In this document: piece by piece, positions 1 through 64,000 of the stretch
Position numbering within the stretch: position 1 is the first letter of the stretch
Layout: each line of letters begins with the position of its first letter
Assembly (NCBI RefSeq): GCF_028767185.1
Contig: NZ_JARACK010000003.1
Location: 124,001 to 188,000 of the forward strand
Direction: 5' to 3'
Length of the DNA: 64,000 bases
Source: Mangrovimonas aestuarii
GTDB lineage: Bacteria; Bacteroidota; Bacteroidia; Flavobacteriales; Flavobacteriaceae
Position numbers and translations under genes: made by a program
Notes under the pieces: model-generated
Database searches by the model: none
Seen by the model: only the letters and a program-made list of their open reading frames with translations
Told to the model about the DNA's origin: nothing

Positions 1-454
1 TGTGGTTCTGAGCATTTAGTTTTACAACTCCATAAGCCTCAGGATTAGCAACCTTTTTGGTCCAGATTACGCTATCAGCATCCTCATCTAAATCAAAATT
101 GGCACGGATCAAAGTATCGGCATATGCAATTACTACTGGCCCGGACAAAGAATCCTTAGCACACATTATGGCATGACCAGTCCCAAGTGGATTATCTTGT
201 CGGTATATCGATGCTTTAGCTCCAAGACTTTCGGCCAATTGGGTCAGACTTTCTACTACATCGTCACCAAAAAACGCTGGGTCCCCCAAAACAAATGCAA
301 CCTCATCAATTGGTTGATTAAGAACTTTAGCAATATCCCTTACCAATCTATGTACAATAGGCTGTCCTGCAACCGGAATTAAAGGTTTTGGAACAGTTAG
401 GGTATGTGGTCGCAGGCGAGATCCTCTACCTGCCATAGGTACTATAATTTTCAT
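1..454 (-). CDS. Sugar-nucleotide transferase (NTP-transferase family), C-terminus cut by window
   Basis: Reading leftward from the ATG at 454, the protein begins MKIIVPMAGRGSRLRPHT and continues with a KPLIPVAGQP segment. This is the nucleotide-binding signature (GxG-x-RLRP, then KPL) of glucose-1-phosphate thymidylyl/uridylyltransferase-like enzymes, which activate sugar phosphates for surface polysaccharides. About 151 residues are present and the frame stays open to base 1, so the sugar-binding half lies outside the window. It follows dut and a polysaccharide flippase on the same strand, which fits a surface-glycan role. The exact sugar cannot be told from the N-terminus. Confidence 0.85.
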   Translation of the reverse strand, partial: MKIIVPMAGRGSRLRPHTLTVPKPLIPVAGQPIVHRLVRDIAKVLNQPIDEVAFVLGDPAFFGDDVVESLTQLAESLGAKASIYRQDNPLGTGHAIMCAKDSLSGPVVIAYADTLIRANFDLDEDADSVIWTKKVANPEAYGVVKLNAQNH

Positions 455-535
455 ATATGTTTTCCCGTGTAAACGGAGTTCTTATTAAGTTAAACTTTTA
501 AGATTTTATTTGTCATTTTAGGCATTTGGCCTTAC

Positions 536-970
536 TTACTTTACACCAGTACTACCAAACCCTCCTTCGCCACGAACTGTTTCAGTAAGTGCCTCTACCT
601 CTAGCCACTCGGCACGTTCATGCTTGGCTATAACCATTTGGGCAATGCGCTCACCATTTTCAATTGTAAAGGCTTCATTTGAGAGATTAACCAAAATCAC
701 TCCTATTTCACCCCGGTAATCAGCATCTACTGTTCCAGGAGCATTCAAAACAGTTATTCCCTTTTTGGCCGCAAGCCCGCTTCGAGGACGCACCTGAGCT
801 TCGTAACCAATGGGAAGTTCAATAAACAAACCTGTTTTTACAATGCTTCGTTCCAAAGGCTGTAAGGTTATTGGCTCAGCTATACAGGCTCTCAAATCCA
901 TTCCAGCCGAAGCTATGGTTTCATAACTTGGCAACTCATGCCCAGAAGTATTTATAATTTTTATTTGCAT
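536..970 (-). CDS. dut: dUTP diphosphatase
   Basis: This 144-residue protein has the trimeric dUTPase motifs in order: an N-terminal SAGMDLRA segment (motif 1), [11 protein letters not shown] (motif 2), [17 protein letters not shown] with the substrate-binding and catalytic Asp (motif 3), GERIAQMV (motif 4) and a C-terminal [10 protein letters not shown] (motif 5, the glycine-rich arm closing over the active site). It hydrolyses dUTP to dUMP and pyrophosphate, supplying dTMP synthesis and keeping uracil out of DNA. Length is normal. It lies 39 bp after the flippase gene and 81 bp before the nucleotidyltransferase, in the same direction, so co-transcription is likely. Confidence 0.97.
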
Positions 971-1009
971 AATTATATCGTATCTGAAAGACGTAGTCTT
1001 CCATATTTT

Positions 1010-2467
1010 TTAATTCCGTTTAATCAATCGGTTTATATCTTGTCGTTCTAGAGCATAAACCATTCCAGAAAACGCTAACAGTAACCCAACACCCACCAGA
1101 AGGTTATATCTAAACCCATAAAAGGATATGGCCGAAAACAAAACAGACACCACCAGGTAAGCTCCTATTTTCTTTAGGTTATACGGAATGGGATAATATT
1201 TTCTTCCTAACCAATACGAGATTACCATCATACTGGTATAAGCTGCTAACGTAGCGATGGCAGAACCACGATAGCTCATTATTGGAATCAACCAAAAATT
1301 AAGCCCTAAAGTAATGATTGCTCCAAAGATAGAAATATATGCCCCAAACTTGGTACGATCCGTAATTTTATACCAAACCGACAGGTTATGGTATATGCCC
1401 AGACAAAAATTGGCCAACAAAATAACTGGCACAACCCACATTGCTTCCCAATACGAGGAACGTGTTACAATAAAAGGCTTCAATACATCGGCGAATACCA
1501 CAATCCCTAAAAACAACAACGCCCCCAAAGCGACAAAAAACTCCAGGATTTTAGCATAGTTTTTTTGCGGGTTTTCACTTTGTGCCTGACTGAAGAAAAA
1601 GGGTTCTATTCCCAGTTTATAAGCCGTCACAAAAAGGGTCATAAATACCGCTATTTTGTAACATGCAGAATACATCCCTATTTCTGTCATCGCTATATTT
1701 TTAGGCAATAGTTTCTCTAAAAGAATGCGGTCGAAGGTCTCGTTAATAGAAAATGCCACTCCAGCCAAAAGCACAGGAAACGCATAACGCATCATCTGTT
1801 TCCATAAATTGGCATTAAACTGATATTTGGCTTTTATATAAAAAGGCAATAAAAGCAATAATGTAACAGCACTTGCCGCCACATTTGCAATGAAAATATA
1901 ACTAATCTCAAAATTATCTTTGCAGATACTGTAGAACAAACCACTACCAAAAGAGAGGTCTTTTAACCATAATAGAAAAAAAAGGTTGAGACTTATATTA
2001 ACAACAACATTTACAATCTTTATTACAGCATACTGCACAGGTCTTCCTATAGCCCTTAACCAAGCAAAGGGAATGATTGCCATAGCATCCAGTAACAATA
2101 TCCAAATCACCAGTTTTATATAATCAACCCTAATATCTGTAAGATTGGCTATGGTATTTTGGAATAAATAACCCAGAATAAAAAATCCAAGTGAACTAAT
2201 CACTAACGACATCACCGATGTACCAACTACCTTTTCCTTATCTGCTTCTTTATTGTAAAACCTAAAAAAAGCCGTCTCCATCCCATAAGCAAGGATAACA
2301 TTAAATAAGACAAAATAGGAAAAGATAAACGACACCTCTCCATAATCGGCACGTGAGGGAAGTACCCACACATAAAGGGGCACCAATAAAAAGCTAAGCA
2401 TTCTTGGCAAAACCGTTGCCAAGCCGTAGATAAAGGTTTGCTTAAAAAGAGTTTTAAGTGCGCTCAA
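1010..2467 (-). CDS. Polysaccharide/oligosaccharide flippase (MOP superfamily)
   Basis: The 485 residues contain roughly fourteen hydrophobic segments spread along the whole length, with few loops, and the start (ALKTLFKQTFIYGLATVLPRML) is typical of Wzx-like or lipid-II-flippase-like members of the MOP exporter superfamily. Such proteins move lipid-linked saccharides across the inner membrane. The neighbouring sugar-nucleotide transferase gene supports a role in surface polysaccharide assembly. No substrate can be assigned; a teichoic-acid or O-antigen type transporter is a generic alternative label. Confidence 0.85.
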   Translation of the reverse strand: MSALKTLFKQTFIYGLATVLPRMLSFLLVPLYVWVLPSRADYGEVSFIFSYFVLFNVILAYGMETAFFRFYNKEADKEKVVGTSVMSLVISSLGFFILGYLFQNTIANLTDIRVDYIKLVIWILLLDAMAIIPFAWLRAIGRPVQYAVIKIVNVVVNISLNLFFLLWLKDLSFGSGLFYSICKDNFEISYIFIANVAASAVTLLLLLPFYIKAKYQFNANLWKQMMRYAFPVLLAGVAFSINETFDRILLEKLLPKNIAMTEIGMYSACYKIAVFMTLFVTAYKLGIEPFFFSQAQSENPQKNYAKILEFFVALGALLFLGIVVFADVLKPFIVTRSSYWEAMWVVPVILLANFCLGIYHNLSVWYKITDRTKFGAYISIFGAIITLGLNFWLIPIMSYRGSAIATLAAYTSMMVISYWLGRKYYPIPYNLKKIGAYLVVSVLFSAISFYGFRYNLLVGVGLLLAFSGMVYALERQDINRLIKRN

Positions 2468-2558
2468 TAGGAATTGAAATATGGGGCTAAAAATATTGAA
2501 TTACACTAAGGTATAAAAGCATTTAACTCATTATTCCCCAAAAAGGGCATTGCAAATA

Positions 2559-3005
2559 TTAATCTTTCGAAGGCATCTCTATAACATTATCATATTTATG
2601 AAAAAATGCTTTTTTGCCTATACTGTAACGAATAAAACAAGTATTTGGATTAATACTATCTGATACCGCCAAAATACCGTCTGGAAATTGGTTACCATAT
2701 TCTGCCGTAGGATCATTACTCATAATGAAATCATTCTTTTCCTTAGCCACAAAAACAGCTCGATATTCCATTGGAGCATAGCCTCGATTTAAAGGAGAGG
2801 TTTCCCCTCTAAAATAAAGCGAATCTAATGAAACATCCTGCCGCAACGAATCTAAAGTTAATACAACAACATCTCTAAGATCTTTAGTGGAGGTTTCCAT
2901 CGTTACAGATTTTATCTTAAAAGGCGATTGTTCTTGAACGACTTTTGTTGATGAACAAGCCGCCATAATCAACACAATTAAAGTAATAATAAATAATCTG
3001 TACAT
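2559..3005 (-). CDS. Small lipoprotein of unknown function
   Basis: 148 residues. The N-terminus MYRLFIITLIVLIMAACSS is a lipoprotein signal with lipobox MAAC, so the mature protein starts at Cys17 and is membrane anchored, probably in the outer membrane. The rest is a soluble domain with many Asp and Ser residues and no motif I can name. It follows a larger lipoprotein gene by 51 bp on the same strand and may share its mRNA. I cannot assign a function. Confidence 0.75.
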   Translation of the reverse strand: MYRLFIITLIVLIMAACSSTKVVQEQSPFKIKSVTMETSTKDLRDVVVLTLDSLRQDVSLDSLYFRGETSPLNRGYAPMEYRAVFVAKEKNDFIMSNDPTAEYGNQFPDGILAVSDSINPNTCFIRYSIGKKAFFHKYDNVIEMPSKD

Positions 3006-3056
3006 CGTTAATTTTAAAGTTATATCAAGTTAAATTTCCTTCAATAAGGACAAACA

Positions 3057-4019
3057 CTATTCCACCTTAAAAACCAACATCAAGTTCTTTTTGGAAGGCT
3101 CAGGAACCTCAGAAATAAAAGCATACTTACCAGGTTTCAAATCCACATCAAAATACCCCTTGTTACCAGCCTGCATTTCCTGCACACCCCCCATAAAGGT
3201 TGACCCTGCCGGCCCCGGACTCATCATACCTTTAGGCTGAGTCCAATCCATCCAATGCTCTAAATCTTCAAGATTAGCCCCTTCTTCCAAAGCCACTAAA
3301 TGCACATCATGACCTACAAAATTGGCATGTGGTTCTTGATCTCCATATAGGACTTCGATTGTCTGAGCACCCTTTGTCATAGGAATGTTCAAGCTCATTC
3401 CCTCTGCCTTCGAAACCGTAACTACTCGAGTCGCGCTAGGTTCTTGCTTTTCACTAGCTGTTTCCGAGACCACTAAAGACTTTAACATGCCCATATCTGA
3501 ATGAAACTGGCCATTACTCATTTTAACATAGCACTCCATTAAATAATATCCAGGCTCAAGCTTAAGCGTTGTAACACTTGTTACTTTAGGCGAAATCAAG
3601 CCAGATCCTCCACAAATTACCACTTGACCAAACCATTCTGGCAAAGCTCCAAAAGACTCAAATCCCTCATTAGTCTTACCGGCACTCAACAAATCCATAC
3701 CATTTTGAAAAACAGGGATCACTTCATTTTTGTAATCGTCAATACGTTTTCCTTCCGGCAATTTTTCAAGAATAAAAAAATGAGGTTCAAACGAAAGGTT
3801 TTCGTATGTAAATGTCACCCAACCCGAAGGAATGCTGTCTGGAGCTTTAAACTCCATATGCTCTGTTTCCACATGCACGTCAGATGACAATGTAACCTTT
3901 GGTTCTTCCACAACAGGTTCTTCAACCGGGAGCTCTTGCTTTTTTTCAGACTTACAGCCTACTACAGCAAGCATTACCATGAAACCAATTATTTTTGCAC
4001 TATTTTTCAAAATATTCAT
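3057..4019 (-). CDS. Lipoprotein with duplicated cupredoxin-like domain
   Basis: 320 residues with a lipoprotein signal ending in VVGC (Cys22) and an acidic Pro/Glu/Val-rich linker at about 27-42. Two similar beta-rich halves follow (about 45-185 and 198-320), each having the pattern 'gWvtFty.N.s..pH', a long insertion with GM repeats, and 'pG.Y.' near the end. The first half has His80, Cys163, His173 and Met176/178, which could be copper ligands as in cupredoxins. The second half has His236 and His238 but no matching Cys. The copper assignment is inference; the duplication is visible by eye. A redox or metal role at the cell envelope is plausible. Confidence 0.6.
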   Translation of the reverse strand: MNILKNSAKIIGFMVMLAVVGCKSEKKQELPVEEPVVEEPKVTLSSDVHVETEHMEFKAPDSIPSGWVTFTYENLSFEPHFFILEKLPEGKRIDDYKNEVIPVFQNGMDLLSAGKTNEGFESFGALPEWFGQVVICGGSGLISPKVTSVTTLKLEPGYYLMECYVKMSNGQFHSDMGMLKSLVVSETASEKQEPSATRVVTVSKAEGMSLNIPMTKGAQTIEVLYGDQEPHANFVGHDVHLVALEEGANLEDLEHWMDWTQPKGMMSPGPAGSTFMGGVQEMQAGNKGYFDVDLKPGKYAFISEVPEPSKKNLMLVFKVE

Positions 4020-4289
4020 AACAAACTGTTTTACTGTTTCTTAACCACTATCAAGTTACGCATTGTCCTACATTTTTCAAATTTTAGAATGAAAAATCAT
4101 TCCATTGAAAAGCCTTTGAAACGTTATAACAAGGAGAGGTTGCGACATGGTTATGTTTCCTAGTGCAAGCGGGAACTGAATACATAATGCTCCTAACCCC
4201 TCTGGAAACAGACTGCTACGTTGCGCTCCAAAAACCCAATTGGCAATGACACATAATTTTCTGTTCAGAAACAAAAAAAAGAAAAGTTT

Positions 4290-4316
4290 CGTCAACCTGA
4301 ATTTGTTTCAGGTTCC
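4290..4316 (+). repeat. Palindromic dispersed repeat, copy 1
   Basis: An 8-bp perfect stem AACCTGAA (4294-4301) and TTCAGGTT (4307-4314) encloses the loop TTTGT. It is flanked by CGTCA on the left and TCCC on the right. The core CTGAA-yTTGT-TTCAG is shared with the copies at 11721 and 12115, with compensating changes in the outer stem pairs, which argues for selection on the hairpin. Confidence 0.75.
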
Positions 4317-4451
4317 CTTAGCACTTTTACACATAGCTATAAATTCTGAAAAAAATCACCATGTTTTAATTAATCGAAAATCAGAGCTAGAACACTCAAA
4401 TAATAATCCATATAGCGTTAAGAGATATCTCGGCATTCTATATAATTCCTT

Positions 4452-4459
4452 TACATTTG
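4452..4459 (+). promoter_or_regulatory. -7 promoter element (TACATTTG) for the ABC ATPase gene
   Basis: TACATTTG matches the Bacteroidota -7 consensus TAnnTTTG and ends 19 bp before the ATG at 4479. I see no TTG at the expected -33 distance. Confidence 0.5.
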
Positions 4460-4478
4460 CCCTAAAACTCGCAATAGC

Positions 4479-5435
4479 ATGTTAAAAGTCGATCAACTGA
4501 GTTTTGGCTACAACAACTCCCGTCAACTACACAACATTTCATTCACGCTAAAAGAAGGCGAGAACTTAGCTGTTATTGGCGAAAGCGGATCGGGAAAATC
4601 TACCTTATTAAAACTTCTTTACGGCACCTACGATCTGCACCATGGAGAAGTGTTCTGGAAAGACACCCAAGTATTGGGTCCTGCATTCAACCTCGTTATA
4701 GGCTATGACTTTATGAAATATGTATCACAAGAGTTCGACTTAATGCCTTTTACAACGGTAGCCGAAAACATAGGGCAATTCCTCTCTAACTTTTACCCAG
4801 AAGAGAAAAAGGAACGCATAGAAGAGCTGCTCAAAGTTGTTGAACTTTCTGAATTTTCCTCGACCAAAGTAAAATTCTTGAGCGGTGGACAAAAACAACG
4901 GGTAGCTTTAGCACGAGCCATGGCAAAGCGTCCAGAAATTTTACTTTTGGATGAACCCTTTAGCAATATTGATAACTTTAAAAAACAATCGTTAAGACGA
5001 AGTTTATTTCATTACCTGAAAGAAAACAATATCGCTTGTATTGTTGCTACTCACGATAAAGATGACGTTCTTGGTTTTGCAGACTCAATGATGGTTTTGA
5101 GCAAGGGAGAGTGTTTGGCTAAAGATCATCCGGAGCAACTATACCGTCGCCCCCAAAACGAATTGACTGCTGCTTTTTTTGGAGAGCACAATAGATTTAC
5201 CACTAAAGAACTAGATCTGAAAGATAGTCCTAACCATGACATTTTCATTTACGCTAATCAATTAGAGGTTAAGGAAAATACACCGTTACAGGCTACAGTA
5301 ATTGATAGTTATTTTAAAGGAAGTCATTACACGATAGAAGCGAGCTTCAACAACAAAACCATTTGGATTAATCACAAAGAGAATTTGGAGAAAGGTAAAA
5401 CGTTTTGCTTCAGAATTAAAGCAGGAGTACTATAA
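4479..5435 (+). CDS. ABC transporter ATP-binding protein with TOBE-like tail
   Basis: 318 residues. The Walker A motif GESGSGKST lies at about 36-44, the signature LSGGQKQRVALARA at about 135, Walker B LLLLDEPF at about 155 and the switch His in ATHDKDD near 188. Residues about 240-318 form an extra beta-rich segment like the TOBE domain of PotA/MalK/ThiQ-type importers. It would power substrate uptake or export at the inner membrane, but no permease or binding-protein gene is adjacent, so partner and substrate are unknown. The gene ends 6 bp inside the convergent next gene. Confidence 0.9.
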   Translation: MLKVDQLSFGYNNSRQLHNISFTLKEGENLAVIGESGSGKSTLLKLLYGTYDLHHGEVFWKDTQVLGPAFNLVIGYDFMKYVSQEFDLMPFTTVAENIGQFLSNFYPEEKKERIEELLKVVELSEFSSTKVKFLSGGQKQRVALARAMAKRPEILLLDEPFSNIDNFKKQSLRRSLFHYLKENNIACIVATHDKDDVLGFADSMMVLSKGECLAKDHPEQLYRRPQNELTAAFFGEHNRFTTKELDLKDSPNHDIFIYANQLEVKENTPLQATVIDSYFKGSHYTIEASFNNKTIWINHKENLEKGKTFCFRIKAGVL

Positions 5436-5885
5436 CAACGAAAGCACTTCCATAGACTCTCCCCGAAAAGCGACACTATCTCCAACACTTTTGGAAAGCA
5501 ACAACTGTCCTATTGGACTATTGGGAGAAATGGCATAAAATGTTTTACCACCAACATACAACTCCCCAGAGCTAACTGCCACGAAATAATTGGCCTTATT
5601 GGTAACTACCACACTTCCCAAACAAATGGCTTGAGTTGTTTTGGAAGTATCTATTTTACTCAAGACCTCTTGAAGCTTCTGTATTTCTGACAATTGCACC
5701 CCAGCTTTTTCGCGCTCTAACTGCACCATGGCCCGACCCGTTTCGTGTTTATCGCCCGCGCTGCTTTTTGTTTCACTTTGCAATGATTCTTCCAAGCCCG
5801 AAATAGTACGCAGAACACTATTCAAACGCTCTTGGACCTTGTTCTTGCACTGATCGTACAACTCTTGTTTTACAGATATATCCAT
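5430..5885 (-). CDS. GreA/GreB-like protein of unknown function
   Basis: 151 residues. The N-terminal half (1-80) is charged and helical with heptad-like spacing, consistent with a coiled coil. The C-terminal half (about 85-150) contains GSVVV, an 'AISPNSPIGQLLLSKSVGD' segment and a final small beta strand, as in the FKBP-like C-terminal domain of transcript-cleavage factors GreA/GreB, where 'SP.G.AL.GK..GD' is typical. Homologues in this family are often mislabelled 3-oxoacyl-ACP synthase; no ketoacyl synthase feature is present. A role with RNA polymerase is inferred from the fold only. It starts 1 bp after the FAD oxidoreductase gene, so the two are probably co-transcribed. Confidence 0.7.
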   Translation of the reverse strand: MDISVKQELYDQCKNKVQERLNSVLRTISGLEESLQSETKSSAGDKHETGRAMVQLEREKAGVQLSEIQKLQEVLSKIDTSKTTQAICLGSVVVTNKANYFVAVSSGELYVGGKTFYAISPNSPIGQLLLSKSVGDSVAFRGESMEVLSLL

Positions 5886-6998
5886 TTAAACTAATTCTGC
5901 CAATTCCCTACCTATTTCACTACCAATAGCAATACCCATACCTCCCAATCGAACACCACAAAACACGTGATTGGAAAGTTGCTTTACTACAGCTTTCTTT
6001 TGAGCCCCCATCCCCATAATACCACTCCAACGATAATCAACTTCAAAATCATATTCGGGAAGAATACAGCTTTTAAGTATTTCTTCTAATCGATTTTGAA
6101 TCAAATCAGTTGTTCCTAATTCTGAAGTCTCTTCTCCCTTGAAGTCCAAATTTCTACCGCCCCCAAATAAAATCCTCTTGTCTATATTTCTGAAATAATA
6201 ATACCCTCTATCCATGTGGAACGTTCCCTTTATTTTGAGGTTCTCAATCGGTTTTGTGATGAGCACTTGCGACCTTGCCGGAACAACAGCTTCATCAATT
6301 AATTGAGACGCAAAACCATTTGTAGTGATTAAAAGTCGGGATGTTTTAAAATCAGCAACATTAGTGTTTACAAACACAACTTCATTCGCTTCCAAAAATC
6401 CTTTCACTTCAACGCTGTTCAATATTTTCACACCTTTACTTTGCACCAATTTCAATAATTCCGACATCATTTTACCGGTATTCAACTGTCCTTCAAAAGG
6501 GGTATACAAACACTTGCCCTGAACTTGACCAAACCCGAAAGGAACATCCTTATCATAATACACTTGCGAATTAAAAACGGATTTCAACAATTCATTTACG
6601 TCATCAAGCTTTCTTAAGCATCGATCTAAAAGTTCAGTATCCTTTAAACCAAACAATTCATATCCACCATGCTGTTGATAACCTATAGCATCATCACCTA
6701 ATGTTTCCCTTAAAAGCTGGAGACCTCGAGCTCGCTTTTCAACCAAAGCTACCACCTCTGCTTCACTATGTTTATTTAAATCTTCCAAAAGCTCACTGAC
6801 ACTACCAAAGCAAGCAAAGCCAGCATTCTTGGTGCTCGCTCCAGAAGGAAGCACACCTCGTTCTAAAACCAACACCTTCGCTTTCGGGCGCTTTAATTTT
6901 AAGTGCAACGCAGCACTAAGACCTACAATACCACTCCCAACTATAGTGAAATCTACGTTGCTAAACCATGAATCGAATTCCCAATATGAAAGTTCCAT
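5886..6998 (-). CDS. FAD-dependent oxidoreductase (DAO family)
   Basis: 370 residues. An N-terminal Rossmann fold has the dinucleotide motif GSGIVGLSAALHL at about residues 22-34, an acidic strand end (VLERG) and a KNAGFACFG segment typical of D-amino-acid-oxidase-like flavoenzymes that oxidise amines or amino acids. The C-terminal part carries GGGRNLDF and a final GGMGIAIGSEIGRELAEL FAD-contact motif. The substrate cannot be assigned. It is the first gene of a two-gene unit with the Gre-like protein. Confidence 0.88.
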   Translation of the reverse strand: MELSYWEFDSWFSNVDFTIVGSGIVGLSAALHLKLKRPKAKVLVLERGVLPSGASTKNAGFACFGSVSELLEDLNKHSEAEVVALVEKRARGLQLLRETLGDDAIGYQQHGGYELFGLKDTELLDRCLRKLDDVNELLKSVFNSQVYYDKDVPFGFGQVQGKCLYTPFEGQLNTGKMMSELLKLVQSKGVKILNSVEVKGFLEANEVVFVNTNVADFKTSRLLITTNGFASQLIDEAVVPARSQVLITKPIENLKIKGTFHMDRGYYYFRNIDKRILFGGGRNLDFKGEETSELGTTDLIQNRLEEILKSCILPEYDFEVDYRWSGIMGMGAQKKAVVKQLSNHVFCGVRLGGMGIAIGSEIGRELAELV

Positions 6999-7050
6999 AG
7001 GTATAAAAATACAGTTTTATAGTATTGGTTCATCACTTAGAATAATGGAC

Positions 7051-7079
7051 AAAAAAAATTCCGCGATTGCGGAATTTTT
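7051..7079 (-). terminator. Intrinsic terminator after bioB
   Basis: AAAATTCCGC (7055-7064) and GCGGAATTTT (7069-7078) form a perfect stem with loop GATT. On the minus strand the stem is followed by a run of T, so it ends the leftward biotin operon 22 bp after the bioB stop. Confidence 0.9.
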
Positions 7080-7100
7080 AAATGTATCTGTAATCGGTTG

Positions 7101-8186
7101 TTATTTCGATTTTTGTCTCGCCAACTCGTTACGCTCAATTTTGTGCTCCGGGCGTGACCATTTTGGTTTTTCTCCCAAAGCTTGGAATTGTGAATCCTCG
7201 GCTTCTACCGTTTCAGGCTGCATCTTTTTAATAAAAGGCTTTTGAGGGTTTAAGCCCAACATCTTGAACATTTCCATATCCTCATTTACGTCTGGATTTG
7301 GAGTTGTAAGTAACTTATCACCAGCAAAAATAGAGTTCGCTCCTGCAAAGAAACACATAGCTTGCCCTTCACGGCTCATTTGAGTACGCCCAGCACTTAA
7401 ACGTACTTGGGTTTCTGGCATCACAATTCGGGTTGTAGCCACCATTCTGATCATTTCCCAGATTTCAACCGGTTTTTGATCTTCCATTGGTGTTCCATCA
7501 ACTGCTACCAACGCATTAATTGGCACTGATTCTGGCTGTGGATTCAAAGTTGATAAAGCTACCAGCATTCCTGCACGATCTTCAATGCTTTCTCCCATCC
7601 CGATAATTCCACCACTACATACAGTTACATTGGTTTTACGAACGTTATCGATAGTTTGCAAACGATCTTCGTAACCTCTTGTAGAAATAACCTCTTTGTA
7701 ATATTCTTCAGATGAATCCAAGTTATGGTTGTAAGCATACAATCCAGCTTCTGCCAAACGCTGCGCTTGGTTTTCGGTAAGCATCCCAAGTGTACAACAA
7801 ACCTCCATATCCAGTTTGTTGATAGTACGTACCATTTCCAATACTTGATCAAACTCCTCACCGTCTTTTACGTTTCTCCAAGCCGCTCCCATACATACAC
7901 GAGAACTTCCCGAAGCCTTAGCACGCAACGCCTGAGCTTTTACATGGTTAACAGTCATCAAGTCGTTCCCCTCAACATCGGTATGGTAACGTGCCGCTTG
8001 CGGACAGTAACCACAGTCTTCCGGGCATCCTCCAGTTTTTATTGAAAGTAAGGTTGAAACTTGTACAGTATTCGGATCGTGGTGCTCACGGTGAAGGGTT
8101 GCTGCTTCGTAAAGCAGGTCCATCATTGGCTTATTGTATATCTCTAGAATTTCTTCTTTCGTCCAGTTGTGTCTTATCTCACTCAT
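7101..8186 (-). CDS. bioB: Biotin synthase
   Basis: 361 residues. The radical-SAM cluster motif C-x3-C-x2-C is at Cys54, Cys58 and Cys61 (GGCPEDCGYCPQ), followed by conserved BioB segments including CMGAAWR, YNHNLDSS, CSGGIIGMGE, RLSAGR and FFAGANSIF. The enzyme inserts sulfur into dethiobiotin using S-adenosylmethionine and 4Fe-4S and 2Fe-2S clusters, the last step of biotin synthesis. The C-terminal tail after residue 320 is charged and slightly longer than in E. coli BioB. It is the last gene of the biotin operon and is followed by a strong terminator. Confidence 0.98.
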   Translation of the reverse strand: MSEIRHNWTKEEILEIYNKPMMDLLYEAATLHREHHDPNTVQVSTLLSIKTGGCPEDCGYCPQAARYHTDVEGNDLMTVNHVKAQALRAKASGSSRVCMGAAWRNVKDGEEFDQVLEMVRTINKLDMEVCCTLGMLTENQAQRLAEAGLYAYNHNLDSSEEYYKEVISTRGYEDRLQTIDNVRKTNVTVCSGGIIGMGESIEDRAGMLVALSTLNPQPESVPINALVAVDGTPMEDQKPVEIWEMIRMVATTRIVMPETQVRLSAGRTQMSREGQAMCFFAGANSIFAGDKLLTTPNPDVNEDMEMFKMLGLNPQKPFIKKMQPETVEAEDSQFQALGEKPKWSRPEHKIERNELARQKSK

Positions 8187-8218
8187 AGAATCGTTTCTAA
8201 AATTTGGTCAAAAATAAC

Positions 8219-9187
8219 CTATTTTATTTTCATAAACTCCTCAAAAAGGGCATAAAATTTCTCAGGCTCCTCTAAATAAGGATTGTGCGCGCTGTTCTCG
8301 AACATTTCAAATTGTGCTTGCGGCATAAATGTTTTATACTGAACAGCAAACTCTGGTGTGCTTACACCATCGTAACGCCCTGCAATAATAAGGGTTTTAG
8401 CAGTAACAGCCTTGAGCTTTCTGCGATAATCCTGATTGATCATGCTTCCGCCTACATAAAAATCGCCATCTCGTCCAATGATTTGCGTGTACACATCATC
8501 AGACCACCCTCTGTATTTATAACCCGGTTGCTTTTGTTTCAGACTAGTATTATGATAGTAAATATACTTCGTAGGGAAATCGGCATACACACTTTTAAGA
8601 GGTTCTTCACTGGAAACATAGCCCAACGCTCTTAATGAATCGACTTGTTTCCATTTTTCCGGAAAATGGGTCTTAGCGTAATGATTATAACTATCGCAGT
8701 TAGCCTGCCACATTTCACCACTATGAAACCCACTTATCAACACCATCTTATTTACACTATGGGGATATTTTATGGCATAGGCTTGAGCAGGAACCGTTCC
8801 ATAGGAATGCCCTACTAAAGATATTTTTTTAAATCCTAATTGCTTTCTAAGCTTCTCAATAAGCTCAACATCACTCTCTACAGAATATTCGGAAACATCT
8901 TTGGCATTGTCACTTTTCCCTCGACCCAAAAAATCGAAAAACACTACCGTATTGGTTTTATAATATTGGCCGAAATTCCCCTGTAGGTAGTCATGGGAAT
9001 TACCGGGGCCTCCTGGAAGGAAGAAAACAGGATCTCCTTTTCCTTTCATTTCCACATTAATTTTATACCCGTCTATGGTATAAAACTTAGACTCAAATTG
9101 GTCGTAAATACTGTTGTTTTTCTGAGCTGAAAGCACTGTCGTAAAGAAACACAGCAACGCTAACATTTTAATGTTGAGGGATGTCAT
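8219..9187 (-). CDS. Secreted alpha/beta hydrolase (proline iminopeptidase-like)
   Basis: 322 residues with an N-terminal signal peptide (hydrophobic core MLALLCFFTTVLSA, cleavage near SAQ), so it is exported. It has the alpha/beta hydrolase oxyanion segment FLPGGPG, the nucleophile elbow GHSYG, an Asp in IIAGRYDG and a late His in NSAHNPY, as in S33-type aminopeptidases. A second Met at residue 8 is an alternative start. It lies between bioB and the ketoacyl synthase with short gaps. BioH, the pimeloyl-ACP methyl esterase, also has this fold, but BioH is cytoplasmic, and export argues against that role here. Confidence 0.8.
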   Translation of the reverse strand: MTSLNIKMLALLCFFTTVLSAQKNNSIYDQFESKFYTIDGYKINVEMKGKGDPVFFLPGGPGNSHDYLQGNFGQYYKTNTVVFFDFLGRGKSDNAKDVSEYSVESDVELIEKLRKQLGFKKISLVGHSYGTVPAQAYAIKYPHSVNKMVLISGFHSGEMWQANCDSYNHYAKTHFPEKWKQVDSLRALGYVSSEEPLKSVYADFPTKYIYYHNTSLKQKQPGYKYRGWSDDVYTQIIGRDGDFYVGGSMINQDYRRKLKAVTAKTLIIAGRYDGVSTPEFAVQYKTFMPQAQFEMFENSAHNPYLEEPEKFYALFEEFMKIK

Positions 9188-9213
9188 AAAATGAATTTAG
9201 GTGATAAATATAA

Positions 9214-10368
9214 TTATTTTGACAAAAGAACCGACACGGCATTTCCTCCAAATCCTACAGCATTAACTAAAATGGTTTTAACTCTTTCTGGAAAAACACT
9301 TTCAACATAAGGCACCGGAATAAATTCCTGATGCTGCAACATGAGTATTGCCATTTCTATATTTAACATTCCCGAAGCCCCAAAACTATGTCCAACTTTC
9401 CATTTATTTGTTGTCAACGCTGGAAGGTTCTCTCCAAAAACAGCCTCAATGGCATTCATTTCGGCTAGGTCTCCCTTAACTGTTCCAGGGGTATGTGTAA
9501 CTATAACGTCTACTTCTGTTGGAGAGATCCCTCCCAATGCCATACGCATAGACCTTTGAAAACAATCGGCATTAGTGGATAATGAAGCATTGTGCTCTAA
9601 TACTTCAGTAGCATAACCTATACCTTTAATAATTGCCAAAGCATTTTCCTTCTCTCCTGGTTCAAGACAAGCCATAGAAGCGGCCTCCCCCAAGATCATC
9701 CCATTTTTGTTTTTTGTAAAGTCCAATGCCTTACAAGGGTACTCCCCATTTTGCTTGGCGTAAATTTTTAACGCCTTCATTTGCGCTACGGTAAACGGCG
9801 TTAATGGCGCTTCGCTACCTCCCACCATAAACCTTTTGCTCATTCCTGAAGTTATCCATGCTACACCATTAAGCAGAGCATGTAAAGCCGTAGAACAAGT
9901 AATTGAATGGCTAATTTCAGGTCCTTTCGTTTGAAGATCGTGAGCCACCCAAGAAGAAATGTTCCCTAAAGTTGTAGTTGGCGAACTTAACACCTGAGCT
10001 TTGTTATTCTTAATAAAATCGGAATGATATTGTTCGAACAAGGCTGTTGCCCCGCGAGACGAGCCAATATTTATCCCAAAATCATCGTTTGGTTTCCACC
10101 CCGCTTGCTTCATAGCCTTTCTGCCTGTATAAATAGCAAATAGAACCGAATCATCAAGCGAACGGTATTTTAAATCAGATTGTCGTAAATCATCTATTTC
10201 ATTTCGAACCGCTTCTGGCAATTCTGCGACCAGCGCTTCAATAAAGCCTACCGGCCTTTCTGAAAAACAATGGGAATCTTCCTTATATCTACCCCATGTC
10301 TCCTCAAGTGATTCTCCTAAAGGGGAAATAGACGCCAAGGCTGTAATGGAAATGGGCTGTTGCACCAT
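9214..10368 (-). CDS. Beta-ketoacyl synthase (KAS I/II type) in the biotin operon
   Basis: About 384 residues from the preferred start MVQQPISITALASIS at 10368; an upstream ATG at 10386 would add six residues. The Cys-His-His triad is visible: ITCSTALHAL (Cys), VTHTPGT (His) and VGHSFGASG (His). Such enzymes condense acyl and malonyl thioesters. It sits between bioA and the secreted hydrolase in the biotin operon, where no bioC or bioH is seen, so a role in building the pimeloyl chain is an attractive inference. A general fatty-acid role is the alternative. Confidence 0.85.
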   Translation of the reverse strand: MVQQPISITALASISPLGESLEETWGRYKEDSHCFSERPVGFIEALVAELPEAVRNEIDDLRQSDLKYRSLDDSVLFAIYTGRKAMKQAGWKPNDDFGINIGSSRGATALFEQYHSDFIKNNKAQVLSSPTTTLGNISSWVAHDLQTKGPEISHSITCSTALHALLNGVAWITSGMSKRFMVGGSEAPLTPFTVAQMKALKIYAKQNGEYPCKALDFTKNKNGMILGEAASMACLEPGEKENALAIIKGIGYATEVLEHNASLSTNADCFQRSMRMALGGISPTEVDVIVTHTPGTVKGDLAEMNAIEAVFGENLPALTTNKWKVGHSFGASGMLNIEMAILMLQHQEFIPVPYVESVFPERVKTILVNAVGFGGNAVSVLLSK

Positions 10369-10445
10369 AAAAAAAGCTTTTGGCAAAAATAAGGTTTCTA
10401 TCAGTGAATATTAAATCTAAAGCGGCTTAATCCTAAACAATTAGA

Positions 10446-11711
10446 TTATAAAGTATCCAACACCATTTCTATGGCACCATAGATTTTATCCAGTTCTTCG
10501 CTTGTAACCACATAAGGTGCTTGAATATAAATGGTGCTGCCCAACGGTCTTAAAAACACACCGCTATCCATAAACAATTTAAACAGTTTGTCGCGCAAAT
10601 TACCATAGCGCTCCATTTCAATATTTAAATCCAAAGCATAGATTACACCTGTTTGCCTTGTACTCTTCACTTTTGGATGCGATTTAATCCTAATATCGAA
10701 TTCCTTATGAGACGCTATAATTCTCTGAATATTAGCCTGCATCTCTTCCGATTGCAATAGCTCAATACCAGCAATAGCTGCCGTACATGCTAATGGATTG
10801 GCAGAATAAGTATGCCCGTGAAACAAGCCCTTACCGATATCATCACAATAAAAAGCATCATAAATTTCTTGGGAGCACGTGGTTAATGACATTGGAAGTA
10901 GTCCTCCAGTAAGTGCTTTACTCAAACACATTACGTCTGGTTGGTTCTCCATATGCAATGAAGCAAAGTACTGTCCCGTTTTACCAAAACCAGTCATCAC
11001 CTCATCGGCAACGGTTACAATATTGTTTTCTTTACAGAACGATAAAATAGCATCGAGCCCTTCAGCATCATGCATTTTCATCGCTGCCGCTCCCTGAACC
11101 AAGGGCTCATAAACAAAACCTGCTACTTTATTATTGGCAACTATATCAGTTAAAATCATTAATATTTCGTCGTGGTTTGAACCATCAGGTGTAGGAATGC
11201 GTTTTACATCCAAAAAGAATTCTTCAAAAGGCCCATTGTAAACCGAAAGTCCGGAAACACTCATAGCCCCAAAAGTATCACCATGAAAACCATCTTCAAA
11301 AGCAATCAGCGTATTGCGCTTTTCTCCTTTATTGAAATGGTATTGTAGCGCCATTTTTATCCCAATCTCTACACTTGTAGAACCATTATCCCCGAAGAAT
11401 ATTTTACTCTGGTTATCAGGTAGGATTTCCATCAATGCTTCGGAAAGCTTAACAGCTGGCTCATGCGTAAACCCACTAAATACAACATGATCCAGTTTCT
11501 GCATTTGCTCGCTCACCTTTTGGGTGATATACGAATTGCAATGCCCGTACATACAGGTGTACCAAGAAGCAATCCCGTCTATATATTCATATCCGTTTTC
11601 ATCCCATAGTTTACATCCTTGAGCTTTTGTTATTGCTATAGCTTCTGGATGTAATTTATGCTGTGTTAATGGGTGCCAAAGGTGTTTTTTATCGCGTTCC
11701 TGTAAAGTCAT
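10446..11711 (-). CDS. bioA: Adenosylmethionine-8-amino-7-oxononanoate aminotransferase
   Basis: About 421 residues from the ATG at 11711 (MTLQERDKKHLWHPLTQ). It has the class III aminotransferase features of BioA: HLWHPLTQ near the N-terminus, DGIASWYT, GDNGSTSVE, FEDGFHGDTFGAMS, VADEVMTGFGKTG and the PLP lysine in CLSKALTGG. It transfers the amino group of S-adenosylmethionine to 8-amino-7-oxononanoate, giving 7,8-diaminononanoate. An upstream in-frame ATG at 11741 would add ten residues (MLKQVQHNDI), but those codons are simply the translated palindromic repeat, so I reject that start. Confidence 0.97.
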   Translation of the reverse strand: MTLQERDKKHLWHPLTQHKLHPEAIAITKAQGCKLWDENGYEYIDGIASWYTCMYGHCNSYITQKVSEQMQKLDHVVFSGFTHEPAVKLSEALMEILPDNQSKIFFGDNGSTSVEIGIKMALQYHFNKGEKRNTLIAFEDGFHGDTFGAMSVSGLSVYNGPFEEFFLDVKRIPTPDGSNHDEILMILTDIVANNKVAGFVYEPLVQGAAAMKMHDAEGLDAILSFCKENNIVTVADEVMTGFGKTGQYFASLHMENQPDVMCLSKALTGGLLPMSLTTCSQEIYDAFYCDDIGKGLFHGHTYSANPLACTAAIAGIELLQSEEMQANIQRIIASHKEFDIRIKSHPKVKSTRQTGVIYALDLNIEMERYGNLRDKLFKLFMDSGVFLRPLGSTIYIQAPYVVTSEELDKIYGAIEMVLDTL

Positions 11712-11715
11712 AATA

Positions 11716-11746
11716 TCGTTATGCTGAACTTGTTTCAGCATCGCAT
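11716..11746 (+). repeat. Palindromic dispersed repeat, copy 2
   Basis: Stem ATGCTGAA (11721-11728) and TTCAGCAT (11734-11741), loop CTTGT. The core CTGAACTTGTTTCAG is identical to copy 3 read on the other strand. It fills the gap between bioA and the GIY-YIG gene. Confidence 0.85.
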
Positions 11747-11751
11747 TTTAG

Positions 11752-12030
11752 TTAGTATTGTAATGTTTTTAAACGTGGATTGATTGACTTAATTAAATTC
11801 AATTTCCATTCTCTGTGCCAGTTCTTCAATTGCTTTTCTCTTGCAATGGCTTGATTGATATCTGAAAACACTTCAAAGTATACCAAATCTTTAACGTTGT
11901 ACTTTTTTGTAAACCTTGAACCAATACCATTTCTGTGATCTTCCAACCGCTTATCAAGATTAGCAGTAACCCCTATATAAAATGTAGTCCGGTATTTATT
12001 GGTCAGTATATAAATATAGCTTGTTTGCAT
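11752..12030 (-). CDS. GIY-YIG single-domain nuclease (UPF0213-like)
   Basis: 92 residues covering one GIY-YIG domain: YIYILTNKY then FYIGVTANLDKRLEDHR, with the Tyr-Gly-Arg type residues of the family, a central His (HRNGIGSRFTKKY) and a Glu in AIAREKQLKNW that usually binds the metal. Related small proteins are common, multicopy and of unknown role; nuclease activity is expected from the fold. It interrupts the bioA-bioD pair and is bracketed on both sides by oppositely oriented copies of one palindrome, which suggests it came in as a mobile unit. Confidence 0.9.
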   Translation of the reverse strand: MQTSYIYILTNKYRTTFYIGVTANLDKRLEDHRNGIGSRFTKKYNVKDLVYFEVFSDINQAIAREKQLKNWHREWKLNLIKSINPRLKTLQY

Positions 12031-12109
12031 ATCTAAATAAGAAAGCTAAAGAACTAATACTACATTTTCTGGTTTTATTTCAGAATACCAAACAGCAAAC
12101 ACAGCCATA

Positions 12110-12140
12110 ATGAGACCCTGAAACAAGTTCAGGGTGACGT
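12110..12140 (-). repeat. Palindromic dispersed repeat, copy 3
   Basis: Stem ACCCTGAA (12115-12122) and TTCAGGGT (12128-12135), loop ACAAG. It is in the opposite orientation to copy 2. It abuts the bioD stop codon and, with copy 2, brackets the GIY-YIG gene. Confidence 0.85.
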
Positions 12141-12763
12141 TATTCGCTCTCTAAATTCTCTCTAAATCTATCAGCGTATTCTTTGATAACGTTAGCATCA
12201 AAATACGGTTCTTCTTCTATACGCCCTATGACAGAAACTCCTGTCATGTTTTTTATGATTGCTTCCGTTGAAGGATGCTCATCCCCACTGTAAATAATTG
12301 AGACATCAAACCCTTTTTCTTGAAGAAGCTTAACCGTTAATAAGGTATGGTTAATGCTACCCAAATAATGACGGGATACCACAATTACTTTATATTCAGG
12401 TTTAATGATATCTAAAACGGTTTCCTTATCATTCAACGGAACAAGCAATCCACCTGCTCCTTCTACCACTAAATGATTTTTTGTTTTGGGCTCTTTTATA
12501 TTCTTAACATCTATGGTCACTCCATCAATATGCGCTGCAGCATGCGGACTCATAGGTGTTTCAAGCGCATAACTGTTATCGTGAATAACCGTTTTCTCGT
12601 TAGATATGTATTTCTTGATTTTATGCGAATCGGAGTTATCCAATTCCCCTGCTTGAACAGGTTTCCAGTAATCGGCCTCAAGCGCTTCAGTTACAATTGC
12701 AGCAGCAACAGTCTTCCCTACGTCGGTAGAAATACCTGTTATGAAATATTTTTTTTGCGCCAT
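12140..12763 (-). CDS. bioD: Dethiobiotin synthase
   Basis: 207 residues. The N-terminal P-loop is GISTDVGKTV, followed by YWKPVQAGE and a VEGAGGLLVPL segment, all typical of BioD. The enzyme closes the ureido ring on 7,8-diaminononanoate with CO2 and ATP. It starts 19 bp after bioF and its stop codon lies at the edge of a palindromic repeat. Length is a little short compared with E. coli BioD, which is usual for Bacteroidota. Confidence 0.96.
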   Translation of the reverse strand: MAQKKYFITGISTDVGKTVAAAIVTEALEADYWKPVQAGELDNSDSHKIKKYISNEKTVIHDNSYALETPMSPHAAAHIDGVTIDVKNIKEPKTKNHLVVEGAGGLLVPLNDKETVLDIIKPEYKVIVVSRHYLGSINHTLLTVKLLQEKGFDVSIIYSGDEHPSTEAIIKNMTGVSVIGRIEEEPYFDANVIKEYADRFRENLESE

Positions 12764-12782
12764 GGCAATGTGTCTTTGGATT

Positions 12783-13946
12783 TTAGGCTACAAAAGTAGC
12801 CAACACCTTTAAGACTTCGGCAATTTCTTCTTGGGAATTATAACTATGTAAACAAAAACGCAATCGTTCCTGACCTTGCGGAACCGTTGGAGAAAGAATA
12901 GGCTTTACATCAAAACCTTTTTTTTGAAGATTGGAAGCGATTTCTTTTACCCTTGTGTTTCCGGAAATGATGCATCCTTGAATAGCTGAATCGCTTTCTA
13001 TAAACACATCGGCTAATCCCAACTCAATATACTTTTGTTTAAAAAAGCCGATGTTTTCATGCAATTTTAGAATCGGATGATTTCCTTCATCCAAAGCACT
13101 CTTTAAAAGACTATAAGCAGTTTTGATTGTTGCCAAGGCATGTGGTGGCAAAGCCGTGGTATAAATAAAGCTTCGAGAGAAATTAACTAAGTATTGCTTG
13201 AGCTTTTCCGATCCCAAAATAGCTGAGCCATGACACCCAAGCGCTTTACCAAAAGTCACCAATCGCGCAAATATCTTGTCTTCCAAACCGAGTTGCTGCA
13301 CCAATCCCTCTCCATGTTCTCCAAACACACCAAGAGCATGAGCTTCGTCAACAATAAAATGGAAATCATTCTCATCACAAAATGACACAAAAGCCTTTAA
13401 GTCGGGACTATCGCCATCCATAGAATACACCGATTCGGCTACAATGTAAACCTCAGCATCAGATGCACTCTCGACTAGCCGTTCAAGTTTACTCTTTACA
13501 TCATCCAGATTGTTATGTTTAAACTTATACGATTTCGCATGACTCATGGAAATACCATCACGAATGGAAGCATGGATATACTCATCATAAAAGATAATAT
13601 CTCCCTTTTGAGGTACCGAAGAAAAAAATCCAATATTGGCATCATAACCCGAATTACATACCAAAGCCGCCTGACTTTGGTGAAACTGACATAATAATGC
13701 CTCCACTTCGGTATACAACTGATGATTTCCACTTAACAATCGAGAACCAGTTGCCCCATTGGCAATTGCTTCAGAATCCAACAACAGCTTATGGGATTCC
13801 TCAAAAATCTTGGAAGAACGGGCAAACCCCAAATAGTCATTCGATGCAAAATCGACAAGCCTGTTGGGCTCGCCAAGTTTACGCAATGTGTTCTGAACTT
13901 TTCGCTGCTCTAGTTTTTTATTGAGCTTGTTTGGGAATTGTACCAT
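12783..13946 (-). CDS. bioF: 8-amino-7-oxononanoate synthase
   Basis: 387 residues of the alpha-oxoamine synthase family: FASNDYLGFA and GATGSRLLSGNH near the N-terminus, ESVYSMDGD, DEAHALGVFGEHGEG, the PLP lysine in VTFGKALGCHGSA, and the late RLRFCLHS. It condenses pimeloyl thioester with L-alanine in the first step specific to the biotin ring. It follows a small membrane-protein gene by 8 bp and is probably transcribed from the promoter before that gene. A general AKB ligase or serine palmitoyltransferase is less likely given the biotin neighbours. Confidence 0.95.
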   Translation of the reverse strand: MVQFPNKLNKKLEQRKVQNTLRKLGEPNRLVDFASNDYLGFARSSKIFEESHKLLLDSEAIANGATGSRLLSGNHQLYTEVEALLCQFHQSQAALVCNSGYDANIGFFSSVPQKGDIIFYDEYIHASIRDGISMSHAKSYKFKHNNLDDVKSKLERLVESASDAEVYIVAESVYSMDGDSPDLKAFVSFCDENDFHFIVDEAHALGVFGEHGEGLVQQLGLEDKIFARLVTFGKALGCHGSAILGSEKLKQYLVNFSRSFIYTTALPPHALATIKTAYSLLKSALDEGNHPILKLHENIGFFKQKYIELGLADVFIESDSAIQGCIISGNTRVKEIASNLQKKGFDVKPILSPTVPQGQERLRFCLHSYNSQEEIAEVLKVLATFVA

Positions 13947-13954
13947 AAGTAAAA

Positions 13955-14506
13955 TTAACTGAAATAAGTCAGTTCTCCTGTCAACTTGAAACTTTCCTTA
14001 TCTACCCATTTTCTATTATGGGGATCTGTCGCATCCAAAAGATCAATCTTTAATTGTTCAGATATCTCATAACCTATTTCAAAAGCCTCTGACGAATATG
14101 GTTTTTCATAAAGCTGCCAATGTTTATTCCTATCATACCATAAATTCACCTCAAAAATGTGTTCTCCAGTAACTAAAGGCTGCCTAAACACTGATATGTA
14201 TTCCGGATTATTTATAGTTTTCCAAGTTCCAAATTTCAATGGACCAATTGCAATAGTCTCTCGAAACTTATGTTCCTTTAAATCTATAAAAACACATCTA
14301 GTATGACCAAAAAATGCACCTAACCCAAGTGCCCCTATAACCACCCGAATAACAGAAGCATCTACACGATAATCATTATGCACCCAATTAGTATAAATGA
14401 AATAATAAATTAAAAGTCCAAAACCAATAGTAAAAAGCAGAGCAGAGATTACTCTATAAAGAAGAGGCTTTCTTCGTTCTGAAACTATGACATCTCTTTT
14501 TTCCAT
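13955..14506 (-). CDS. Membrane protein of unknown function heading the biotin operon
   Basis: 183 residues. Two hydrophobic segments lie at about 20-40 and 52-68, followed by a soluble domain of about 110 residues containing many Trp, Tyr and charged positions. I do not recognise the family. It is the first gene of the leftward unit and overlaps functionally with the promoter at 14511, which places the transcription start almost at the ATG. Its stop is 8 bp from bioF, so it may simply be a passenger. Confidence 0.7.
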   Translation of the reverse strand: MEKRDVIVSERRKPLLYRVISALLFTIGFGLLIYYFIYTNWVHNDYRVDASVIRVVIGALGLGAFFGHTRCVFIDLKEHKFRETIAIGPLKFGTWKTINNPEYISVFRQPLVTGEHIFEVNLWYDRNKHWQLYEKPYSSEAFEIGYEISEQLKIDLLDATDPHNRKWVDKESFKLTGELTYFS

Positions 14507-14510
14507 GGCT

Positions 14511-14538
14511 CAAAGATATACAAAGAAAAGCTAACCAA
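14511..14538 (-). promoter_or_regulatory. Bacteroidota promoter for the biotin operon
   Basis: On the minus strand, TTG (14538-14536), 17 bp, then TATCTTTG (14518-14511). The -7 box is only 4 bp from the ATG at 14506, so the mRNA would be leaderless or nearly so. It is divergent from the element at 14598. Confidence 0.55.
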
Positions 14539-14597
14539 AACAGCTAAACAATTATCATTAAAAATAAATTAATTATCGTTTTTCAATAATTAATTGT

Positions 14598-14605
14598 TAT
14601 GTTTG
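14598..14605 (+). promoter_or_regulatory. -7 element (TATGTTTG) for the DUF2975/HTH pair
   Basis: TATGTTTG fits TAnnTTTG and lies 24 bp before the ATG at 14630. An ATG at 14594 lies inside or upstream of this box and so is not a likely start. Confidence 0.55.
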
Positions 14606-14629
14606 CCCGAGTTAACCAAATCAAACACT

Positions 14630-15145
14630 ATGAAAAAACTGAATGTTTTGAGAGCTTTTGTCAAGTACATGTGGATTAGCTGGGGGATAGCACTCTTTAT
14701 ACTAACCTGTGTGTATATTTATACACTATTTACTGGAAAGGATATATTTAACCTGAGATTAAACGGTGACGAAATAGCAAAAGGCAAAACAACAATTGAA
14801 TTTCAAATTTTAAATGCAGTTATTATTTTTTCAGCGGCTCTATTTATTTATGGCATTTACTTATTTGACGAAGTATTAGGTTACTTTAAAAAACGAGAAC
14901 CATTTGATGATTATGTAATCAAATCCTTTACCAAAATAGGACGTCTGATTATTATCGGCTCATTATCTAGTAGCTTATCCTTAATTCTATATTCTGTTCA
15001 TTTCCCAAACCATCTAAAACCAAATATTTCATTCACCATTGTTCCCTTTATTCCTATTGTATGCCTAGGTTTATTTTTTATGATTCTCAGTGAAATATTC
15101 AAAATCGCCAAAGCCGCCAAAGAAGAAAACGAATTAACTGTATAA
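14630..15145 (+). CDS. DUF2975 membrane protein
   Basis: About 171 residues from MKKLNVLRAFVKYMW. Four hydrophobic segments (about 10-32, 52-72, 95-115 and 128-150), with the charged loop DEVLGYFKKREPFDDYVIKS between the second and third, are the hallmark of DUF2975. Family members are nearly always followed, as here 2 bp later, by a small XRE-type regulator, and the pair is thought to act together; the molecular role is unknown. I chose the start downstream of the promoter box rather than the ATG at 14594. Confidence 0.88.
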   Translation: MKKLNVLRAFVKYMWISWGIALFILTCVYIYTLFTGKDIFNLRLNGDEIAKGKTTIEFQILNAVIIFSAALFIYGIYLFDEVLGYFKKREPFDDYVIKSFTKIGRLIIIGSLSSSLSLILYSVHFPNHLKPNISFTIVPFIPIVCLGLFFMILSEIFKIAKAAKEENELTV

Positions 15146-15147
15146 CT

Positions 15148-15354
15148 ATGGCTATTACTGTAAACCTAGATGTAATGCTCGCCAAGCGCAAGATGAAAAG
15201 CAACGAACTAGCCGAAGCTATAGGCATCACTACCGCCAACCTCTCCATTTTAAAAACGGGAAAGGCGAAAGCCATTCGATTTTCAACTCTCGAAGCTATT
15301 TGCAAAGTCTTGGAATGCCAACCAGGAGATATTTTGGAATTTACAGAGGATTAG
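15148..15354 (+). CDS. Small XRE-family DNA-binding protein
   Basis: 68 residues forming one Cro/C1-type helix-turn-helix: LAKRKMKSNELAEAIGITTANLSILKTGKAKAIRF with the recognition helix at about 28-38, then TLEAICKVLECQPGDILEF, the usual ending of this short subfamily. It probably regulates the upstream DUF2975 gene, with which it is translationally coupled by a 2-bp gap. Confidence 0.93.
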   Translation: MAITVNLDVMLAKRKMKSNELAEAIGITTANLSILKTGKAKAIRFSTLEAICKVLECQPGDILEFTED

Positions 15355-15442
15355 CACCCTAACATTTCCGATCTCCAAAAGGTATTTTTCCCAACTCATT
15401 TTTTTACAATCAACCTTATCAAATTGCCGTATCTTTACAGAT

Positions 15443-16699
15443 ATGTTTGCACTTGTTGACTGTAATAACTTTTATGCATCTTGCGAGCGAGTGTTTAATC
15501 CCAACTTGCAAGGAAAACCTATAGCCATTCTATCCAATAATGATGGCTGTGTTATTGCCCGAAGCGATGAAGCTAAAGCTATTGGGTTGCCTATGGGAGC
15601 TCCTGCTTTTAAGTACGAAGCTTTTTTCAAGAAGCATGGCATACAAGTGTTTTCATCAAATTACCCCCTTTATGGTGACATGAGCAGTCGGGTGATGTCT
15701 ATTCTCCATCAATTTACTCCAGATGTGGAGGTGTACAGCATAGATGAAGCGTTTTTGCAGTTTAAAGGCTTTGACACGTTTAACCTTAACGATTATGGCG
15801 CCGATATTCGATCACGTATTTTACAATGGACAGGGATACCCACCTGCGTAGGTATTGCCCCCACTAAGGCACTTAGCAAAGTAGCCAATAAAGTTGCACG
15901 AAAATTTCCAAAGGAAACAGGAGGTGTTTACGTTATTGACTCAGAAGTTAAACGTATAAAAGCCCTGAAGTGGTTGGAGCTTGAAAAAACCTGGGGCATA
16001 GGCAGACGTTTATCCAAACGCTTACGAGTGAAAGGCTGTATGACCACCTATGATTTCACCATGTTGCCAGACGATTGGGTTCGCAAGGAATTCTCTATTA
16101 CAGAATACAAGCTAAAAAAAGATCTTGAAGGCATTACTACATTGCAGTTAGATGAACACGTTGAAAAACGTGCCATTGCAACAACCAGAAGCTTTGAGTA
16201 CACCTATTCTGACATTGACAATATTCAAGAGCGTATTTCCACTTTTGCCGTAAGTTGCGCCGAAAAATTGCGCGCACAAAAATCGGGCTGCTACATGATC
16301 ATGGTAACCTTGAGTAGCGATCGCCATAAACAGGATGCTCCGCAACATCATGTTAAAAAAATGGTTCATCTGTCCTATCCAACAGACTCCTCACTAGTAA
16401 TTGGCAAGGAAGCTGCAAAAGCGGCAAGTTCCATTTTTAAGCCCGGAATAAAATATAAACGTGCAGGTGTAATTGTTATGGGATTGGTTCCCAATGACAA
16501 TTATCAATTGGATATGTTTTCAACAGAAGACCCGAGACACAAACCTTTAATGAAAGCCATTGACCAACTGAATAAAAAATATCATGGCGACAAGATAAAG
16601 TTGGGCAGCCAAGATTTAAAAAAGACCTGGAAGATGCGCCAAGAACGACTATCTCCCAAATACACCACTAACATTAACGACATTATAAAAGTAAAATGA
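15443..16699 (+). CDS. umuC: Y-family DNA polymerase (UmuC)
   Basis: 418 residues. It starts with ALVDCNNFYASCERVF, has NNDGCVIARS, PMGAP and the catalytic YSIDEAF, then a helix-hairpin-helix region (KTWGIGRRLSKRL) and a little-finger domain, ending with the UmuC-type C-terminal extension. It carries out error-prone translesion synthesis. The next gene is its UmuD partner, starting in the stop codon (ATGA overlap). The order umuC-umuD is the reverse of the usual one. A TATCTTTA at 15430-15437 is a near-match to a -7 element. Confidence 0.96.
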   Translation: MFALVDCNNFYASCERVFNPNLQGKPIAILSNNDGCVIARSDEAKAIGLPMGAPAFKYEAFFKKHGIQVFSSNYPLYGDMSSRVMSILHQFTPDVEVYSIDEAFLQFKGFDTFNLNDYGADIRSRILQWTGIPTCVGIAPTKALSKVANKVARKFPKETGGVYVIDSEVKRIKALKWLELEKTWGIGRRLSKRLRVKGCMTTYDFTMLPDDWVRKEFSITEYKLKKDLEGITTLQLDEHVEKRAIATTRSFEYTYSDIDNIQERISTFAVSCAEKLRAQKSGCYMIMVTLSSDRHKQDAPQHHVKKMVHLSYPTDSSLVIGKEAAKAASSIFKPGIKYKRAGVIVMGLVPNDNYQLDMFSTEDPRHKPLMKAIDQLNKKYHGDKIKLGSQDLKKTWKMRQERLSPKYTTNINDIIKVK

Positions 16700-17133
16700 C
16701 AGCTAAGGAAACAAAAGGATTGACATTTTTTTTACCAGGCGATTCCAATGGGGGAGCCGTAATGGTCGACGCCGGTATTTCTGCAGGTTTTCCTTCTCCA
16801 GCAGAAGACTTTAAAGAACAACGTATAAGTCTCGACGAAGAACTTGTAAGAAACAAGGAAGCTACATTCTTTGCTCGCGTTAATGGTCAATCGATGATTG
16901 GCGCCGGATTGGACAACAATGACCTCCTAGTGATAGACCGTAGCTTAGCCCCTGAAAACAATAAAATTGCCGTTTGTTTTTTAGACGGAGAATTTACCGT
17001 AAAACGCTTGAAGGTGGAAGATGGAAAAGTATGGCTACAACCCGAAAACCCAGATTACCCAATAATTCCAGTAACACGGGATAATGAGTTCGTTATTTGG
17101 GGGATTGTTACCAATGTCATTAAGAGGGTATAA
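16696..17133 (+). CDS. umuD: UmuD-like S24 autoprotease, Pol V subunit
   Basis: 145 residues. The self-cleavage site Ala-Gly is in ISAGFPSPAEDF (about residues 29-30), the catalytic Ser in GQSMIGAG and the catalytic Lys in FTVKRL, as in UmuD and LexA. There is no DNA-binding domain, so it is UmuD rather than LexA. After RecA-stimulated cleavage it joins UmuC in the translesion polymerase. It overlaps umuC by 4 bp, indicating coupled translation. Confidence 0.95.
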   Translation: MTAKETKGLTFFLPGDSNGGAVMVDAGISAGFPSPAEDFKEQRISLDEELVRNKEATFFARVNGQSMIGAGLDNNDLLVIDRSLAPENNKIAVCFLDGEFTVKRLKVEDGKVWLQPENPDYPIIPVTRDNEFVIWGIVTNVIKRV

Positions 17134-17166
17134 CCTCTCAAAACATTCAACTTTTTTAACACAAAA

Positions 17167-17188
17167 TTGTTATTATCAGGAATAACAA
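17167..17188. repeat. Short inverted repeat before the DMT transporter gene
   Basis: TTGTTATT (17167-17174) and AATAACAA (17181-17188) with a 6-bp loop. It lies between umuD and the next gene, upstream of the -7 box at 17206. It has no T tract and could be an operator or a weak hairpin. Confidence 0.3.
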
Positions 17189-17205
17189 CCTGTTGCACAA
17201 TTTAC

Positions 17206-17213
17206 TAGATTTG
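17206..17213 (+). promoter_or_regulatory. -7 element (TAGATTTG) for the DMT transporter gene
   Basis: TAGATTTG matches TAnnTTTG and ends 20 bp before the ATG at 17234. No clear -33 TTG is present at the normal distance. Confidence 0.45.
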
Positions 17214-17233
17214 CTGTTTTCTATAACAGCGCT

Positions 17234-18151
17234 ATGACAAAGCCACGTATTGCATTGGCGATTGGGGTATTATGTATTTCTATATTCCCAATATTGGTAA
17301 AACTGAGCTTAACCCCTGGTTTGATCTCTGCATTCTATAGAATGGCCATTGCCTTGGCTCTTCTACTGCCATATGTTATTTTAAAAAAACAGTTCAAGCT
17401 CAAATCTCTCAAAACAACATTGTTGGCCTTGCTTTGTGGTGTTTTGTTTGGAAGCGATGTAGCAGTATGGAATATTGCCATTCAAGAATCTACAGCTACA
17501 CAAGCATCTTTACTTACTAATCTTTCTCCTGTTTGGGTTGGCTTTTTAGCCTTTCTCTTTTTAAAAGATAAACCTTCTAAAAACTTTTGGATAGGCACTA
17601 TCGTTGCCATTTTTGGAATGATTCTCTTAGTTGGGCTTGATGTATTTCTATCCTTTAGTTTTGATAGGGCTTTTGTTTTTGGTGTGCTTTCCGGCGTACT
17701 CTATGCCTTTTATATGCTAATAAGCAAAAGAGTTCTCGAAACCATGAACGTTATGACCTTCATGAGTTTAAGTTTAATGGCATCGGTGATTCATTTGGCC
17801 GGTGTAAGCTACGCTCTTAACGAACCTTTTAACGGATTTTCCTCATCCGGATGGCTCGTGCTGTTTGCTCAAGGTATAGTTTGCCAGCTATTAGCTTGGC
17901 TACTTATCAGCTATGCTACTAAACAAATGAGAGCTACAAGAGTTTCGGTAAGCTTATTGGGTCAAGCCATATTAGCTTCATTTTTAGCATGGTTGTTTTT
18001 AGATGAAGCTATAAGCTTGCAAATGATAATTGGTGGTCTGTTTTTACTTTTAGGAATACGTATTACCTTTTACAATCGACCTATTCTTTTCAAACCTAAA
18101 TTTTACTCGAATAACAAAAGGCAGATCAAAGAAGTTGAAACTGTTCGATAA
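17234..18151 (+). CDS. EamA/DMT-superfamily transporter
   Basis: 305 residues with ten hydrophobic segments arranged as two repeats of five, the EamA fold. Helix 3 has the typical FGSDVAVWNIAIQESTATQASLLTNLSPVW pattern and the second half repeats it with SVSLLGQAILASFLAWLFLDE. Members export amino acids or other metabolites across the inner membrane; the substrate is not predictable. It stands alone, convergent with the DUF2490 gene 7 bp away. Confidence 0.92.
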   Translation: MTKPRIALAIGVLCISIFPILVKLSLTPGLISAFYRMAIALALLLPYVILKKQFKLKSLKTTLLALLCGVLFGSDVAVWNIAIQESTATQASLLTNLSPVWVGFLAFLFLKDKPSKNFWIGTIVAIFGMILLVGLDVFLSFSFDRAFVFGVLSGVLYAFYMLISKRVLETMNVMTFMSLSLMASVIHLAGVSYALNEPFNGFSSSGWLVLFAQGIVCQLLAWLLISYATKQMRATRVSVSLLGQAILASFLAWLFLDEAISLQMIIGGLFLLLGIRITFYNRPILFKPKFYSNNKRQIKEVETVR

Positions 18152-18158
18152 TCCCAAG

Positions 18159-18863
18159 TTAGAACTTATGATGTAAGCTTAGCTGTAACTGGTCTTTTGA
18201 CCAACTATTAGTTACTTGACGCATTACACCGAATTGCACTCTTAGATTATCTTTTATTCCACAGCCTAAAGCAACGTAGGTTCTGTTTCTATCAAAAAGC
18301 TCCACACTTCTGCCATCACCAATTTGACGCTGACCATTAATGAAAAGCTCATTATACAACGCTAAATAAATGGAATTCTTTTCGATAATCTTTTTGTTTA
18401 ACGGCACATTTACGAATAAATTATAGCGATAGCGTGTTCTGAAATCCTGATCTTCAACAAAGCGTTGCTCAAAACGAAAACGGTGTGTTAAGTAAAAACA
18501 TCCCCCTACCTTTTGAGGCAACAACGCTTCTTGGTAAATACGGCTTTCTGAAGTAGTATCATCATTATCCGTCCCGTAGTCACCAGTGGTTATATGGGCA
18601 TACCCTAAAGTGAACTTAACATTAGCATTTTCTGGCTTATAAGTTACACCTCCTCTTAACAACAACTGCTCCAAATCACCCATAAGGTTCCAGTTACGAT
18701 ATTGCACATCTCCCTGGAATCCCCAAGAACTCTCTTTAAGTGTTGTATTCCAAAAATACATATACCACGCACCAAGCTTATCTTCGTCAATTTGACTAGA
18801 TGCTGAATACGAACAAAAAAGAAATGAAATAACTGCAAAAAAGAATGTTGTTCTTTTTTTCAT
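18159..18863 (-). CDS. DUF2490 outer-membrane beta-barrel protein
   Basis: 234 residues with a signal peptide (FFFAVISFLFCSYSASSQ). The mature part has alternating strands rich in aromatic residues (WGFQGDVQYRNWN, FYLTHRFRFEQRF, RTRYRYNLFVNVPL) and ends in LSLHHKF, a C-terminal Phe typical of outer-membrane barrels. This pattern matches DUF2490. Function is unknown. It is transcribed from a good promoter at 18910-18939. Confidence 0.85.
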   Translation of the reverse strand: MKKRTTFFFAVISFLFCSYSASSQIDEDKLGAWYMYFWNTTLKESSWGFQGDVQYRNWNLMGDLEQLLLRGGVTYKPENANVKFTLGYAHITTGDYGTDNDDTTSESRIYQEALLPQKVGGCFYLTHRFRFEQRFVEDQDFRTRYRYNLFVNVPLNKKIIEKNSIYLALYNELFINGQRQIGDGRSVELFDRNRTYVALGCGIKDNLRVQFGVMRQVTNSWSKDQLQLSLHHKF

Positions 18864-18909
18864 AAAAGATTTTTTTGGGAATTGAATTGTAGTTTTTAAT
18901 AGCTTATAG

Positions 18910-18939
18910 CAAAAATATAGGATTCGATATAGGATTCAA
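18910..18939 (-). promoter_or_regulatory. Promoter for the DUF2490 gene
   Basis: On the minus strand, TTG (18939-18937), 19 bp, TATTTTTG (18917-18910). Both boxes and the spacing fit the Bacteroidota consensus; the leader would be about 40 nt. Confidence 0.7.
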
Positions 18940-19005
18940 AATCTCTTAACACCATATAAAGAACCTCAATAAAGCACTAGCTAAATGAAAGGACCATTTT
19001 AACAG

Positions 19006-19941
19006 CTAACAAAAAGCTGCTATTACTTTATCAACGATAGTTTGTGCTAATTTTTCTTTACTCTCTACAGTCCAGCCTGCGATATGAGGCGTCAATAAAA
19101 CATTATCTGCTTGTATTAAATACTGAAAAGCTTCAGGCATTTCGTTGGAAAACAAACTTTCGAAAGACGCCTTTTCATACTCAAGAACATCCAATCCGGC
19201 TCCGAGAACCTTTCCACTTTTAAGAGCATCGACTAAATCAGCTGTAACAACACTTTTCCCCCTAGCAGTATTGATAAACCAAAATGGCTTTTTAAAGACG
19301 CTGATAAAATTCTTATCAATCATTGCCGTGGTTTGTAAAGTTTGTGGTGTATGCAAACTAACTACATCAACTTTTTCAATAAACTCTTCCAAGCTTACTT
19401 GCTTAGCATTGGTATCACTTACACCTTCAACGATGTCGTAACACAGCACCTCAACATCGAACCCTTTAAGCTTTTTAGCAAAAGCCTTCCCCATGTTTCC
19501 ATAGCCAATAATACCAACAGTTTTCCCATCGAGTTCCACTCCTCTGTTTTCCTCGCGCAACCACTTCCCCTGTCGCACTTCCCTATCGGATTTATTCAGC
19601 TTATTAAATAACGACAACAACATTCCCAGCGCTTGTTCGCCTACAGCATTTCGATTTCCTTCTGGAGCTGATATCAGTTTTACACCTTTTGATTCAGCAT
19701 AATCGCAATCTATATTTTCCAAACCTGCACCAACACGGCCAATAAATTTCAAATTGGTCGCCTTATCCAAAAACGCTTTATCGATAGTAAAACGACTGCG
19801 AATAATGATTCCATCATATTCTGCTATTTTAGCTTCTACAGCTTCTTTATTGGATGTGTAGTCTTCGTGATTGGTAAACCCTGCGTCTTTTAATTGTTGA
19901 ATAAGTAAAGGGTGATTGGTATCTAGGTGAAGGATTTTCAT
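19006..19941 (-). CDS. D-2-hydroxyacid dehydrogenase (phosphoglycerate dehydrogenase-like)
   Basis: 311 residues. It shows GRVGAGLENIDCDYAESKGV, the NAD-binding GIIGYGNMGKAFAKKL, the substrate Arg in NTARGKSVV, and the catalytic His in TPHIAGWTVES. The family oxidises D-2-hydroxyacids, for example 3-phosphoglycerate in serine synthesis or hydroxypyruvate. The C-terminal ACT domain of classical SerA is absent, so the exact substrate is open. It stands alone, 72 bp after mgtE on the same strand. Confidence 0.9.
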   Translation of the reverse strand: MKILHLDTNHPLLIQQLKDAGFTNHEDYTSNKEAVEAKIAEYDGIIIRSRFTIDKAFLDKATNLKFIGRVGAGLENIDCDYAESKGVKLISAPEGNRNAVGEQALGMLLSLFNKLNKSDREVRQGKWLREENRGVELDGKTVGIIGYGNMGKAFAKKLKGFDVEVLCYDIVEGVSDTNAKQVSLEEFIEKVDVVSLHTPQTLQTTAMIDKNFISVFKKPFWFINTARGKSVVTADLVDALKSGKVLGAGLDVLEYEKASFESLFSNEMPEAFQYLIQADNVLLTPHIAGWTVESKEKLAQTIVDKVIAAFC

Positions 19942-20013
19942 GGGAATTTATTTTCAGAAATAGTCAACTTAACTATCCTCCCAAAATTAAAAAGATTTGC
20001 AGTAAGAATTGTA

Positions 20014-21387
20014 TTAAAACCCAAGAATCACCTTAGCCATAAAGAAGAAAAGGAAAATCCCAAAAATATCATTACTAGTAGTGATAAATGGGCCCGTAGC
20101 AATAGCGGGATCAATACCACGTTTGTCTAGAATAATTGGAACAAAAGTTCCGATTAGCGCCGCAACTATAATCACGCATAACATGGAAATGGCTATAGTT
20201 AAGCTAAATAAAAGTTGTAGCCCCATAAAATAACCGAAAAAAATCACTAAAAGCCCAAGCACCAAACCATTGATAATACTCAGCCCAACCTCTTTCAGCA
20301 AGCGGCTGAACAAACTTCCTTTTACCACATCGTTAGCAAGTCCTTGCACAATAATCGCACTGGATTGTACCCCAACATTTCCTGCCATGGCCGCAATTAG
20401 TGGAGTAAAGAAAAAGAGCTCTTTGTATTTAGCCAAAGCCCCTTCGAAACCTTCCATGATAAATACCGAACCCAAACCTCCAAACAAACCAAGCACCAAC
20501 CAAGGTAATCTTGCTTTTGTAAGATCTAAAATACTATCGTCAGCCTCTACATCTTGAGAGATACCTGCAGCCAACTGATAATCTTTATCGGCTTCTTCAC
20601 GAATTACATCAACGATATCGTCAATGGTAATACGCCCTAATAATACCTTGTTATCATCAACCACAGGAATAGCTTCCAAATCATACTTCTGCATGATTTT
20701 GGCAACTTCCTCAATATCCTCATCAACGGTAACATAATCAACCTTGGGAATATATACACTAGCGATATTGGCTCTTGATGGTGCAATAAGCAAATCTTTC
20801 AGCGATAAACGTCCAATTAGTTTACCATCGTTATCAACCACATAAATGGAGTGTACTCTGGTTACATTTTCGGCCTGAGAACGCATTTCACGCACACAAC
20901 GGGTCACAGTCCAGTTTACATTTACCTTAACAAGCTCCTTAGCCATTAATCCCCCAGCTACATCATCGTCATACCTCAAGAGATCCTTAATATCCTGAGC
21001 ATGTTCGTGATCTTCTATCTGTGAGATTACATGCTCCTGGCGCTCTTGTGGAAGTTCGGCAATAATATCAGCAGCATCATCAGTATCGAGCTCTTCAATC
21101 TCCTCTGCAATCTCCTTGGCTGAAAGATTTGATAAGATTTTCTCCCGATTATCCTCATCCATTTCCATAAGAATTTCAGAGGTCTTCTCACTGTCGAGAA
21201 GCTTTATAATATAAGTGGCCCGTTCTAGATTAAGCTCATCTAAAATATCGGCAATATCTGCATGGTGGACTTCGTGAAGTAATTCCAACGTTTGATCATC
21301 CTCACGCTCATCGATAAGGTTTTCCACCTTAGCTATAAGCTCTTTGGTAATCTCAAATTTGCTATGTGTATTGTTCTCTTCCACCAA
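20014..21387 (-). CDS. mgtE: Magnesium transporter MgtE
   Basis: 457 residues in the MgtE order: an N-terminal helical domain with repeated 'L..L..E..A.II..L' segments (about 25-130), two CBS domains (about 140-260), a linking helix, then five membrane helices (about 285-457) with the GNVGVQSSAIIVQG pore-region motif and the C-terminal ATGPFITTSNDIFGIFLFF. It imports Mg2+ and is gated by cytosolic Mg2+ through the N and CBS domains. It follows rsmA by 5 bp, so it is in that operon. Confidence 0.97.
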   Translation of the reverse strand: MVEENNTHSKFEITKELIAKVENLIDEREDDQTLELLHEVHHADIADILDELNLERATYIIKLLDSEKTSEILMEMDEDNREKILSNLSAKEIAEEIEELDTDDAADIIAELPQERQEHVISQIEDHEHAQDIKDLLRYDDDVAGGLMAKELVKVNVNWTVTRCVREMRSQAENVTRVHSIYVVDNDGKLIGRLSLKDLLIAPSRANIASVYIPKVDYVTVDEDIEEVAKIMQKYDLEAIPVVDDNKVLLGRITIDDIVDVIREEADKDYQLAAGISQDVEADDSILDLTKARLPWLVLGLFGGLGSVFIMEGFEGALAKYKELFFFTPLIAAMAGNVGVQSSAIIVQGLANDVVKGSLFSRLLKEVGLSIINGLVLGLLVIFFGYFMGLQLLFSLTIAISMLCVIIVAALIGTFVPIILDKRGIDPAIATGPFITTSNDIFGIFLFFFMAKVILGF

Positions 21388-21392
21388 ACCCC

Positions 21393-22184
21393 TTATTTTT
21401 TTAGATCTTCTTCAACCCAAGAAGTCAATTCTATAAACTGGTCTACGGATATTTGTTCCGGACGGCGGTCAAAGATAGCGTTTGCTTTTAAATTATCGCT
21501 TAGTTGAAATGTTTTTAAACTGTTACGAAGTGTTTTTCTACGTTGGTTAAAAGCTGCTTTTACAACCTTAAACAACAGCGCCTCATCACATGGTAATTTA
21601 TAATTAGCTTTTCGTTTAAGTCGCAACACTCCAGAATCAACCTTTGGCGGCGGATTAAACACCGATGGTGGAACAGTGAAAAGATATTCGGCATCGTAAA
21701 AAGCCTGAGTCAACACCGATAGTATGCCATAGGTCTTACTCCCTTCCTTTTCACAGATACGTTGAGCTACTTCTTTTTGAAACATCCCTGAAAATTCAGG
21801 AATCTGCTCACGCATTTCCAAAGTTTTAAAAACGATTTGTGATGAGATGTTGTAAGGAAAGTTCCCAATAATAGCAAACGGTTCTTCGCCAAACACTTGC
21901 GTTAAGTCGTATTTTAAAAAGTCTTGTTCTATAATTCTTCCTGAAAGGCCAAGATATTTTGCCTGTAAATATTCTACCGATTCGGTGTCGATTTCCACTA
22001 CATATGTGGTAATATCTTTTTCCAAAAGATATTTTGTAAGCACTCCCATTCCCGGACCAATCTCCAACACTTTAGAATACCCTTCTAAGGTTAGGGTATC
22101 TGCAATTTTCTTGGCAATATTTTCATCCGTAAGGAAATGTTGTCCTAAGTGTTTTTTAGCTCGTACTTGTTGTTCTTTAGCCAT
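21393..22184 (-). CDS. rsmA: 16S rRNA dimethyladenosine transferase
   Basis: About 263 residues from [18 protein letters not shown] at 22184; an upstream ATG at 22202 adds six residues and is less typical. Motifs: [11 protein letters not shown], the SAM-binding [14 protein letters not shown], and the catalytic [15 protein letters not shown]. It dimethylates two adenines in the last helix of 16S rRNA during 30S assembly. It lies between the DUF4286 gene and mgtE, all in one direction. Confidence 0.97.
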
Positions 22185-22238
22185 AGAAATGTTGGGATTC
22201 AAATTGTGGACTATTAAGCCACAGAATACATCTAAAAA

Positions 22239-22565
22239 TTAATCCTTGAAGGTAACCGAATATTCGTCTACTATCTCCAATTCTGTTCTAAAAGCCAACA
22301 TCTTGTCGGCAAACCTAGCCAAACCATCTTGGCGCAGTCTATCGGCATGCTCAGTATAATAAGCCTCAAGATCTTCACGAGACTTAGCACGGTACTGAAC
22401 CGAATAGGTTGTTCCGCCCATTTCCTCCTCCACTAATACCTTGGTAAGTTTTGCTTCGGTGAATTTTCCCGTTGCCAACACCTGTGGAATGTGTTCTTTT
22501 ATCCAAGTCAACCACTCATCGTGAACCGAATCGTCTACGTTTATTGTAACGTTATAAATAATCAT
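22239..22565 (-). CDS. DUF4286 family protein
   Basis: 108 residues with the pattern of a small ferredoxin-like fold: IIYNVTINVDDSVHDEWLTWIKEHIPQVL then GTTYSVQYRAKSREDLEAYYTEHADRLR. This matches the Bacteroidota DUF4286 family, whose genes commonly sit next to rsmA as here. No function is known and no catalytic residues are evident. Confidence 0.9.
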   Translation of the reverse strand: MIIYNVTINVDDSVHDEWLTWIKEHIPQVLATGKFTEAKLTKVLVEEEMGGTTYSVQYRAKSREDLEAYYTEHADRLRQDGLARFADKMLAFRTELEIVDEYSVTFKD

Positions 22566-22667
22566 GGTGAAAATATTTTTGCAAATAACAGAAGTTATTG
22601 GCTGTCTTCAAAATAAGGACAAGGTGTTTTTCCCAATATCGCCCAATAATCCCTTAAATTACAGGTT

Positions 22668-24440
22668 TTAGTTGATAGTATCGCCACGTAGCGCCCTAAA
22701 TCGCTTTCTTGCCTCGACAAAGTAGATACTGTCTTCGTAATTAAAAATGATTTCTTCGTAAAGAGGCTTGGCTTTCTCAGGCTGTTTTAACTGATCTTCA
22801 TAAAGTCTGGCCAAATAGTAAAATGCATCGTCTGCAAGAATTTCATCTTTGTAGTTATCAATAATGCTTTGGTAATTATCTGCTGCCCTCTGATACTGCT
22901 CAGTATCTTTAAACAACTGCGCTTGCTTAAAGAGAGCTTGATCCATAATTGTTTCGGTCTTATGATTTTCCAAAACAGAATTCAATATTCTAATCGCTTC
23001 TTCAGGCTTGTTTTGATAAGCCATTAAATCTGCTTTTGCATAAAGCTTCAATGCCGTTTGTGTAGAATCTTCAAACTTGTTGTCCGATATCAATAGCATC
23101 AAATCCAGAGCATCGTTTGCGATAAGTTGGGATGTTGATGACTTCAGTATTTTAAGTTGGGATTCCGCCCATTTAAAATCCCCTTTGTAATAACTTGTTT
23201 TCGCCACTCGATAACGCGCCTCTTGAGCAAGTGTACTATTTTTAAGGTTTCTTTGAATTTGAGTGTAATAAATCAACGCTTCATTAAACCTTTCTTCGAA
23301 AACCAAAATATCTCCCAACTCTAATTTAACCTGGGCCTGTTGATATTCTGATAGTGGCAACTCTAAACTTTCTTTTAAAAAAGTAATCGCCTCGGAAGTT
23401 TTATGCATTTTAAATGCCAAAAAATGTCCATAAGCCACCTGTAACTTTATAGTTTGAGGGTATTTACCATAGGTATTAAACAAGCCCAAATAGGTCTTAT
23501 TCACAATTTGGAGCTTTTCATCTTCCATTTCCTGAATTTGAAGCAGTTGATACTGGGCCTCAAGCTGTGTATCCATATCTTGGGCCGTTTCAACTAAAAA
23601 TGTGAAAATATCTTCGGCGATGTCGAACGATTTATCATTAACTGCAATTAGTCCCAGCTCCTCAACTCTACTCAAACTCTCTGGTTGACGATTAAAAATA
23701 GCCTGTTCCTGAATAAATGCCTTATAATACTCTTTCTGCTGAACAAACAACCAGCTCAACATTTCATTCCACATTAAATTTGGAGTATCCTGAATTTTCT
23801 TAAGCAGCGCCCTTTTCAACATAACATTGTTTGACGCTGAACCATCTTCACTAATAAAATCTGTAATGGCTCGCTTAATGTTGTTAAGGTATTTTGGATT
23901 CTTTTCAACGAAATCTATATAGCTTGTAAACATACTCTCAACATCCCCTTGTTCACCGTAGATTCTCGCTAATTGCATATTAAAGTTCATACTTGGCTTA
24001 ATCGCCATGGCTTTTTTATAAACGGTTGCAGCTTCCTCAAGAAGCGAATGATCTTCGAAAGCTTTTCCCACTGAATAGGAATAATTAACATTCTCGTCGA
24101 TTGCAGCAATGGCCTTAGCATAATTATCATTAGCTAAACTAAAATTTTCTTTTAGCTGATAGTTATATCCCAGTTCCACCCATAAAGAAGCATATTTAAT
24201 TCGTTCTAATGTTTGAAGAAGAAAAATTTCGGCTTCGTCGTATTGTTCCAACTGTTGATAAATACTAACCAATTGGGCAATGTAATTCACATTGTTGGGC
24301 TGTTTATTGAGAAGTGATTGATAAGCCAAGAGCGCCTTATTGAATTCTCCATTATTAAAATACTCCTTCGCAATAATATCGTCTTGCGACCACATATTGA
24401 CAGTAAATAATAACAGACAAACAATAAGAATCCTCCTCAT
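22668..24440 (-). CDS. TPR-repeat periplasmic protein
   Basis: About 590 residues from MRRILIVCLLLFTVNMWSQ at 24440, which gives a clean signal peptide; the ATG at 24488 would bury it. The mature protein is almost entirely tetratricopeptide-like repeats, for example AKEYFNNGEFNKALLAYQSLL, EARYRVAKTSYYKGDFKWAESQL and ADDAFYYLARLYEDQLKQPEKA. It is probably a periplasmic or outer-membrane-associated scaffold. Nothing in the context gives a specific partner. Confidence 0.88.
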   Translation of the reverse strand: MRRILIVCLLLFTVNMWSQDDIIAKEYFNNGEFNKALLAYQSLLNKQPNNVNYIAQLVSIYQQLEQYDEAEIFLLQTLERIKYASLWVELGYNYQLKENFSLANDNYAKAIAAIDENVNYSYSVGKAFEDHSLLEEAATVYKKAMAIKPSMNFNMQLARIYGEQGDVESMFTSYIDFVEKNPKYLNNIKRAITDFISEDGSASNNVMLKRALLKKIQDTPNLMWNEMLSWLFVQQKEYYKAFIQEQAIFNRQPESLSRVEELGLIAVNDKSFDIAEDIFTFLVETAQDMDTQLEAQYQLLQIQEMEDEKLQIVNKTYLGLFNTYGKYPQTIKLQVAYGHFLAFKMHKTSEAITFLKESLELPLSEYQQAQVKLELGDILVFEERFNEALIYYTQIQRNLKNSTLAQEARYRVAKTSYYKGDFKWAESQLKILKSSTSQLIANDALDLMLLISDNKFEDSTQTALKLYAKADLMAYQNKPEEAIRILNSVLENHKTETIMDQALFKQAQLFKDTEQYQRAADNYQSIIDNYKDEILADDAFYYLARLYEDQLKQPEKAKPLYEEIIFNYEDSIYFVEARKRFRALRGDTIN

Positions 24441-24498
24441 GGTAGTACTTTGGGTAAATATAATAAATAGAAGCTGGAGGCGCTGCAAAAGTTTTTAT

Positions 24499-24531
24499 AA
24501 AAAAATGCCCGAAAGAGGACTTCCGGGCATT
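24499..24531 (-). terminator. Intrinsic terminator for the small unit
   Basis: AATGCCCG (24504-24511) and CGGGCATT (24524-24531) form an 8-bp stem, followed on the minus strand by a T-rich run (complement of ATAAAAA at 24498-24503). It stands directly upstream of the TPR gene and downstream of the small ORF. Confidence 0.85.
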
Positions 24532-24624
24532 ATACCAACCAAAATAAATGTGCTATTAATCTTCTCAATTACGAGAAGGATTTAGTTGATTGGACTAAAA
24601 AAACCATAAATAAAAGAACTACAT

Positions 24625-24750
24625 TCAATTATTTACAACAACAGTTGTTACATTGCTTTCAGGCTTGAGTAATTCCTCCCCTGAAAACAGAATTTTGCTT
24701 GCTACAAGAATTAATGTTATTAGTAATAGTATGCGCTTCACATTTTTCAT
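24625..24750 (-). CDS. Possible 41-residue membrane peptide
   Basis: An ATG at 24750 opens 41 codons to TGA at 24625: MKNVKRILLLITLILVASK followed by a short polar tail. The first 25 residues would make one positively flanked hydrophobic helix, like a signal anchor. The ORF lies between two minus-strand intrinsic terminators, so something is transcribed here independently of serS. It could instead be a small regulatory RNA. I do not recognise it. Confidence 0.4.
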   Translation of the reverse strand: MKNVKRILLLITLILVASKILFSGEELLKPESNVTTVVVNN

Positions 24751-24816
24751 AACAAGCAGGTTAAATAGATTTGGGATTACTAACTTCCTCATTATTTTTT
24801 AAAACGCAAAACATTT

Positions 24817-24863
24817 GTAAAAAAAATCGACGAATAGCAGCTGTTATTTGCAGTTCGTCGATT
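24817..24863 (-). terminator. Intrinsic terminator after serS
   Basis: A 10-bp perfect stem AATCGACGAA (24825-24834) and TTCGTCGATT (24854-24863) is followed on the minus strand by eight T. It ends serS transcription. Confidence 0.88.
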
Positions 24864-24913
24864 ATATGCGCTAAATACCGCATCAAAAAGTAGTCTTAAA
24901 CTTTCTTCTTGAC

Positions 24914-26185
24914 TTAATCTATAATGTTAAATCCTGTATACGGACGTAATACTTCTGGCACTAAAATCCCCTCCTTAGTTTGATAATTTTCCAAAATTCC
25001 CGCTAACACTCTTGGTAAGGCCAAAGAGCTACCATTTAATGTGTGCGCCAATTGATTCTTACCTTCTTCATTCTTAAACCTAAGTTTTAAACGATTAGCT
25101 TGAAAAGTTTCGAAGTTTGAAACAGAAGAAATCTCCAGCCATCTGTCCTGAGCCGTTGAGAACACCTCAAAGTCATAAGTTAAAGCAGAAGTAAACCCTA
25201 AATCTCCTCCACACAACCTTAAAATACGGTATGGTAGTTTAAGATCCCTCAGAAGTTCTTTTACGTGATCTACCATTTCATCAAGAGCTTGGTAAGAACG
25301 GTCTGGATGCTCTACCCTTAAAATTTCAACCTTATCGAATTGATGCAAGCGGTTCAAGCCTCTTACATGAGCTCCATAACTTCCTGCTTCACGGCGAAAA
25401 CAAGGCGTGTAACCAGTAATTCCAATAGGTAAATCTGATTCGTTCAACACTACATCACGGAAAATATTTGTTCCAGGAACTTCTGCTGTAGGCAGTAAAT
25501 ACAGGTTATCTCCTGTAACATGATACATCTGCCCTTCCTTATCTGGTAATTGCCCGGTACCAAAACCTGACGCTTCATTAACCAAAAGAGGCAATTGATA
25601 TTCAGTATACCCTGCTTCAGTATTCTTATCTAGAAAATAAGCAATCAATGCACGTTGCAATCGAGCCCCTTTACCTTTATAAACAGGAAATCCTGCACCT
25701 GTGATTTTATTTCCCAACTCGAAATCGATGATATCGTATTTCTTTGCCAGCTCCCAGTGCGGTAACGCCCCTTCTTCCAATTGTGGTATATCCCCCTCAC
25801 GAAACACCTCTTCATTATCCTCATCTGTGTTTCCGGCTGGCACGATATCATTTGGAACATTAGGGATAGTGTACAACAATCCGTTAAGCTCTTCCATTTT
25901 ATTGTTTAAAGACTCATTTAAAGTCTTTGAGTCTTCTTTTAACTGACCTGTTCTCTCCTTAAGAAGATTAGCTTTCTGAATCTCGCCCGATTTAAACAAG
26001 TTACCTATTTCTTTGGACAAGCTATTGGATTCTGCCAGTGTATTATCTAATTGGGTTTGCAATTGTCTGCGCTCCTCATCGAGTGCAATTACTTTTTCAA
26101 CCAATTCTGTAGCGTCTATATTACGCTTGGCCAAACCTGCAATAACATCAGCTTTGTTCTCTCTGATAAATGGTACTTGTAACAT
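24914..26185 (-). CDS. serS: Seryl-tRNA synthetase
   Basis: 423 residues. The N-terminal 110 residues form the long antiparallel coiled coil that binds the tRNA-Ser variable arm. The class II core has motif 2 (FRREAGSYGAHVRGLNRLHQFDKVE) and motif 3 (NGSSLALPRVLAGILEN). It charges serine onto tRNA-Ser. It is monocistronic: a -7 box lies at 26241 and a terminator at 24817. Confidence 0.98.
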   Translation of the reverse strand: MLQVPFIRENKADVIAGLAKRNIDATELVEKVIALDEERRQLQTQLDNTLAESNSLSKEIGNLFKSGEIQKANLLKERTGQLKEDSKTLNESLNNKMEELNGLLYTIPNVPNDIVPAGNTDEDNEEVFREGDIPQLEEGALPHWELAKKYDIIDFELGNKITGAGFPVYKGKGARLQRALIAYFLDKNTEAGYTEYQLPLLVNEASGFGTGQLPDKEGQMYHVTGDNLYLLPTAEVPGTNIFRDVVLNESDLPIGITGYTPCFRREAGSYGAHVRGLNRLHQFDKVEILRVEHPDRSYQALDEMVDHVKELLRDLKLPYRILRLCGGDLGFTSALTYDFEVFSTAQDRWLEISSVSNFETFQANRLKLRFKNEEGKNQLAHTLNGSSLALPRVLAGILENYQTKEGILVPEVLRPYTGFNIID

Positions 26186-26240
26186 GGTTTAATAAATTAA
26201 AAAACATTAGCGTTTATGCGATTTTATCGCTGATAAAGGG

Positions 26241-26248
26241 CAAAAATA
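26241..26248 (-). promoter_or_regulatory. -7 element (TATTTTTG) for serS
   Basis: Minus-strand TATTTTTG fits TAnnTTTG and lies about 55 bp before the serS ATG. A -33 TTG is not visible at the usual spacing. Confidence 0.45.
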
Positions 26249-26281
26249 AGAAGTTTTTATGTTGGAGTAAATAAATTACTG

Positions 26282-27592
26282 CTATTTTGATGGGTAAAGC
26301 CATTCACTATGTTTGAATGGATCCCACTTTACAGCAGCCAAATCAATATCAGGGTTAACAAATGGCTTTTTGTCCTTACCATTAACAACCACTTTATTTC
26401 GTTTGAGATATACAGATATGGAGTCGCCTTTGGCTTGGTATTCGCTTTTTAAACGTTGAGAAAATTGCCAAATCACATCAGGTTTAGTGAACAACATCTT
26501 CCTCTGCTTCACACTCACATAATCATGAAGCTTTACATAAAACGCACTGTCCTTTGTATGGTTTACAATTTGATAGGAGCCAAAACCGTTTTTTGTACGC
26601 AACATCATTCGCCAAGACATTCTGTGCCCTTCTTCGGTCCATAACACATCATCTTCTATAAAATGATGCCTTAACGGCAAGGCCAATTGCACCACAAAAT
26701 GAACTGCCAAAACCAAAACAAAAGCATTAGCTAATTTGGGCACAATCACTTCATCGCTATTGTAAAATGGCTTACTTTTTAAGAATATGGAGTGGATGGT
26801 TTTAGGCTCAAAGAAAAAGAGACAAAACGCCAGTGATAAGTAAGGGAATATACCAACTTGAAACACTATAGAATTAAACACATGAAAAAATATCGAAGCG
26901 AAAAACGCCCATTTTCTTGTTTTCCTAATTAACAATAAAGGGATTACCAATCCATCAAATAAAATGCCTCCATAAGCCAAGAAATAATGCACCCATTTTT
27001 GCTGAAGCAAATCACCCACCAACCAATAATTCGCTTTGGATTTCATTAAAATCTCCATAACCGAAGTATCTAACCAATCTGGATAAATCTTAGCTATAGA
27101 GCCGTAAGTGTAAACAATAAACATTTGCAAAATAAACACCCAAGCACTCCATTGTGGCATTGAAATGTTCTGTATGGAAGGATTTCGCTTAACATCAAGT
27201 GACAAATACCTATTGGCTGGTTGAATCGCCATTATTACGCCCAACACCACCAATAAATAATAATGGTTATTATAAGATGCCTTTTGCATGAAATAGACAC
27301 CCGCCCACATTACAGTGAACATAAAAGCACTAAACCTGTAACGATAGCCCAACATAATACCCAAACCGAAAACCCCCATTATAACATAGTAGAAATACAT
27401 ACCACTTCCTGGTAAAGGCTGTAACCAGTCAAGTCCAATAAAAGAAAATGTAAACTCTGGATCTACCAGTGTACGTTTAATCCAGCCCGTGAATATTGCT
27501 CCAACGGACTCCAAAAAACATAACAATCCAAAAATAATTCTAAAGACAATCAGGGCAGAATTGTCTATACGACGAAAAAGCAGGTTATTCAT
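26282..27592 (-). CDS. HTTM-domain membrane protein (gamma-carboxylase-like)
   Basis: 436 residues. Several membrane helices fill about 1-270, with a conserved Trp/His/Tyr pattern (GWIKRTLVDPEFTF, QKASYNNHYYLL), then a soluble C-terminal domain with LPLRHHFIEDDVLWTEEGHRMSWRMMLR. This is the HTTM architecture shared with vitamin-K-dependent gamma-glutamyl carboxylase. Bacterial members are of unknown substrate. It overlaps the ribF stop by 8 bp, so they are translationally coupled. Confidence 0.9.
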   Translation of the reverse strand: MNNLLFRRIDNSALIVFRIIFGLLCFLESVGAIFTGWIKRTLVDPEFTFSFIGLDWLQPLPGSGMYFYYVIMGVFGLGIMLGYRYRFSAFMFTVMWAGVYFMQKASYNNHYYLLVVLGVIMAIQPANRYLSLDVKRNPSIQNISMPQWSAWVFILQMFIVYTYGSIAKIYPDWLDTSVMEILMKSKANYWLVGDLLQQKWVHYFLAYGGILFDGLVIPLLLIRKTRKWAFFASIFFHVFNSIVFQVGIFPYLSLAFCLFFFEPKTIHSIFLKSKPFYNSDEVIVPKLANAFVLVLAVHFVVQLALPLRHHFIEDDVLWTEEGHRMSWRMMLRTKNGFGSYQIVNHTKDSAFYVKLHDYVSVKQRKMLFTKPDVIWQFSQRLKSEYQAKGDSISVYLKRNKVVVNGKDKKPFVNPDIDLAAVKWDPFKHSEWLYPSK

Positions 27593-28520
27593 TTAAGTGT
27601 TCTGAAATATAAGCCAAGGTGGTTTCTCTATCTATTCTCAATTGATTTTGAAGCGCCTCTACTGAGTCGAACTTCTCTTCATCCCTTATACGCTCAAGCA
27701 ATTCAACAGTAACTGTACTAGAGTACAAATCTTTATTAAGATTCAAATAATTTACTTCAATGGTTTGGTTAGCCCCATTGACAGTAGGATTCACTCCAAT
27801 ATTCATCATCCCGTAAACTACTTTATCATCAATAATAGATTTAACGATGTAAACCCCATTTTTAGGCACAAGTTTATACTCTTCTTTTAAGGCAATATTA
27901 GCTGTTGGAAATTCAAGGGTTCTGCCAAGCCCTTTTCCTTTTACAACCTCACCAGTTATACTGAAAGGGTGGCCTAAATAGGATTTAGCTTTTGAAACGT
28001 CACCTTCAGCCAAAGCTGCTCTAATCTTTGTAGAGCTGACTGCAACTTCATTTACATCCTGAGCAGAAATCTCCTCAACCTCGAATCCATATTCCTCTCC
28101 AAACTCTCTTAAATCATCAATATTGGCGGTACGGTTACGTCCAAAATGGTGATCGTACCCTATAATAATCTTTTTTACCTTCAGCTCATTAACCAATACA
28201 TTTCCCACAAACTCTTCTGCTGTTAACCTTGAAAATTCCTTGGTAAACTTTTTAACATAAAGACAATCTAGCCCCAAGCCCTCCATTATGGCTGCTCGCT
28301 CTTCTAAAGTATTAATCAATTTTATGTTCGCATCTTTCTGAAGCACCATACGAGGGTGCGGAAAAAACGTAAGCACCACCGACTTCAGCCCCATACGATT
28401 AGCTTCAGCAACTAATCGTTTTACAATTTTCTGATGCCCTATATGAACGCCATCAAAAGTCCCTATAGTAAGTACTGTGGGCGAATGGTAAGCACCATCT
28501 GTTTCGTGTAATATTTTCAA
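27585..28520 (-). CDS. ribF: Bifunctional riboflavin kinase / FAD synthetase
   Basis: About 311 residues from a TTG at 28520 (MKILHETDGAYHSPTVLTIGTFDGVHIGHQ). The FAD-synthetase half has the GTFDGVHIGHQ nucleotide-binding motif and VGYDHHFGRNR-like segment; the flavokinase half has GHPFSITGEVVKGKGLGRTLEFPTANI and the catalytic region GMMNIGVNPTV. It makes FMN and FAD. The upstream ATG at 28565 sits in the loop of the preceding gene's terminator, which makes the TTG the better start. Confidence 0.95.
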   Translation of the reverse strand: MKILHETDGAYHSPTVLTIGTFDGVHIGHQKIVKRLVAEANRMGLKSVVLTFFPHPRMVLQKDANIKLINTLEERAAIMEGLGLDCLYVKKFTKEFSRLTAEEFVGNVLVNELKVKKIIIGYDHHFGRNRTANIDDLREFGEEYGFEVEEISAQDVNEVAVSSTKIRAALAEGDVSKAKSYLGHPFSITGEVVKGKGLGRTLEFPTANIALKEEYKLVPKNGVYIVKSIIDDKVVYGMMNIGVNPTVNGANQTIEVNYLNLNKDLYSSTVTVELLERIRDEEKFDSVEALQNQLRIDRETTLAYISEHLNE

Positions 28521-28539
28521 ACGTCTTAAGTTTCTACAA

Positions 28540-28578
28540 AAATAAAAAAGAGGATTGAAACTCATTTCAATCCTCTTT
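28540..28578 (-). terminator. Intrinsic terminator after the M43 protease gene
   Basis: A 14-bp perfect stem AAAGAGGATTGAAA (28547-28560) and TTTCAATCCTCTTT (28565-28578) with loop CTCA. On the minus strand it is followed by TTTTATTTTTG. It insulates ribF from the upstream metalloprotease gene. Confidence 0.92.
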
Positions 28579-28601
28579 GAAAGTTTATAAAACCTATGTC
28601 A

Positions 28602-30224
28602 TTACTCCTTTATAAAAGGAATAGACATATTTGCGTTTTGTTTGCTCAATTTCACAAAGTACATACCATTACTCAATTCACTTGTATTGATTGATAAATC
28701 AGATACAGATGAAATTGTTTTAGTAGCGACACGCTGCCCCAATACATTGTAAACCACATACGAATCTGGCAAATCGTTATTGTTTACTTTAATATTAAGA
28801 ACATCCTTTGCAGGATTAGGATACACTTTTACTTCATTATCAACAAAATAATCTTCTGTCCCTAAAGTTGACGTTGTAATTTGAATTGATTCTATACTTC
28901 CAAAATCACCTCCACTATAAATTAAAGAACCATCACCAGTGGAAAGCTCATACGATCCGTCTCCATAATCACAACAGATACCATCCCCATATTCGTCATT
29001 AATTGTAAAAATGTAGCACTGGTTTCCACTTACAGTAAAGGATTCATTATATGTAGAATTGTTATCGTAAGTATTGGCTGGCGATGAATACAGCACAGCT
29101 CCACTGCTATCTTTAAATTCCCAGCTGGTTTCATCTCCATAGTTATCTGTAACTATAGTCAAATTAATCTGGGTTGTGCTAGACTCTACAGAAAAGCCTT
29201 CATTAGTCAAAGAAGATCTCTCATTTGCCAAAACCGCCAACATTCTTGCCTTTTGGTCATTAGTAAACACATTCATACAAGAATCGTCTGTATAGTCCAT
29301 ATAGTTTTGAACCATATCAGGCGTTCCACAAGACGAATGCCAAGTTGGGCAACCGTAGTTCGCATCATCAACTGAAGGAGTGTCGGCACAACCATCACCA
29401 CTTCCATTACATCCGCCTTGAAAAGTATGGTACAACCCTAAGTAATGCCCAACTTCGTGTGTAGTTGTTCTACCTAAATTATAAGCCCCACCTAAAGTAA
29501 CGTTGGGGTCATCATTAGAACCGAAATATTGATACCCCATAACAACACCATCTGTCATTGCGTTTCCGCCAGGAAATTGACCAAATCCTAACAAACCGGC
29601 ACTACTCCATTGTACAGTCCACATATTTAAATACCTAGATGAATCCCAAATGGTCTGAGGTTTTAAAATCGTATTAGTGTTACTGCTCGCACCACTTCCT
29701 CCCCATGAGGTAGCATAAGCAGACATATCTACTCTATCGATTCCGTTTGTAGGATTACAGTTCGGGTCGGTTTCTGCTAAATAAAATTCAATTTCTGTAT
29801 CAGCACCATCTGGGTGGGTATTGTATCCATTAGTTCCCATTGCTCTACGGTAATCGTCGTTTAATACCTGAATTTGCGACAACACCTGAGCATCAGAGAT
29901 ATTTGGCCCAACTCCTACGGCTTGACCATTATGAATTACGTGTACCACAACAGGAATTCTAATAACAGTCCCATCTACTTCCGAAGATCGAGATACCTCT
30001 TTATCTTTAATATATTGAGAAAGCCTTGATTCAAACTCGTTACTACCCATCATATTAGGATAGCTCTTAAGCATCTCTTTATTGTATTGGTCCGACGAAC
30101 ATCTAATATATCCGTCCGGAGACACATGCATATCATCAGCGGATATTTGCTTTTGCTGAGCAAGCCCTATTGCAGACCATAACCCACACCCAAAAGCAAA
30201 TGCTTTAATGGTAATTTTTTTCAT
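28602..30224 (-). CDS. Secreted M43 metalloprotease with T9SS sorting domain
   Basis: 540 residues: signal peptide (KKITIKAFAFGCGLWSAIGLAQ), pappalysin-like catalytic domain with the zinc motif HEVGHYLGLYH (His256, Glu257, His260, His266) and a following Met-turn region (VQNYMDYTDDSCMN), an Asp/Gly-rich beta region about 350-450, and a C-terminal T9SS type A sorting domain (YPNPAKDVLNIKV to FVKLSKQN). It is secreted to the outside by type IX secretion and probably digests extracellular protein. It is divergent from another T9SS protease. Confidence 0.95.
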   Translation of the reverse strand: MKKITIKAFAFGCGLWSAIGLAQQKQISADDMHVSPDGYIRCSSDQYNKEMLKSYPNMMGSNEFESRLSQYIKDKEVSRSSEVDGTVIRIPVVVHVIHNGQAVGVGPNISDAQVLSQIQVLNDDYRRAMGTNGYNTHPDGADTEIEFYLAETDPNCNPTNGIDRVDMSAYATSWGGSGASSNTNTILKPQTIWDSSRYLNMWTVQWSSAGLLGFGQFPGGNAMTDGVVMGYQYFGSNDDPNVTLGGAYNLGRTTTHEVGHYLGLYHTFQGGCNGSGDGCADTPSVDDANYGCPTWHSSCGTPDMVQNYMDYTDDSCMNVFTNDQKARMLAVLANERSSLTNEGFSVESSTTQINLTIVTDNYGDETSWEFKDSSGAVLYSSPANTYDNNSTYNESFTVSGNQCYIFTINDEYGDGICCDYGDGSYELSTGDGSLIYSGGDFGSIESIQITTSTLGTEDYFVDNEVKVYPNPAKDVLNIKVNNNDLPDSYVVYNVLGQRVATKTISSVSDLSINTSELSNGMYFVKLSKQNANMSIPFIKE

Positions 30225-30518
30225 ATTCTTATCAATTTTTTCTGGAAAATTGCGCTAATATAATGATAACATGCAAAAAAAACCTCATTTTATTCACAAA
30301 AAACACATTTTAGAGTCATTTTAACACTACAGATCATTAACGCAAATTAACATCAATGCAGTAATAGCAACATCTTGAGAGCCTGACCTCTAAAAAAAAA
30401 AAAATCTAATAACGACTCTTAATATATTAATTGAAAAAACAAGTTGCTTCGATTTTTATATTAACTTTATAAAACACCTCAACTCGCTAATTACCTGCAT
30501 TTTAAAACCAGACTTATC
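30225..30518. other. Divergent intergenic region between two protease genes
   Basis: 294 bp, very AT-rich. TAACTTTA at 30462-30469 is a near-match to a -7 box for the rightward gene, with a TTG 15 bp before it (shorter than usual). I see no repeat, RNA or ORF. Confidence 0.4.
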
Positions 30519-33170
30519 ATGAAAGAAAAATCAACGCTCATTTTGAGTTTAGCTTTTATGTTATTCTCACTTTCAACATTAGCTCAAAATGAAATCTTCA
30601 ACAAAATTGACTCCCCAACATCTTCTTTATCTTTTCAAATCAATCAAAACAAATTAAGCGAACAGTTAGCCTCGGCGCCAATAAGGGACCTGTCTTTAAA
30701 TAGATCACTAACTATGGAATTCCCAAACTTCAATGGAATGCTTGAGAAATTCAACATTGTAGAAGCCCCAGTAATGCACCCTGATTTACAGATGCAATAT
30801 CCTGAAATTCGTTCTTATGCTGGTTACGGAATAGATGAACCTACAGCATACTTGAGATTTAGCTATTCACCATACAATGGGCTTAATGGAATTATTTTAG
30901 GAAGTGAACAAGCTACAATATTTAAATCTTCCTCAGACAACCCAAACAAAGTAATAGTCAACAAGTATTCATCAGGAAAACTACACAGAGATTTCATTTG
31001 TGAAACAATCGATGAAAACATGACCGAAATCGTTAATAGCACTGAAGCCACAGACCGTGACGCAGACGATAGCATACTTAGAAAATACCGACTGGCTATG
31101 TCTGTATCAGGAGAATATTCAGTTTATCACGGAGGAACATTAGCCTCTGTAAACGCAGCAATTAATGCTACCATAACTACTGTAAATGGCGTATTTGAAA
31201 ATGACTTTAATGTTACATTGGAATTAATCGCTACCAACGACCAAGTTGTTTATCTAAATCCGACTACTGATCCATACAGCGGATTCAGTGACAACAACTA
31301 CAACAGCGTTTTACAAAGCACTCTCAATAGCGCTATAGGCGCAGCAAATTATGATATTGGACACTTAATGGCTGGAATAGGAAACAATGGTAATGCTGGC
31401 TGTATTGGATGTGTTTGCAACGACAGCTCAAAAGGAAGCGGGTATACAACTAGCACTGTTCCTGAAGGCCCAAATTTTGACATTGATTATGTTGCCCATG
31501 AGATGGGACATCAGTTTGGCGCAAACCACACTTTTACATTTAGCCAAGAAGGAGGCATTGCACAAATGGAACCCGGAAGTGGCTCCACTATTATGGGTTA
31601 TGCAGGAATTACCGGACCAAATACAGATTTACAGCCCAATAGCGACCCATATTTTCATGCCGTTTCCATTCAACAAGTCACCAATTACATTAAGATATTT
31701 GGAACCTGCTCGGTTAACACAAATACCGGAAACGCTACACCTGTTGTAAATGCAGGAAACAACCTTACCCTCCCCATAGGAACAGCCTTTAAGCTAATAG
31801 GCACTGCCACCGATTTAGACGGAGATACACTCACCTATTGTTGGGAACAATTTGACGAAAATAATGCAGCATCAACCTACCCAAATCCTAATTCTACTGA
31901 CTCGAATTCAGTTTTGTTCCGCTCATATAATCCTAGTTTAAGTCCAGAGCGAATTTTTCCCAGAATGGAAGACTTATTGGAAAACGGAGTTAACGGTAAT
32001 ACTTGGGAAAAAGTACCAAATGTGTTAAGAACGGCCGACTTCAGATTAACAGTAAGAGACAATGTAGAAGGAGGTGCAAACAATAATCATGATGACGTGA
32101 CAATAACATTTAACCCAGTCTATGGACCACTTGAAATTACCTCACAAAACTCATCAGATATTATCTGGGCATCCAACACTTCAGAAACCATAACATGGAA
32201 TGTAAACAACACAAACACCCTTGCAGGATCGTCCAATGTAAACATCTTACTTTCTACCGATGGAGGCCTTACATTTTCAACAGCCTTAGCGACAAACACC
32301 CCTAACGATGGCTCAGAAACCATAACTGTTCCAGACACACCTGCCCCTTATTGCAGAATCTTGATTGAACCAACAAACAACCAGTTTTTTGCTGTAAACA
32401 CAACATCTTTTTCAATTGACTACACTATTGACACAACCTGTGAACAATATGCATCTGCCAGCAACTTAGATCTAGCTATACCTGACGGATTAAGCCCTAA
32501 TCAACAAGGCCCAATTTTAACTAATGTCATTAATGTCCCTACTGCTTTAAATAACTTTACAAGCTTGAAGGTAAACGTAGACATTACCCATACATGGGTA
32601 GGAGATTTAGTTATACAACTAAACCACCCCGATACCGAAACCTTCAATATCCTTTGGGGAAGAAACTGCGACAATGGCAGCAACAGTGGGTTGGATGTTA
32701 TTTTTGAAGATGGCGCCACTTCAATCGTATGCGCCAACCCGGTTTCAGGAACCTATTCTCCTGCAACTCCCTTAAGCGTATTCAACTCACTTGAAACGAT
32801 GGGAGATTGGACCATTGCGATTGCTGACTTTTGGAATGGGGATACTGGAACTCTAAATGACTGGTATATTGAGTTCTGCACAACTACAGAGACCCCTTTA
32901 GCAATAGAAGACATTGAAAACCAGACAAACCTCACCATCTACCCCAATCCAAATAATGGAGTATTTGCTATTAAACTAGACACAGCTTCTTCTGAAACTA
33001 TAGATGTGCAAGTACTTGATGTAAGAGGCCGCGTTATTTTCAAAGAGAACTACGCCAACTCTTCGAGCTTTCACCAAACCATTAACTTAAATCACATTCA
33101 ATCTGGAATGTACATTGTTAAAGTAAGCGATGGCCATAGAGATCTCACTAAACGAATTATAGTTAATTAA
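30519..33170 (+). CDS. Secreted reprolysin-like metalloprotease with P-domain and T9SS sorting domain
   Basis: 883 residues. Signal peptide (KSTLILSLAFMLFSLSTLAQ), propeptide-like region to about 180, then a zinc protease domain with HEMGHQFGANH (His327, Glu328, His331, His337) and a Met-turn (GSTIMGYAG). An Ig-like region follows, then a proprotein-convertase P-domain (about 650-790, ...WVGDLVIQL ... GDWTIAIADFWNGDTGTLNDWYIEF) and a T9SS sorting domain (IYPNPNNGVFAI to GMYIVKVSDGHR). It is an extracellular protease, followed by a terminator. Confidence 0.95.
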   Translation: MKEKSTLILSLAFMLFSLSTLAQNEIFNKIDSPTSSLSFQINQNKLSEQLASAPIRDLSLNRSLTMEFPNFNGMLEKFNIVEAPVMHPDLQMQYPEIRSYAGYGIDEPTAYLRFSYSPYNGLNGIILGSEQATIFKSSSDNPNKVIVNKYSSGKLHRDFICETIDENMTEIVNSTEATDRDADDSILRKYRLAMSVSGEYSVYHGGTLASVNAAINATITTVNGVFENDFNVTLELIATNDQVVYLNPTTDPYSGFSDNNYNSVLQSTLNSAIGAANYDIGHLMAGIGNNGNAGCIGCVCNDSSKGSGYTTSTVPEGPNFDIDYVAHEMGHQFGANHTFTFSQEGGIAQMEPGSGSTIMGYAGITGPNTDLQPNSDPYFHAVSIQQVTNYIKIFGTCSVNTNTGNATPVVNAGNNLTLPIGTAFKLIGTATDLDGDTLTYCWEQFDENNAASTYPNPNSTDSNSVLFRSYNPSLSPERIFPRMEDLLENGVNGNTWEKVPNVLRTADFRLTVRDNVEGGANNNHDDVTITFNPVYGPLEITSQNSSDIIWASNTSETITWNVNNTNTLAGSSNVNILLSTDGGLTFSTALATNTPNDGSETITVPDTPAPYCRILIEPTNNQFFAVNTTSFSIDYTIDTTCEQYASASNLDLAIPDGLSPNQQGPILTNVINVPTALNNFTSLKVNVDITHTWVGDLVIQLNHPDTETFNILWGRNCDNGSNSGLDVIFEDGATSIVCANPVSGTYSPATPLSVFNSLETMGDWTIAIADFWNGDTGTLNDWYIEFCTTTETPLAIEDIENQTNLTIYPNPNNGVFAIKLDTASSETIDVQVLDVRGRVIFKENYANSSSFHQTINLNHIQSGMYIVKVSDGHRDLTKRIIVN

Positions 33171-33195
33171 TAACACCCATTCTTTAAAAAACAAT

Positions 33196-33225
33196 AAAGC
33201 GGCCAAATGTAAAGCCGCTTTTGTT
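33196..33225 (+). terminator. Intrinsic terminator after the reprolysin-like gene
   Basis: Stem AAAGCGGC (33196-33203) and GCCGCTTT (33214-33221), loop CAAATGTAAA, then a TTGTTT tract. Confidence 0.85.
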
Positions 33226-33242
33226 TCTCAGATAAGCACAGT

Positions 33243-33875
33243 TTATTTACCATTAAAGGCATTCATAGTTCTGGCGCTTCCCGCAGTACCAAAAGACCTA
33301 ATCAATTCAACCGATTTATCCAATCTATCTTTAAGCTTAGACGTTTCCTCTTCATTCCATTCCCCTAGCACATAATCAACCTGTCTTCCTTTACTGAATG
33401 AATCACTAATCCCGAACCTAAACCTATGGTATTTAGCTGTATTTAACTTGTCCTGTATGTCTTTAAGCCCATTATGCCCACCATCACTTCCTTTGGCTTT
33501 TAAACGTAACGTTCCGAATGGCAAATTAAGATCGTCCGTTATTACCAAAAGGTTTTCCAACGGGATATTCTCCTTTTCCATCCAATATCTTACGGCTTTT
33601 CCACTTAAGTTCATATAAGTGCTTGGCTTAAGCAGTATAAAAGTTCTTCCCTTAAATTTATAAGTAGCTACATCACCAAGCTTTTGAGTTTCAAAAACAA
33701 CATTTTCCTCTGTTGAAGCTAAATGATCTAATACCTTAAACCCTATATTATGTCTCGTATTGTGGTATTTCTCCCCAATATTTCCTAGCCCAACTACCAA
33801 GTACTTTTTCATATCCTTAATATTATCCTGAGACGCTTTATTGCCTTTTACAAACCAACCGAATAACCACTTCAT
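33243..33875 (-). CDS. pth: Peptidyl-tRNA hydrolase
   Basis: 210 residues. The core begins KKYLVVGLGNIGEKYHNTRHNIGF, with catalytic His in NTRHN, then KPSTYMNLSGKAV, TDDLNLPFGTLRLKAKGSDGGHNGLKDI and HRFRFGI. It frees tRNA from stalled peptidyl-tRNA. The first 21 residues form a Trp-rich extension; an internal ATG at 33812 would remove it, but a similar extension is common in Flavobacteriaceae, so I keep the longer form with reserve. It is separated from rplY by a terminator. Confidence 0.95.
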   Translation of the reverse strand: MKWLFGWFVKGNKASQDNIKDMKKYLVVGLGNIGEKYHNTRHNIGFKVLDHLASTEENVVFETQKLGDVATYKFKGRTFILLKPSTYMNLSGKAVRYWMEKENIPLENLLVITDDLNLPFGTLRLKAKGSDGGHNGLKDIQDKLNTAKYHRFRFGISDSFSKGRQVDYVLGEWNEEETSKLKDRLDKSVELIRSFGTAGSARTMNAFNGK

Positions 33876-33898
33876 GTGTACATTCTTTTGGAATAAAA

Positions 33899-33930
33899 AT
33901 AAAAAAGCATCCTGAATAATCAGAATGCTT
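33899..33930 (-). terminator. Intrinsic terminator between rplY and pth
   Basis: Stem AAGCATCCTGA (33905-33915) and TCAGAATGCTT (33920-33930) with one wobble pair, followed on the minus strand by TTTTATTTTTA. It ends the prs-rplY unit; pth may get read-through. Confidence 0.78.
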
Positions 33931-33953
33931 CTTTATATAAACTATTGTGAAAT

Positions 33954-34583
33954 TTATGCTTCAGCTGTAGCTTCTGGAGTTCCAGCTTCTTCAGTTGACT
34001 CATCTTCATCTAAATCGTCATCAGACACGTTCATAGAAGCTCTAGAACGTCTTACTTGACAAACCACAGTGTTATCTGGGTGCATGAACTTGTAAGCATC
34101 ATTCTCCAATGTAGTGATGTAAAGTTTACCTCCAATTCTTAATGGAGTGATATCTGCCTCGATAAAGTCTGGTAAGTTACCTGGTAAAGCTTTAACACGT
34201 AGGCTACGCTTGTTCTTACGTAACACACCACCAGCTCTAACACCTCTAGAGTTACCAACAAACTGTACTGGAATATCCATAGTTACAGCTCTGTCTTCGA
34301 ACAACTGATAGAAGTCGATGTGAAGGATTTTGTCTGTTACAGGGTGGAACTGGATATCCTGAAGGATAGCGTTGAAAGTCTCACCGTTGTCTAAAGCAAT
34401 CACAACTGTATGCGCGTTAGGCGTATAAACCAGTTTAGAAAATGCTAATTCTTCTGCAGAGAAATGCACTGGCTTATCCCCTCCGTATAGTACGCAAGGA
34501 ACCTGTCCAGCATTACGTAAGGCTTTTGTTGACTTCTTGCCTACGCTTTCTCTTTGAGATCCATTGATTGTAATTGATTTCAT
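33954..34583 (-). CDS. rplY: 50S ribosomal protein L25 / general stress protein Ctc
   Basis: 209 residues, the long CTC form: an N-terminal L25 domain ([33 protein letters not shown]) that binds 5S rRNA, a second beta domain ([37 protein letters not shown]), and an acidic tail ([14 protein letters not shown]). It lies 14 bp after prs, a common pairing in bacteria. Confidence 0.97.
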
Positions 34584-34597
34584 TGTAAGTATATTAA

Positions 34598-35539
34598 TTA
34601 AATTATGAAATTCGAACTTATCGATTTATTACTGTTTACACTTTGCATTACTGTTCCAAACAAATCTGCACAGCTTAAAACCTTTATTTTATCACTCTTT
34701 TGCTTTAAAGGAATAGAGTCTGTAACGATCAATTCCTGAAGCTTTGAGTTTTCAATACGCTCGTATGCGCTACCAGAAAGAATAGCATGGGTACAAATAG
34801 CTCTAACACTTAATGCTCCACGCTCCATCATAACATCGGCTGCTTTGGTAAGTGTTCCGGCAGTATCTACCATATCATCTACTAAAACCACGTTCTTGCC
34901 TGTTACATCACCAATCAATTCCATGTGTGAAATCACATTGGCTTTAGCTCGTTGTTTATAACAGATTACCACATCGCTCTCCAAAGCTTTAGCATAAGCA
35001 TAAGCACGCTTAGACCCTCCCATGTCTGGAGATGCAATAGTTAGGTTATCTAGATTTAAAGCTTTTAAATGTGGCAAGAAAATAGTTGATGCAAATAAAT
35101 GATCAACAGGTTTTTCAAAGAACCCTTGAATTTGATCAGCATGCAAGTCCATAGTAATGATACGCGTAGCACCAGCTTCTTCAAGCATTTTAGCTATTAG
35201 TTTTGCAGCGATTGGCACTCTTGGTTTGTCTTTTCTGTCCTGTCTAGCCCAACCAAAATAAGGGATTACCGCAGTAATGTGTCTTGCAGAAGCACGTTTG
35301 GCAGCATCAAGCATCAACAACATTTCCATTAAGTTTTCCGGCCCAGGATTGGTAGAACCAATTATAAAAACACGGGTTCCACGTATCGACTCCTCATAAG
35401 AAGGTTGAAATTCCCCATCACTATAAGTAGACGTAATAACATTACCTAGGTCTGCACCATAGGCCTTCGCAATTTTTTCTGCTAGTTCTCTACTTTGAGT
35501 ACAAGTAAAAATCTTAGCTTCGGTAACTACGTTTGGCAT
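34598..35539 (-). CDS. prs: Ribose-phosphate pyrophosphokinase
   Basis: 313 residues. Features: the loop after [25 protein letters not shown], the KRAYAYAK region, and the PRPP-binding [18 protein letters not shown]. It makes PRPP from ribose 5-phosphate and ATP for nucleotide, His and Trp synthesis. It is the first gene of prs-rplY, with a -7 box at 35591. Confidence 0.97.
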
Positions 35540-35590
35540 ATTAACTCAATGTTTTTTAGCGGTTTATATAAGGTCTCCACAAATGAGGTG

Positions 35591-35598
35591 CAAAGTTA
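35591..35598 (-). promoter_or_regulatory. -7 element (TAACTTTG) for prs
   Basis: Minus-strand TAACTTTG fits TAnnTTTG, 51 bp before the prs ATG. No clear -33 TTG. Confidence 0.45.
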
Positions 35599-35642
35599 GA
35601 AATTTATTTTTACCTGAAAAGGATAATATCTTCTATTTTTTG

Positions 35643-35672
35643 TTGAAAATTAAATAAAAACAATTATTTTTG
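35643..35672 (+). promoter_or_regulatory. Promoter of tRNA-Leu
   Basis: TTG (35643-35645), 19 bp, TATTTTTG (35665-35672): boxes and spacing fit the Bacteroidota consensus. The tRNA begins 27 bp after the -7 box. Confidence 0.75.
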
Positions 35673-35699
35673 CCCTCGCAAATAACACCTATTACACTT

Positions 35700-35781
35700 G
35701 CTCGAGTGGCGGAATTGGTAGACGCGCTGGATTCAAAATCCAGTTCTTTCGGGAGTGTGGGTTCGATTCCCACCTCGAGTA
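35700..35781 (+). tRNA. tRNA-Leu (anticodon CAA)
   Basis: The acceptor stem GCTCGAG pairs with CTCGAGT, with A as discriminator; CCA is not encoded. The D arm (GGCGGAATTGGTAGAC), the anticodon stem CTGGA/TCCAG with loop TTCAAAA (CAA at 35734-35736), a long class II variable arm (TTCTTTCGGGAGT) and the T arm GTGGGTTCGATTCCCAC are all present. It reads UUG codons. It is flanked by its own promoter and terminator. Confidence 0.97.
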
Positions 35782-35785
35782 CGAC

Positions 35786-35823
35786 AAACCCTTGTTAAAC
35801 AATTGTTTAACAAGGGTTTTACT
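35786..35823 (+). terminator. Intrinsic terminator after tRNA-Leu
   Basis: A perfect palindrome: AAACCCTTGTTAAACAA (35786-35802) and TTGTTTAACAAGGGTTT (35803-35819), followed by a T-rich stretch (TACTTTT). A hairpin with a small loop is expected, 5 bp after the tRNA. Confidence 0.82.
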
Positions 35824-35930
35824 TTTCAAGTAATTACTCAACAAACAAACCACACCCCCAATCGCAAATATTCTTCAAAAAGTAAATACTAACATTTTTT
35901 CTGAGGATAGATTAAACAACTATCTTCTTC

Positions 35931-35984
35931 AATCATAGCATTGTTAATTTTTGTTCTTGAAAAAAAATTAACAATGCTATGATT
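35931..35984. repeat. 22-bp perfect inverted repeat
   Basis: 35931-35952 and 35963-35984 are exact reverse complements (arm starts AATCATAGCATTGTTAATTT) with a 10-bp loop. It lies 51 bp beyond the stop of the leftward porin operon. There is no T run outside the stem on either strand, so it is not a standard intrinsic terminator. It may protect the 3' end of the operon mRNA or mark a former insertion. Confidence 0.75.
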
Positions 35985-36035
35985 AGGATACTATACTGGG
36001 TTGTAGTTGAATTACAAATAGTCGATTCTAGAAAA

Positions 36036-37304
36036 CTAAAAAACAATTTGAACTAGGAACTCGGCCACAGTCTGATTAGCCCCCTGGTCTAAATCAATTG
36101 ACCCTACTGCTGCTTGCATTTTTAAATTATGACCTAAAAAATATTTGGTAAAACCAAAGGTATAACTACTAGCCTCAGGTAATAATGAAGCTTCGTTGTC
36201 TTTAAATTCTGGCTCCATGCCCTCATACCTCAAATCAAAACTAAATCCTGATTTAGTGACGTAGCCCAACTGAAAACAATAACTATCTCCCAAAACAAGA
36301 TATTCACTAATTTGCTGGGGAGCCAACAACTCTGTAGCATCAATATCTAAAAAAGGAACACCCAAGTCACTGGCACCGCTACTAGCATATTCTCCCAAAA
36401 AAGAGAATCCTTTATATTTTAGAAGTACATCTGCAAAAAATTGTGAATAATCTGGTAAAAGGTTTTGACCATTACCATCATAGAATAAAAATGCACCATG
36501 ATCCTCACCGTTTGAACCACTCGCTCCATTATTTTCACTTACTGCAGCTCCCACTAAAATTTTAAGAGACTCTTCATGAATGATATCTGCAGTATACTCA
36601 TTATTACCTTCAGAAAAATACCCTAAAGGATAAACATCCAACCGAGCACCAATTTTCAAGCCTCCCAAATCAGCATCACGAGAATCTTGCCCAAAAGAAT
36701 TTCTTCCATCACCAGAAGTAACTGCAAAGCTAGGAGCAATACCAATTTTACTACCAAACTTACCTTCCACAAACAGTCCAAATTCACGCCCTGTATTACT
36801 GTATAACCTACTGAGGTAACTTCTATCAGTAAATTGAAGTTTATCTTCTCTGTACAACATTTCTCGATTATTAAGGAATGTTTGCTTTTGCCCTCCTGTA
36901 ATGGTTAACCATTGAAAAGGGTGATACGCTATCCAGGCATCCAAAAGGGATTGGCTTAAACTAAAATCTGTTTGAATTAAAAAACTTACTTTCTCCTTAA
37001 CAGCTTTACCCCCAACAATTAAATAGGTTCGCTTTGAGTTGAATTCATATTCCGCATCCATATCCTCTATCTTTTCATAATTTACAGCTGGCTGAATGAA
37101 TCCTCCTAAATTAAACTGATAGGCCCCTTCATTAAAAGAAAAATTTAATCCTTCACCTAGTTTAAAGTTTGCTTGGTTTTTAAGGGTATACTGGACTTCT
37201 TGATATTCCTGACCTTCTTCAAGCTCTTGGGGTTCTTGAGCACTTAAAACGTTTATGCCGAATAATATGAATAGGAAAATTGATTTTTTAATAATTGATT
37301 GCAT
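36036..37304 (-). CDS. Porin (phosphate-selective porin O/P-like), last gene of the island operon
   Basis: 422 residues with a signal peptide (KSIFLFILFGINVLSAQ). The mature part has the OprO/P-like order: SFNEGAYQFNLGGFIQPAVNYEKIED, FNSKRTYLIVGGKAVKEKVSFLIQTDFS, LLDAWIAYHPFQWLTITGGQKQTFLNNRE, and a C-terminal strand ending in VQIVF with terminal Phe. It would be an outer-membrane channel. It resembles the porin at 38849 in pattern, so the two are paralogues. It begins 1 bp after the carboxypeptidase gene, so it is in the operon. Confidence 0.88.
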   Translation of the reverse strand: MQSIIKKSIFLFILFGINVLSAQEPQELEEGQEYQEVQYTLKNQANFKLGEGLNFSFNEGAYQFNLGGFIQPAVNYEKIEDMDAEYEFNSKRTYLIVGGKAVKEKVSFLIQTDFSLSQSLLDAWIAYHPFQWLTITGGQKQTFLNNREMLYREDKLQFTDRSYLSRLYSNTGREFGLFVEGKFGSKIGIAPSFAVTSGDGRNSFGQDSRDADLGGLKIGARLDVYPLGYFSEGNNEYTADIIHEESLKILVGAAVSENNGASGSNGEDHGAFLFYDGNGQNLLPDYSQFFADVLLKYKGFSFLGEYASSGASDLGVPFLDIDATELLAPQQISEYLVLGDSYCFQLGYVTKSGFSFDLRYEGMEPEFKDNEASLLPEASSYTFGFTKYFLGHNLKMQAAVGSIDLDQGANQTVAEFLVQIVF

Positions 37305-37305
37305 A

Positions 37306-38847
37306 TTAATTCTTTTTAGATAATCTGTATATAGGTAATTCTTGATTATATTTTACTTTTAAAACTCCAAAGCTTACAAAGCCGTTTAAAGCCTCTGGCT
37401 CTAATAGTTCTGTTAGTAATGGGGCATTTTTTTGATCTGTTGAAATAAAATATGTTCCTACTGGAAAAACCAATGATTTTTTAACAAGTTTAGTCTTTAC
37501 AGATTGACGAATCATTTTCTCATAAGGCTTATCTTCCTTATCAAAATCTATCACTTTATAACAATCAACATTAAACTCCGTTTCTTCACCTAACACATTA
37601 GTTTTTATCCCTAAGGTGTTTAATTTTTCAATTAGATTTTCGTACTTTTTGTCAATTATATAAGCTTGAGGCTTATCCCTAACCAATTCAGGACTAGACT
37701 CTAAAGCATTTCTTATCATCACATTCATATCAATAATCTCTTTAGTATCTAAATCTAGAACCTCTATACTACCTTCTTGAACTTTTCGTTTACTAGTTAC
37801 CGTACTTTTTATTTCGGTGGTTATTGCCTTATCTATTTCAGATTTAACTAGCGTTACATTTTCATAAGCTGACTTTAAATAAGATATTCCTACTAGATAG
37901 GTAGTCGCTATTCGGCGCTGAAATGAGGTTCTTCCTAGATTTACGCCTCTCACTTCTATTAAAGTAGAAACGGCATTTGTTAATGCATAAGAAGTCGCAC
38001 TTGATCTGGCGTTTATTGAGCCAAGGTTAAAGTGAATATCTCCATAGTAATCTGTAGTGGACATATAATCATGATACCTAAGGTTATTTTCATCAAGAAT
38101 CTCTCTTGCATTTTTCACAAACACAGACTTCGTTAAATCTTTCATGTTTTCAGGAACATTAAGGTTTCCTGAATATAAAAACATAATATCATACACTGAG
38201 GCTATACCAAAAGACCCCATCTTAGAAAAGTCACGACGAAAGGCATTATACTCATGAAAATCAACAACCACTTCTGGATTAAATGCAGAAGCAGCTTCTT
38301 TTAGAACAATAGTTTCCGGCGCCATTAGTTTAGTTTGGTCACGGTTTAAATCCAACCCATTAGCCGCATAACGACTGTGCTTGAGATAGCCATCAATATT
38401 TGCCATAGGAATCACTGCTAGCTCAATCCTATCCAACAAGTACCTACAATCGTTTTTGTTTAATAAACTGTGTAACAGATATAGCAACCCTTCTGTGCTT
38501 GCAGGTTCGTTACCGTGAAGCCCTCCCTGCATCCAAACCTTTATTTTTTCCTTGTCTGAATCTGGATTTGTGAGCTTAACTAAAGGAATTTTATACCCTT
38601 TCTGACTCTCACCAATAAAAGTCATTTCGACCTTATCTGGGTAAGTTTCTTTAAGCGAACTTATAAACTGAATTAGCTCATCATAATTGGTAAATCCTCT
38701 TTTTTTCTTTAGTGCTGGCGTTACTAGACCCAAGGTATCCGCATCCTTAAAATATCGCTCGGTAATCTTCTTAGATTGAGGATTAAGTTGTGAAACAGCA
38801 GGTATTACATATAAAAAACAGAGAAATACTAGACTAATTTTTTTCAT
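37306..38847 (-). CDS. Secreted M14 zinc carboxypeptidase
   Basis: 513 residues with a signal peptide (MKKISLVFLCFLYVIPAVSQ). M14 metallocarboxypeptidase residues are all present: zinc ligands His111 and Glu114 (GGLHGNEP), Asn168-Arg169 (LDLNRDQ), the third zinc ligand His198 (DFHEY), and the catalytic Glu298 (IEVRG). It should trim C-terminal amino acids from peptides in the periplasm. The C-terminal 130 residues are of unknown role. It sits between two porin genes with 1-bp gaps, suggesting peptide import and trimming work together. Confidence 0.93.
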   Translation of the reverse strand: MKKISLVFLCFLYVIPAVSQLNPQSKKITERYFKDADTLGLVTPALKKKRGFTNYDELIQFISSLKETYPDKVEMTFIGESQKGYKIPLVKLTNPDSDKEKIKVWMQGGLHGNEPASTEGLLYLLHSLLNKNDCRYLLDRIELAVIPMANIDGYLKHSRYAANGLDLNRDQTKLMAPETIVLKEAASAFNPEVVVDFHEYNAFRRDFSKMGSFGIASVYDIMFLYSGNLNVPENMKDLTKSVFVKNAREILDENNLRYHDYMSTTDYYGDIHFNLGSINARSSATSYALTNAVSTLIEVRGVNLGRTSFQRRIATTYLVGISYLKSAYENVTLVKSEIDKAITTEIKSTVTSKRKVQEGSIEVLDLDTKEIIDMNVMIRNALESSPELVRDKPQAYIIDKKYENLIEKLNTLGIKTNVLGEETEFNVDCYKVIDFDKEDKPYEKMIRQSVKTKLVKKSLVFPVGTYFISTDQKNAPLLTELLEPEALNGFVSFGVLKVKYNQELPIYRLSKKN

Positions 38848-38848
38848 C

Positions 38849-40150
38849 TTAAAAGGAAAAGGTTAACATTAATCGTGCAATCCACTCATTACCATCAATA
38901 GGGTTGCTATTAAAATCATTGATAGTATCCCCTTCAATGTATGTAAATGAAGTTTGTATTTTAGCACCATAGTTCCTGGCTAAGTATTTAGTTACTCCAA
39001 TGGTGTAATAATTAGGCCTACTATAGAAGGTTCCATTATTTAAAAAAGAATGTTCATCTGCCTCCAAATGGGTGAATCTTGCATCAACAGAGTATCCACT
39101 TTTAAACAAATAACCCATTTGTATATTATACCCTTCCCCAAGCATCATTCTACCTTTCACGTAGTTTTCAACATCCTGAATACCATTAACCTCAAACGTA
39201 GTGGAAACCGTCCCATCATTTCTCACACGTTGAGTAATATCTGAAGGAACAGACGCAGTTGTTTTCACAAATTCTCCTAAAGCAGAAAACCCGAGATATT
39301 TGAAAAGGAAATCAACTCCAAATTTGGTATAATCAGGCAGAGATTCCTCATCAGAATCATTAAGATAAATTATAGCGCCACTTTCCCGCCCACGCCTACT
39401 GCTCATACCATTATTAAGACTATAGTTAACCCCAACCACTAATTTAGGCGACCGCTCCCTGACAACATCTACTTGTCTAAACTGCCCGAAATTTGTAAAC
39501 AAACCAAATGGCAAAAAGTCTACCCTACCACCTACTTTTAAACCTCCATGATCTTTGCCAAACACATTTCGACCATCACCATTTGTTAACACAAAATAGG
39601 GTTTTAGAAAAGTTCCTCCCCCTGTTCTAAATCGGCCTTGCATGAATAAACCAAATTCACGAATAGATGCAAAAGCCGAAGTTACTCTGCTACGCTCAAT
39701 CAATTGTAAAGCATAAGAATTCATAAATAACTCTCTATTATCTGTATAGGTTGAGCGTTGCCCAAAAGAAACATTGATTCTATTTGTAATACTATACGAA
39801 ACATAAGCATCCATCAAGTAACTATCTGCCGCATCATCAACTTCAGAAGACCCACTTAAATCAGCTTGAAACCTGTAAGAAAACCTTTTGTTACTAGAAT
39901 TCCCCTCAATTCTCAATCGAGCTCGACGCATCCTAAACCTGTTTTGATTATCTAGCTCCTCTACATCCGTATAACTCTTGGTTTCTGCATAAGGTTGTAA
40001 ATAGCCACTAATTTTAAGTTCTTTACCATCTTCTGTACTAAACTGCAGACCTTCACCAAACGAATAGGTATTCAAGCGAATATTTTGCCCTTGTATTTGA
40101 TGAATCAAAAACAAAAAACCAATTAATGGCAATAATTTATATTGTTTCAT
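38849..40150 (-). CDS. Porin (OprO/P-like), island operon
   Basis: About 433 residues from MKQYKLLPLIGFLFLI at 40150, which starts a clean signal peptide; an ATG at 40177 would overlap iadA by 17 bp. Mature strands (KISGYLQPYAETKSYTD, FRMRRARLRIEGNSSNKRFSYRFQADLSG, INVSFGQRSTYTDNRELF) and the terminal RLMLTFSF mark an outer-membrane barrel of the phosphate-selective porin type. It lies between iadA and the carboxypeptidase gene. Confidence 0.88.
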   Translation of the reverse strand: MKQYKLLPLIGFLFLIHQIQGQNIRLNTYSFGEGLQFSTEDGKELKISGYLQPYAETKSYTDVEELDNQNRFRMRRARLRIEGNSSNKRFSYRFQADLSGSSEVDDAADSYLMDAYVSYSITNRINVSFGQRSTYTDNRELFMNSYALQLIERSRVTSAFASIREFGLFMQGRFRTGGGTFLKPYFVLTNGDGRNVFGKDHGGLKVGGRVDFLPFGLFTNFGQFRQVDVVRERSPKLVVGVNYSLNNGMSSRRGRESGAIIYLNDSDEESLPDYTKFGVDFLFKYLGFSALGEFVKTTASVPSDITQRVRNDGTVSTTFEVNGIQDVENYVKGRMMLGEGYNIQMGYLFKSGYSVDARFTHLEADEHSFLNNGTFYSRPNYYTIGVTKYLARNYGAKIQTSFTYIEGDTINDFNSNPIDGNEWIARLMLTFSF

Positions 40151-40160
40151 ATTAATGCTG

Positions 40161-41312
40161 TTATTTCTTGGTTTCAAAATTTCCTTTTACCAATATTTTG
40201 GAGTCACTCATCATTTGTTGACCTCTTGCAAAAACATCCTTTAGTTCAAACTCAGTATTAAATGCGCATAAATCAGCATCACAGCCAACAGCAATCCTAC
40301 CCTTATTTTTTAGACCTAAATTTGTTGCTGGATTAGTAGTTATTAACCTAAAAGCATCACCTATTTTTACCCCACCCAGTTTAATCAAATGTATAACCTG
40401 TTCTAAATTTTGATCAATGGGAGCCTTTTTTACACCAATCTGCCTTCCCTTATTATCAAAAACCGATAAACCAGCATGTCCATCTGAACTAAAGCTCATT
40501 TTATCAATAGACACCCCTCGCTCAAGAGCATATTGTACAGATTTATATGGATCAGTGTATTTTGAAGCACCTGTAGTTATATCAATTATTCCTCCAAGCT
40601 TGGCAAATTCAATTGCCTGATCAAAGAGTTCTTTTGTTCTCCCCACATGTGTGGGAGAAATGTGCTCAATGGGAAACTGATACGTTTCAACTAAATCAAA
40701 CAGTATATCCATTTTGGTATTTAAGTTACCCAAATGGATATGTAAGATTCCTTTTTTATTTCCTATGAATCCTCCAACCCTGACTTCCCTAAGCTTTCTC
40801 AACAACTCCCTAGAAGTAGGATACGATGAACGCACATCGCTAATTGCTATTTTGCACCCAAGAACATTGTCAACAAATATCATATCCCCTTGAATACTGT
40901 CTGTGATAGTTACTGAATCTACTCCATAATAACCACAAAACATATAGGCAGAAATCCCCTCCTGCTCTAAGGCCTTGGCTTTACTAAATAAACTTCGAAT
41001 ATTTCTAGCTGTTCCATCGGTACCCAATAAGCCTACCACTGTTGTTGTACCACATGAAATTAACTCACTTAATGTTACCTCAGGAGTCATGGATGAGAAT
41101 CCATTTTTACCTCCAGCACCTGTAATATGAATATGCTGGTCAATAAGCCCAGGAGTCACAATTTTCCCACTGAAATCCAAAACTTTAGCAAACTCTCGAC
41201 AGCCATCTAAATTATCTGAAACAGCTATTATTTTTTCACCAGATATTAAAATATCCTGATTACCCAAGGACTCAGGAGTATATAAATCTGCGTTTTTTAT
41301 TAATGTTAGCAT
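40161..41312 (-). CDS. iadA: Isoaspartyl dipeptidase (beta-aspartyl-peptidase)
   Basis: 383 residues of the amidohydrolase superfamily with no signal peptide, so cytoplasmic. Binuclear-metal residues fit IadA: His60 and His62 (DQHIHITG), the carboxylated Lys154 (LGCKIAISDVRSS), His193 (HLGN), His222 (SPTHVGRT) and Asp277 (SFSSDGHAG). The enzyme cleaves the isoaspartyl bond of beta-Asp-X dipeptides, releasing aspartate. It lies 4 bp after a DcuC-type transporter gene. This is the key to the substrate of the operon. Confidence 0.95.
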   Translation of the reverse strand: MLTLIKNADLYTPESLGNQDILISGEKIIAVSDNLDGCREFAKVLDFSGKIVTPGLIDQHIHITGAGGKNGFSSMTPEVTLSELISCGTTTVVGLLGTDGTARNIRSLFSKAKALEQEGISAYMFCGYYGVDSVTITDSIQGDMIFVDNVLGCKIAISDVRSSYPTSRELLRKLREVRVGGFIGNKKGILHIHLGNLNTKMDILFDLVETYQFPIEHISPTHVGRTKELFDQAIEFAKLGGIIDITTGASKYTDPYKSVQYALERGVSIDKMSFSSDGHAGLSVFDNKGRQIGVKKAPIDQNLEQVIHLIKLGGVKIGDAFRLITTNPATNLGLKNKGRIAVGCDADLCAFNTEFELKDVFARGQQMMSDSKILVKGNFETKK

Positions 41313-41316
41313 AGAA

Positions 41317-42684
41317 TTATAAAAAATGAAAACAAAGCATTACTATCAACGCTACTGTTAAAGGAATTAAGTTTCGTTTTACTATTGCGAGAGTTGAAAC
41401 ACCTGCAATTTCAGAAACAGCTATAATAACCCCTGCAACAGGAGAAACCGTTCTCCCCATAGAAGCCGATAATTGCATTGGTAAAATAATTGAAGTGCTT
41501 TTCACACCTAGTTTAGTTGCAATCTTTGGAACCAAAGGGCCAAAAGCAAAAAATGATGCATTACCACTCCCCATAAGCATTGAGGCTAGAAAGATCATAA
41601 CGGTCATTACAATACCTATTCCAATAGCCCCTAAGCCCATACTAGTAGAAATATTGATTAGCCCATCTATAAACCCTAGACTAATCAAACCCTTTGCAAA
41701 AATATCTGCAGCAATAATAAGAGTTACAACGGTTTTAAAAATATCTCCCATACCTCCCCAAAATATTTTGAAGGATCCCAATACCACCTTTACACTTTTT
41801 GTCCTTATAAGCTCAAAAAGCATAGCTATAAACAAACTAATAAACATGGCTGTAGTAGTATCCAGCGTTATAGGCCTAGAAAAAAAGTTAAACAACTCAG
41901 AAAATACAATGAGTAAGATTATCGGAAGTACTGGTATTACGGCATAAATAAGCGGTACAGCCAATGGCTTCTCCTCTACTTTTTTATGTACTGTATTATT
42001 TGTCTCCACATCTTTTGCGTCAAAATAACGATTGACGAAGAAATAAGTAATCATCATAGAAACACTTAAGGGTAAGACTAATAAGATCTGATGATCTAAA
42101 AAGTATGTGATAACATCTATTTTTGCAATACTAGTGGCACTGACAGTAATAGCCGATGCCGGCCCCATACCAAACGCCGTACTTGCAGTAATTACAGATA
42201 CTGCAGACAACCTACTTACTCCAATATTAATTAGTATAGGAAAAAGTGAAGCCATAAGCAACAGCCCTAAGCCGGCAGCAGAGGGTATTGCCACAAACAA
42301 AATTTGACCAATAGGAATCACCAACGATGCCGCCACGTAGGGATGAGACTTAAACCATTTCAGTGGTTTCATAGAAACATGTACAAGAGCATTAGAAGCA
42401 TCTATTTTACCAATATAAGCAACGAATCCGCCAATAGCCATAATCATAAGCCCTACTCCGGCATTGGTCTTGGAAAACGACTCCTTAATGTATCTAAACA
42501 AATCAAATATTGAAAACCCTGTAGGTTTTTGCAGTGCTGGCATTTTTTGCTCTAAAACCATAGAAACACCCAGCATTAACAAACCCGAAATAATAAGCAC
42601 AGCATGAGGGTGGTACTTTTTTAGTAGCAACCATGCAGCAGCAGCGATAAAAACTAACGATATTATTGGCCCGAATCCATCCAT
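41317..42684 (-). CDS. DcuC-type C4-dicarboxylate/aspartate transporter
   Basis: 455 residues with about twelve hydrophobic segments. The text FKSHPYVAASLVIPIGQILFVAIPSAAGLGLLLMASLFPIL and GMGPASAITVSATSIAKID are characteristic of the DcuC/YfcC-like anion transporters. Family members move C4-dicarboxylates such as fumarate, succinate and aspartate across the inner membrane. Directly before iadA and 9 bp after the LTD lipoprotein gene, it would handle the aspartate-derived product or import the dipeptide. The substrate is inference. Confidence 0.85.
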   Translation of the reverse strand: MDGFGPIISLVFIAAAAWLLLKKYHPHAVLIISGLLMLGVSMVLEQKMPALQKPTGFSIFDLFRYIKESFSKTNAGVGLMIMAIGGFVAYIGKIDASNALVHVSMKPLKWFKSHPYVAASLVIPIGQILFVAIPSAAGLGLLLMASLFPILINIGVSRLSAVSVITASTAFGMGPASAITVSATSIAKIDVITYFLDHQILLVLPLSVSMMITYFFVNRYFDAKDVETNNTVHKKVEEKPLAVPLIYAVIPVLPIILLIVFSELFNFFSRPITLDTTTAMFISLFIAMLFELIRTKSVKVVLGSFKIFWGGMGDIFKTVVTLIIAADIFAKGLISLGFIDGLINISTSMGLGAIGIGIVMTVMIFLASMLMGSGNASFFAFGPLVPKIATKLGVKSTSIILPMQLSASMGRTVSPVAGVIIAVSEIAGVSTLAIVKRNLIPLTVALIVMLCFHFL

Positions 42685-42693
42685 AATACCAAC

Positions 42694-43701
42694 TTAAAAT
42701 GAAGTACCATCTACCTTAGTTCCTGGTGAAAACAATGCTCCATTAGCCTCGTCTATCCCTGCATGTTGGACAAATTCTCCGGTAATATCTGGATTTCGCG
42801 TATAAGATTCATTCGGATTATCAGATAGAACTTCTACATCAAATGTTACAACAACATTACCATCTGCATCCTGAACGGTTACAAAATCACCTGCATTATT
42901 CATGTTCAGCAACCCCTCTGAAGCGGTTTGAACTAATGCTCCTCCAAACGTTCCTGTTGGTGTGCCTCCACCAAAAACAACAATAGCACTATTTGACGGA
43001 ACAATTGTCCCTGTAGGGAAAGTATGTCTTAAAGTCTCTGCATCTGAAATTGTATAACCACTTATATCTAAATCTGGTCCTGAATTAAAAAACTCTATAA
43101 ATTCATCTTCATTAGGTTCCCTAACACCATCACCGTTGGCATCTCCATCTAATTCTGGAGCTGGGTCATAATTTACCTCATTAATGATAAAGCCAAGAAA
43201 TGGACACCCATTATTATCTGCTGGACCAGGAGTATCCGGACATTCATCCTCTGAGTCAACAACACCATCATTATCTGAGTCAGAATCTGCATCCAAAACA
43301 TCAATATTGATTTCGAAACTTGTTAATGAAACAAAATTTTCATTCTCTCCAACTATAATTATTATGGTTTCAATTTCCTCTACCATATTATCTTGGACGC
43401 CCATTATTAGAATTTGCCCAGAACTATCACCTGAATCTATTTCGATAGAATTTGCAGATGATTCATAATCTTCATTCAATGTGGCAGACCCTTCAAAGGT
43501 TAAAGGAATGGATATATTTTTTGGAGCTGGAGCGTTTAAGGTTGCCGTTAAAATAACAACACCATCAGTTTCACTCAAACTTGTATCACTTACACCTACC
43601 TCTACAAGAGAGGGATCGACATCATCTGTTGAACATGACAAGAATACAGACAAAACAAAAAATATCGCAGGTATTTTAAACTTAAAACTGATGGTGCTCA
43701 T
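42694..43701 (-). CDS. Surface lipoprotein with Calx-beta and lamin-tail domains
   Basis: 335 residues. Lipobox FLSCS is followed by TDD, a likely surface-export signal of Bacteroidota lipoproteins. A Calx-beta-like domain (about 30-135, SLSETDGVVILTATLN) is followed by an Asp-rich thrombospondin type 3 Ca2+ repeat (DSDNDGVVDSEDECPDTPG) and a lamin-tail domain (about 168-330, IINEVNYDPAPELDGDANGDG to NPDITGEF). It is likely a calcium-dependent binding protein on the cell surface. Position in the operon suggests substrate capture. Confidence 0.85.
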   Translation of the reverse strand: MSTISFKFKIPAIFFVLSVFLSCSTDDVDPSLVEVGVSDTSLSETDGVVILTATLNAPAPKNISIPLTFEGSATLNEDYESSANSIEIDSGDSSGQILIMGVQDNMVEEIETIIIIVGENENFVSLTSFEINIDVLDADSDSDNDGVVDSEDECPDTPGPADNNGCPFLGFIINEVNYDPAPELDGDANGDGVREPNEDEFIEFFNSGPDLDISGYTISDAETLRHTFPTGTIVPSNSAIVVFGGGTPTGTFGGALVQTASEGLLNMNNAGDFVTVQDADGNVVVTFDVEVLSDNPNESYTRNPDITGEFVQHAGIDEANGALFSPGTKVDGTSF

Positions 43702-43725
43702 CTGTTAAAGGTATTTTTGGGAATA

Positions 43726-44574
43726 TTATTTAATAATTAACTTAGTTGTTTGAAATTGATTATCCACCTCAATTTTCAACAAATAAACTCCAGAATTCAA
43801 ATGACTTACATTTAACACAGAACCACCTTTAGTCTCTTCATAAACAACTCGACCATTAAGATCATAAATGACATATAGTTTTGGCCCTTGAAAAGAGGTC
43901 TCTATATTTAATTGACCATCTGTTACAGGATTTGGAAAAACAGAAAATGAAGAGTTTTTAAATTCTAGAACAGAAAGACTAGGATCCGAAAAAGGATAAG
44001 GACAAGATGATGATGCAGACGTTGTAGTGCCATCATCTGTACAAAAGGCCTCAGCAAAAACCCAGGTTGACCCATTTTTATAAGCCCAGGCATTCTCATA
44101 ATAATCAAAGTTCGGACAAGTTGTTGTCACTCCATCCTCTGACGGCTGACAGTCAACATCCCCAAATGTTTCAATTACAGCTCCGTTAAAAAACAACTCT
44201 ATCGCATCATCACCATTCTGAGTTGCTACATCGGCTTCTATAACAATATCAAACTGGTTTAAGCTTTCCATATAACTTGTCATAGCAGCAGTATCTCTAG
44301 GCAATAAAATATGGTCACCTGCATTTGCAGCCATCACGGGAAAGGTGTATTCCTCTCCATCTGTTCCTCCTCCATTATTTGCAACCCCTATTCCATACAG
44401 ACTTAAATCAGTAATATTGTTTATCACATATAGATGTATAGCTTTTCCTGAGCTTCCTCCTTCAGGAACTGTAAAATCTATAACACCCTTAAGCTCAAGG
44501 TCCTGCCCAAACAAGTTAGCAGAAACAAAGGTCATCGCACTCAATAATAAGAGTAAAAAGTAGTTTTTTTTCAT
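43726..44574 (-). CDS. Secreted protein with lamin-tail-like domain and T9SS sorting domain
   Basis: 282 residues: signal peptide (NYFLLLLLSAMTFVSANLFGQ), a beta-rich domain at about 28-200 that resembles lamin-tail domains (GDDAIELFFNGAVIETFGDVD, ENAWAYKNGSTW), and a C-terminal T9SS sorting domain (FSVFPNPVTDGQLNIETSF to LLKIEVDNQF). It is probably secreted or surface-bound. It is the first gene of the operon, with the paired ATACCAA repeats at 44641-44671 just upstream. Confidence 0.82.
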   Translation of the reverse strand: MKKNYFLLLLLSAMTFVSANLFGQDLELKGVIDFTVPEGGSSGKAIHLYVINNITDLSLYGIGVANNGGGTDGEEYTFPVMAANAGDHILLPRDTAAMTSYMESLNQFDIVIEADVATQNGDDAIELFFNGAVIETFGDVDCQPSEDGVTTTCPNFDYYENAWAYKNGSTWVFAEAFCTDDGTTTSASSSCPYPFSDPSLSVLEFKNSSFSVFPNPVTDGQLNIETSFQGPKLYVIYDLNGRVVYEETKGGSVLNVSHLNSGVYLLKIEVDNQFQTTKLIIK

Positions 44575-44640
44575 AATTAGTGGTTTTAGAAGTAATAATT
44601 AATCAAACTACAATTTAACGAGAAGCTCAGACTACAAAAG

Positions 44641-44671
44641 ATACCAATTGACAAAAAAAAATAATACCAAT
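44641..44671 (-). promoter_or_regulatory. Candidate MocR operator A: direct repeats ATACCAAT
   Basis: ATACCAAT at 44641-44648 and again at 44664-44671, 23 bp from start to start. It lies 66-97 bp upstream of the first ATG of the island operon. The half-site contains ATACCA, the direct repeat bound by the MocR-family regulator GabR. It has the same sequence and register as the pair at 46183-46213. Confidence 0.6.
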
Positions 44672-44675
44672 AAAA

Positions 44676-46193
44676 TCAACCTAACAACTCACAATCAACT
44701 AATTCAGTCATTTTTTTTATTTTTCGTTTCATAATAGATGATCGAACTGAGGAATAACCAATAATTAATCCAAACTTTTCAGGAATACCGATATAACATT
44801 TACTCAATGAAAAAGCCGTTATCTTGTTTTGATTAAGTTTGACAATTATTTTTGATTCCTGACCAGGTGTAATCTCTTTCTTAAAATAGGCAACTAGATG
44901 AAAACTTGAAAATGGCAGTTTTTCCACATACATGGTTTTGCAACAGGCGTTAAACTCTAAACAAAATAACTCGTATCTCTCTTTCGCAACTTGAACACTA
45001 CTTTTAATGTGTTGGAACAAGTAATTCTTTTCAATAAACTGGTTCATAACCACCTGGATGGAAGGGGAAACAAAACGATGAGAGTGCTCCTGAAGCGCCT
45101 GAACCGTCTCGACTAAATAGGAAGGAACAACCATATAAGCTAAACGAATAGAAGGATGCAATAAACGATTGAAAGTACCCATATAAATAGTTCTATCCTC
45201 AGTATCTATGCTATATATAGAAGGAGTTTGATCAGTTGTGTTTGCAATTTCATTTTCGTAATCATTTTCAATTATTAAAGCTTTATGTTTCGATGCCCAA
45301 CTTAAAATTTCCTTACGTCTTTCTAGACTCATTTTTATCCCTAAAGGATAATGGTTAGAAGGTGTCACATGAATTAACTTAGGTTTCTTATTATTGATAC
45401 TCTTTAAGGAACGCAACGAAACTCCCTCTCGATCAACACCTACAGGTACAATATCTGCTCCAATACTTTTAAAGACCGAATGAACATTTGGGAAAACGGG
45501 ATTTTCTAAGACAACACAATCTCCTTCATCTATTAGGGTATTAGATATTAGATATAAGGATTGTAAAGATCCAGAAACAATTATAATCTGATCTGGACTG
45601 CATTTTATTTTTCTACTGATGTTCAAATAATTGCAAACACTATTTTTTAGTTCATTTAGACCAGTAGTCTGTGAATAAGAAAGTGAAGAAGACTTTACAT
45701 GTCTCCAATAAGTGTTTAGAAGATTTTTCCATTTATTCACGGGAAAAACGTCTAGTGGAGGCAAACCTGGTCTAAATGCGATATTTTCATTTGGCAATCT
45801 ATTTATTAACGAGATATTATTAAGATAGGATAACCCTTTTCTCGATATTTTAGGATAATCATTACAGTTTATTTTTGAAGCAATATTTTTTTTGCCATTT
45901 TTTCTTACCCAAGATTCACTTGATATTCTATTTCCAGAACCAACTTTTGAGACGATTAACTTCTCCAAGCTAAGCAATTCATAAGCTTTTATTATTGTAG
46001 TCCTTGACAAATCAAGCTCTTCGGAAAGAATTCTAGTAGAAGGCAAAACCCAGTCATTGGGCAGCTCTGTGTTTAGGATACATTGTTTTATAGACCTATA
46101 CAACATAACATATTTGTTATTTGGATATTGCTTAACTTGGTATAAGTATTCATTTTGTATCCGTTCGACAGCAAACTTATTTTTGGTATTCAT
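44676..46193 (-). CDS. MocR-family regulator with degenerate PLP site
   Basis: 505 residues: an N-terminal GntR-type winged helix (about 25-90, PSTRILSEELDLSRTTIIKAYELL) joined to a fold-type-I aminotransferase-like domain (about 130-490). Known MocR proteins such as GabR hold PLP through a Lys in GTFSK and an Asp in EDDY. Here these read GTFNR (Arg343) and ENDY (Asn310), so covalent PLP binding looks lost. It probably regulates the divergent hydrolase/transporter genes and the leftward operon through the ATACCAA repeats. The first repeat copy lies in its own first codons. AT-rich compared with neighbours. Confidence 0.9.
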   Translation of the reverse strand: MNTKNKFAVERIQNEYLYQVKQYPNNKYVMLYRSIKQCILNTELPNDWVLPSTRILSEELDLSRTTIIKAYELLSLEKLIVSKVGSGNRISSESWVRKNGKKNIASKINCNDYPKISRKGLSYLNNISLINRLPNENIAFRPGLPPLDVFPVNKWKNLLNTYWRHVKSSSLSYSQTTGLNELKNSVCNYLNISRKIKCSPDQIIIVSGSLQSLYLISNTLIDEGDCVVLENPVFPNVHSVFKSIGADIVPVGVDREGVSLRSLKSINNKKPKLIHVTPSNHYPLGIKMSLERRKEILSWASKHKALIIENDYENEIANTTDQTPSIYSIDTEDRTIYMGTFNRLLHPSIRLAYMVVPSYLVETVQALQEHSHRFVSPSIQVVMNQFIEKNYLFQHIKSSVQVAKERYELFCLEFNACCKTMYVEKLPFSSFHLVAYFKKEITPGQESKIIVKLNQNKITAFSLSKCYIGIPEKFGLIIGYSSVRSSIMKRKIKKMTELVDCELLG

Positions 46194-46213
46194 TATTTTA
46201 GATGATTGGTATT
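46183..46213 (+). promoter_or_regulatory. Candidate MocR operator B: direct repeats TTGGTATT
   Basis: TTGGTATT at 46183-46190 and 46206-46213, 23 bp start to start, the same register as operator A on the other strand. It spans the start codon of the regulator and lies upstream of the hydrolase gene at 46275. A third TTGGTAT at 46137 lies 46 bp (two registers) before the first, inside the regulator coding sequence. Confidence 0.55.
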
Positions 46214-46274
46214 TTAAAAATAATTCTTTTTAAGATTATTTTATTTTTTTAAACGAAAACTTACAGATTAGTAA

Positions 46275-47207
46275 ATGAAATCAATAAAAAACAATAATAT
46301 TCTCTTGTTTGTCCTTTTGACAATTCTCTTCATTTCATGCAATAGTGATGATGACTCAAATGACTCTAACTCAAACCCCACGGAAAATATCAATGTAGGG
46401 CCTGGCACAACTTCTTTTAACTATTCTACCTCTAATGGAAGCAAATCTTTGAATGTATTTTATTACGTTCCAGAAAACACAACGCAAACAGCCCCTCTAG
46501 TTTTTGTACTTCATGGAGCGGGGCGAAATGCAGAAGATTATAGAAATAGTATGATTACTAAAGCTAACGAATACGGCTTTATAGCAATTGCTCCAGAATT
46601 TTCACAAACAAACTACCCTGGAGGTGACGGATATAATTTAGGAAATGTTTTCGAAGACGGCGATAACCCCTCCCCAGACACCCTAAACCAGGAAATGGAC
46701 TGGGCGTTTTCAATTATTGAACCTTTGTTTGATTATATGAAAAATGAAATTAACAACACCAATAACTCATATTATATGTATGGCCATTCTGCAGGAGGGC
46801 AATTCGTCCATAGATTTCTTATGTTCAAGCCTAACGCCAGAGTCTATAGGGCCGTAGCATCAGCCTCTGGTTGGTACACCTTTCCAGATTCAAGCATTAC
46901 TTTTCCCTATGGATTCAATGAAAGCCTTCTACAATCATCCTCCCTCGATAACCTTTTCTCAAAAAACCTAATAATTCAAGTAGGAGAAAACGACAACGAT
47001 CCAAACTCACCTGGTTTAAGACACAATCAATTTGCAGATGCACAGGGACTAAACCGACTTGAAAGGGCTGTGAATTTTTTTGAATTCAGTCAAAACTTAG
47101 CCCAAGAGCAAACAATTTCATTTAATTGGGAACTTTACATTAACAATGATGCGGATCATAATTACATAACTGCATCACAAAGCGCCGCAGATTTATTATT
47201 CAACTAA
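46275..47207 (+). CDS. PHB-depolymerase-like hydrolase, surface lipoprotein
   Basis: 310 residues. The lipoprotein signal ends FISC (Cys22), then NSDDDSND, an acidic surface-export signal. The alpha/beta hydrolase has oxyanion HGAG (80-83), nucleophile Ser172 in GHSAGG, an Asp at about 240-242 and His295 (DADHNY). It resembles the extracellular PHB depolymerase/esterase LpqC family. It is not near polyhydroxybutyrate genes but near isoaspartyl dipeptidase; a PHB-depolymerase-like enzyme from Sphingomonas (PahZ1) cuts poly-aspartate, so an amidase or depolymerase role is my inference. Confidence 0.85.
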   Translation: MKSIKNNNILLFVLLTILFISCNSDDDSNDSNSNPTENINVGPGTTSFNYSTSNGSKSLNVFYYVPENTTQTAPLVFVLHGAGRNAEDYRNSMITKANEYGFIAIAPEFSQTNYPGGDGYNLGNVFEDGDNPSPDTLNQEMDWAFSIIEPLFDYMKNEINNTNNSYYMYGHSAGGQFVHRFLMFKPNARVYRAVASASGWYTFPDSSITFPYGFNESLLQSSSLDNLFSKNLIIQVGENDNDPNSPGLRHNQFADAQGLNRLERAVNFFEFSQNLAQEQTISFNWELYINNDADHNYITASQSAADLLFN

Positions 47208-47214
47208 CTTTAAA

Positions 47215-48657
47215 ATGAATTTCACAAAAAAACGGCTTGGCCTAATTTTAGGCCCGATACTATTTATTTTAATTAAATTATGGATTCATCCGGAGGGCTT
47301 AAGCCCTCAAGGCAATGCTGTTTTGGCTTCTACAGCTTGGATTGCTGTTTGGTGGATTACCGAAGCAGTAGCTATCCCCGTAACCGCCTTACTGCCTATT
47401 GTTTTATTCCCCTTGTCTGGAGGGCTTTCCCTAGGGGACACCACAGCATCCTATGGCCATAAATATATTTTTCTTTTTCTAGGTGGCTTTATTTTAGCAA
47501 TTACAATTGAAAAGTGGAACTTACATAAACGTATCGCCTTAAACATTATTAGAATTGTAGGCACCAATGTAAATAAGATCATTCTGGGTTTTATGGTTGC
47601 CACTGCCCTATTATCCATGTGGATCTCTAACACTGCAACAGCAGTCATGATTCTTCCAGTAGGTATAGCAATAGTTCTCCAATTGGAGGACAACCCCAAC
47701 ACTATACAAAATGAAAATCTAATTTTTGGAAAGGCACTCATGCTTGCCATTGCTTATAGCGCCTCAATAGGTGGAATTGCGACTCTTATAGGCACTCCAC
47801 CAAATTTAGTCTTGGCAGGGGTGATTGAAAGAACTTATAATAGTGAAATTACTTTTGCCCAGTGGTTTTTGTTTGGCTTCCCAATAAGCGTAATCCTGCT
47901 TATAGGATGCTGGATCTACCTTACTAAAATTGCTTTTAAGTTTAAACAAAAAGAATTTCCAGGAGGCAAGTTAGAAATTCAAAGACAGTTATTAAGTTTA
48001 GGTAAGATATCCTATGAAGAAAAAGCCGTTTTACTAATATTTTCACTCACTGCAGCATCTTGGATTTGTAGATCATTTTTACTTTCAAAGTGGCTTCCTC
48101 AAATTGACGATACTATTATAGCTATTCTAGCCTCAATAATTTTATTTTTAGTACCAAGGAAAAATGGAGAAGAAGCATTAATATCCTGGGAAGATGCAAC
48201 TAAGTTACCCTGGGGGATATTAATTCTTTTTGGCGGAGGAATGGCATTAGCTCTAGGCTTTGAGTCAAGTGGACTAGCCACTTGGATTGGGGAACAGTTA
48301 ACATCATTTACTGGATTTTCAGTTTTTATTTTAATTTTAATTATAATTACTGCCGTTAATTTCCTAACCGAAATAACCTCAAACATGGCTACTACAGCTA
48401 TGTTATTACCTGTTCTAGTTCCTTTGGCCAAAATTGTAAACATTCATCCCTATTTACTTTTGGTAAGCGCAACTCTAGCCGCTTCTTGTGCATTTATGCT
48501 CCCTGTTGCTACACCTCCAAATGCAGTGGTTTTTGGTTCTGGGTATCTAAAAATTGAGGATATGGTAAAAAAGGGGATTTGGATGAACATTATTTCCATT
48601 ATCCTTATGACCTTTACTGTTTATTATATTCTACCGTTAATATGGGGTTTAATCTAA
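47215..48657 (+). CDS. SLC13 (DASS) family dicarboxylate transporter
   Basis: 480 residues with about eleven hydrophobic segments. The family signature is clear: WWITEAVAIPVTALLPIVLFPLSG near the N-terminus, MWISNTATAVMILPVG (SNT motif 1), GTPPNLVLAGV, TEITSNMATTAMLLPVLVPLA (SNT motif 2) and MLPVATPPNAVVFGSG. Members co-transport Na+ with succinate, malate, citrate or aspartate-type anions. It follows the hydrolase by 7 bp, so the two form one unit. With the DcuC-type protein, it is the second dicarboxylate carrier of the island. Confidence 0.93.
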   Translation: MNFTKKRLGLILGPILFILIKLWIHPEGLSPQGNAVLASTAWIAVWWITEAVAIPVTALLPIVLFPLSGGLSLGDTTASYGHKYIFLFLGGFILAITIEKWNLHKRIALNIIRIVGTNVNKIILGFMVATALLSMWISNTATAVMILPVGIAIVLQLEDNPNTIQNENLIFGKALMLAIAYSASIGGIATLIGTPPNLVLAGVIERTYNSEITFAQWFLFGFPISVILLIGCWIYLTKIAFKFKQKEFPGGKLEIQRQLLSLGKISYEEKAVLLIFSLTAASWICRSFLLSKWLPQIDDTIIAILASIILFLVPRKNGEEALISWEDATKLPWGILILFGGGMALALGFESSGLATWIGEQLTSFTGFSVFILILIIITAVNFLTEITSNMATTAMLLPVLVPLAKIVNIHPYLLLVSATLAASCAFMLPVATPPNAVVFGSGYLKIEDMVKKGIWMNIISIILMTFTVYYILPLIWGLI

Positions 48658-48803
48658 AAAGTATACTTAACATGAATAGCTCCAAATTAAAAACACTCAA
48701 TGAACCATAAAAAGTACTGGATTTTTAATTCCTTATCTCCCAAATCTCTATGAGTAAAAAATCAACATTCTAAATAAAGGATCTACAAAAATGTAACGTT
48801 TAA

Positions 48804-50864
48804 TTATTTCATAGAATACGAATCCTTAAAGTACTTCCTAATAAATTTGAACAATTTTTCACGAGACACAGGCTTAATAAGATAAGCATTCATCCCCACT
48901 TCTTTCGATTTATCCTTAGCCTCTTTGGTTACATTTGCAGAATAACCAAAAATAATTACATCCTTGAGATTTTCCCTAATCTGTTTGGTCGCCTGAAAAC
49001 CATCCATTTCCGGCATATGGACATCCATAATAATGAGTTGGTATTGTTTTCTTTTAATTTTCTCTAAAGCCTCTTTACCATCACTTGCGGTATCAGCATA
49101 AATATCAAACTGTTCCAATAGTTTTTTAAGCACTAGTTTGTTAATTTTATTATCATCTACAACCAGCACATTTAGGTTATCAAAATGAGCATGATCAAGC
49201 GTTTCTTGCTTCACTTTTACCAATTGTGTTTTATGGACTTTAAACGGCAAGGATACCGTAAATTCTGACCCTACTCCTTCCTCGCTTTTTGCCGATATTT
49301 TACCCCCTAATAATTGCGTTAAGTGTTTGCTTATTGCCAACCCCAATCCACTTCCCTCATGCTTTTTAGCATAGCCAGTATCCAACTGCGTGAAACGAGA
49401 AAAGATTTTTTTCACTTTATCTTTAGGCATTCCTATTCCAGTATCTCTCACAATCACATCTATTTGAAGAATACCGCCCTCCTCTCTAGCATTGTAAAAA
49501 ATATCCACCCCTCCTTTATTAGTAAACTTGAGGGCATTTTTAATGAAATTAGTGATAATTTGAATATATTTTATTTTATCACCATAAACCATCAAAACAT
49601 CACTTCCTTCAATATGAGCTTTTAGGTAAAGCCCTTTATTAGAGTAGTCTGGCCCATATATTGTTACTAATCTTTGAATCTCTCTAGCCGGATTAAAACT
49701 GGTATTGTGAATTTTTAATTTTCTGGACTCGATTCTATTAAAATCCAAAATATCGTCCACTAGAGCTAAAAGGTTGCTCGAGGCGCTGTCCATAAGCTCG
49801 ATATATTCCCTGCTAACCTCTTCGGGATGCCTACTGTTTTTTAGTATCTCTATAAAACCTATAATAGCATTCAACGGAGTTCGTATTTCGTGACTCATAT
49901 TAGAGATAAACTCGGTTTTTGCATTCGAAGCTTTTTCTGCTCTTGTACGCTCATGGCTCAACCTAAGATTAGTACGTTTTAAGTTTATATTCGCCAACCT
50001 AACCTTATGAGATTCCTTTTTAGCCTTAATATAATAATACACCAATAAGCTTACCAGAAAAGACAATAAACTTCCCAATAACAAGGTGTACTTTTCGGTT
50101 TCATCCTTACTTTTATCTAGATAAGATTTATTAGGATACATGGTTAACAAAAAAGGAGGTTCATTTGGTTGATTACGCAATATTTCATAACTCAAAACAA
50201 GATCCTCATCTGGCACAACTTCATTATTGGGATTGTAAACAAAGAATTCTCTTCCCCTATCTGTCAACCGGATATTGTAGTCGTTTAGAGCTATTGCGTA
50301 TTGCCTAAAGCCCTCAGAAAAATCTAATGCTCCAGTAATTGTTCCTTGAAAGCTCCCCTTAAAAAACACTGGAATATCTACCAAAAAAGCCTGCCCTCCT
50401 TCTGCTAAATCTGTCCATCCCGATAAATTTGGGGTACTATCTAAAACATGCCGCTTCCATCCTTCACTCCTTCTCCCTAAACTCAGAAGGTTAGTACCTA
50501 CTATTTCAAATGATTCATTTGGTGGTACAATTTTTCGAATAACCATATTGTTGTCAATCCACTCAATAAACCTGAAGGACACATTTTCATCAATAATCAA
50601 CTTCGCATCATCTTCCCAATATTCATAAAACAAACCATCGGTAAACTCCATCCTTTCACCTAATCGTCTCAAATCTCCGATATCATTTTGAGCCATCGAA
50701 CTAAAAGTAGAGGCCGTATTTATAGTAGCTATCTGTAACCTTTTTTTTATGTCAATGCGATCAAAGTAGCTATTGTAATACCACAGTCCAGCCACCATAA
50801 CCATTAGAACAAAAAAGACTATTAATGGTAAATACAGCTCGGCATTTTTTATTTTGTAGCGCAT
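48804..50864 (-). CDS. Hybrid sensor histidine kinase with CHASE-like sensor
   Basis: 686 residues. A membrane helix at about 10-30, a periplasmic CHASE-like domain (about 45-250), a second helix at about 262-282, then a coiled HisKA domain with the phospho-acceptor His in NMSHEIRTPLN, an HATPase with NFIKNALKFT, DTGIGMPKDK and GSGLGLAISK, and a C-terminal receiver domain with phospho-Asp in IIMDVHMPEMDG. No output gene is adjacent. It lies just beyond the island and need not belong to it. Confidence 0.95.
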   Translation of the reverse strand: MRYKIKNAELYLPLIVFFVLMVMVAGLWYYNSYFDRIDIKKRLQIATINTASTFSSMAQNDIGDLRRLGERMEFTDGLFYEYWEDDAKLIIDENVSFRFIEWIDNNMVIRKIVPPNESFEIVGTNLLSLGRRSEGWKRHVLDSTPNLSGWTDLAEGGQAFLVDIPVFFKGSFQGTITGALDFSEGFRQYAIALNDYNIRLTDRGREFFVYNPNNEVVPDEDLVLSYEILRNQPNEPPFLLTMYPNKSYLDKSKDETEKYTLLLGSLLSFLVSLLVYYYIKAKKESHKVRLANINLKRTNLRLSHERTRAEKASNAKTEFISNMSHEIRTPLNAIIGFIEILKNSRHPEEVSREYIELMDSASSNLLALVDDILDFNRIESRKLKIHNTSFNPAREIQRLVTIYGPDYSNKGLYLKAHIEGSDVLMVYGDKIKYIQIITNFIKNALKFTNKGGVDIFYNAREEGGILQIDVIVRDTGIGMPKDKVKKIFSRFTQLDTGYAKKHEGSGLGLAISKHLTQLLGGKISAKSEEGVGSEFTVSLPFKVHKTQLVKVKQETLDHAHFDNLNVLVVDDNKINKLVLKKLLEQFDIYADTASDGKEALEKIKRKQYQLIIMDVHMPEMDGFQATKQIRENLKDVIIFGYSANVTKEAKDKSKEVGMNAYLIKPVSREKLFKFIRKYFKDSYSMK

Positions 50865-51027
50865 TGACGGATAAGCTCTAAGATAATAGACAACGATTCC
50901 TCTTACACAAAAAAGGGTATTAAAGATAAGGAAAAATAAACGTTAAAAAACTGATTTTCAGATTACTTAAACATTAACACTCTCCAATCAAAACTATTCT
51001 GTCAAATTTACCCATTCATAACACCCC

Positions 51028-51063
51028 AAAAAAAAGCCTTCCAAATTTGGAAGGCTTTTTTTT
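51028..51063. terminator. Intrinsic terminator, bidirectional in form
   Basis: AAAAAAAAGCCTTCCAAA and its complement (51028-51063) form a perfect hairpin with A and T runs on both sides. It is placed after the aldehyde dehydrogenase stop (minus strand). Confidence 0.88.
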
Positions 51064-51079
51064 GTATAATAATTTAATT

Positions 51080-52633
51080 TTATAAATCGAACTTTATCCC
51101 TTGAGCCAATGGCAAATCGGCTGTATAATTAATAGTGTTGGTTTGACGCCTCATATAAACCTTCCAGGCGTCGGATCCCGACTCGCGTCCTCCCCCAGTT
51201 TCTTTCTCTCCTCCAAAAGCACCTCCAATTTCGGCACCAGAAGTTCCAATATTTACATTGGCAATACCGCAATCACTACCAGCATGCGACAGAAAACGCT
51301 CTGCTTCTCGTAAATTATTGGTCATAATTGCAGATGACAGCCCTTGTGCTACACCATTCTGTATATCGATGGCATTTTCAACCTCTCCAGAATATTTCAA
51401 CAAGTACAGTACAGGAGCAAAGGTTTCATGCTGAACAATCTCAAAGTTGTTTTTAGCTTCGGCAATAGCCGGTTTCACATAACAACCGCTTTCATAACCT
51501 TCTCCATCAAGAACACCGCCTTCAACAACAATATTACCTCCTTCTTCAACGACTTTCTTCAAAGCTTCCTTGTACATTTCTACAGCATCAGTATCGATAA
51601 GCGGCCCAACATGATTGTTCTCATCCAAAGGATTACCAATACGTAATTGCTTATAAGCATCAACAACAGCATCTTTAACTTTATCGTAAATACTCTCGTG
51701 TATGATTAATCGTCTCGTTGAAGTACAACGTTGTCCGCAAGTACCAACAGCACCAAATACAGCTCCAATAACCGTCATTTTAATATCAGCGTCTGGAGTA
51801 ACAATAATGGCGTTGTTCCCTCCAAGTTCCAGCAACGATTTGCCTAAGCGCCCCGCTACTGTTTGTGCAACGATTTTACCCATTCTGGTCGATCCAGTTG
51901 CAGACACTAAAGGAATACGCTTATCATTGGTCATAAGCTCTCCTACTTTATAATCACCGTTAATTAAACATGAAATTCCCTCAGGAAGGTTATTGGCTTT
52001 CAGTACTTCGGCTATAATATTTTGACAAGCCACACCACACAATGGTGTTTTTTCACTCGGTTTCCACACACAAACATCTCCACAAATCCAAGCCAAGGCT
52101 GTATTCCATGACCATACTGCAACCGGAAAGTTAAACGCAGAAACAATCCCCACAACTCCTAAGGGGTGGTATTGCTCGTACATACGATGTCCTGGACGTT
52201 CACTATGCATTGTCAATCCGTGTAACTGACGAGATAATCCCACTGCGAAATCACAGATATCAATCATTTCCTGAACTTCACCAAGTCCCTCTTGGTAACT
52301 TTTACCCATTTCGTAGGATACCAGCTTCCCTAATGGCTCTTTTAGCTCTCTAAGCTTGTCCCCAAACTGACGTACAATTTCCCCGCGTTGTGGAGCCGGC
52401 ATTGTTCTCCAAGTTTTAAAAGCAGAAGTTGCTGCTTCCATTACCTTATCGTAATCGGCTTTTGTAGTTGTTTTTACTTTGGCAATTAATTGCCCATCAA
52501 CGGGAGATTTACTCTCAATAAGGTCTCCACTAGAAAACCAATTCGACCCCGTAGAGCTCCCCTCGTTTATATCGTTTACCCCTAATTTCTTAAGGGCTTC
52601 CTTAATTCCAAAATCGGTTGCTACTGCTTCCAT
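51080..52633 (-). CDS. Aldehyde dehydrogenase (ALDH7-like)
   Basis: About 517 residues from MEAVATDFGIKEAL at 52633; an ATG at 52696 would add 21 hydrophobic residues that do not belong to the family. It has the catalytic Cys in GTCGQRCTSTRRL, the Glu in LLELGGNNA, and FNFPVAVWSWN, typical of ALDH7 (aminoadipate-semialdehyde dehydrogenase, AmaB). Ends with ETGGGRESGSDAWKVYMRRQTNTINY. Lysine or pipecolate breakdown is the usual role. It is monocistronic with its own terminator. Confidence 0.94.
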   Translation of the reverse strand: MEAVATDFGIKEALKKLGVNDINEGSSTGSNWFSSGDLIESKSPVDGQLIAKVKTTTKADYDKVMEAATSAFKTWRTMPAPQRGEIVRQFGDKLRELKEPLGKLVSYEMGKSYQEGLGEVQEMIDICDFAVGLSRQLHGLTMHSERPGHRMYEQYHPLGVVGIVSAFNFPVAVWSWNTALAWICGDVCVWKPSEKTPLCGVACQNIIAEVLKANNLPEGISCLINGDYKVGELMTNDKRIPLVSATGSTRMGKIVAQTVAGRLGKSLLELGGNNAIIVTPDADIKMTVIGAVFGAVGTCGQRCTSTRRLIIHESIYDKVKDAVVDAYKQLRIGNPLDENNHVGPLIDTDAVEMYKEALKKVVEEGGNIVVEGGVLDGEGYESGCYVKPAIAEAKNNFEIVQHETFAPVLYLLKYSGEVENAIDIQNGVAQGLSSAIMTNNLREAERFLSHAGSDCGIANVNIGTSGAEIGGAFGGEKETGGGRESGSDAWKVYMRRQTNTINYTADLPLAQGIKFDL

Positions 52634-52759
52634 TTTAATGATTTTTTTTATGAATTTATTGATTAATATTGCGAATATACTAATAAAATACCTCACCCTT
52701 TTAGTGCGTTAGCTTAAAACACATATCTTTATTCTCTCAAAAAATCACTAATCCAATCC

Positions 52760-53812
52760 ATGAAAAAATTAGCGCTGCTACTGCTTAGCAGTTTTACCAT
52801 TATGGCTTGCAAAAACCATTCCGACTCTAAGGCAAAAAACACCTCTTTTGAAGTTAAAAACAACTTCGCCATAGTCATTCATGGTGGTGCCGGGACCATT
52901 TTAAAAGAAAATATGTCCTCCGAAATGGAAACTGCTTACAAAGGTAAACTTGAAGAGGCCATACGTAAAGGCTATTCTATTTTAGAACAGGGTGGCAGTA
53001 GTCTTGATGCTGTTGAACAAACCATTAAAATACTTGAAGACTCCCCGCTGTTCAATGCCGGAAAAGGAGCCGTTTTTACCCATTCGGGCATTAATGAACT
53101 CGATGCCTCAATTATGGACGGAAGCACTCTTAATGCAGGCGCTTCAGCAGGAACCACTACGGTAAAAAACCCAATTGCTTTGGCTCGAGCTGTAATGGAG
53201 AAATCCGCTCACGTTATGCTTTTAGGCTCTGGAGCAGAAACATTTGCACAAGAACAAGGATTGGAAATTGTTGACAAAAGCTACTTCTTCACAGAAAATC
53301 GTTTAAAATCTTTAGAGCGAATTAAGGATTCCCAAAAAACACAATTGGACCACGACGACAAAACCGCCTTTTTTGATAATTCTATCAATGATTCAAAATT
53401 CGGAACCGTTGGCTGTGTAGCATTGGACAAAAATGGTAATATTTCCGCCGGAACTTCAACAGGCGGCATGACCAACAAACGCTGGGGACGCATTGGGGAC
53501 TCTCCAATTATAGGTGCAGGCACTTACGCTAACAACACTACCTGCGGCGTATCTTGCACGGGATGGGGAGAGTTTTTCATCCGTTCTGTAGCAGCTCACG
53601 ACATTTCGGCACTAATGGAATACAAAGGACTAACCTTAGAAGAAGCAGCCAAAGAAGTCATTCAAAATAAAATTCCAAAACTTGGTGGTGATGGCGGTAT
53701 TGTTGCCATCGACAAACTTGGAAATATTGCCATGGAATTTAACACCCAAGGTATGTTCAGGGCATCTATGAACGACAAAGGCGAACTACATATCGCCATG
53801 TATAAAGACTAA
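52760..53812 (+). CDS. Isoaspartyl peptidase / L-asparaginase (Ntn hydrolase), lipoprotein
   Basis: 350 residues with a lipoprotein signal ending TIMAC (Cys17), so membrane-anchored outside the cytoplasm. The enzyme domain starts FAIVIHGGAGTI; autocleavage would expose the nucleophile Thr216 (FGTVGCVALD), followed by STGGMTNKRWGRIGDSPIIGAGTYANN. The family cleaves beta-aspartyl dipeptides and asparagine. This is a different fold from the cytoplasmic iadA product but has an overlapping substrate. The gene is about 4 kb beyond the island. A TATCTTTA near 52724 is a weak -7 candidate. Confidence 0.95.
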   Translation: MKKLALLLLSSFTIMACKNHSDSKAKNTSFEVKNNFAIVIHGGAGTILKENMSSEMETAYKGKLEEAIRKGYSILEQGGSSLDAVEQTIKILEDSPLFNAGKGAVFTHSGINELDASIMDGSTLNAGASAGTTTVKNPIALARAVMEKSAHVMLLGSGAETFAQEQGLEIVDKSYFFTENRLKSLERIKDSQKTQLDHDDKTAFFDNSINDSKFGTVGCVALDKNGNISAGTSTGGMTNKRWGRIGDSPIIGAGTYANNTTCGVSCTGWGEFFIRSVAAHDISALMEYKGLTLEEAAKEVIQNKIPKLGGDGGIVAIDKLGNIAMEFNTQGMFRASMNDKGELHIAMYKD

Positions 53813-53826
53813 GTAAAGCTATTATT

Positions 53827-54132
53827 ATGAATTCCTATTATGCTGTAATTTTCACATCTAAACAGTCTGATACCCTTCAGGATTACAATGAAACAGCCCA
53901 AAAGATGGAACTCCTGGCAAGTAAGCAGGAAGGATTCTTAGGGTTTGAAACCGCCAGAGAACAAAAATTCGGTATAAGCATTAGCTACTGGGAAACACTT
54001 GAATCCATTGAAAACTGGAAATATAATAGTGAACATCTCATTGCCCAACACCTTGGTAAAGTTAAATGGTATGACCAATATCACATTAGGATTTGTAAAG
54101 TTGAACGTGAATATCAACATCAAAAACAATAA
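53827..54132 (+). CDS. Antibiotic biosynthesis monooxygenase (ABM)-like protein
   Basis: 101 residues with the dimeric alpha/beta-barrel pattern: YYAVIFTSKQSDTLQDYNETAQKMELLASKQEGFLGFETAR, then GISISYWETLESIENWK and AQHLGKVKWYDQYHIRICKVER. The WYxxYxxRIxxVER ending is typical of this small ABM subfamily, often of unknown substrate. It follows the isoaspartyl peptidase gene by 14 bp and is probably co-transcribed. Confidence 0.9.
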   Translation: MNSYYAVIFTSKQSDTLQDYNETAQKMELLASKQEGFLGFETAREQKFGISISYWETLESIENWKYNSEHLIAQHLGKVKWYDQYHIRICKVEREYQHQKQ

Positions 54133-54149
54133 ACTTTTCAGAGAGCTAA

Positions 54150-54905
54150 TCACTCTATAATTTCAACCAGCTCAACTATTTCCGTAAGCTCACCATCTTC
54201 ATATTTTTCCTCTTTTATAAGTCCTATTCCCGGAGCATAGTATTTATACTCATACTCATCAGGTTCCAAATCGGTAAAATCCATGGTTTTTAAGCAATCT
54301 GTATAGGTACCCAATCCTATTTCAACTGTTTGCCCCACAGCTACAACTTCACCTTCATCCTCTGCCTCATCTTCGTAATACTCTTGATAATATTCCATTC
54401 CCACCATTGGGTTTGCTGGCAACCAATATCCTGGCCAAGCATCATCAACTCCCGCTTCCCAGGAACCATCATTATCAAGATAATTACCTTCGTCATCATA
54501 ATTAAGGGATTCCTCTCCAAAATACCAAATGTTACCATCATCATCTTGGGCCAACCAATCATCTGTATCCTCTATTAAAATACCATCCAAATAAACTTTA
54601 TCAATTTGGACAATACAGGTTACCCCTCTAACAAGCTTAGTAGATGTACCACGCTCTAAAACTATTTCCTCCTCAGGTTCTAGGCCAACTTCACCACCTT
54701 CATAAATATAAGTTTGTCCTGCCGGGGGACCGTAATAAGTATTAGTAATTGTTGTTGGATTGGTGAAAACCGCTGCTTCTATATCAGGAAGATTATCGGG
54801 GAGAGAACCACCATTATCACTTCCATTGCCATTGCCATTGTCGTCACTACTGCAATTTACACATAAGGTTATTGCAAGACCTACTGAAACAAAATACCTT
54901 CTCAT
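54150..54905 (-). CDS. Acidic surface lipoprotein of unknown function
   Basis: 251 residues. Signal with lipobox VNCSS (Cys18) followed by DDNGNGNGSDNGG, a typical surface-export tail. The domain is highly acidic, with Tyr/Asp/Glu-rich repeats (EYYQEYYEDEAEDEGEVVAVG, YKYYAPGIGLIKEEKYEDGELTEIVELVE). The YAPGIGLIKEE motif recurs in lipoproteins that end with a similar 'G.Gli....' segment. Function unknown. Confidence 0.75.
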   Translation of the reverse strand: MRRYFVSVGLAITLCVNCSSDDNGNGNGSDNGGSLPDNLPDIEAAVFTNPTTITNTYYGPPAGQTYIYEGGEVGLEPEEEIVLERGTSTKLVRGVTCIVQIDKVYLDGILIEDTDDWLAQDDDGNIWYFGEESLNYDDEGNYLDNDGSWEAGVDDAWPGYWLPANPMVGMEYYQEYYEDEAEDEGEVVAVGQTVEIGLGTYTDCLKTMDFTDLEPDEYEYKYYAPGIGLIKEEKYEDGELTEIVELVEIIE

Positions 54906-55235
54906 CTCTTAAAATTTAAATTAAACATTAGACCGTTACCTGAAAACGAAATGCAATCTTTACATTTCTGTTTTTGGCTGATCCCTTAACTTGTTAATTG
55001 CCCTTATTAAGAGAATGGAAATCGAAAAAGACCTTGCTTGAAGTTACATAAAGGTACAAAAAGAAAGAGCCTAATCCTAAAACGTTAAAAAACAGAGAAG
55101 ATTGCTTTTTATTTGTTTCTCCAATAAATATTGGAGTACATATCTCTAATGGTAAGCTTTGGATTACTTTGAAAAATATACTTTGTTGGCAGACACTTAT
55201 TTTGTATTTTGCTTATCCCAAACCAACTATCTACC
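54906..55235. other. Intergenic region between divergent genes
   Basis: 330 bp, AT-rich. It contains one small inverted repeat at 55119-55136 and, near 55195, TTATTTTGTATTTTGC, which loosely resembles a -7 box for the rightward gene. Nothing else is visible. Confidence 0.35.
55119..55136. repeat. Short perfect inverted repeat
   Basis: CTCCAATA (55119-55126) and TATTGGAG (55129-55136) with a 2-bp centre. It lies 100 bp upstream of the small gene at 55236. It could be an operator; no T tract follows it. Confidence 0.35.
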
Positions 55236-55484
55236 ATGAAAAGTTTAACTAAGTTCTACGCTGCAATTGCCATCCCTTTAGCATTACTAATCATCCTAGC
55301 TGAAATAGGCATTATCAATTCCCTGATATTTTCAATTTCCCTTCTGGTTTACGTTTTTGTTTATCGCACATGGACCGATAGCACCCGACTTATTGAAAAG
55401 GGGGTTTTAAAGAGCGAAGACAAATGGAAATTAGCTATTCCAGGATATCGTTTTGATTACCTTAAAGAGTTATATCTAAACTAG
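55236..55484 (+). CDS. Small membrane protein of unknown function
   Basis: About 82 residues from MKSLTKFYAAIAIPLALL at 55236. One or two hydrophobic segments (about 8-26 and 28-45) are followed by a polar tail. I do not recognise the family; it could be a small inner-membrane protein. It ends 10 bp before the convergent TerB/DnaJ gene. Confidence 0.6.
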   Translation: MKSLTKFYAAIAIPLALLIILAEIGIINSLIFSISLLVYVFVYRTWTDSTRLIEKGVLKSEDKWKLAIPGYRFDYLKELYLN

Positions 55485-55494
55485 AATAGTTTTT

Positions 55495-56232
55495 TTAAAA
55501 GCCTCGTTCTTTCTGAATATGCTCATAAGCTTCTTGAACACGGCGGAATTTTTCTTCGGCCCCCTTTTGATGTTCAGGACCTAAGTGCGTCACCTTATCT
55601 GGATGGTATTTCTTAACCATTTTTCGGTAAGCAGCTTTAACCTCCTCGTTTGTTGCATTCTTGTCTATTTCCAAAATAGTATAAGAAGCCTCACCATTAC
55701 CATAAAACATGGCCTTTATACTATCAAAATCCCTTGGATTAATACCCAAATAGTGTGAGATGGTCTGGATTACACTTACCTCTGCTTCAGAAACTGAACC
55801 ATCTGCTTTAGCAATTCCAAACAAAAAATGAAGCAGTTGCAATCTGGATGGATGATCCATCCTTTGCCTGATTTGCACACATACCTGACGCGTAGAAATA
55901 TTGTTCTGCTGACTAATGGACTTAAAAAGCTTAAAGGCATGGTTGGCTCGCTCTTTACCATACATCCCAACAAACTGCTGACGAACAAAATCCAATTCCC
56001 TCTGATCCTGCTTTCCATCTGCTTTTATAACAATAGCAGATAAAATAAGTAAACTCACTTCAAAGTCTCCAGAACCAGTCTGTACATGCTCTCGATAAGT
56101 TCGCTTAAATTCTTTAGCATTTTCTTTAGTCATCCCATCGACCACACTCCCCAATGCAAATCCTAAAATTGCTCCAATAGGCCCTCCAAAAGACCAGCCC
56201 AATGTTGCTCCCAACCATTTTGAGATACTCAT
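55495..56232 (-). CDS. TerB / DnaJ-domain membrane-associated co-chaperone (DjlA-like)
   Basis: 245 residues. A short hydrophobic glycine-rich stretch (about 5-32, LGWSFGGPIGAILGFALGSVVD) is followed by a TerB-like helical domain (about 50-170) and a C-terminal J domain with the HPD motif (VKKYHPDKVTHLG). This is the DjlA architecture, in which a membrane-anchored J protein activates DnaK. The exact client is unknown. A -7-like box is at 56258-56265. Confidence 0.92.
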   Translation of the reverse strand: MSISKWLGATLGWSFGGPIGAILGFALGSVVDGMTKENAKEFKRTYREHVQTGSGDFEVSLLILSAIVIKADGKQDQRELDFVRQQFVGMYGKERANHAFKLFKSISQQNNISTRQVCVQIRQRMDHPSRLQLLHFLFGIAKADGSVSEAEVSVIQTISHYLGINPRDFDSIKAMFYGNGEASYTILEIDKNATNEEVKAAYRKMVKKYHPDKVTHLGPEHQKGAEEKFRRVQEAYEHIQKERGF

Positions 56233-56257
56233 TTCCAGTATAGATTTTGTTTATCGC

Positions 56258-56265
56258 CAAATATA
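56258..56265 (-). promoter_or_regulatory. -7 element (TATATTTG) for the TerB/DnaJ gene
   Basis: Minus-strand TATATTTG fits TAnnTTTG, 25 bp before the ATG at 56232. No -33 TTG at normal spacing. Confidence 0.45.
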
Positions 56266-56309
56266 ATATTTGTTGGTGGAACCTCGCCGGATAATGTTCT
56301 ACAAATGTG

Positions 56310-56317
56310 TATCTTTG
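56310..56317 (+). promoter_or_regulatory. -7 element (TATCTTTG) for the bacilliredoxin gene
   Basis: TATCTTTG fits TAnnTTTG, 37 bp before the ATG at 56355. An in-frame ATG at 56307 overlaps this box and so cannot be the start. Confidence 0.55.
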
Positions 56318-56354
56318 TGGCCGATTTAGAATAAAAACAAAAAATACAAATTAT

Positions 56355-56765
56355 ATGTATCCAGCAGAATTAGTAAAACCAATGCGCGAAGACCTAACAG
56401 CAGTTGGGTTTGAAGAATTACACACCACTGAGGCCGTAAAAAATGCACTAGCAAAATCGGGAACTACTTTGGTTGTTGTAAATTCGGTTTGTGGATGTGC
56501 TGCTGCCAATGCCCGTCCAGGCGCTAAAATGAGCTTAGCCAACACAAAACGTCCAGACCACTTGGTAACGGTATTTGCAGGGGTTGATAAAGACGCTACA
56601 GACGAAGCTCGTGCACACATGGTGCCTTTCCCTCCTAGCTCACCAAGCATGGCCTTGTTTAAAGACGGTGAATTAGTACACATGTTAGAGCGCCACCATA
56701 TTGAAGGTCGTCCAGCGGATATGATTGCGGAAAACCTTATGGATGCTTACAACGAGCATTGTTAA
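56355..56765 (+). CDS. BrxA/BrxB family bacilliredoxin
   Basis: About 136 residues from MYPAELVKPMREDLTAVGF at 56355. It has the bacilliredoxin CGC motif in VNSVCGCAAANARPG. Related proteins remove bacillithiol from oxidised proteins; the equivalent low-molecular-weight thiol in this organism is unknown. It has its own promoter and terminator. Confidence 0.95.
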   Translation: MYPAELVKPMREDLTAVGFEELHTTEAVKNALAKSGTTLVVVNSVCGCAAANARPGAKMSLANTKRPDHLVTVFAGVDKDATDEARAHMVPFPPSSPSMALFKDGELVHMLERHHIEGRPADMIAENLMDAYNEHC

Positions 56766-56807
56766 AACTCATAATCGCTTTAACAAAACCTTAGAGCGAA
56801 ATATATC

Positions 56808-56834
56808 AAACCACGCTTTTTGCGTGGTTTTTTT
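56808..56834 (+). terminator. Intrinsic terminator after the bacilliredoxin gene
   Basis: Stem AAACCACGC (56808-56816) and GCGTGGTTT (56822-56830), loop TTTTT, then TTTTA. The next promoter's TTG overlaps its stem. Confidence 0.88.
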
Positions 56835-56847
56835 ATATGTACTTTTG
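56820..56847 (+). promoter_or_regulatory. Promoter for plsC
   Basis: TTG (56820-56822), 17 bp, TACTTTTG (56840-56847), 33 bp before the ATG at 56881. The TTG lies within the terminator of the previous gene. Confidence 0.5.
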
Positions 56848-56880
56848 CATTGTAATTCAATATTTACACCTTAAGCATTC

Positions 56881-57618
56881 ATGAAGAAATTGTTATCATA
56901 TCCATTATCCATACTCTTTTACCTATGTTTTGGGTTGACTTTGGTGATATTTCATCCCATTCAATGGATATGCCTCAACCTCTTTGGGTATAAAGCCCAT
57001 AAAACGAGTGTTGATACCCTACAATTTTTACTATTAAGATGCACCAATATTTTAGGAACTCGTTTTACCTACACCAACCCATACGAGATCCCTACAGATA
57101 GACCGCTGATTATCGTATCTAACCACCAAAGTATGTACGATATTCCGCCACTTATCTGGTTTTTGCGAAAGCACCACCCTAAATTCATCAGTAAGATTGA
57201 ATTGGGAAAAGGTATTCCTAGCGTATCATACAACTTGCGTCATGGCGGTTCGGTATTGATCGACAGAAGAAATCCTAGACAAGCTGTTCCTGCAATTAAA
57301 AAGTTTGCAGACTACATTGAGACCAATAAACGCTCTGCAGTTATTTTTCCAGAAGGAACAAGAAGCCGTAACGGTGTGCCAAAAGTTTTCCAACGTAAAG
57401 GATTGATAACTTTATTCAAAGGTATACCAAGTGCCATGGTGGTTCCGGTAACCATTAACAACTCTTGGAAAACACAACGCTATGGGCAATTCCCTATGGG
57501 GTTAGGCGCCCACGTTAAAATTCAAGTACATCGCCCCGTTTCACTTGAAAGGTTTCCCGATCAAGAGGCACTAATAGACCATATAGAAGAAACAATAAAA
57601 AAAGATATACACCCTTAA
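56881..57618 (+). CDS. plsC: 1-acyl-sn-glycerol-3-phosphate acyltransferase
   Basis: 245 residues. An N-terminal membrane helix (about 5-30) precedes the acyltransferase motifs NHQSMYD (the His/Asp catalytic pair), KIELGKGIP, FPEGTRSRNG and VVPVTI. It attaches a second acyl chain to lysophosphatidate in phospholipid synthesis. It is followed 12 bp later by an acyl-ACP desaturase, suggesting a fatty-acid and lipid unit. Confidence 0.95.
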   Translation: MKKLLSYPLSILFYLCFGLTLVIFHPIQWICLNLFGYKAHKTSVDTLQFLLLRCTNILGTRFTYTNPYEIPTDRPLIIVSNHQSMYDIPPLIWFLRKHHPKFISKIELGKGIPSVSYNLRHGGSVLIDRRNPRQAVPAIKKFADYIETNKRSAVIFPEGTRSRNGVPKVFQRKGLITLFKGIPSAMVVPVTINNSWKTQRYGQFPMGLGAHVKIQVHRPVSLERFPDQEALIDHIEETIKKDIHP

Positions 57619-57630
57619 AAACATAACGTT

Positions 57631-58623
57631 ATGTCATTAAAGAATGTAAGACTGGAGGTGATGAAGTTTTTAGAAAAAGACGTAGACGCCCTTATAGATA
57701 AATACTTAATTCCAATTGAAACCATTTGGCAACCAACAGATTTCCTTCCTAATTCAGAATCGGATAATTTCTTTGAGGAAGTGCGTGAAATACGTGAGCT
57801 TGCCAAAGAATTACCATACGATTTTTGGGTAGTATTGGTAGGCGATATGATTACCGAAGAAGCTTTACCAACCTACGAAAGCTGGCTGATGGAAGTTGAA
57901 GGTGTAAAGCAAATGGAACGCGGTAATGGATGGGCCAAATGGGTACGCCACTGGACAGCAGAAGAGAACCGTCACGGAGATGTCCTTAACAAGTACCTTT
58001 ACCTTTCTGGTCGGGTGAACATGAAAGAAATTGAGCGTACCACGCAATATCTTATTGCAGATGGTTTTGATATAGGCACCGATCAAGATCCTTACAAGAA
58101 TTTCGTATATACTAGCTTCCAGGAGCTAGCCACTTATATTTCTCATAATAGAGTTGCTAAATTGGCTAAGGAAAAAGGGAATAAGCAACTAGCAAAAATG
58201 TGTCGCATTATCTCAGGAGACGAAATGCGCCACCACAATGCCTACAGCGATTTTGTAGAGCGTATTTTTGAGGTCGATCCGAACCAAATGATGATGGCCT
58301 TCCACTATATGATGAAGAAGAAAATCACCATGCCAGCACATTTTTTGCGTGAGTCTGGAGAAAAAATCAGTACGGCATTTGAAGAATTCTCAAATACGGC
58401 ACAACGTATTGGTGTTTACACCTCAACCGATTATGTAGATATCCTACAAAAGCTAATTGACCGTTGGAAAATCGATTCGATTACCAACCTTAATGACGAA
58501 GCTGAAAAAGCCCGAGACTACCTAATGAAACTCCCTGAGCGGATGTACCGCTTGGCAGATCGTATGAAAATACCGGAAAACTCTTTTGAGTTTAAATGGG
58601 TAGAACCTGCAAGAGTTTACTAA
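57631..58623 (+). CDS. Acyl-ACP desaturase (diiron)
   Basis: 330 residues with the two diiron motifs of the soluble stearoyl-ACP desaturase family: EENRHGD and DEMRHHN, plus SFQELATYISHNRVA. It makes unsaturated acyl-ACP for membrane lipids using O2. It shares an mRNA with plsC, and a terminator follows. Confidence 0.95.
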   Translation: MSLKNVRLEVMKFLEKDVDALIDKYLIPIETIWQPTDFLPNSESDNFFEEVREIRELAKELPYDFWVVLVGDMITEEALPTYESWLMEVEGVKQMERGNGWAKWVRHWTAEENRHGDVLNKYLYLSGRVNMKEIERTTQYLIADGFDIGTDQDPYKNFVYTSFQELATYISHNRVAKLAKEKGNKQLAKMCRIISGDEMRHHNAYSDFVERIFEVDPNQMMMAFHYMMKKKITMPAHFLRESGEKISTAFEEFSNTAQRIGVYTSTDYVDILQKLIDRWKIDSITNLNDEAEKARDYLMKLPERMYRLADRMKIPENSFEFKWVEPARVY

Positions 58624-58638
58624 AAAAACACTATACAT

Positions 58639-58671
58639 AAAAACCGCTTTGTTATACGAGGCGGTTTTTTT
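58639..58671 (+). terminator. Intrinsic terminator after the desaturase gene
   Basis: Stem AAAACCGC (58640-58647) and GCGGTTTT (58661-58668), loop TTTGTTATACGAG, then a T run. Confidence 0.87.
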
Positions 58672-58726
58672 ATTCTGAAAAGAATCTTATCTATTTTTGA
58701 GAACCAACATCAACAAGTCTTAATAC

Positions 58727-59377
58727 ATGAGTAGCATCCAACTTAATCAAGCATACGACTTTACAAAAAAAACGTTATCCCATGCCGAAGGTGGTCACGA
58801 CTGGTTCCATACACAGCGTGTGGCGAACAATGCTTTAACGATTGCAAAAAAAGAGAATGTAGATGTTTTTGTCGTGGAGCTTGCCGCTCTTTTACACGAT
58901 ATTGCCGATAGCAAATTCCACAACGGCGATGAAACCATCGGCCCTAATGTAGCTCGGGATTTTTTGGAAAGCATTGAAGTAGATTCAAGAACTATTGACC
59001 ATGTTGTAAAAATCATTGAGAATATATCTTTTAAAGGAGGACATAAAACTTCTGATTTCCATTCTACGGAATTAGCCGTAGTTCAAGATGCCGACAGACT
59101 AGATGCCTTAGGAGCCATTGGTATTGCCCGTTGTTTTAATTATGGAGGATTTAAAAACCGAGCCATTTACAACCCAGATATTCCACCAAACCTTAATATG
59201 ACTAAAGAGGAATACAAAAATTCTTCCGCGCCAAGCATCAATCACTTTTACGAAAAATTATTACTTTTAAAAGACCAAATGCTCACCCAAACCGGCCGTG
59301 AACTCGCTGAACAGCGCCACCAGTTTATGGAACTTTATCTTAAACAATTTTACGCTGAATGGGATGGCATACAATAG
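58727..59377 (+). CDS. HD-domain phosphohydrolase
   Basis: 216 residues. Metal-binding HD residues are clear: H in GGHDWFHTQRV, the HD pair in ALLHDIADSKFHNGD, and a late Asp in VQDADRLDALGAIG. It resembles YedJ-type HD hydrolases of unknown substrate. Its stop overlaps the GNAT gene start by 14 bp, so the two are coupled. Confidence 0.92.
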   Translation: MSSIQLNQAYDFTKKTLSHAEGGHDWFHTQRVANNALTIAKKENVDVFVVELAALLHDIADSKFHNGDETIGPNVARDFLESIEVDSRTIDHVVKIIENISFKGGHKTSDFHSTELAVVQDADRLDALGAIGIARCFNYGGFKNRAIYNPDIPPNLNMTKEEYKNSSAPSINHFYEKLLLLKDQMLTQTGRELAEQRHQFMELYLKQFYAEWDGIQ

Positions 59378-59834
59378 TTCACATATTAGCTCGATTACAT
59401 ACTCTTCAACAGAAGGTCACCCTGATGAAGAGACACTAAAAGCTATGATTGCTTTGAGCAACATAATTTTTGAAACCAATCACACCAGCCCTTTTATAAA
59501 ACGTTTATCGGATAAGCAGGATGTGTTTTCCGTATTGGCTTATGAAGGAAACACTCCTATAGGCTTTAAAATAGGCTACCGCATAAACCAAAAGACTTTT
59601 TACAGTTGGATGGGCGGCATATTAGAAGCTTATCGCAGAAAAGGCATCGCAAAACAATTGGCATTGCATCAGGAAGAATGGGTTAAAAGTAGAGGCTATT
59701 CTGTACTGAGAACAAAATCGATGAACCGATTTAAGCCCATGATGATATTCAATCTAAAAAACGGTTTCGATATTGTGGATTCAGTTACCGATGATGATGG
59801 ATTTAAAGTAATTTTCGAAAAGCGTTTGGACTGA
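59364..59834 (+). CDS. GNAT-family N-acetyltransferase
   Basis: About 156 residues from MAYNSSHISSITYSSTEG at 59364; an earlier ATG at 59298 lies inside the HD gene and is less likely. The acetyl-CoA binding segment is GGILEAYRRKGIAKQLALHQ, and the final strand motif is KSMNRFKPMMIFNLKNGFDIV. The acceptor is unknown. It overlaps the HD gene by 14 bp. Confidence 0.88.
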   Translation: MAYNSSHISSITYSSTEGHPDEETLKAMIALSNIIFETNHTSPFIKRLSDKQDVFSVLAYEGNTPIGFKIGYRINQKTFYSWMGGILEAYRRKGIAKQLALHQEEWVKSRGYSVLRTKSMNRFKPMMIFNLKNGFDIVDSVTDDDGFKVIFEKRLD

Positions 59835-59837
59835 ACA

Positions 59838-60716
59838 CTATTGCCCAACAAACACTTTCACTTCTTTCCTATATTGCGAAGCACTTTTTCCCGTGAACTC
59901 TTTAAACAGTTTATTAAAATGGGAAAAGTTGTTAAATCCGCTTTCATAACAAATACTGGTTATGCTGCTCTTACTCTCTGAAAGAAGTTTAGTGGCGTGC
60001 ACTACACGATATTCATTCACCAATCTAGTAAAAGTCTTTCCCGTGGCTTTTTTAAAATACCTACAAAAAGAGGGCACTGTCATATTCACCAAATCTGCAA
60101 TTTCCTCTAACTGAATAGGACTTTGGAAATTAGCGTTGATATGCTTAAATATCACATCAATTTTATTGTTGTCCTGCAATTCAGCTTCGAAGGCAAAGCC
60201 GTCCACGTTTAGTAAAGTATAATCTTTGGCTTGCGCCAAATCATGTAATATTTCCAATACTTTAATTACACGACTGAAACCACTATAATTCAGTAATGCT
60301 TCAATTTTTGGGCCTACTACCTTTTTGGTTTCGGGTTTATACAAAATCCCTTTTTTGGCACGCTCTAACAACTGTTGAATTGGAGCCATTTCGGGTAACG
60401 TTAAAAATTCATAACCCAAAACCTCTGGCCGAAACTGAACAATAGTTTCCATTCCACTCGTTGTAAGTCTATCTACAAAACCATTATGAGGAAGATTAGC
60501 CCCCAACAACACCAACTGACTGTTATAAAAATAAGAAAGGTGGTTTCCTATATGACGCTTACCTTGACCCTTATTAACATACACCAACTCTATCTCCGGA
60601 TGAAAATGCCATGATGCCGCCCTGGCCTCTTTTTTATCCACATGTTGCTTAACCAAAATAGAGTTTCCAAATCCCGGGCTAACCTTCTCATATGCGGGTC
60701 GCTTTTGCATAGCCAT
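59838..60716 (-). CDS. AraC-family transcriptional regulator
   Basis: 292 residues: an N-terminal cupin-like sensing domain (about 15-100, ASWHFHPEIELVYVNKGQGKRHIGN) and a C-terminal pair of helix-turn-helices (about 190-285, LEEIADLVNMTVPSFCRYFKKATGKTF then ITSICYESGFNNFSHFNKLFKEFTGKSASQYR). It probably controls sugar or small-molecule genes. It is divergent from the secreted protein gene at 60918. Confidence 0.94.
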   Translation of the reverse strand: MAMQKRPAYEKVSPGFGNSILVKQHVDKKEARAASWHFHPEIELVYVNKGQGKRHIGNHLSYFYNSQLVLLGANLPHNGFVDRLTTSGMETIVQFRPEVLGYEFLTLPEMAPIQQLLERAKKGILYKPETKKVVGPKIEALLNYSGFSRVIKVLEILHDLAQAKDYTLLNVDGFAFEAELQDNNKIDVIFKHINANFQSPIQLEEIADLVNMTVPSFCRYFKKATGKTFTRLVNEYRVVHATKLLSESKSSITSICYESGFNNFSHFNKLFKEFTGKSASQYRKEVKVFVGQ

Positions 60717-60880
60717 ACCTATTTGTTGCTTAAAATTACTGCATACACATTTTTCTGAACTACACTAAGTTAACAACTTTATATACATTTTTAACTCACA
60801 AGCCTTTCAAAAACAATATATGGGTTAATATTCCACACATATTGAACAATCCTATCGTTTTTACTTGGTTTTTTACAAGC

Positions 60881-60888
60881 TACTTTTG
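60881..60888 (+). promoter_or_regulatory. -7 element (TACTTTTG) for the gene at 60918
   Basis: TACTTTTG fits TAnnTTTG, 29 bp before the ATG. A TTG 13 bp upstream is too close to be the usual -33 box. Confidence 0.5.
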
Positions 60889-60917
60889 ATTTGTTATTAA
60901 TCTTAAATATATAAGCC

Positions 60918-61526
60918 ATGAAAAAATTCATCACAAAAAAACTGACCTTCTTTGCCTTTCTGAGCAGCCTTATTGGTTTTGCGCACTCTGGTTTGGAAAC
61001 TAATGCAGCCACTAACAAAAAAAAGGAAACCGACATCACTTTTTCCAATGTTGAAAAGGGAACCACCCTCACCCTCAAAGGCCCTAAAGACACCATGCTT
61101 TATTCTGAAGTTATCGATTCTAGCGGGCAGTACACAAAATCATTTGACTTCACCCTGGTTCCTGAAGGCGACTATTATTTTGAATTAGATAAGGATTTGG
61201 AAATAACTATCATTCCTTTAAAAGTTTCTACAGACGAAGTTGAAATTCACGATGCTGATGAAACCAAGTTCTACAAACCCATAGTAACAGTTAAAGATGG
61301 AAACAAAGTACTCATCTCACAATTGTCGTTAAACCAAAAACCATTAAAGATTGAGGTATATTATGAAGGGAGCTACGGCAAAGAGCTAATTTTTCAGGAA
61401 ACACTGAAAAACCAACAAGTTTTAGACCGTATTTACCAACTTAAACAGGAAGACAATAACAGTGGTCACTTTAAAGTTGTACTGAGCAGCGAAGGCCGTG
61501 TATTCACCAAAGACATTAGCCTATGA
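60918..61526 (+). CDS. Secreted protein of unknown function
   Basis: 202 residues with a signal peptide (KKLTFFAFLSSLIGFAHS). The mature part looks like a single beta-sandwich: GTTLTLKGPKDTMLYSEVIDS, VPEGDYYFELDKDLEITIIPL, KPLKIEVYYEGSYGKELIFQE and HFKVVLSSEGRVFTKDISL. Similar small secreted proteins of Flavobacteria are of unknown role. No motif for an enzyme is present. Confidence 0.75.
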   Translation: MKKFITKKLTFFAFLSSLIGFAHSGLETNAATNKKKETDITFSNVEKGTTLTLKGPKDTMLYSEVIDSSGQYTKSFDFTLVPEGDYYFELDKDLEITIIPLKVSTDEVEIHDADETKFYKPIVTVKDGNKVLISQLSLNQKPLKIEVYYEGSYGKELIFQETLKNQQVLDRIYQLKQEDNNSGHFKVVLSSEGRVFTKDISL

Positions 61527-61551
61527 ACTTGACCCATTTACTTTTTTAGCC

Positions 61552-61581
61552 ATTGAGGAGAACTATAAGGCTCTCCTCAAT
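61552..61581. repeat. Hairpin between convergent genes
   Basis: ATTGAGGAG (61552-61560) and CTCCTCAAT (61573-61581) with a 12-bp loop. It lies between the convergent genes ending at 61526 and 61628. There is no strong T run, so terminator function is uncertain. Confidence 0.4.
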
Positions 61582-61627
61582 ACGCTTACATTAACTTTCA
61601 AAGTTAGTCTTTGGAATCGGAATCTCC

Positions 61628-62701
61628 TTAAAACAGCCGCAACTGCCCATCCTTATATTGCTCGTGCAACTCCATATTTAGCTTTGGCATGCCCTTATCC
61701 TTAAAGTACTTTTGTTTGGCCAATCGAATCATCATATTGATTTGCTCTGCAATTTTACCCTCACCTCGCATCCGCGTTCCATAACGGCTATCGTTTAAAT
61801 GTCCTCCGTGGCAATCTTCAATTTGATGTAAAACCTTGTCGGCGCGATCCGGCATGGTTTTTCTGATCCAATCAGAAAAAATCTCTGCTATAGCTCCATT
61901 TAACCGGACGATGGTATGGCCAATGTACACTGCTCCATGTTCTGCAACAGCCTTTGCCAACGGTAAAATCTCGTGACTGTTAATCGCCGGGATTATTGGC
62001 GCCAACATCGCATTGACCGGAATTCCGTTTTCGGAAAGAGCTTTAATAGTCTCCAATCGTTTTTTAATGGTTGCCGTACGTGGCTCTAGTAATCGTCTGG
62101 TATCTTCCGAAAGTGAGGTCACCGAAATATTAACTCCTATCAGATTATCTTTTGCCAGTTCCTTAAGAATATCCAGATCCCGAAGTATTAGGGCATTTTT
62201 GGTAATAATACCTACTGGGTGCTTATACTTTAAAAATACCTCTAAACATTTACGGGTGATTTCATAGTGTTTTTCTGCAGGTTGGTAACAATCTGTGTTT
62301 CCCGACAGCACAATGGTCTGAGCCTTCCAGCTTTTACTTTTTAGTTTTTGCTCCAACAATTTGGGCGCTTCCTTTTTTACTAGAATTTTCCGTTCAAAAT
62401 CCAAACCGGCACTATACCCCCAAAACTCATGACTATTTCGGGCATAACAGTAAATACAGCCATGCTCACAACCTTGGTAAGGATTCATGGAATAGGTCAT
62501 CCCCACATCTGGACTTGCCACATTGTTAACAATAGTCTTGGGATAAATTTCTAGGTAGCTGGTTTTGTTATCATCCGGCGTTTCTCCTTCTTTATGACAA
62601 TATTCCAAAAACGAATCCTCAACCTCATGCTTAAGTTCAAAAAACTTGTTAGGCGTATTAAGTTGAGCTCCTCGTCCTTTTATGATTTTAGAGTCTTTCA
62701 T
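61628..62701 (-). CDS. PA0069-family radical SAM protein
   Basis: About 357 residues from MKDSKIIKGRGAQLNTPNKFFEL at 62701; an ATG at 62749 adds 16 hydrophobic residues and looks less likely. The radical-SAM cluster motif is C-x3-C-x2-C in GCEHGCIYCYARNSHEFWGYSAGLDFE, followed by SGNTDCYQPAE, GIITKNALILRD and a TVRLNGAIAEIF segment. It resembles the SplB-like/PA0069 family, whose substrate is unknown. Confidence 0.93.
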   Translation of the reverse strand: MKDSKIIKGRGAQLNTPNKFFELKHEVEDSFLEYCHKEGETPDDNKTSYLEIYPKTIVNNVASPDVGMTYSMNPYQGCEHGCIYCYARNSHEFWGYSAGLDFERKILVKKEAPKLLEQKLKSKSWKAQTIVLSGNTDCYQPAEKHYEITRKCLEVFLKYKHPVGIITKNALILRDLDILKELAKDNLIGVNISVTSLSEDTRRLLEPRTATIKKRLETIKALSENGIPVNAMLAPIIPAINSHEILPLAKAVAEHGAVYIGHTIVRLNGAIAEIFSDWIRKTMPDRADKVLHQIEDCHGGHLNDSRYGTRMRGEGKIAEQINMMIRLAKQKYFKDKGMPKLNMELHEQYKDGQLRLF

Positions 62702-62784
62702 ATTGTTATAAAGGTAATTATAATGCATGCCAAAAGCTGTTAAAAACAATCAGAGTTTTGAACTGACTCCTTTATAATAGACAA

Positions 62785-62826
62785 TAAAAAATGCTGCTAC
62801 GAAACTTCTTCATAGCAGCATTTTAA
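62785..62826 (-). terminator. Intrinsic terminator after the enoyl-CoA hydratase gene
   Basis: Stem AAAATGCTGCTA (62788-62799) and TAGCAGCATTTT (62813-62824); on the minus strand it is followed by TTTTATTG. Confidence 0.85.
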
Positions 62827-62843
62827 TATGTATTTAACGAAAT

Positions 62844-63626
62844 TTATTTTCCTGGGAAATCGGCTTTGCGTTTTTCCAAAAAGGCTGTTGTTCCTTCTTT
62901 AAAATCTGCTGTTCCAAAACTTTCACCAAAGGCTTTTATTTCAGCTTCAAAACCATTTACGCCATCAACAAAATTAGCATTGATAGCAGAAATAGCCGCA
63001 GCAATTGCAACAGAAGAGTTCTTGATAATCTTTCCAGCAATCTTCTCTGCGTGTGGCAATAATTCTTCTTGGCTTGTTACATGGTTTACCAATCCGTAGC
63101 TTAAAGCCTGCTGAGCATCTATCATTCCAGCAGTCATCACCATTTCCATGGCTCTACCCTTACCTACTAATTGAGGCAAACGTTGTGTTCCTCCATAACC
63201 TGGAATTACTCCCAACGACACTTCTGGCAACCCCATACGAGCATTATCGCTTGCGATTCTGAAATGACAAGCCATTGCCAATTCCAATCCTCCTCCTAAT
63301 GCAAATCCGTTAACGGCAGCAATAACCGGAGTAGAAAGGTTTTCAACAAAATCGAACAATAACTCTTGTCCTTTAGCAGCCAATTCAGTTCCTTTTTCAA
63401 CACTAAAATCGGCGAACTCACTAATGTCAGCACCAGCAACAAACGCTTTTTCTCCACTTCCGGTTACAATAATCACTTTAGTAGCTAAATCTTTATCGGC
63501 AGCATCGAAAGCGTCGTGTAACTCCTGAATGGTTTCCTTGTTTAAGGCGTTAAGTTTTGATGGTCTGTTAATCGTAATGGTAGTTATCCCTTCGGTTGTA
63601 GTAGAGACAATATTGTTATAACTCAT
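62844..63626 (-). CDS. Enoyl-CoA hydratase/isomerase family protein
   Basis: 260 residues of the crotonase fold: RPSKLNALN, the oxyanion holes in AFVAGADISEF and NGFALGGGLELAMACHFRIAS, and the catalytic Glu in GLPEVSLGVIPGYGGTQRLPQLVG. It hydrates enoyl-CoA in fatty-acid breakdown or related pathways. It begins 4 bp after the histidine kinase gene, so it is co-transcribed with it. Confidence 0.95.
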   Translation of the reverse strand: MSYNNIVSTTTEGITTITINRPSKLNALNKETIQELHDAFDAADKDLATKVIIVTGSGEKAFVAGADISEFADFSVEKGTELAAKGQELLFDFVENLSTPVIAAVNGFALGGGLELAMACHFRIASDNARMGLPEVSLGVIPGYGGTQRLPQLVGKGRAMEMVMTAGMIDAQQALSYGLVNHVTSQEELLPHAEKIAGKIIKNSSVAIAAAISAINANFVDGVNGFEAEIKAFGESFGTADFKEGTTAFLEKRKADFPGK

Positions 63627-63630
63627 GATA

Positions 63631-64000
63631 TTATGCTTTTGGTATTTTTACGGTAAACACCGTTCCTTTTCCTTTTTCAGACGTAAAGGTAATACTTCCG
63701 TGGTAAGTCTCCACAATATTTTTCACCATCGCCAACCCAAGCCCCATACCACTGGTTTTTGTGGTGAACTTAGGCTCGAAAATCTTATCTCGGTTTTCCA
63801 TATCTATCCCCATTCCATTATCAGAAATGACGATTTTCACTTTTGAATTATCATGGTTTACTGTAACTACAATTTTCGGATTTATATCTTCGGGAATAGA
63901 TTGAATGGCATTTTTCACCAAATTGGTCACCACACGAATAAGTTGTGTACGGTCAAATTTGGCAATGATTTCTTCTTGCTCCGGAATAAAAACAATGTAA
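63631..64000 (-). CDS. Sensor histidine kinase, C-terminal part (cut by window)
   Basis: The frame stays open on the minus strand to the window end. The last 123 residues read FDRTQLIRVVTNLVKNAIQSIP (N box), VVTVNHDNSKVKIVISDNGMGID (G1), KFTTKTSGMGLGLAMVKNIVE (F and G2) and a final FTSEKGKGTVFTVKIP. This is the ATP-binding catalytic domain of a sensor kinase such as NtrY/NtrB-like ones. The sensor and His-phosphotransfer parts lie outside. It precedes the enoyl-CoA hydratase gene by 4 bp. Confidence 0.93.
   Translation of the reverse strand, partial: YIVFIPEQEEIIAKFDRTQLIRVVTNLVKNAIQSIPEDINPKIVVTVNHDNSKVKIVISDNGMGIDMENRDKIFEPKFTTKTSGMGLGLAMVKNIVETYHGSITFTSEKGKGTVFTVKIPKA

Follow-up and report, generated by a model that had tools for sequence, protein, structure and literature searches.

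Ten adjacent genes of Mangrovimonas aestuarii form one conserved and probably co-regulated utilisation locus within the window, by which is meant the whole stretch of 64,000 nucleotides that was analysed. The locus is very likely devoted to a C4-dicarboxylate polymer or oligomer of some kind. With chances close to even, the substrate taken up and digested is an amine-free polymer linked through beta-carboxyl groups, for which poly(beta-L-malate) is the leading candidate. This substrate was favoured over an aspartate polymer because the amino-group-recognising parts of the locus appear to have lost that ability.

Organisation and conservation of the locus

No gene finder was used to call ORFs, and BLAST thresholds defined the ORF clusters. 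The ORF listing of the window confirmed the ten genes of the first-pass annotation and its seven-gene operon, whose intergenic gaps are 1-24 bp when porB starts at ATG 40147 (the TTG at 40177 given by the ORF tool would overlap iadA). This leftward operon, on the minus strand, starts with a T9SS-exported protein (43726..44574; TIGR04183, PF18962) and continues with a Calx-beta/lamin-tail lipoprotein (42694..43701), a predicted surface binding protein whose lipobox was visible in the sequence by eye, a DcuC-family inner-membrane carrier (41317..42684), an IadA homolog of the amidohydrolases (40161..41312), the porin gene porB (38849..40147), an exported zinc carboxypeptidase of family M14 that carries an additional C-terminal domain (37306..38847) and a second predicted outer-membrane porin gene, porA (36036..37304). 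A MocR/GabR-type regulator gene (44676..46193, minus strand) separates it from a plus-strand pair encoding a PahZ1-family alpha/beta-hydrolase lipoprotein (46275..47207), a predicted surface depolymerase, and an SLC13/DASS-family sodium-coupled anion carrier (47215..48657). The identities previously assigned to DcuC, IadA, M14, the Calx-beta/lamin-tail protein, the T9SS tail, MocR and SLC13/DASS were backed by family scans, but the T9SS-tailed protein of the window, which had also been called lamin-tail-like, showed no lamin-tail domain by Pfam. In several relatives, the protein at this position matched the lamin-tail lipoprotein of the window best.

The relatives were the best 80 of 133 loci from a genome scan in which IadA was the query, so that IadA is present in each by construction. 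Long flanks were available for 46 of these 80, and gene presence in the short-flank loci is a lower bound. Among the 46, DcuC and M14 were each detected in all, each porin in 44, MocR in 39 and PahZ in 36, while 8 contained neither PahZ nor a DUF4886 hydrolase and 11 neither SLC13 nor DctA. The identical gene order was found again across many genera, which places the arrangement far from chance. The gene cluster is common to many aquatic Bacteroidota, and its genes are kept together as the earlier proposal of a dedicated, conserved island implied. Flaviramulus basaltis DSM 18180, Polaribacter porphyrae NBRC 108759 and Winogradskyella aurantia WNB302 are among the strains with the locus. No SusC/SusD pair was detected by family scans among the ten genes. 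The description of the island as free of SusC/SusD was therefore correct for the window, but not for four Bacteroidales-type loci among the best 80 of 133 (L179, L180, L181 and L184), in which SusC/SusD stand in place of the porins. Compared to SusC/SusD polysaccharide utilisation loci, the locus shares a surface lipoprotein, outer-membrane uptake and a periplasmic enzyme; differently, it has porins instead, and no sugar-active enzyme occurs among the ten genes.

Residue changes in IadA and MocR

The IadA homolog of the window scored 398.1 bits against the TIGR01975 cut-off of 331.25. With known IadA (E. coli 1onw, Colwellia 5xgw) it shares the family, the lysine at the E. coli K162 position, the ligand-site Thr and both Arg that bind the leaving-group carboxylate. 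The binuclear Zn ligands were also present in 81/81 sequences (the window and the best 80 of 133 relatives), an invariance partly imposed for K154 and H222, since the scan patterns included K154, H222 and R225. In contrast to known IadA, the amine-binding Glu was replaced by Lys in 80 of the same 81 sequences (Lys69 in the window; the sole exception, L134, has Thr) and the isoaspartyl head-group Ser/Cys by Gly in all 81, and Phe occupied the catalytic Tyr position in 26. The island sequences formed a separate clade in a quick tree. The amine-site Glu was kept in the comparison IadA that were read (6/6 E-type Bacteroidota sequences and one Photobacterium sequence). In Photobacterium, the canonical Glu-type IadA adjoins DcuC. 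In the available part of the Colwellia study, Glu80 and Thr109 touch ligand N11, and the E80Q variant is inactive on beta-Asp-Leu (PMC5517026); N11 was read here as the substrate amine. The Lys might also accommodate a different acyl group that has no amine, such as succinyl or tricarboxylate, or else bind the adjacent carboxylate of a longer beta-aspartyl chain. The K-type IadA of the window was predicted to be a C4-diacid dimer hydrolase. If the polymalate-type reading is right, proteins accepted by the beta-aspartyl-peptidase model in many Bacteroidota probably bear the wrong name.

A comparable change was found by family scans and alignment in MocR. The island MocR shares with GabR (4n0b) the GntR and aminotransferase fold and direct-repeat sites beside the gene, and differs in that Arg343 aligns with GabR K312, which we take to be the PLP-binding lysine, leaving no lysine for a PLP aldimine. 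Arg was found at this position in 50 of 51 island MocR, comprising that of the window and 50 copies in 49 of the 51 loci with MocR among the best 80 of 133, after exclusion of those shorter than about 380 aa. The lysine is likewise missing from one of four MocR paralogs encoded outside islands. A direct repeat, TTGGTAT-N16-TTGGTAT, precedes each operon, at 44641..44670 (O1, minus strand, before the leftward operon) and at 46183..46212 (O2, plus strand, ahead of pahZ-SLC13, where it overlaps the start of mocR), and these two exact copies are the only ones in the genome. The repeats were predicted to be MocR operators, and their match ahead of both operons agrees with the single regulator proposed at first pass.

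Hydrolases, porins and carriers

The lipoprotein hydrolase matched no Pfam family, and two NCBIfam PHB-depolymerase models matched it below their cut-offs. Its best PDB relatives were the poly(aspartic acid) hydrolase-1 entries 6ve6 (E 9.5e-58) and 9o7u (5.1e-51), followed by LpqC 3d0k, which bore out the suggested likeness to PahZ1; these three were the sole PDB relatives at E up to 1e-5 of a 23-sequence profile (22 of the 51 locus PahZ and that of the window). The GHSAG serine, one Asp and one His, assigned as the triad by motif, were invariant in the 23 aligned sequences and are shared with these homologs. Unlike PDB PahZ1, the island PahZ are predicted lipoproteins and form their own clade, which leaves out both 6ve6 and 9o7u (97 in a quick tree). 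In some relatives PahZ is accompanied or replaced by a DUF4886 hydrolase, presumably of SGNH esterase fold. A characterised PahZ1 leaves dimers uncut, according to the available part of PMC4456602, which fits a locus with a dimer enzyme. The neighbours of non-island PahZ (L051-L075) were considered as a substrate clue, and neither the recurrent neighbours nor four loci gave a clear one. In L053, a DUF4886-like ORF, recognised by eye, adjoins PahZ. No PahZ on viral contigs was confirmed.

Neither porin matched a Pfam or NCBIfam model. The AlphaFold model of porB (pLDDT 83) had OprP (2o4v, E 3.3e-22) and OprO as its best structural matches, so that the product is predicted to be an OprP-like anion-type porin, as suits the porin entry envisaged earlier; 28 of the 72 locus porB were aligned with that of the window. 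For M14, 30 of the 73 locus sequences were aligned with that of the window, and the Zn ligands, the carboxylate-binding Arg/Asn/Arg and the catalytic Glu, assigned by motif, were invariant in 31/31. Arg281 was also invariant. In an ungapped comparison, carboxypeptidase A residue 255, whose numbering and sequence context we assume here, falls two positions away from it, which makes an acidic pocket possible.

DcuC scored 381 bits (NF037994, cut-off 100) and the SLC13/DASS carrier 322 bits (TIGR00785, cut-off 198.6), which upheld their earlier assignment to dicarboxylate carrier families. DctA, present in 13 of the best 80 of 133 loci, takes the place of SLC13 in some relatives, and the two occurred together in none of the 46 long-flank loci; an NCBIfam scan was made of the L184 member only. 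Interpreted from the available part of PMC3737229, the amine-reading positions of DctA held Ser/Ala in 11/11 readable members, the other two being cut by contig ends, and by this motif the island DctA is of the true dicarboxylate carrier type. PEPCK adjoins SLC13 in one locus, that of Sinomicrobium.

Proposed pathway and alternative substrates

From the gene set, its conservation, the residue changes and the repeats, we infer substrate, localisations, transport direction, each catalytic step and MocR binding as follows. The PahZ1-family surface lipoprotein, with DUF4886 alongside or instead in some relatives, would cut the polymer to oligomers, which lamin-tail proteins would hold and OprP-like porins would admit as anions. 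As supposed at first pass, trimming would be periplasmic and dimer cleavage cytoplasmic. Starting at the free-carboxylate end, M14 would shorten the oligomers until monomers and dimers remain, SLC13 (or DctA) would import the monomers and DcuC, a predicted importer of dimers or monomers, the dimers, and K-type IadA would split the dimers, releasing the C4 acid to the TCA cycle. MocR without the PLP lysine would control both operons through the TTGGTAT repeats.

The first-pass annotation had proposed a beta-aspartyl peptide or polyaspartate locus, in which PahZ cuts the beta-Asp polymer and IadA splits beta-Asp dipeptides. The PDB neighbours of PahZ, the TIGR01975 score and the Photobacterium arrangement of a Glu-type IadA beside DcuC speak for it. 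In three loci among the best 80 of 133, dctA is followed at a distance of 31-53 bp by an asparaginase-II gene (L139, L142 and L148; PF06089, 345 bits in L148), which also points to aspartate. However, the IadA and MocR residue changes and the dicarboxylate-type DctA lowered this reading, the Glu lost from IadA being the one whose exchange abolishes activity in Colwellia, and PDB PahZ1 lies outside the island clade; we consider it unlikely. Cyanophycin scavenging, in which beta-Asp-Arg released by cyanophycinase is imported and split, is highly improbable. In cyanophycin utilisation loci, a cyanophycinase occurs together with IadA and a transporter (Ben Hania et al., cited in PMC10206079, available in part), and such loci share with this one an IadA-family enzyme, a transporter and a polymer hydrolase. 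Among 14 island genomes, five encode a cyanophycinase that passes the cut-off, in no case on the island contig, and the other nine, some of them incomplete, have none that passes it, including that of the window (best match partial, 30 bits against 126.6). The present locus differs in having no cyanophycinase, a Lys-type IadA, porins and PahZ, and the Lys change applies equally here.

The co-occurrence of an IadA-family enzyme and a carboxypeptidase would also suit generic scavenging of aged, isoaspartyl-rich protein. The strict 23-bp repeat, the tight co-inheritance and the polymer-type hydrolase argue instead for a dedicated substrate, and with the IadA head-group site altered such scavenging is very improbable. 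Another amine-free C4 acyl substrate, such as amino acids conjugated to succinyl or malyl groups, or an oligomer of mixed ester and amide bonds, rather than a malate homopolymer, is a minor possibility. All that the residue pattern demands is a diacid acyl group without an amine and an alpha-carboxylate on the leaving group, and M14 and amidohydrolase families work mostly on amides. The depolymerase-like surface lipoprotein, the two porins and the SusC/SusD of the four relatives noted above suggest, on the other hand, a polymer or large oligomer.

Polymalate is described as the only natural water-soluble polyester and a carbon source for some bacteria, and the polymalate hydrolase of Comamonas acidovorans as a 43 kDa outer-membrane enzyme without serine- or metallo-esterase activity (PMC9210645, available in part). 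A polymalate-type substrate is favoured by the conserved cassette, the residue changes in IadA and MocR, the dicarboxylate-type DctA, the PHB-depolymerase-like and DUF4886 hydrolases, the OprP-like porin and the PEPCK gene of Sinomicrobium. PahZ is unlike the Comamonas enzyme in esterase type, which counts against polymalate. Also against it are the membership of M14 in a peptidase family, the naming of both PDB PahZ1 entries as poly(aspartic acid) hydrolases, the asparaginase-II genes, the loci in which the PahZ/DUF4886 or SLC13/DctA pair is missing, the other roles that the Lys of IadA might have, and the non-island MocR paralog without the lysine. No utilisation locus for bacterial polymalate breakdown was found in the literature searched, where the topic brought up reviews, work on polymalate production and unrelated papers.

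It is conceivable, at somewhat less than even chances, that many sea and lake Bacteroidota eat polymalate, using a dimalate hydrolase that evolved from IadA when the charge in the amine site was reversed, together with a MocR switch without PLP chemistry. If so, genes would be assigned to bacterial polymalate breakdown, polymalate would be a far commoner aquatic carbon source than known, and IadA charge reversal and MocR without the PLP lysine would be two adjacent cases of lost amine recognition. Even with a different substrate, the locus is widespread and open to direct testing in cultured type strains.

Results

Organization and conservation of the island

All ten genes that the first-pass annotation had assigned to the island (36036-48657) were present at their places among the open reading frames of the window, and the family scans were consistent with its gene assignments. 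Seven of them formed a leftward operon (minus strand) with gaps of 1-24 bp, encoding the porin porA, an M14 carboxypeptidase, the porin porB, an isoaspartyl dipeptidase homolog (IadA), DcuC, a Calx-beta/lamin-tail lipoprotein and a T9SS-tailed protein. The MocR regulator gene lay upstream on the same strand, and the pair pahZ-SLC13 was directed rightward. Neither the porins nor the hydrolase lipoprotein (PahZ) matched a Pfam model. The AlphaFold model of porB, built from 29 sequences (pLDDT 83), most resembled the phosphate porin OprP (E 3.3e-22) and OprO, and the best PDB relatives of PahZ were two poly(aspartic acid) hydrolase-1 chains and LpqC, so the PahZ1 kinship proposed in the annotation was correct. 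Just past the 3' end of the leftward operon was a tRNA-Leu (CAA) at 35700-35782 (+), with hairpin-like repeats seen nearby by eye. Farther left, beyond three housekeeping-type genes, 30519-33170 encoded an 883-aa protein in which inspection by eye showed a HEMGHQFGANH motif resembling those of metalloproteases and, at the C-terminus, a T9SS-like tail.

Of 299 genomes of the family, 37 had a PahZ homolog (E up to 1e-15) and 11 had an IadA scoring over the cut-off. PahZ occurred in 10 of the 11 IadA genomes versus 27 of the 288 others (Fisher p 2.6e-9; both searches used the same sample, judging by the handles), although in one of the ten, G142, it lay elsewhere in the genome, away from IadA. 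In this sample, PahZ of at least 45% identity was found at 12 loci (L039-L050, 11 genomes), all adjoining at least one other island gene, compared with 0 of the 25 weaker loci (L051-L075). The scan of named genomes with an IadA alignment found 133 relatives, of which the best 80 loci were kept. Nearly all of these 80 were labelled Bacteroidota, including Flavobacteriales, Cytophagaceae, Sphingobacteriaceae, Chitinophaga and Bacteroidales, and their titles named sea and fresh water; one MAG was labelled Algicola, a name placed in Pseudomonadota. In the 46 loci whose flanks reached 5.5 kb or more in both directions, IadA (46) was present by construction as the scan query, and the other genes found were DcuC (46), M14 (46), porB (44), porA (44), MocR (39), PahZ (36), SLC13 (28), DctA (7), DUF4886 (4) and SusC (2). 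The counts for all 80 loci, cut contigs included, were DcuC 79, M14 76, porB 75, porA 67, MocR 51 and PahZ 49, with SLC13 34, DctA 13, DUF4886 9 and SusC 4. The architecture put forward by the annotation holds.

Gene replacements were also found. DctA and SLC13 never occurred together in the 46 long-flank loci, and 11 of the 46 had neither. The DctA of locus L184, the sole member scanned against these carrier models, reached 655 bits for the C4-dicarboxylate DctA model (cut-off 513) and 340 bits for the Glu/Asp carrier model GltP, under the cut-off of 638. SusC/SusD were present and the porins absent in L179, L180, L181 and L184. The DUF4886 protein, presumably of SGNH hydrolase fold, stood with PahZ in two long-flank loci and without it in two, and 8 of the 46 had neither. 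A DUF4886-type hydrolase also adjoined PahZ outside the main island, at L047 13452-14210 (Pfam) and L053 1660-2412 (by eye). In many Flavobacteriaceae (loci L119, L120, L122, L130, L132, L145 and others) a second PahZ copy followed porA, and these copies formed a clade separate from the first copies. The locus of genome G150 (L046, L111) was without DcuC, IadA and MocR and kept SLC13, PahZ, a lamin-tail protein, M14 and the two porins. This gene content suggests that a substrate of SLC13 can be reached through the outer steps, and that DcuC-IadA serves as a module for larger compounds.

Direct repeats beside MocR

Beside MocR, 65 of 88 regions held TGGTAT/ATACCA, with 93 copies altogether where Markov-shuffled DNA would give 5.6. 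Among 91 regions, all 38 same-strand [TC]TGGTAT pairs, spread over 30 of 50 loci, were spaced exactly 23 bp. The window contained two exact TTGGTAT-N16-TTGGTAT repeats (none expected), predicted as operators, at 44641-44670 (-) and 46183-46212 (+), the only exact copies in the 2.95-Mb genome; tolerating one mismatch raised the count for the genome to nine, versus two for the reversed control pattern. Exact repeats numbered 11 in 15 genomes, nine of them beside the island MocR (six genomes), the remaining two both in G150, whose island has no MocR and whose sites lie elsewhere; 8 of the 15 genomes had none. Since repeats precede both operons, one regulator probably controls both, and we infer that MocR binds them.

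Amine-recognition sites

The Bacteroidota IadA sequences compared were of two types, with Lys or Glu at window Lys69 (E. coli Glu77). Lys-type sequences (57-78% identity to the window IadA) formed a single clade of 81 with support 99 in a quick tree, and the Glu-type comprised five at 35-37% identity and one partial at 44%. Lys69, a position outside the scan patterns, was kept in 80 of 81, the sole exception being Thr in L134. The Zn ligands, Thr98, Arg161 and Arg225 were invariant in all 81, an invariance partly imposed by the scan patterns, which include K154, H222 and R225. The E. coli Ser289 position was Gly in 81 of 81, and the catalytic Tyr position was Tyr in 55 and Phe in 26. According to a study of Colwellia IadA (PMC5517026), Glu80 and Thr109 both contact the N11 atom of beta-Asp-Lys, taken here to be the free amine, and Cys297 contacts a different ligand atom; E80Q showed no activity on beta-Asp-Leu and Y140F less than 10%. 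Together with these contacts and mutants, the residue changes indicated that the isoaspartyl head-group site of Lys-type IadA is remade and the Arg pair for the opposite end retained. The nearest canonical IadA-DcuC pair among those compared was on Photobacterium pDA100 (L113 9950-12612), where a Glu-type IadA adjoins DcuC (48% and 38% identical to those of the window).

MocR Arg343 aligned with GabR K312, which we take to be the lysine forming the PLP aldimine. Arg occupied this position in 50 of 51 sequences, the exception being a second copy in L145 that is part of a neighbouring locus; four paralogs outside islands had Lys (three) or Gln (one). Two Lys-keeping sisters, only two cases, adjoined amino-acid-type genes. 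One, in L205 (Polaribacter porphyrae, 3031-19154), belonged to a second locus directly adjoining the island, with M14, 2,4-diaminopentanoate-dehydrogenase-like, amidohydrolase and glutamate-racemase-like genes, two lamin-tail-like proteins and, by eye, SusC/SusD-like genes; the other, in L204, had as its neighbours genes for an M20 peptidase and an amidohydrolase. Matches to NCBIfam models were under the cut-offs, and the second locus of L205 looks like an amine-substrate sister system.

The DctA TM8 motif G[VI]D[KR]FMSE[AG]RAITN was found in 11 of 11 readable members and places Ser and Ala at two selectivity positions. Asp and Thr at these positions select amino acids over dicarboxylates (PMC3737229), and Asp394 of GltPh coordinates the amine (PMC12668577). 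The motif marks the carrier as a true DctA and says nothing of change within the island.

Hydrolase and carboxypeptidase

In M14, the Zn ligands, Arg159, Asn168, Arg169 and Glu298 were invariant in 31 of 31 sequences, their roles presumed from motifs, and carboxypeptidases were the best matches of its model (pLDDT 90.7). Carboxypeptidase A splits esters too. Both M14 and IadA thus retain residues suited to a leaving group that bears an alpha-carboxylate. In PahZ, Ser172, Asp240, His295 and five Arg were invariant in 23 of 23 aligned sequences; in a quick tree the island members formed one clade, which included three non-island members, with both PDB PahZ1 outside. PahZ1 of Pedobacter KP-2 is described as needing a trimer and leaving dimers (PMC4456602), so a dimer importer and a dimer hydrolase would make sense.

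Discussion

The first-pass annotation took beta-aspartyl peptides or polymers as the substrate, which is very likely wrong, because amine recognition is, judged by the aligned residues, lost in both the island IadA (Lys69) and MocR (Arg). Asparaginase-II genes 31-53 bp 3' of dctA in three related MAGs (L139, L142 and L148; family assigned by Pfam for L148) favour an aspartyl substrate and count against polymalate. Five of 14 island genomes had a cyanophycinase scoring over the cut-off, each time on a contig other than that of the island; the genome of the window was not among the five. PEPCK after SLC13, at one Sinomicrobium locus only, is as compatible with malate as with aspartate. Beta-polymalate, whose chain has O in place of the NH of beta-polyaspartate, would be the simplest substrate to combine a C4 acyl part free of amine, a beta linkage and a leaving group of the alpha-carboxylate kind. 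Polymalate is described as the only natural water-soluble polyester and a carbon source for some bacteria; the Comamonas polymalate hydrolase is given as 43 kDa and said to be without serine- or metallo-esterase activity (PMC9210645), properties that probably set it apart from PahZ and count against the polymalate reading.

No account of such a locus was found among the best-ranked papers of the open-licence PMC library. Polymalate is the predicted substrate, at about even odds; the island itself is a real utilisation locus, is widespread and has a single predicted regulator.
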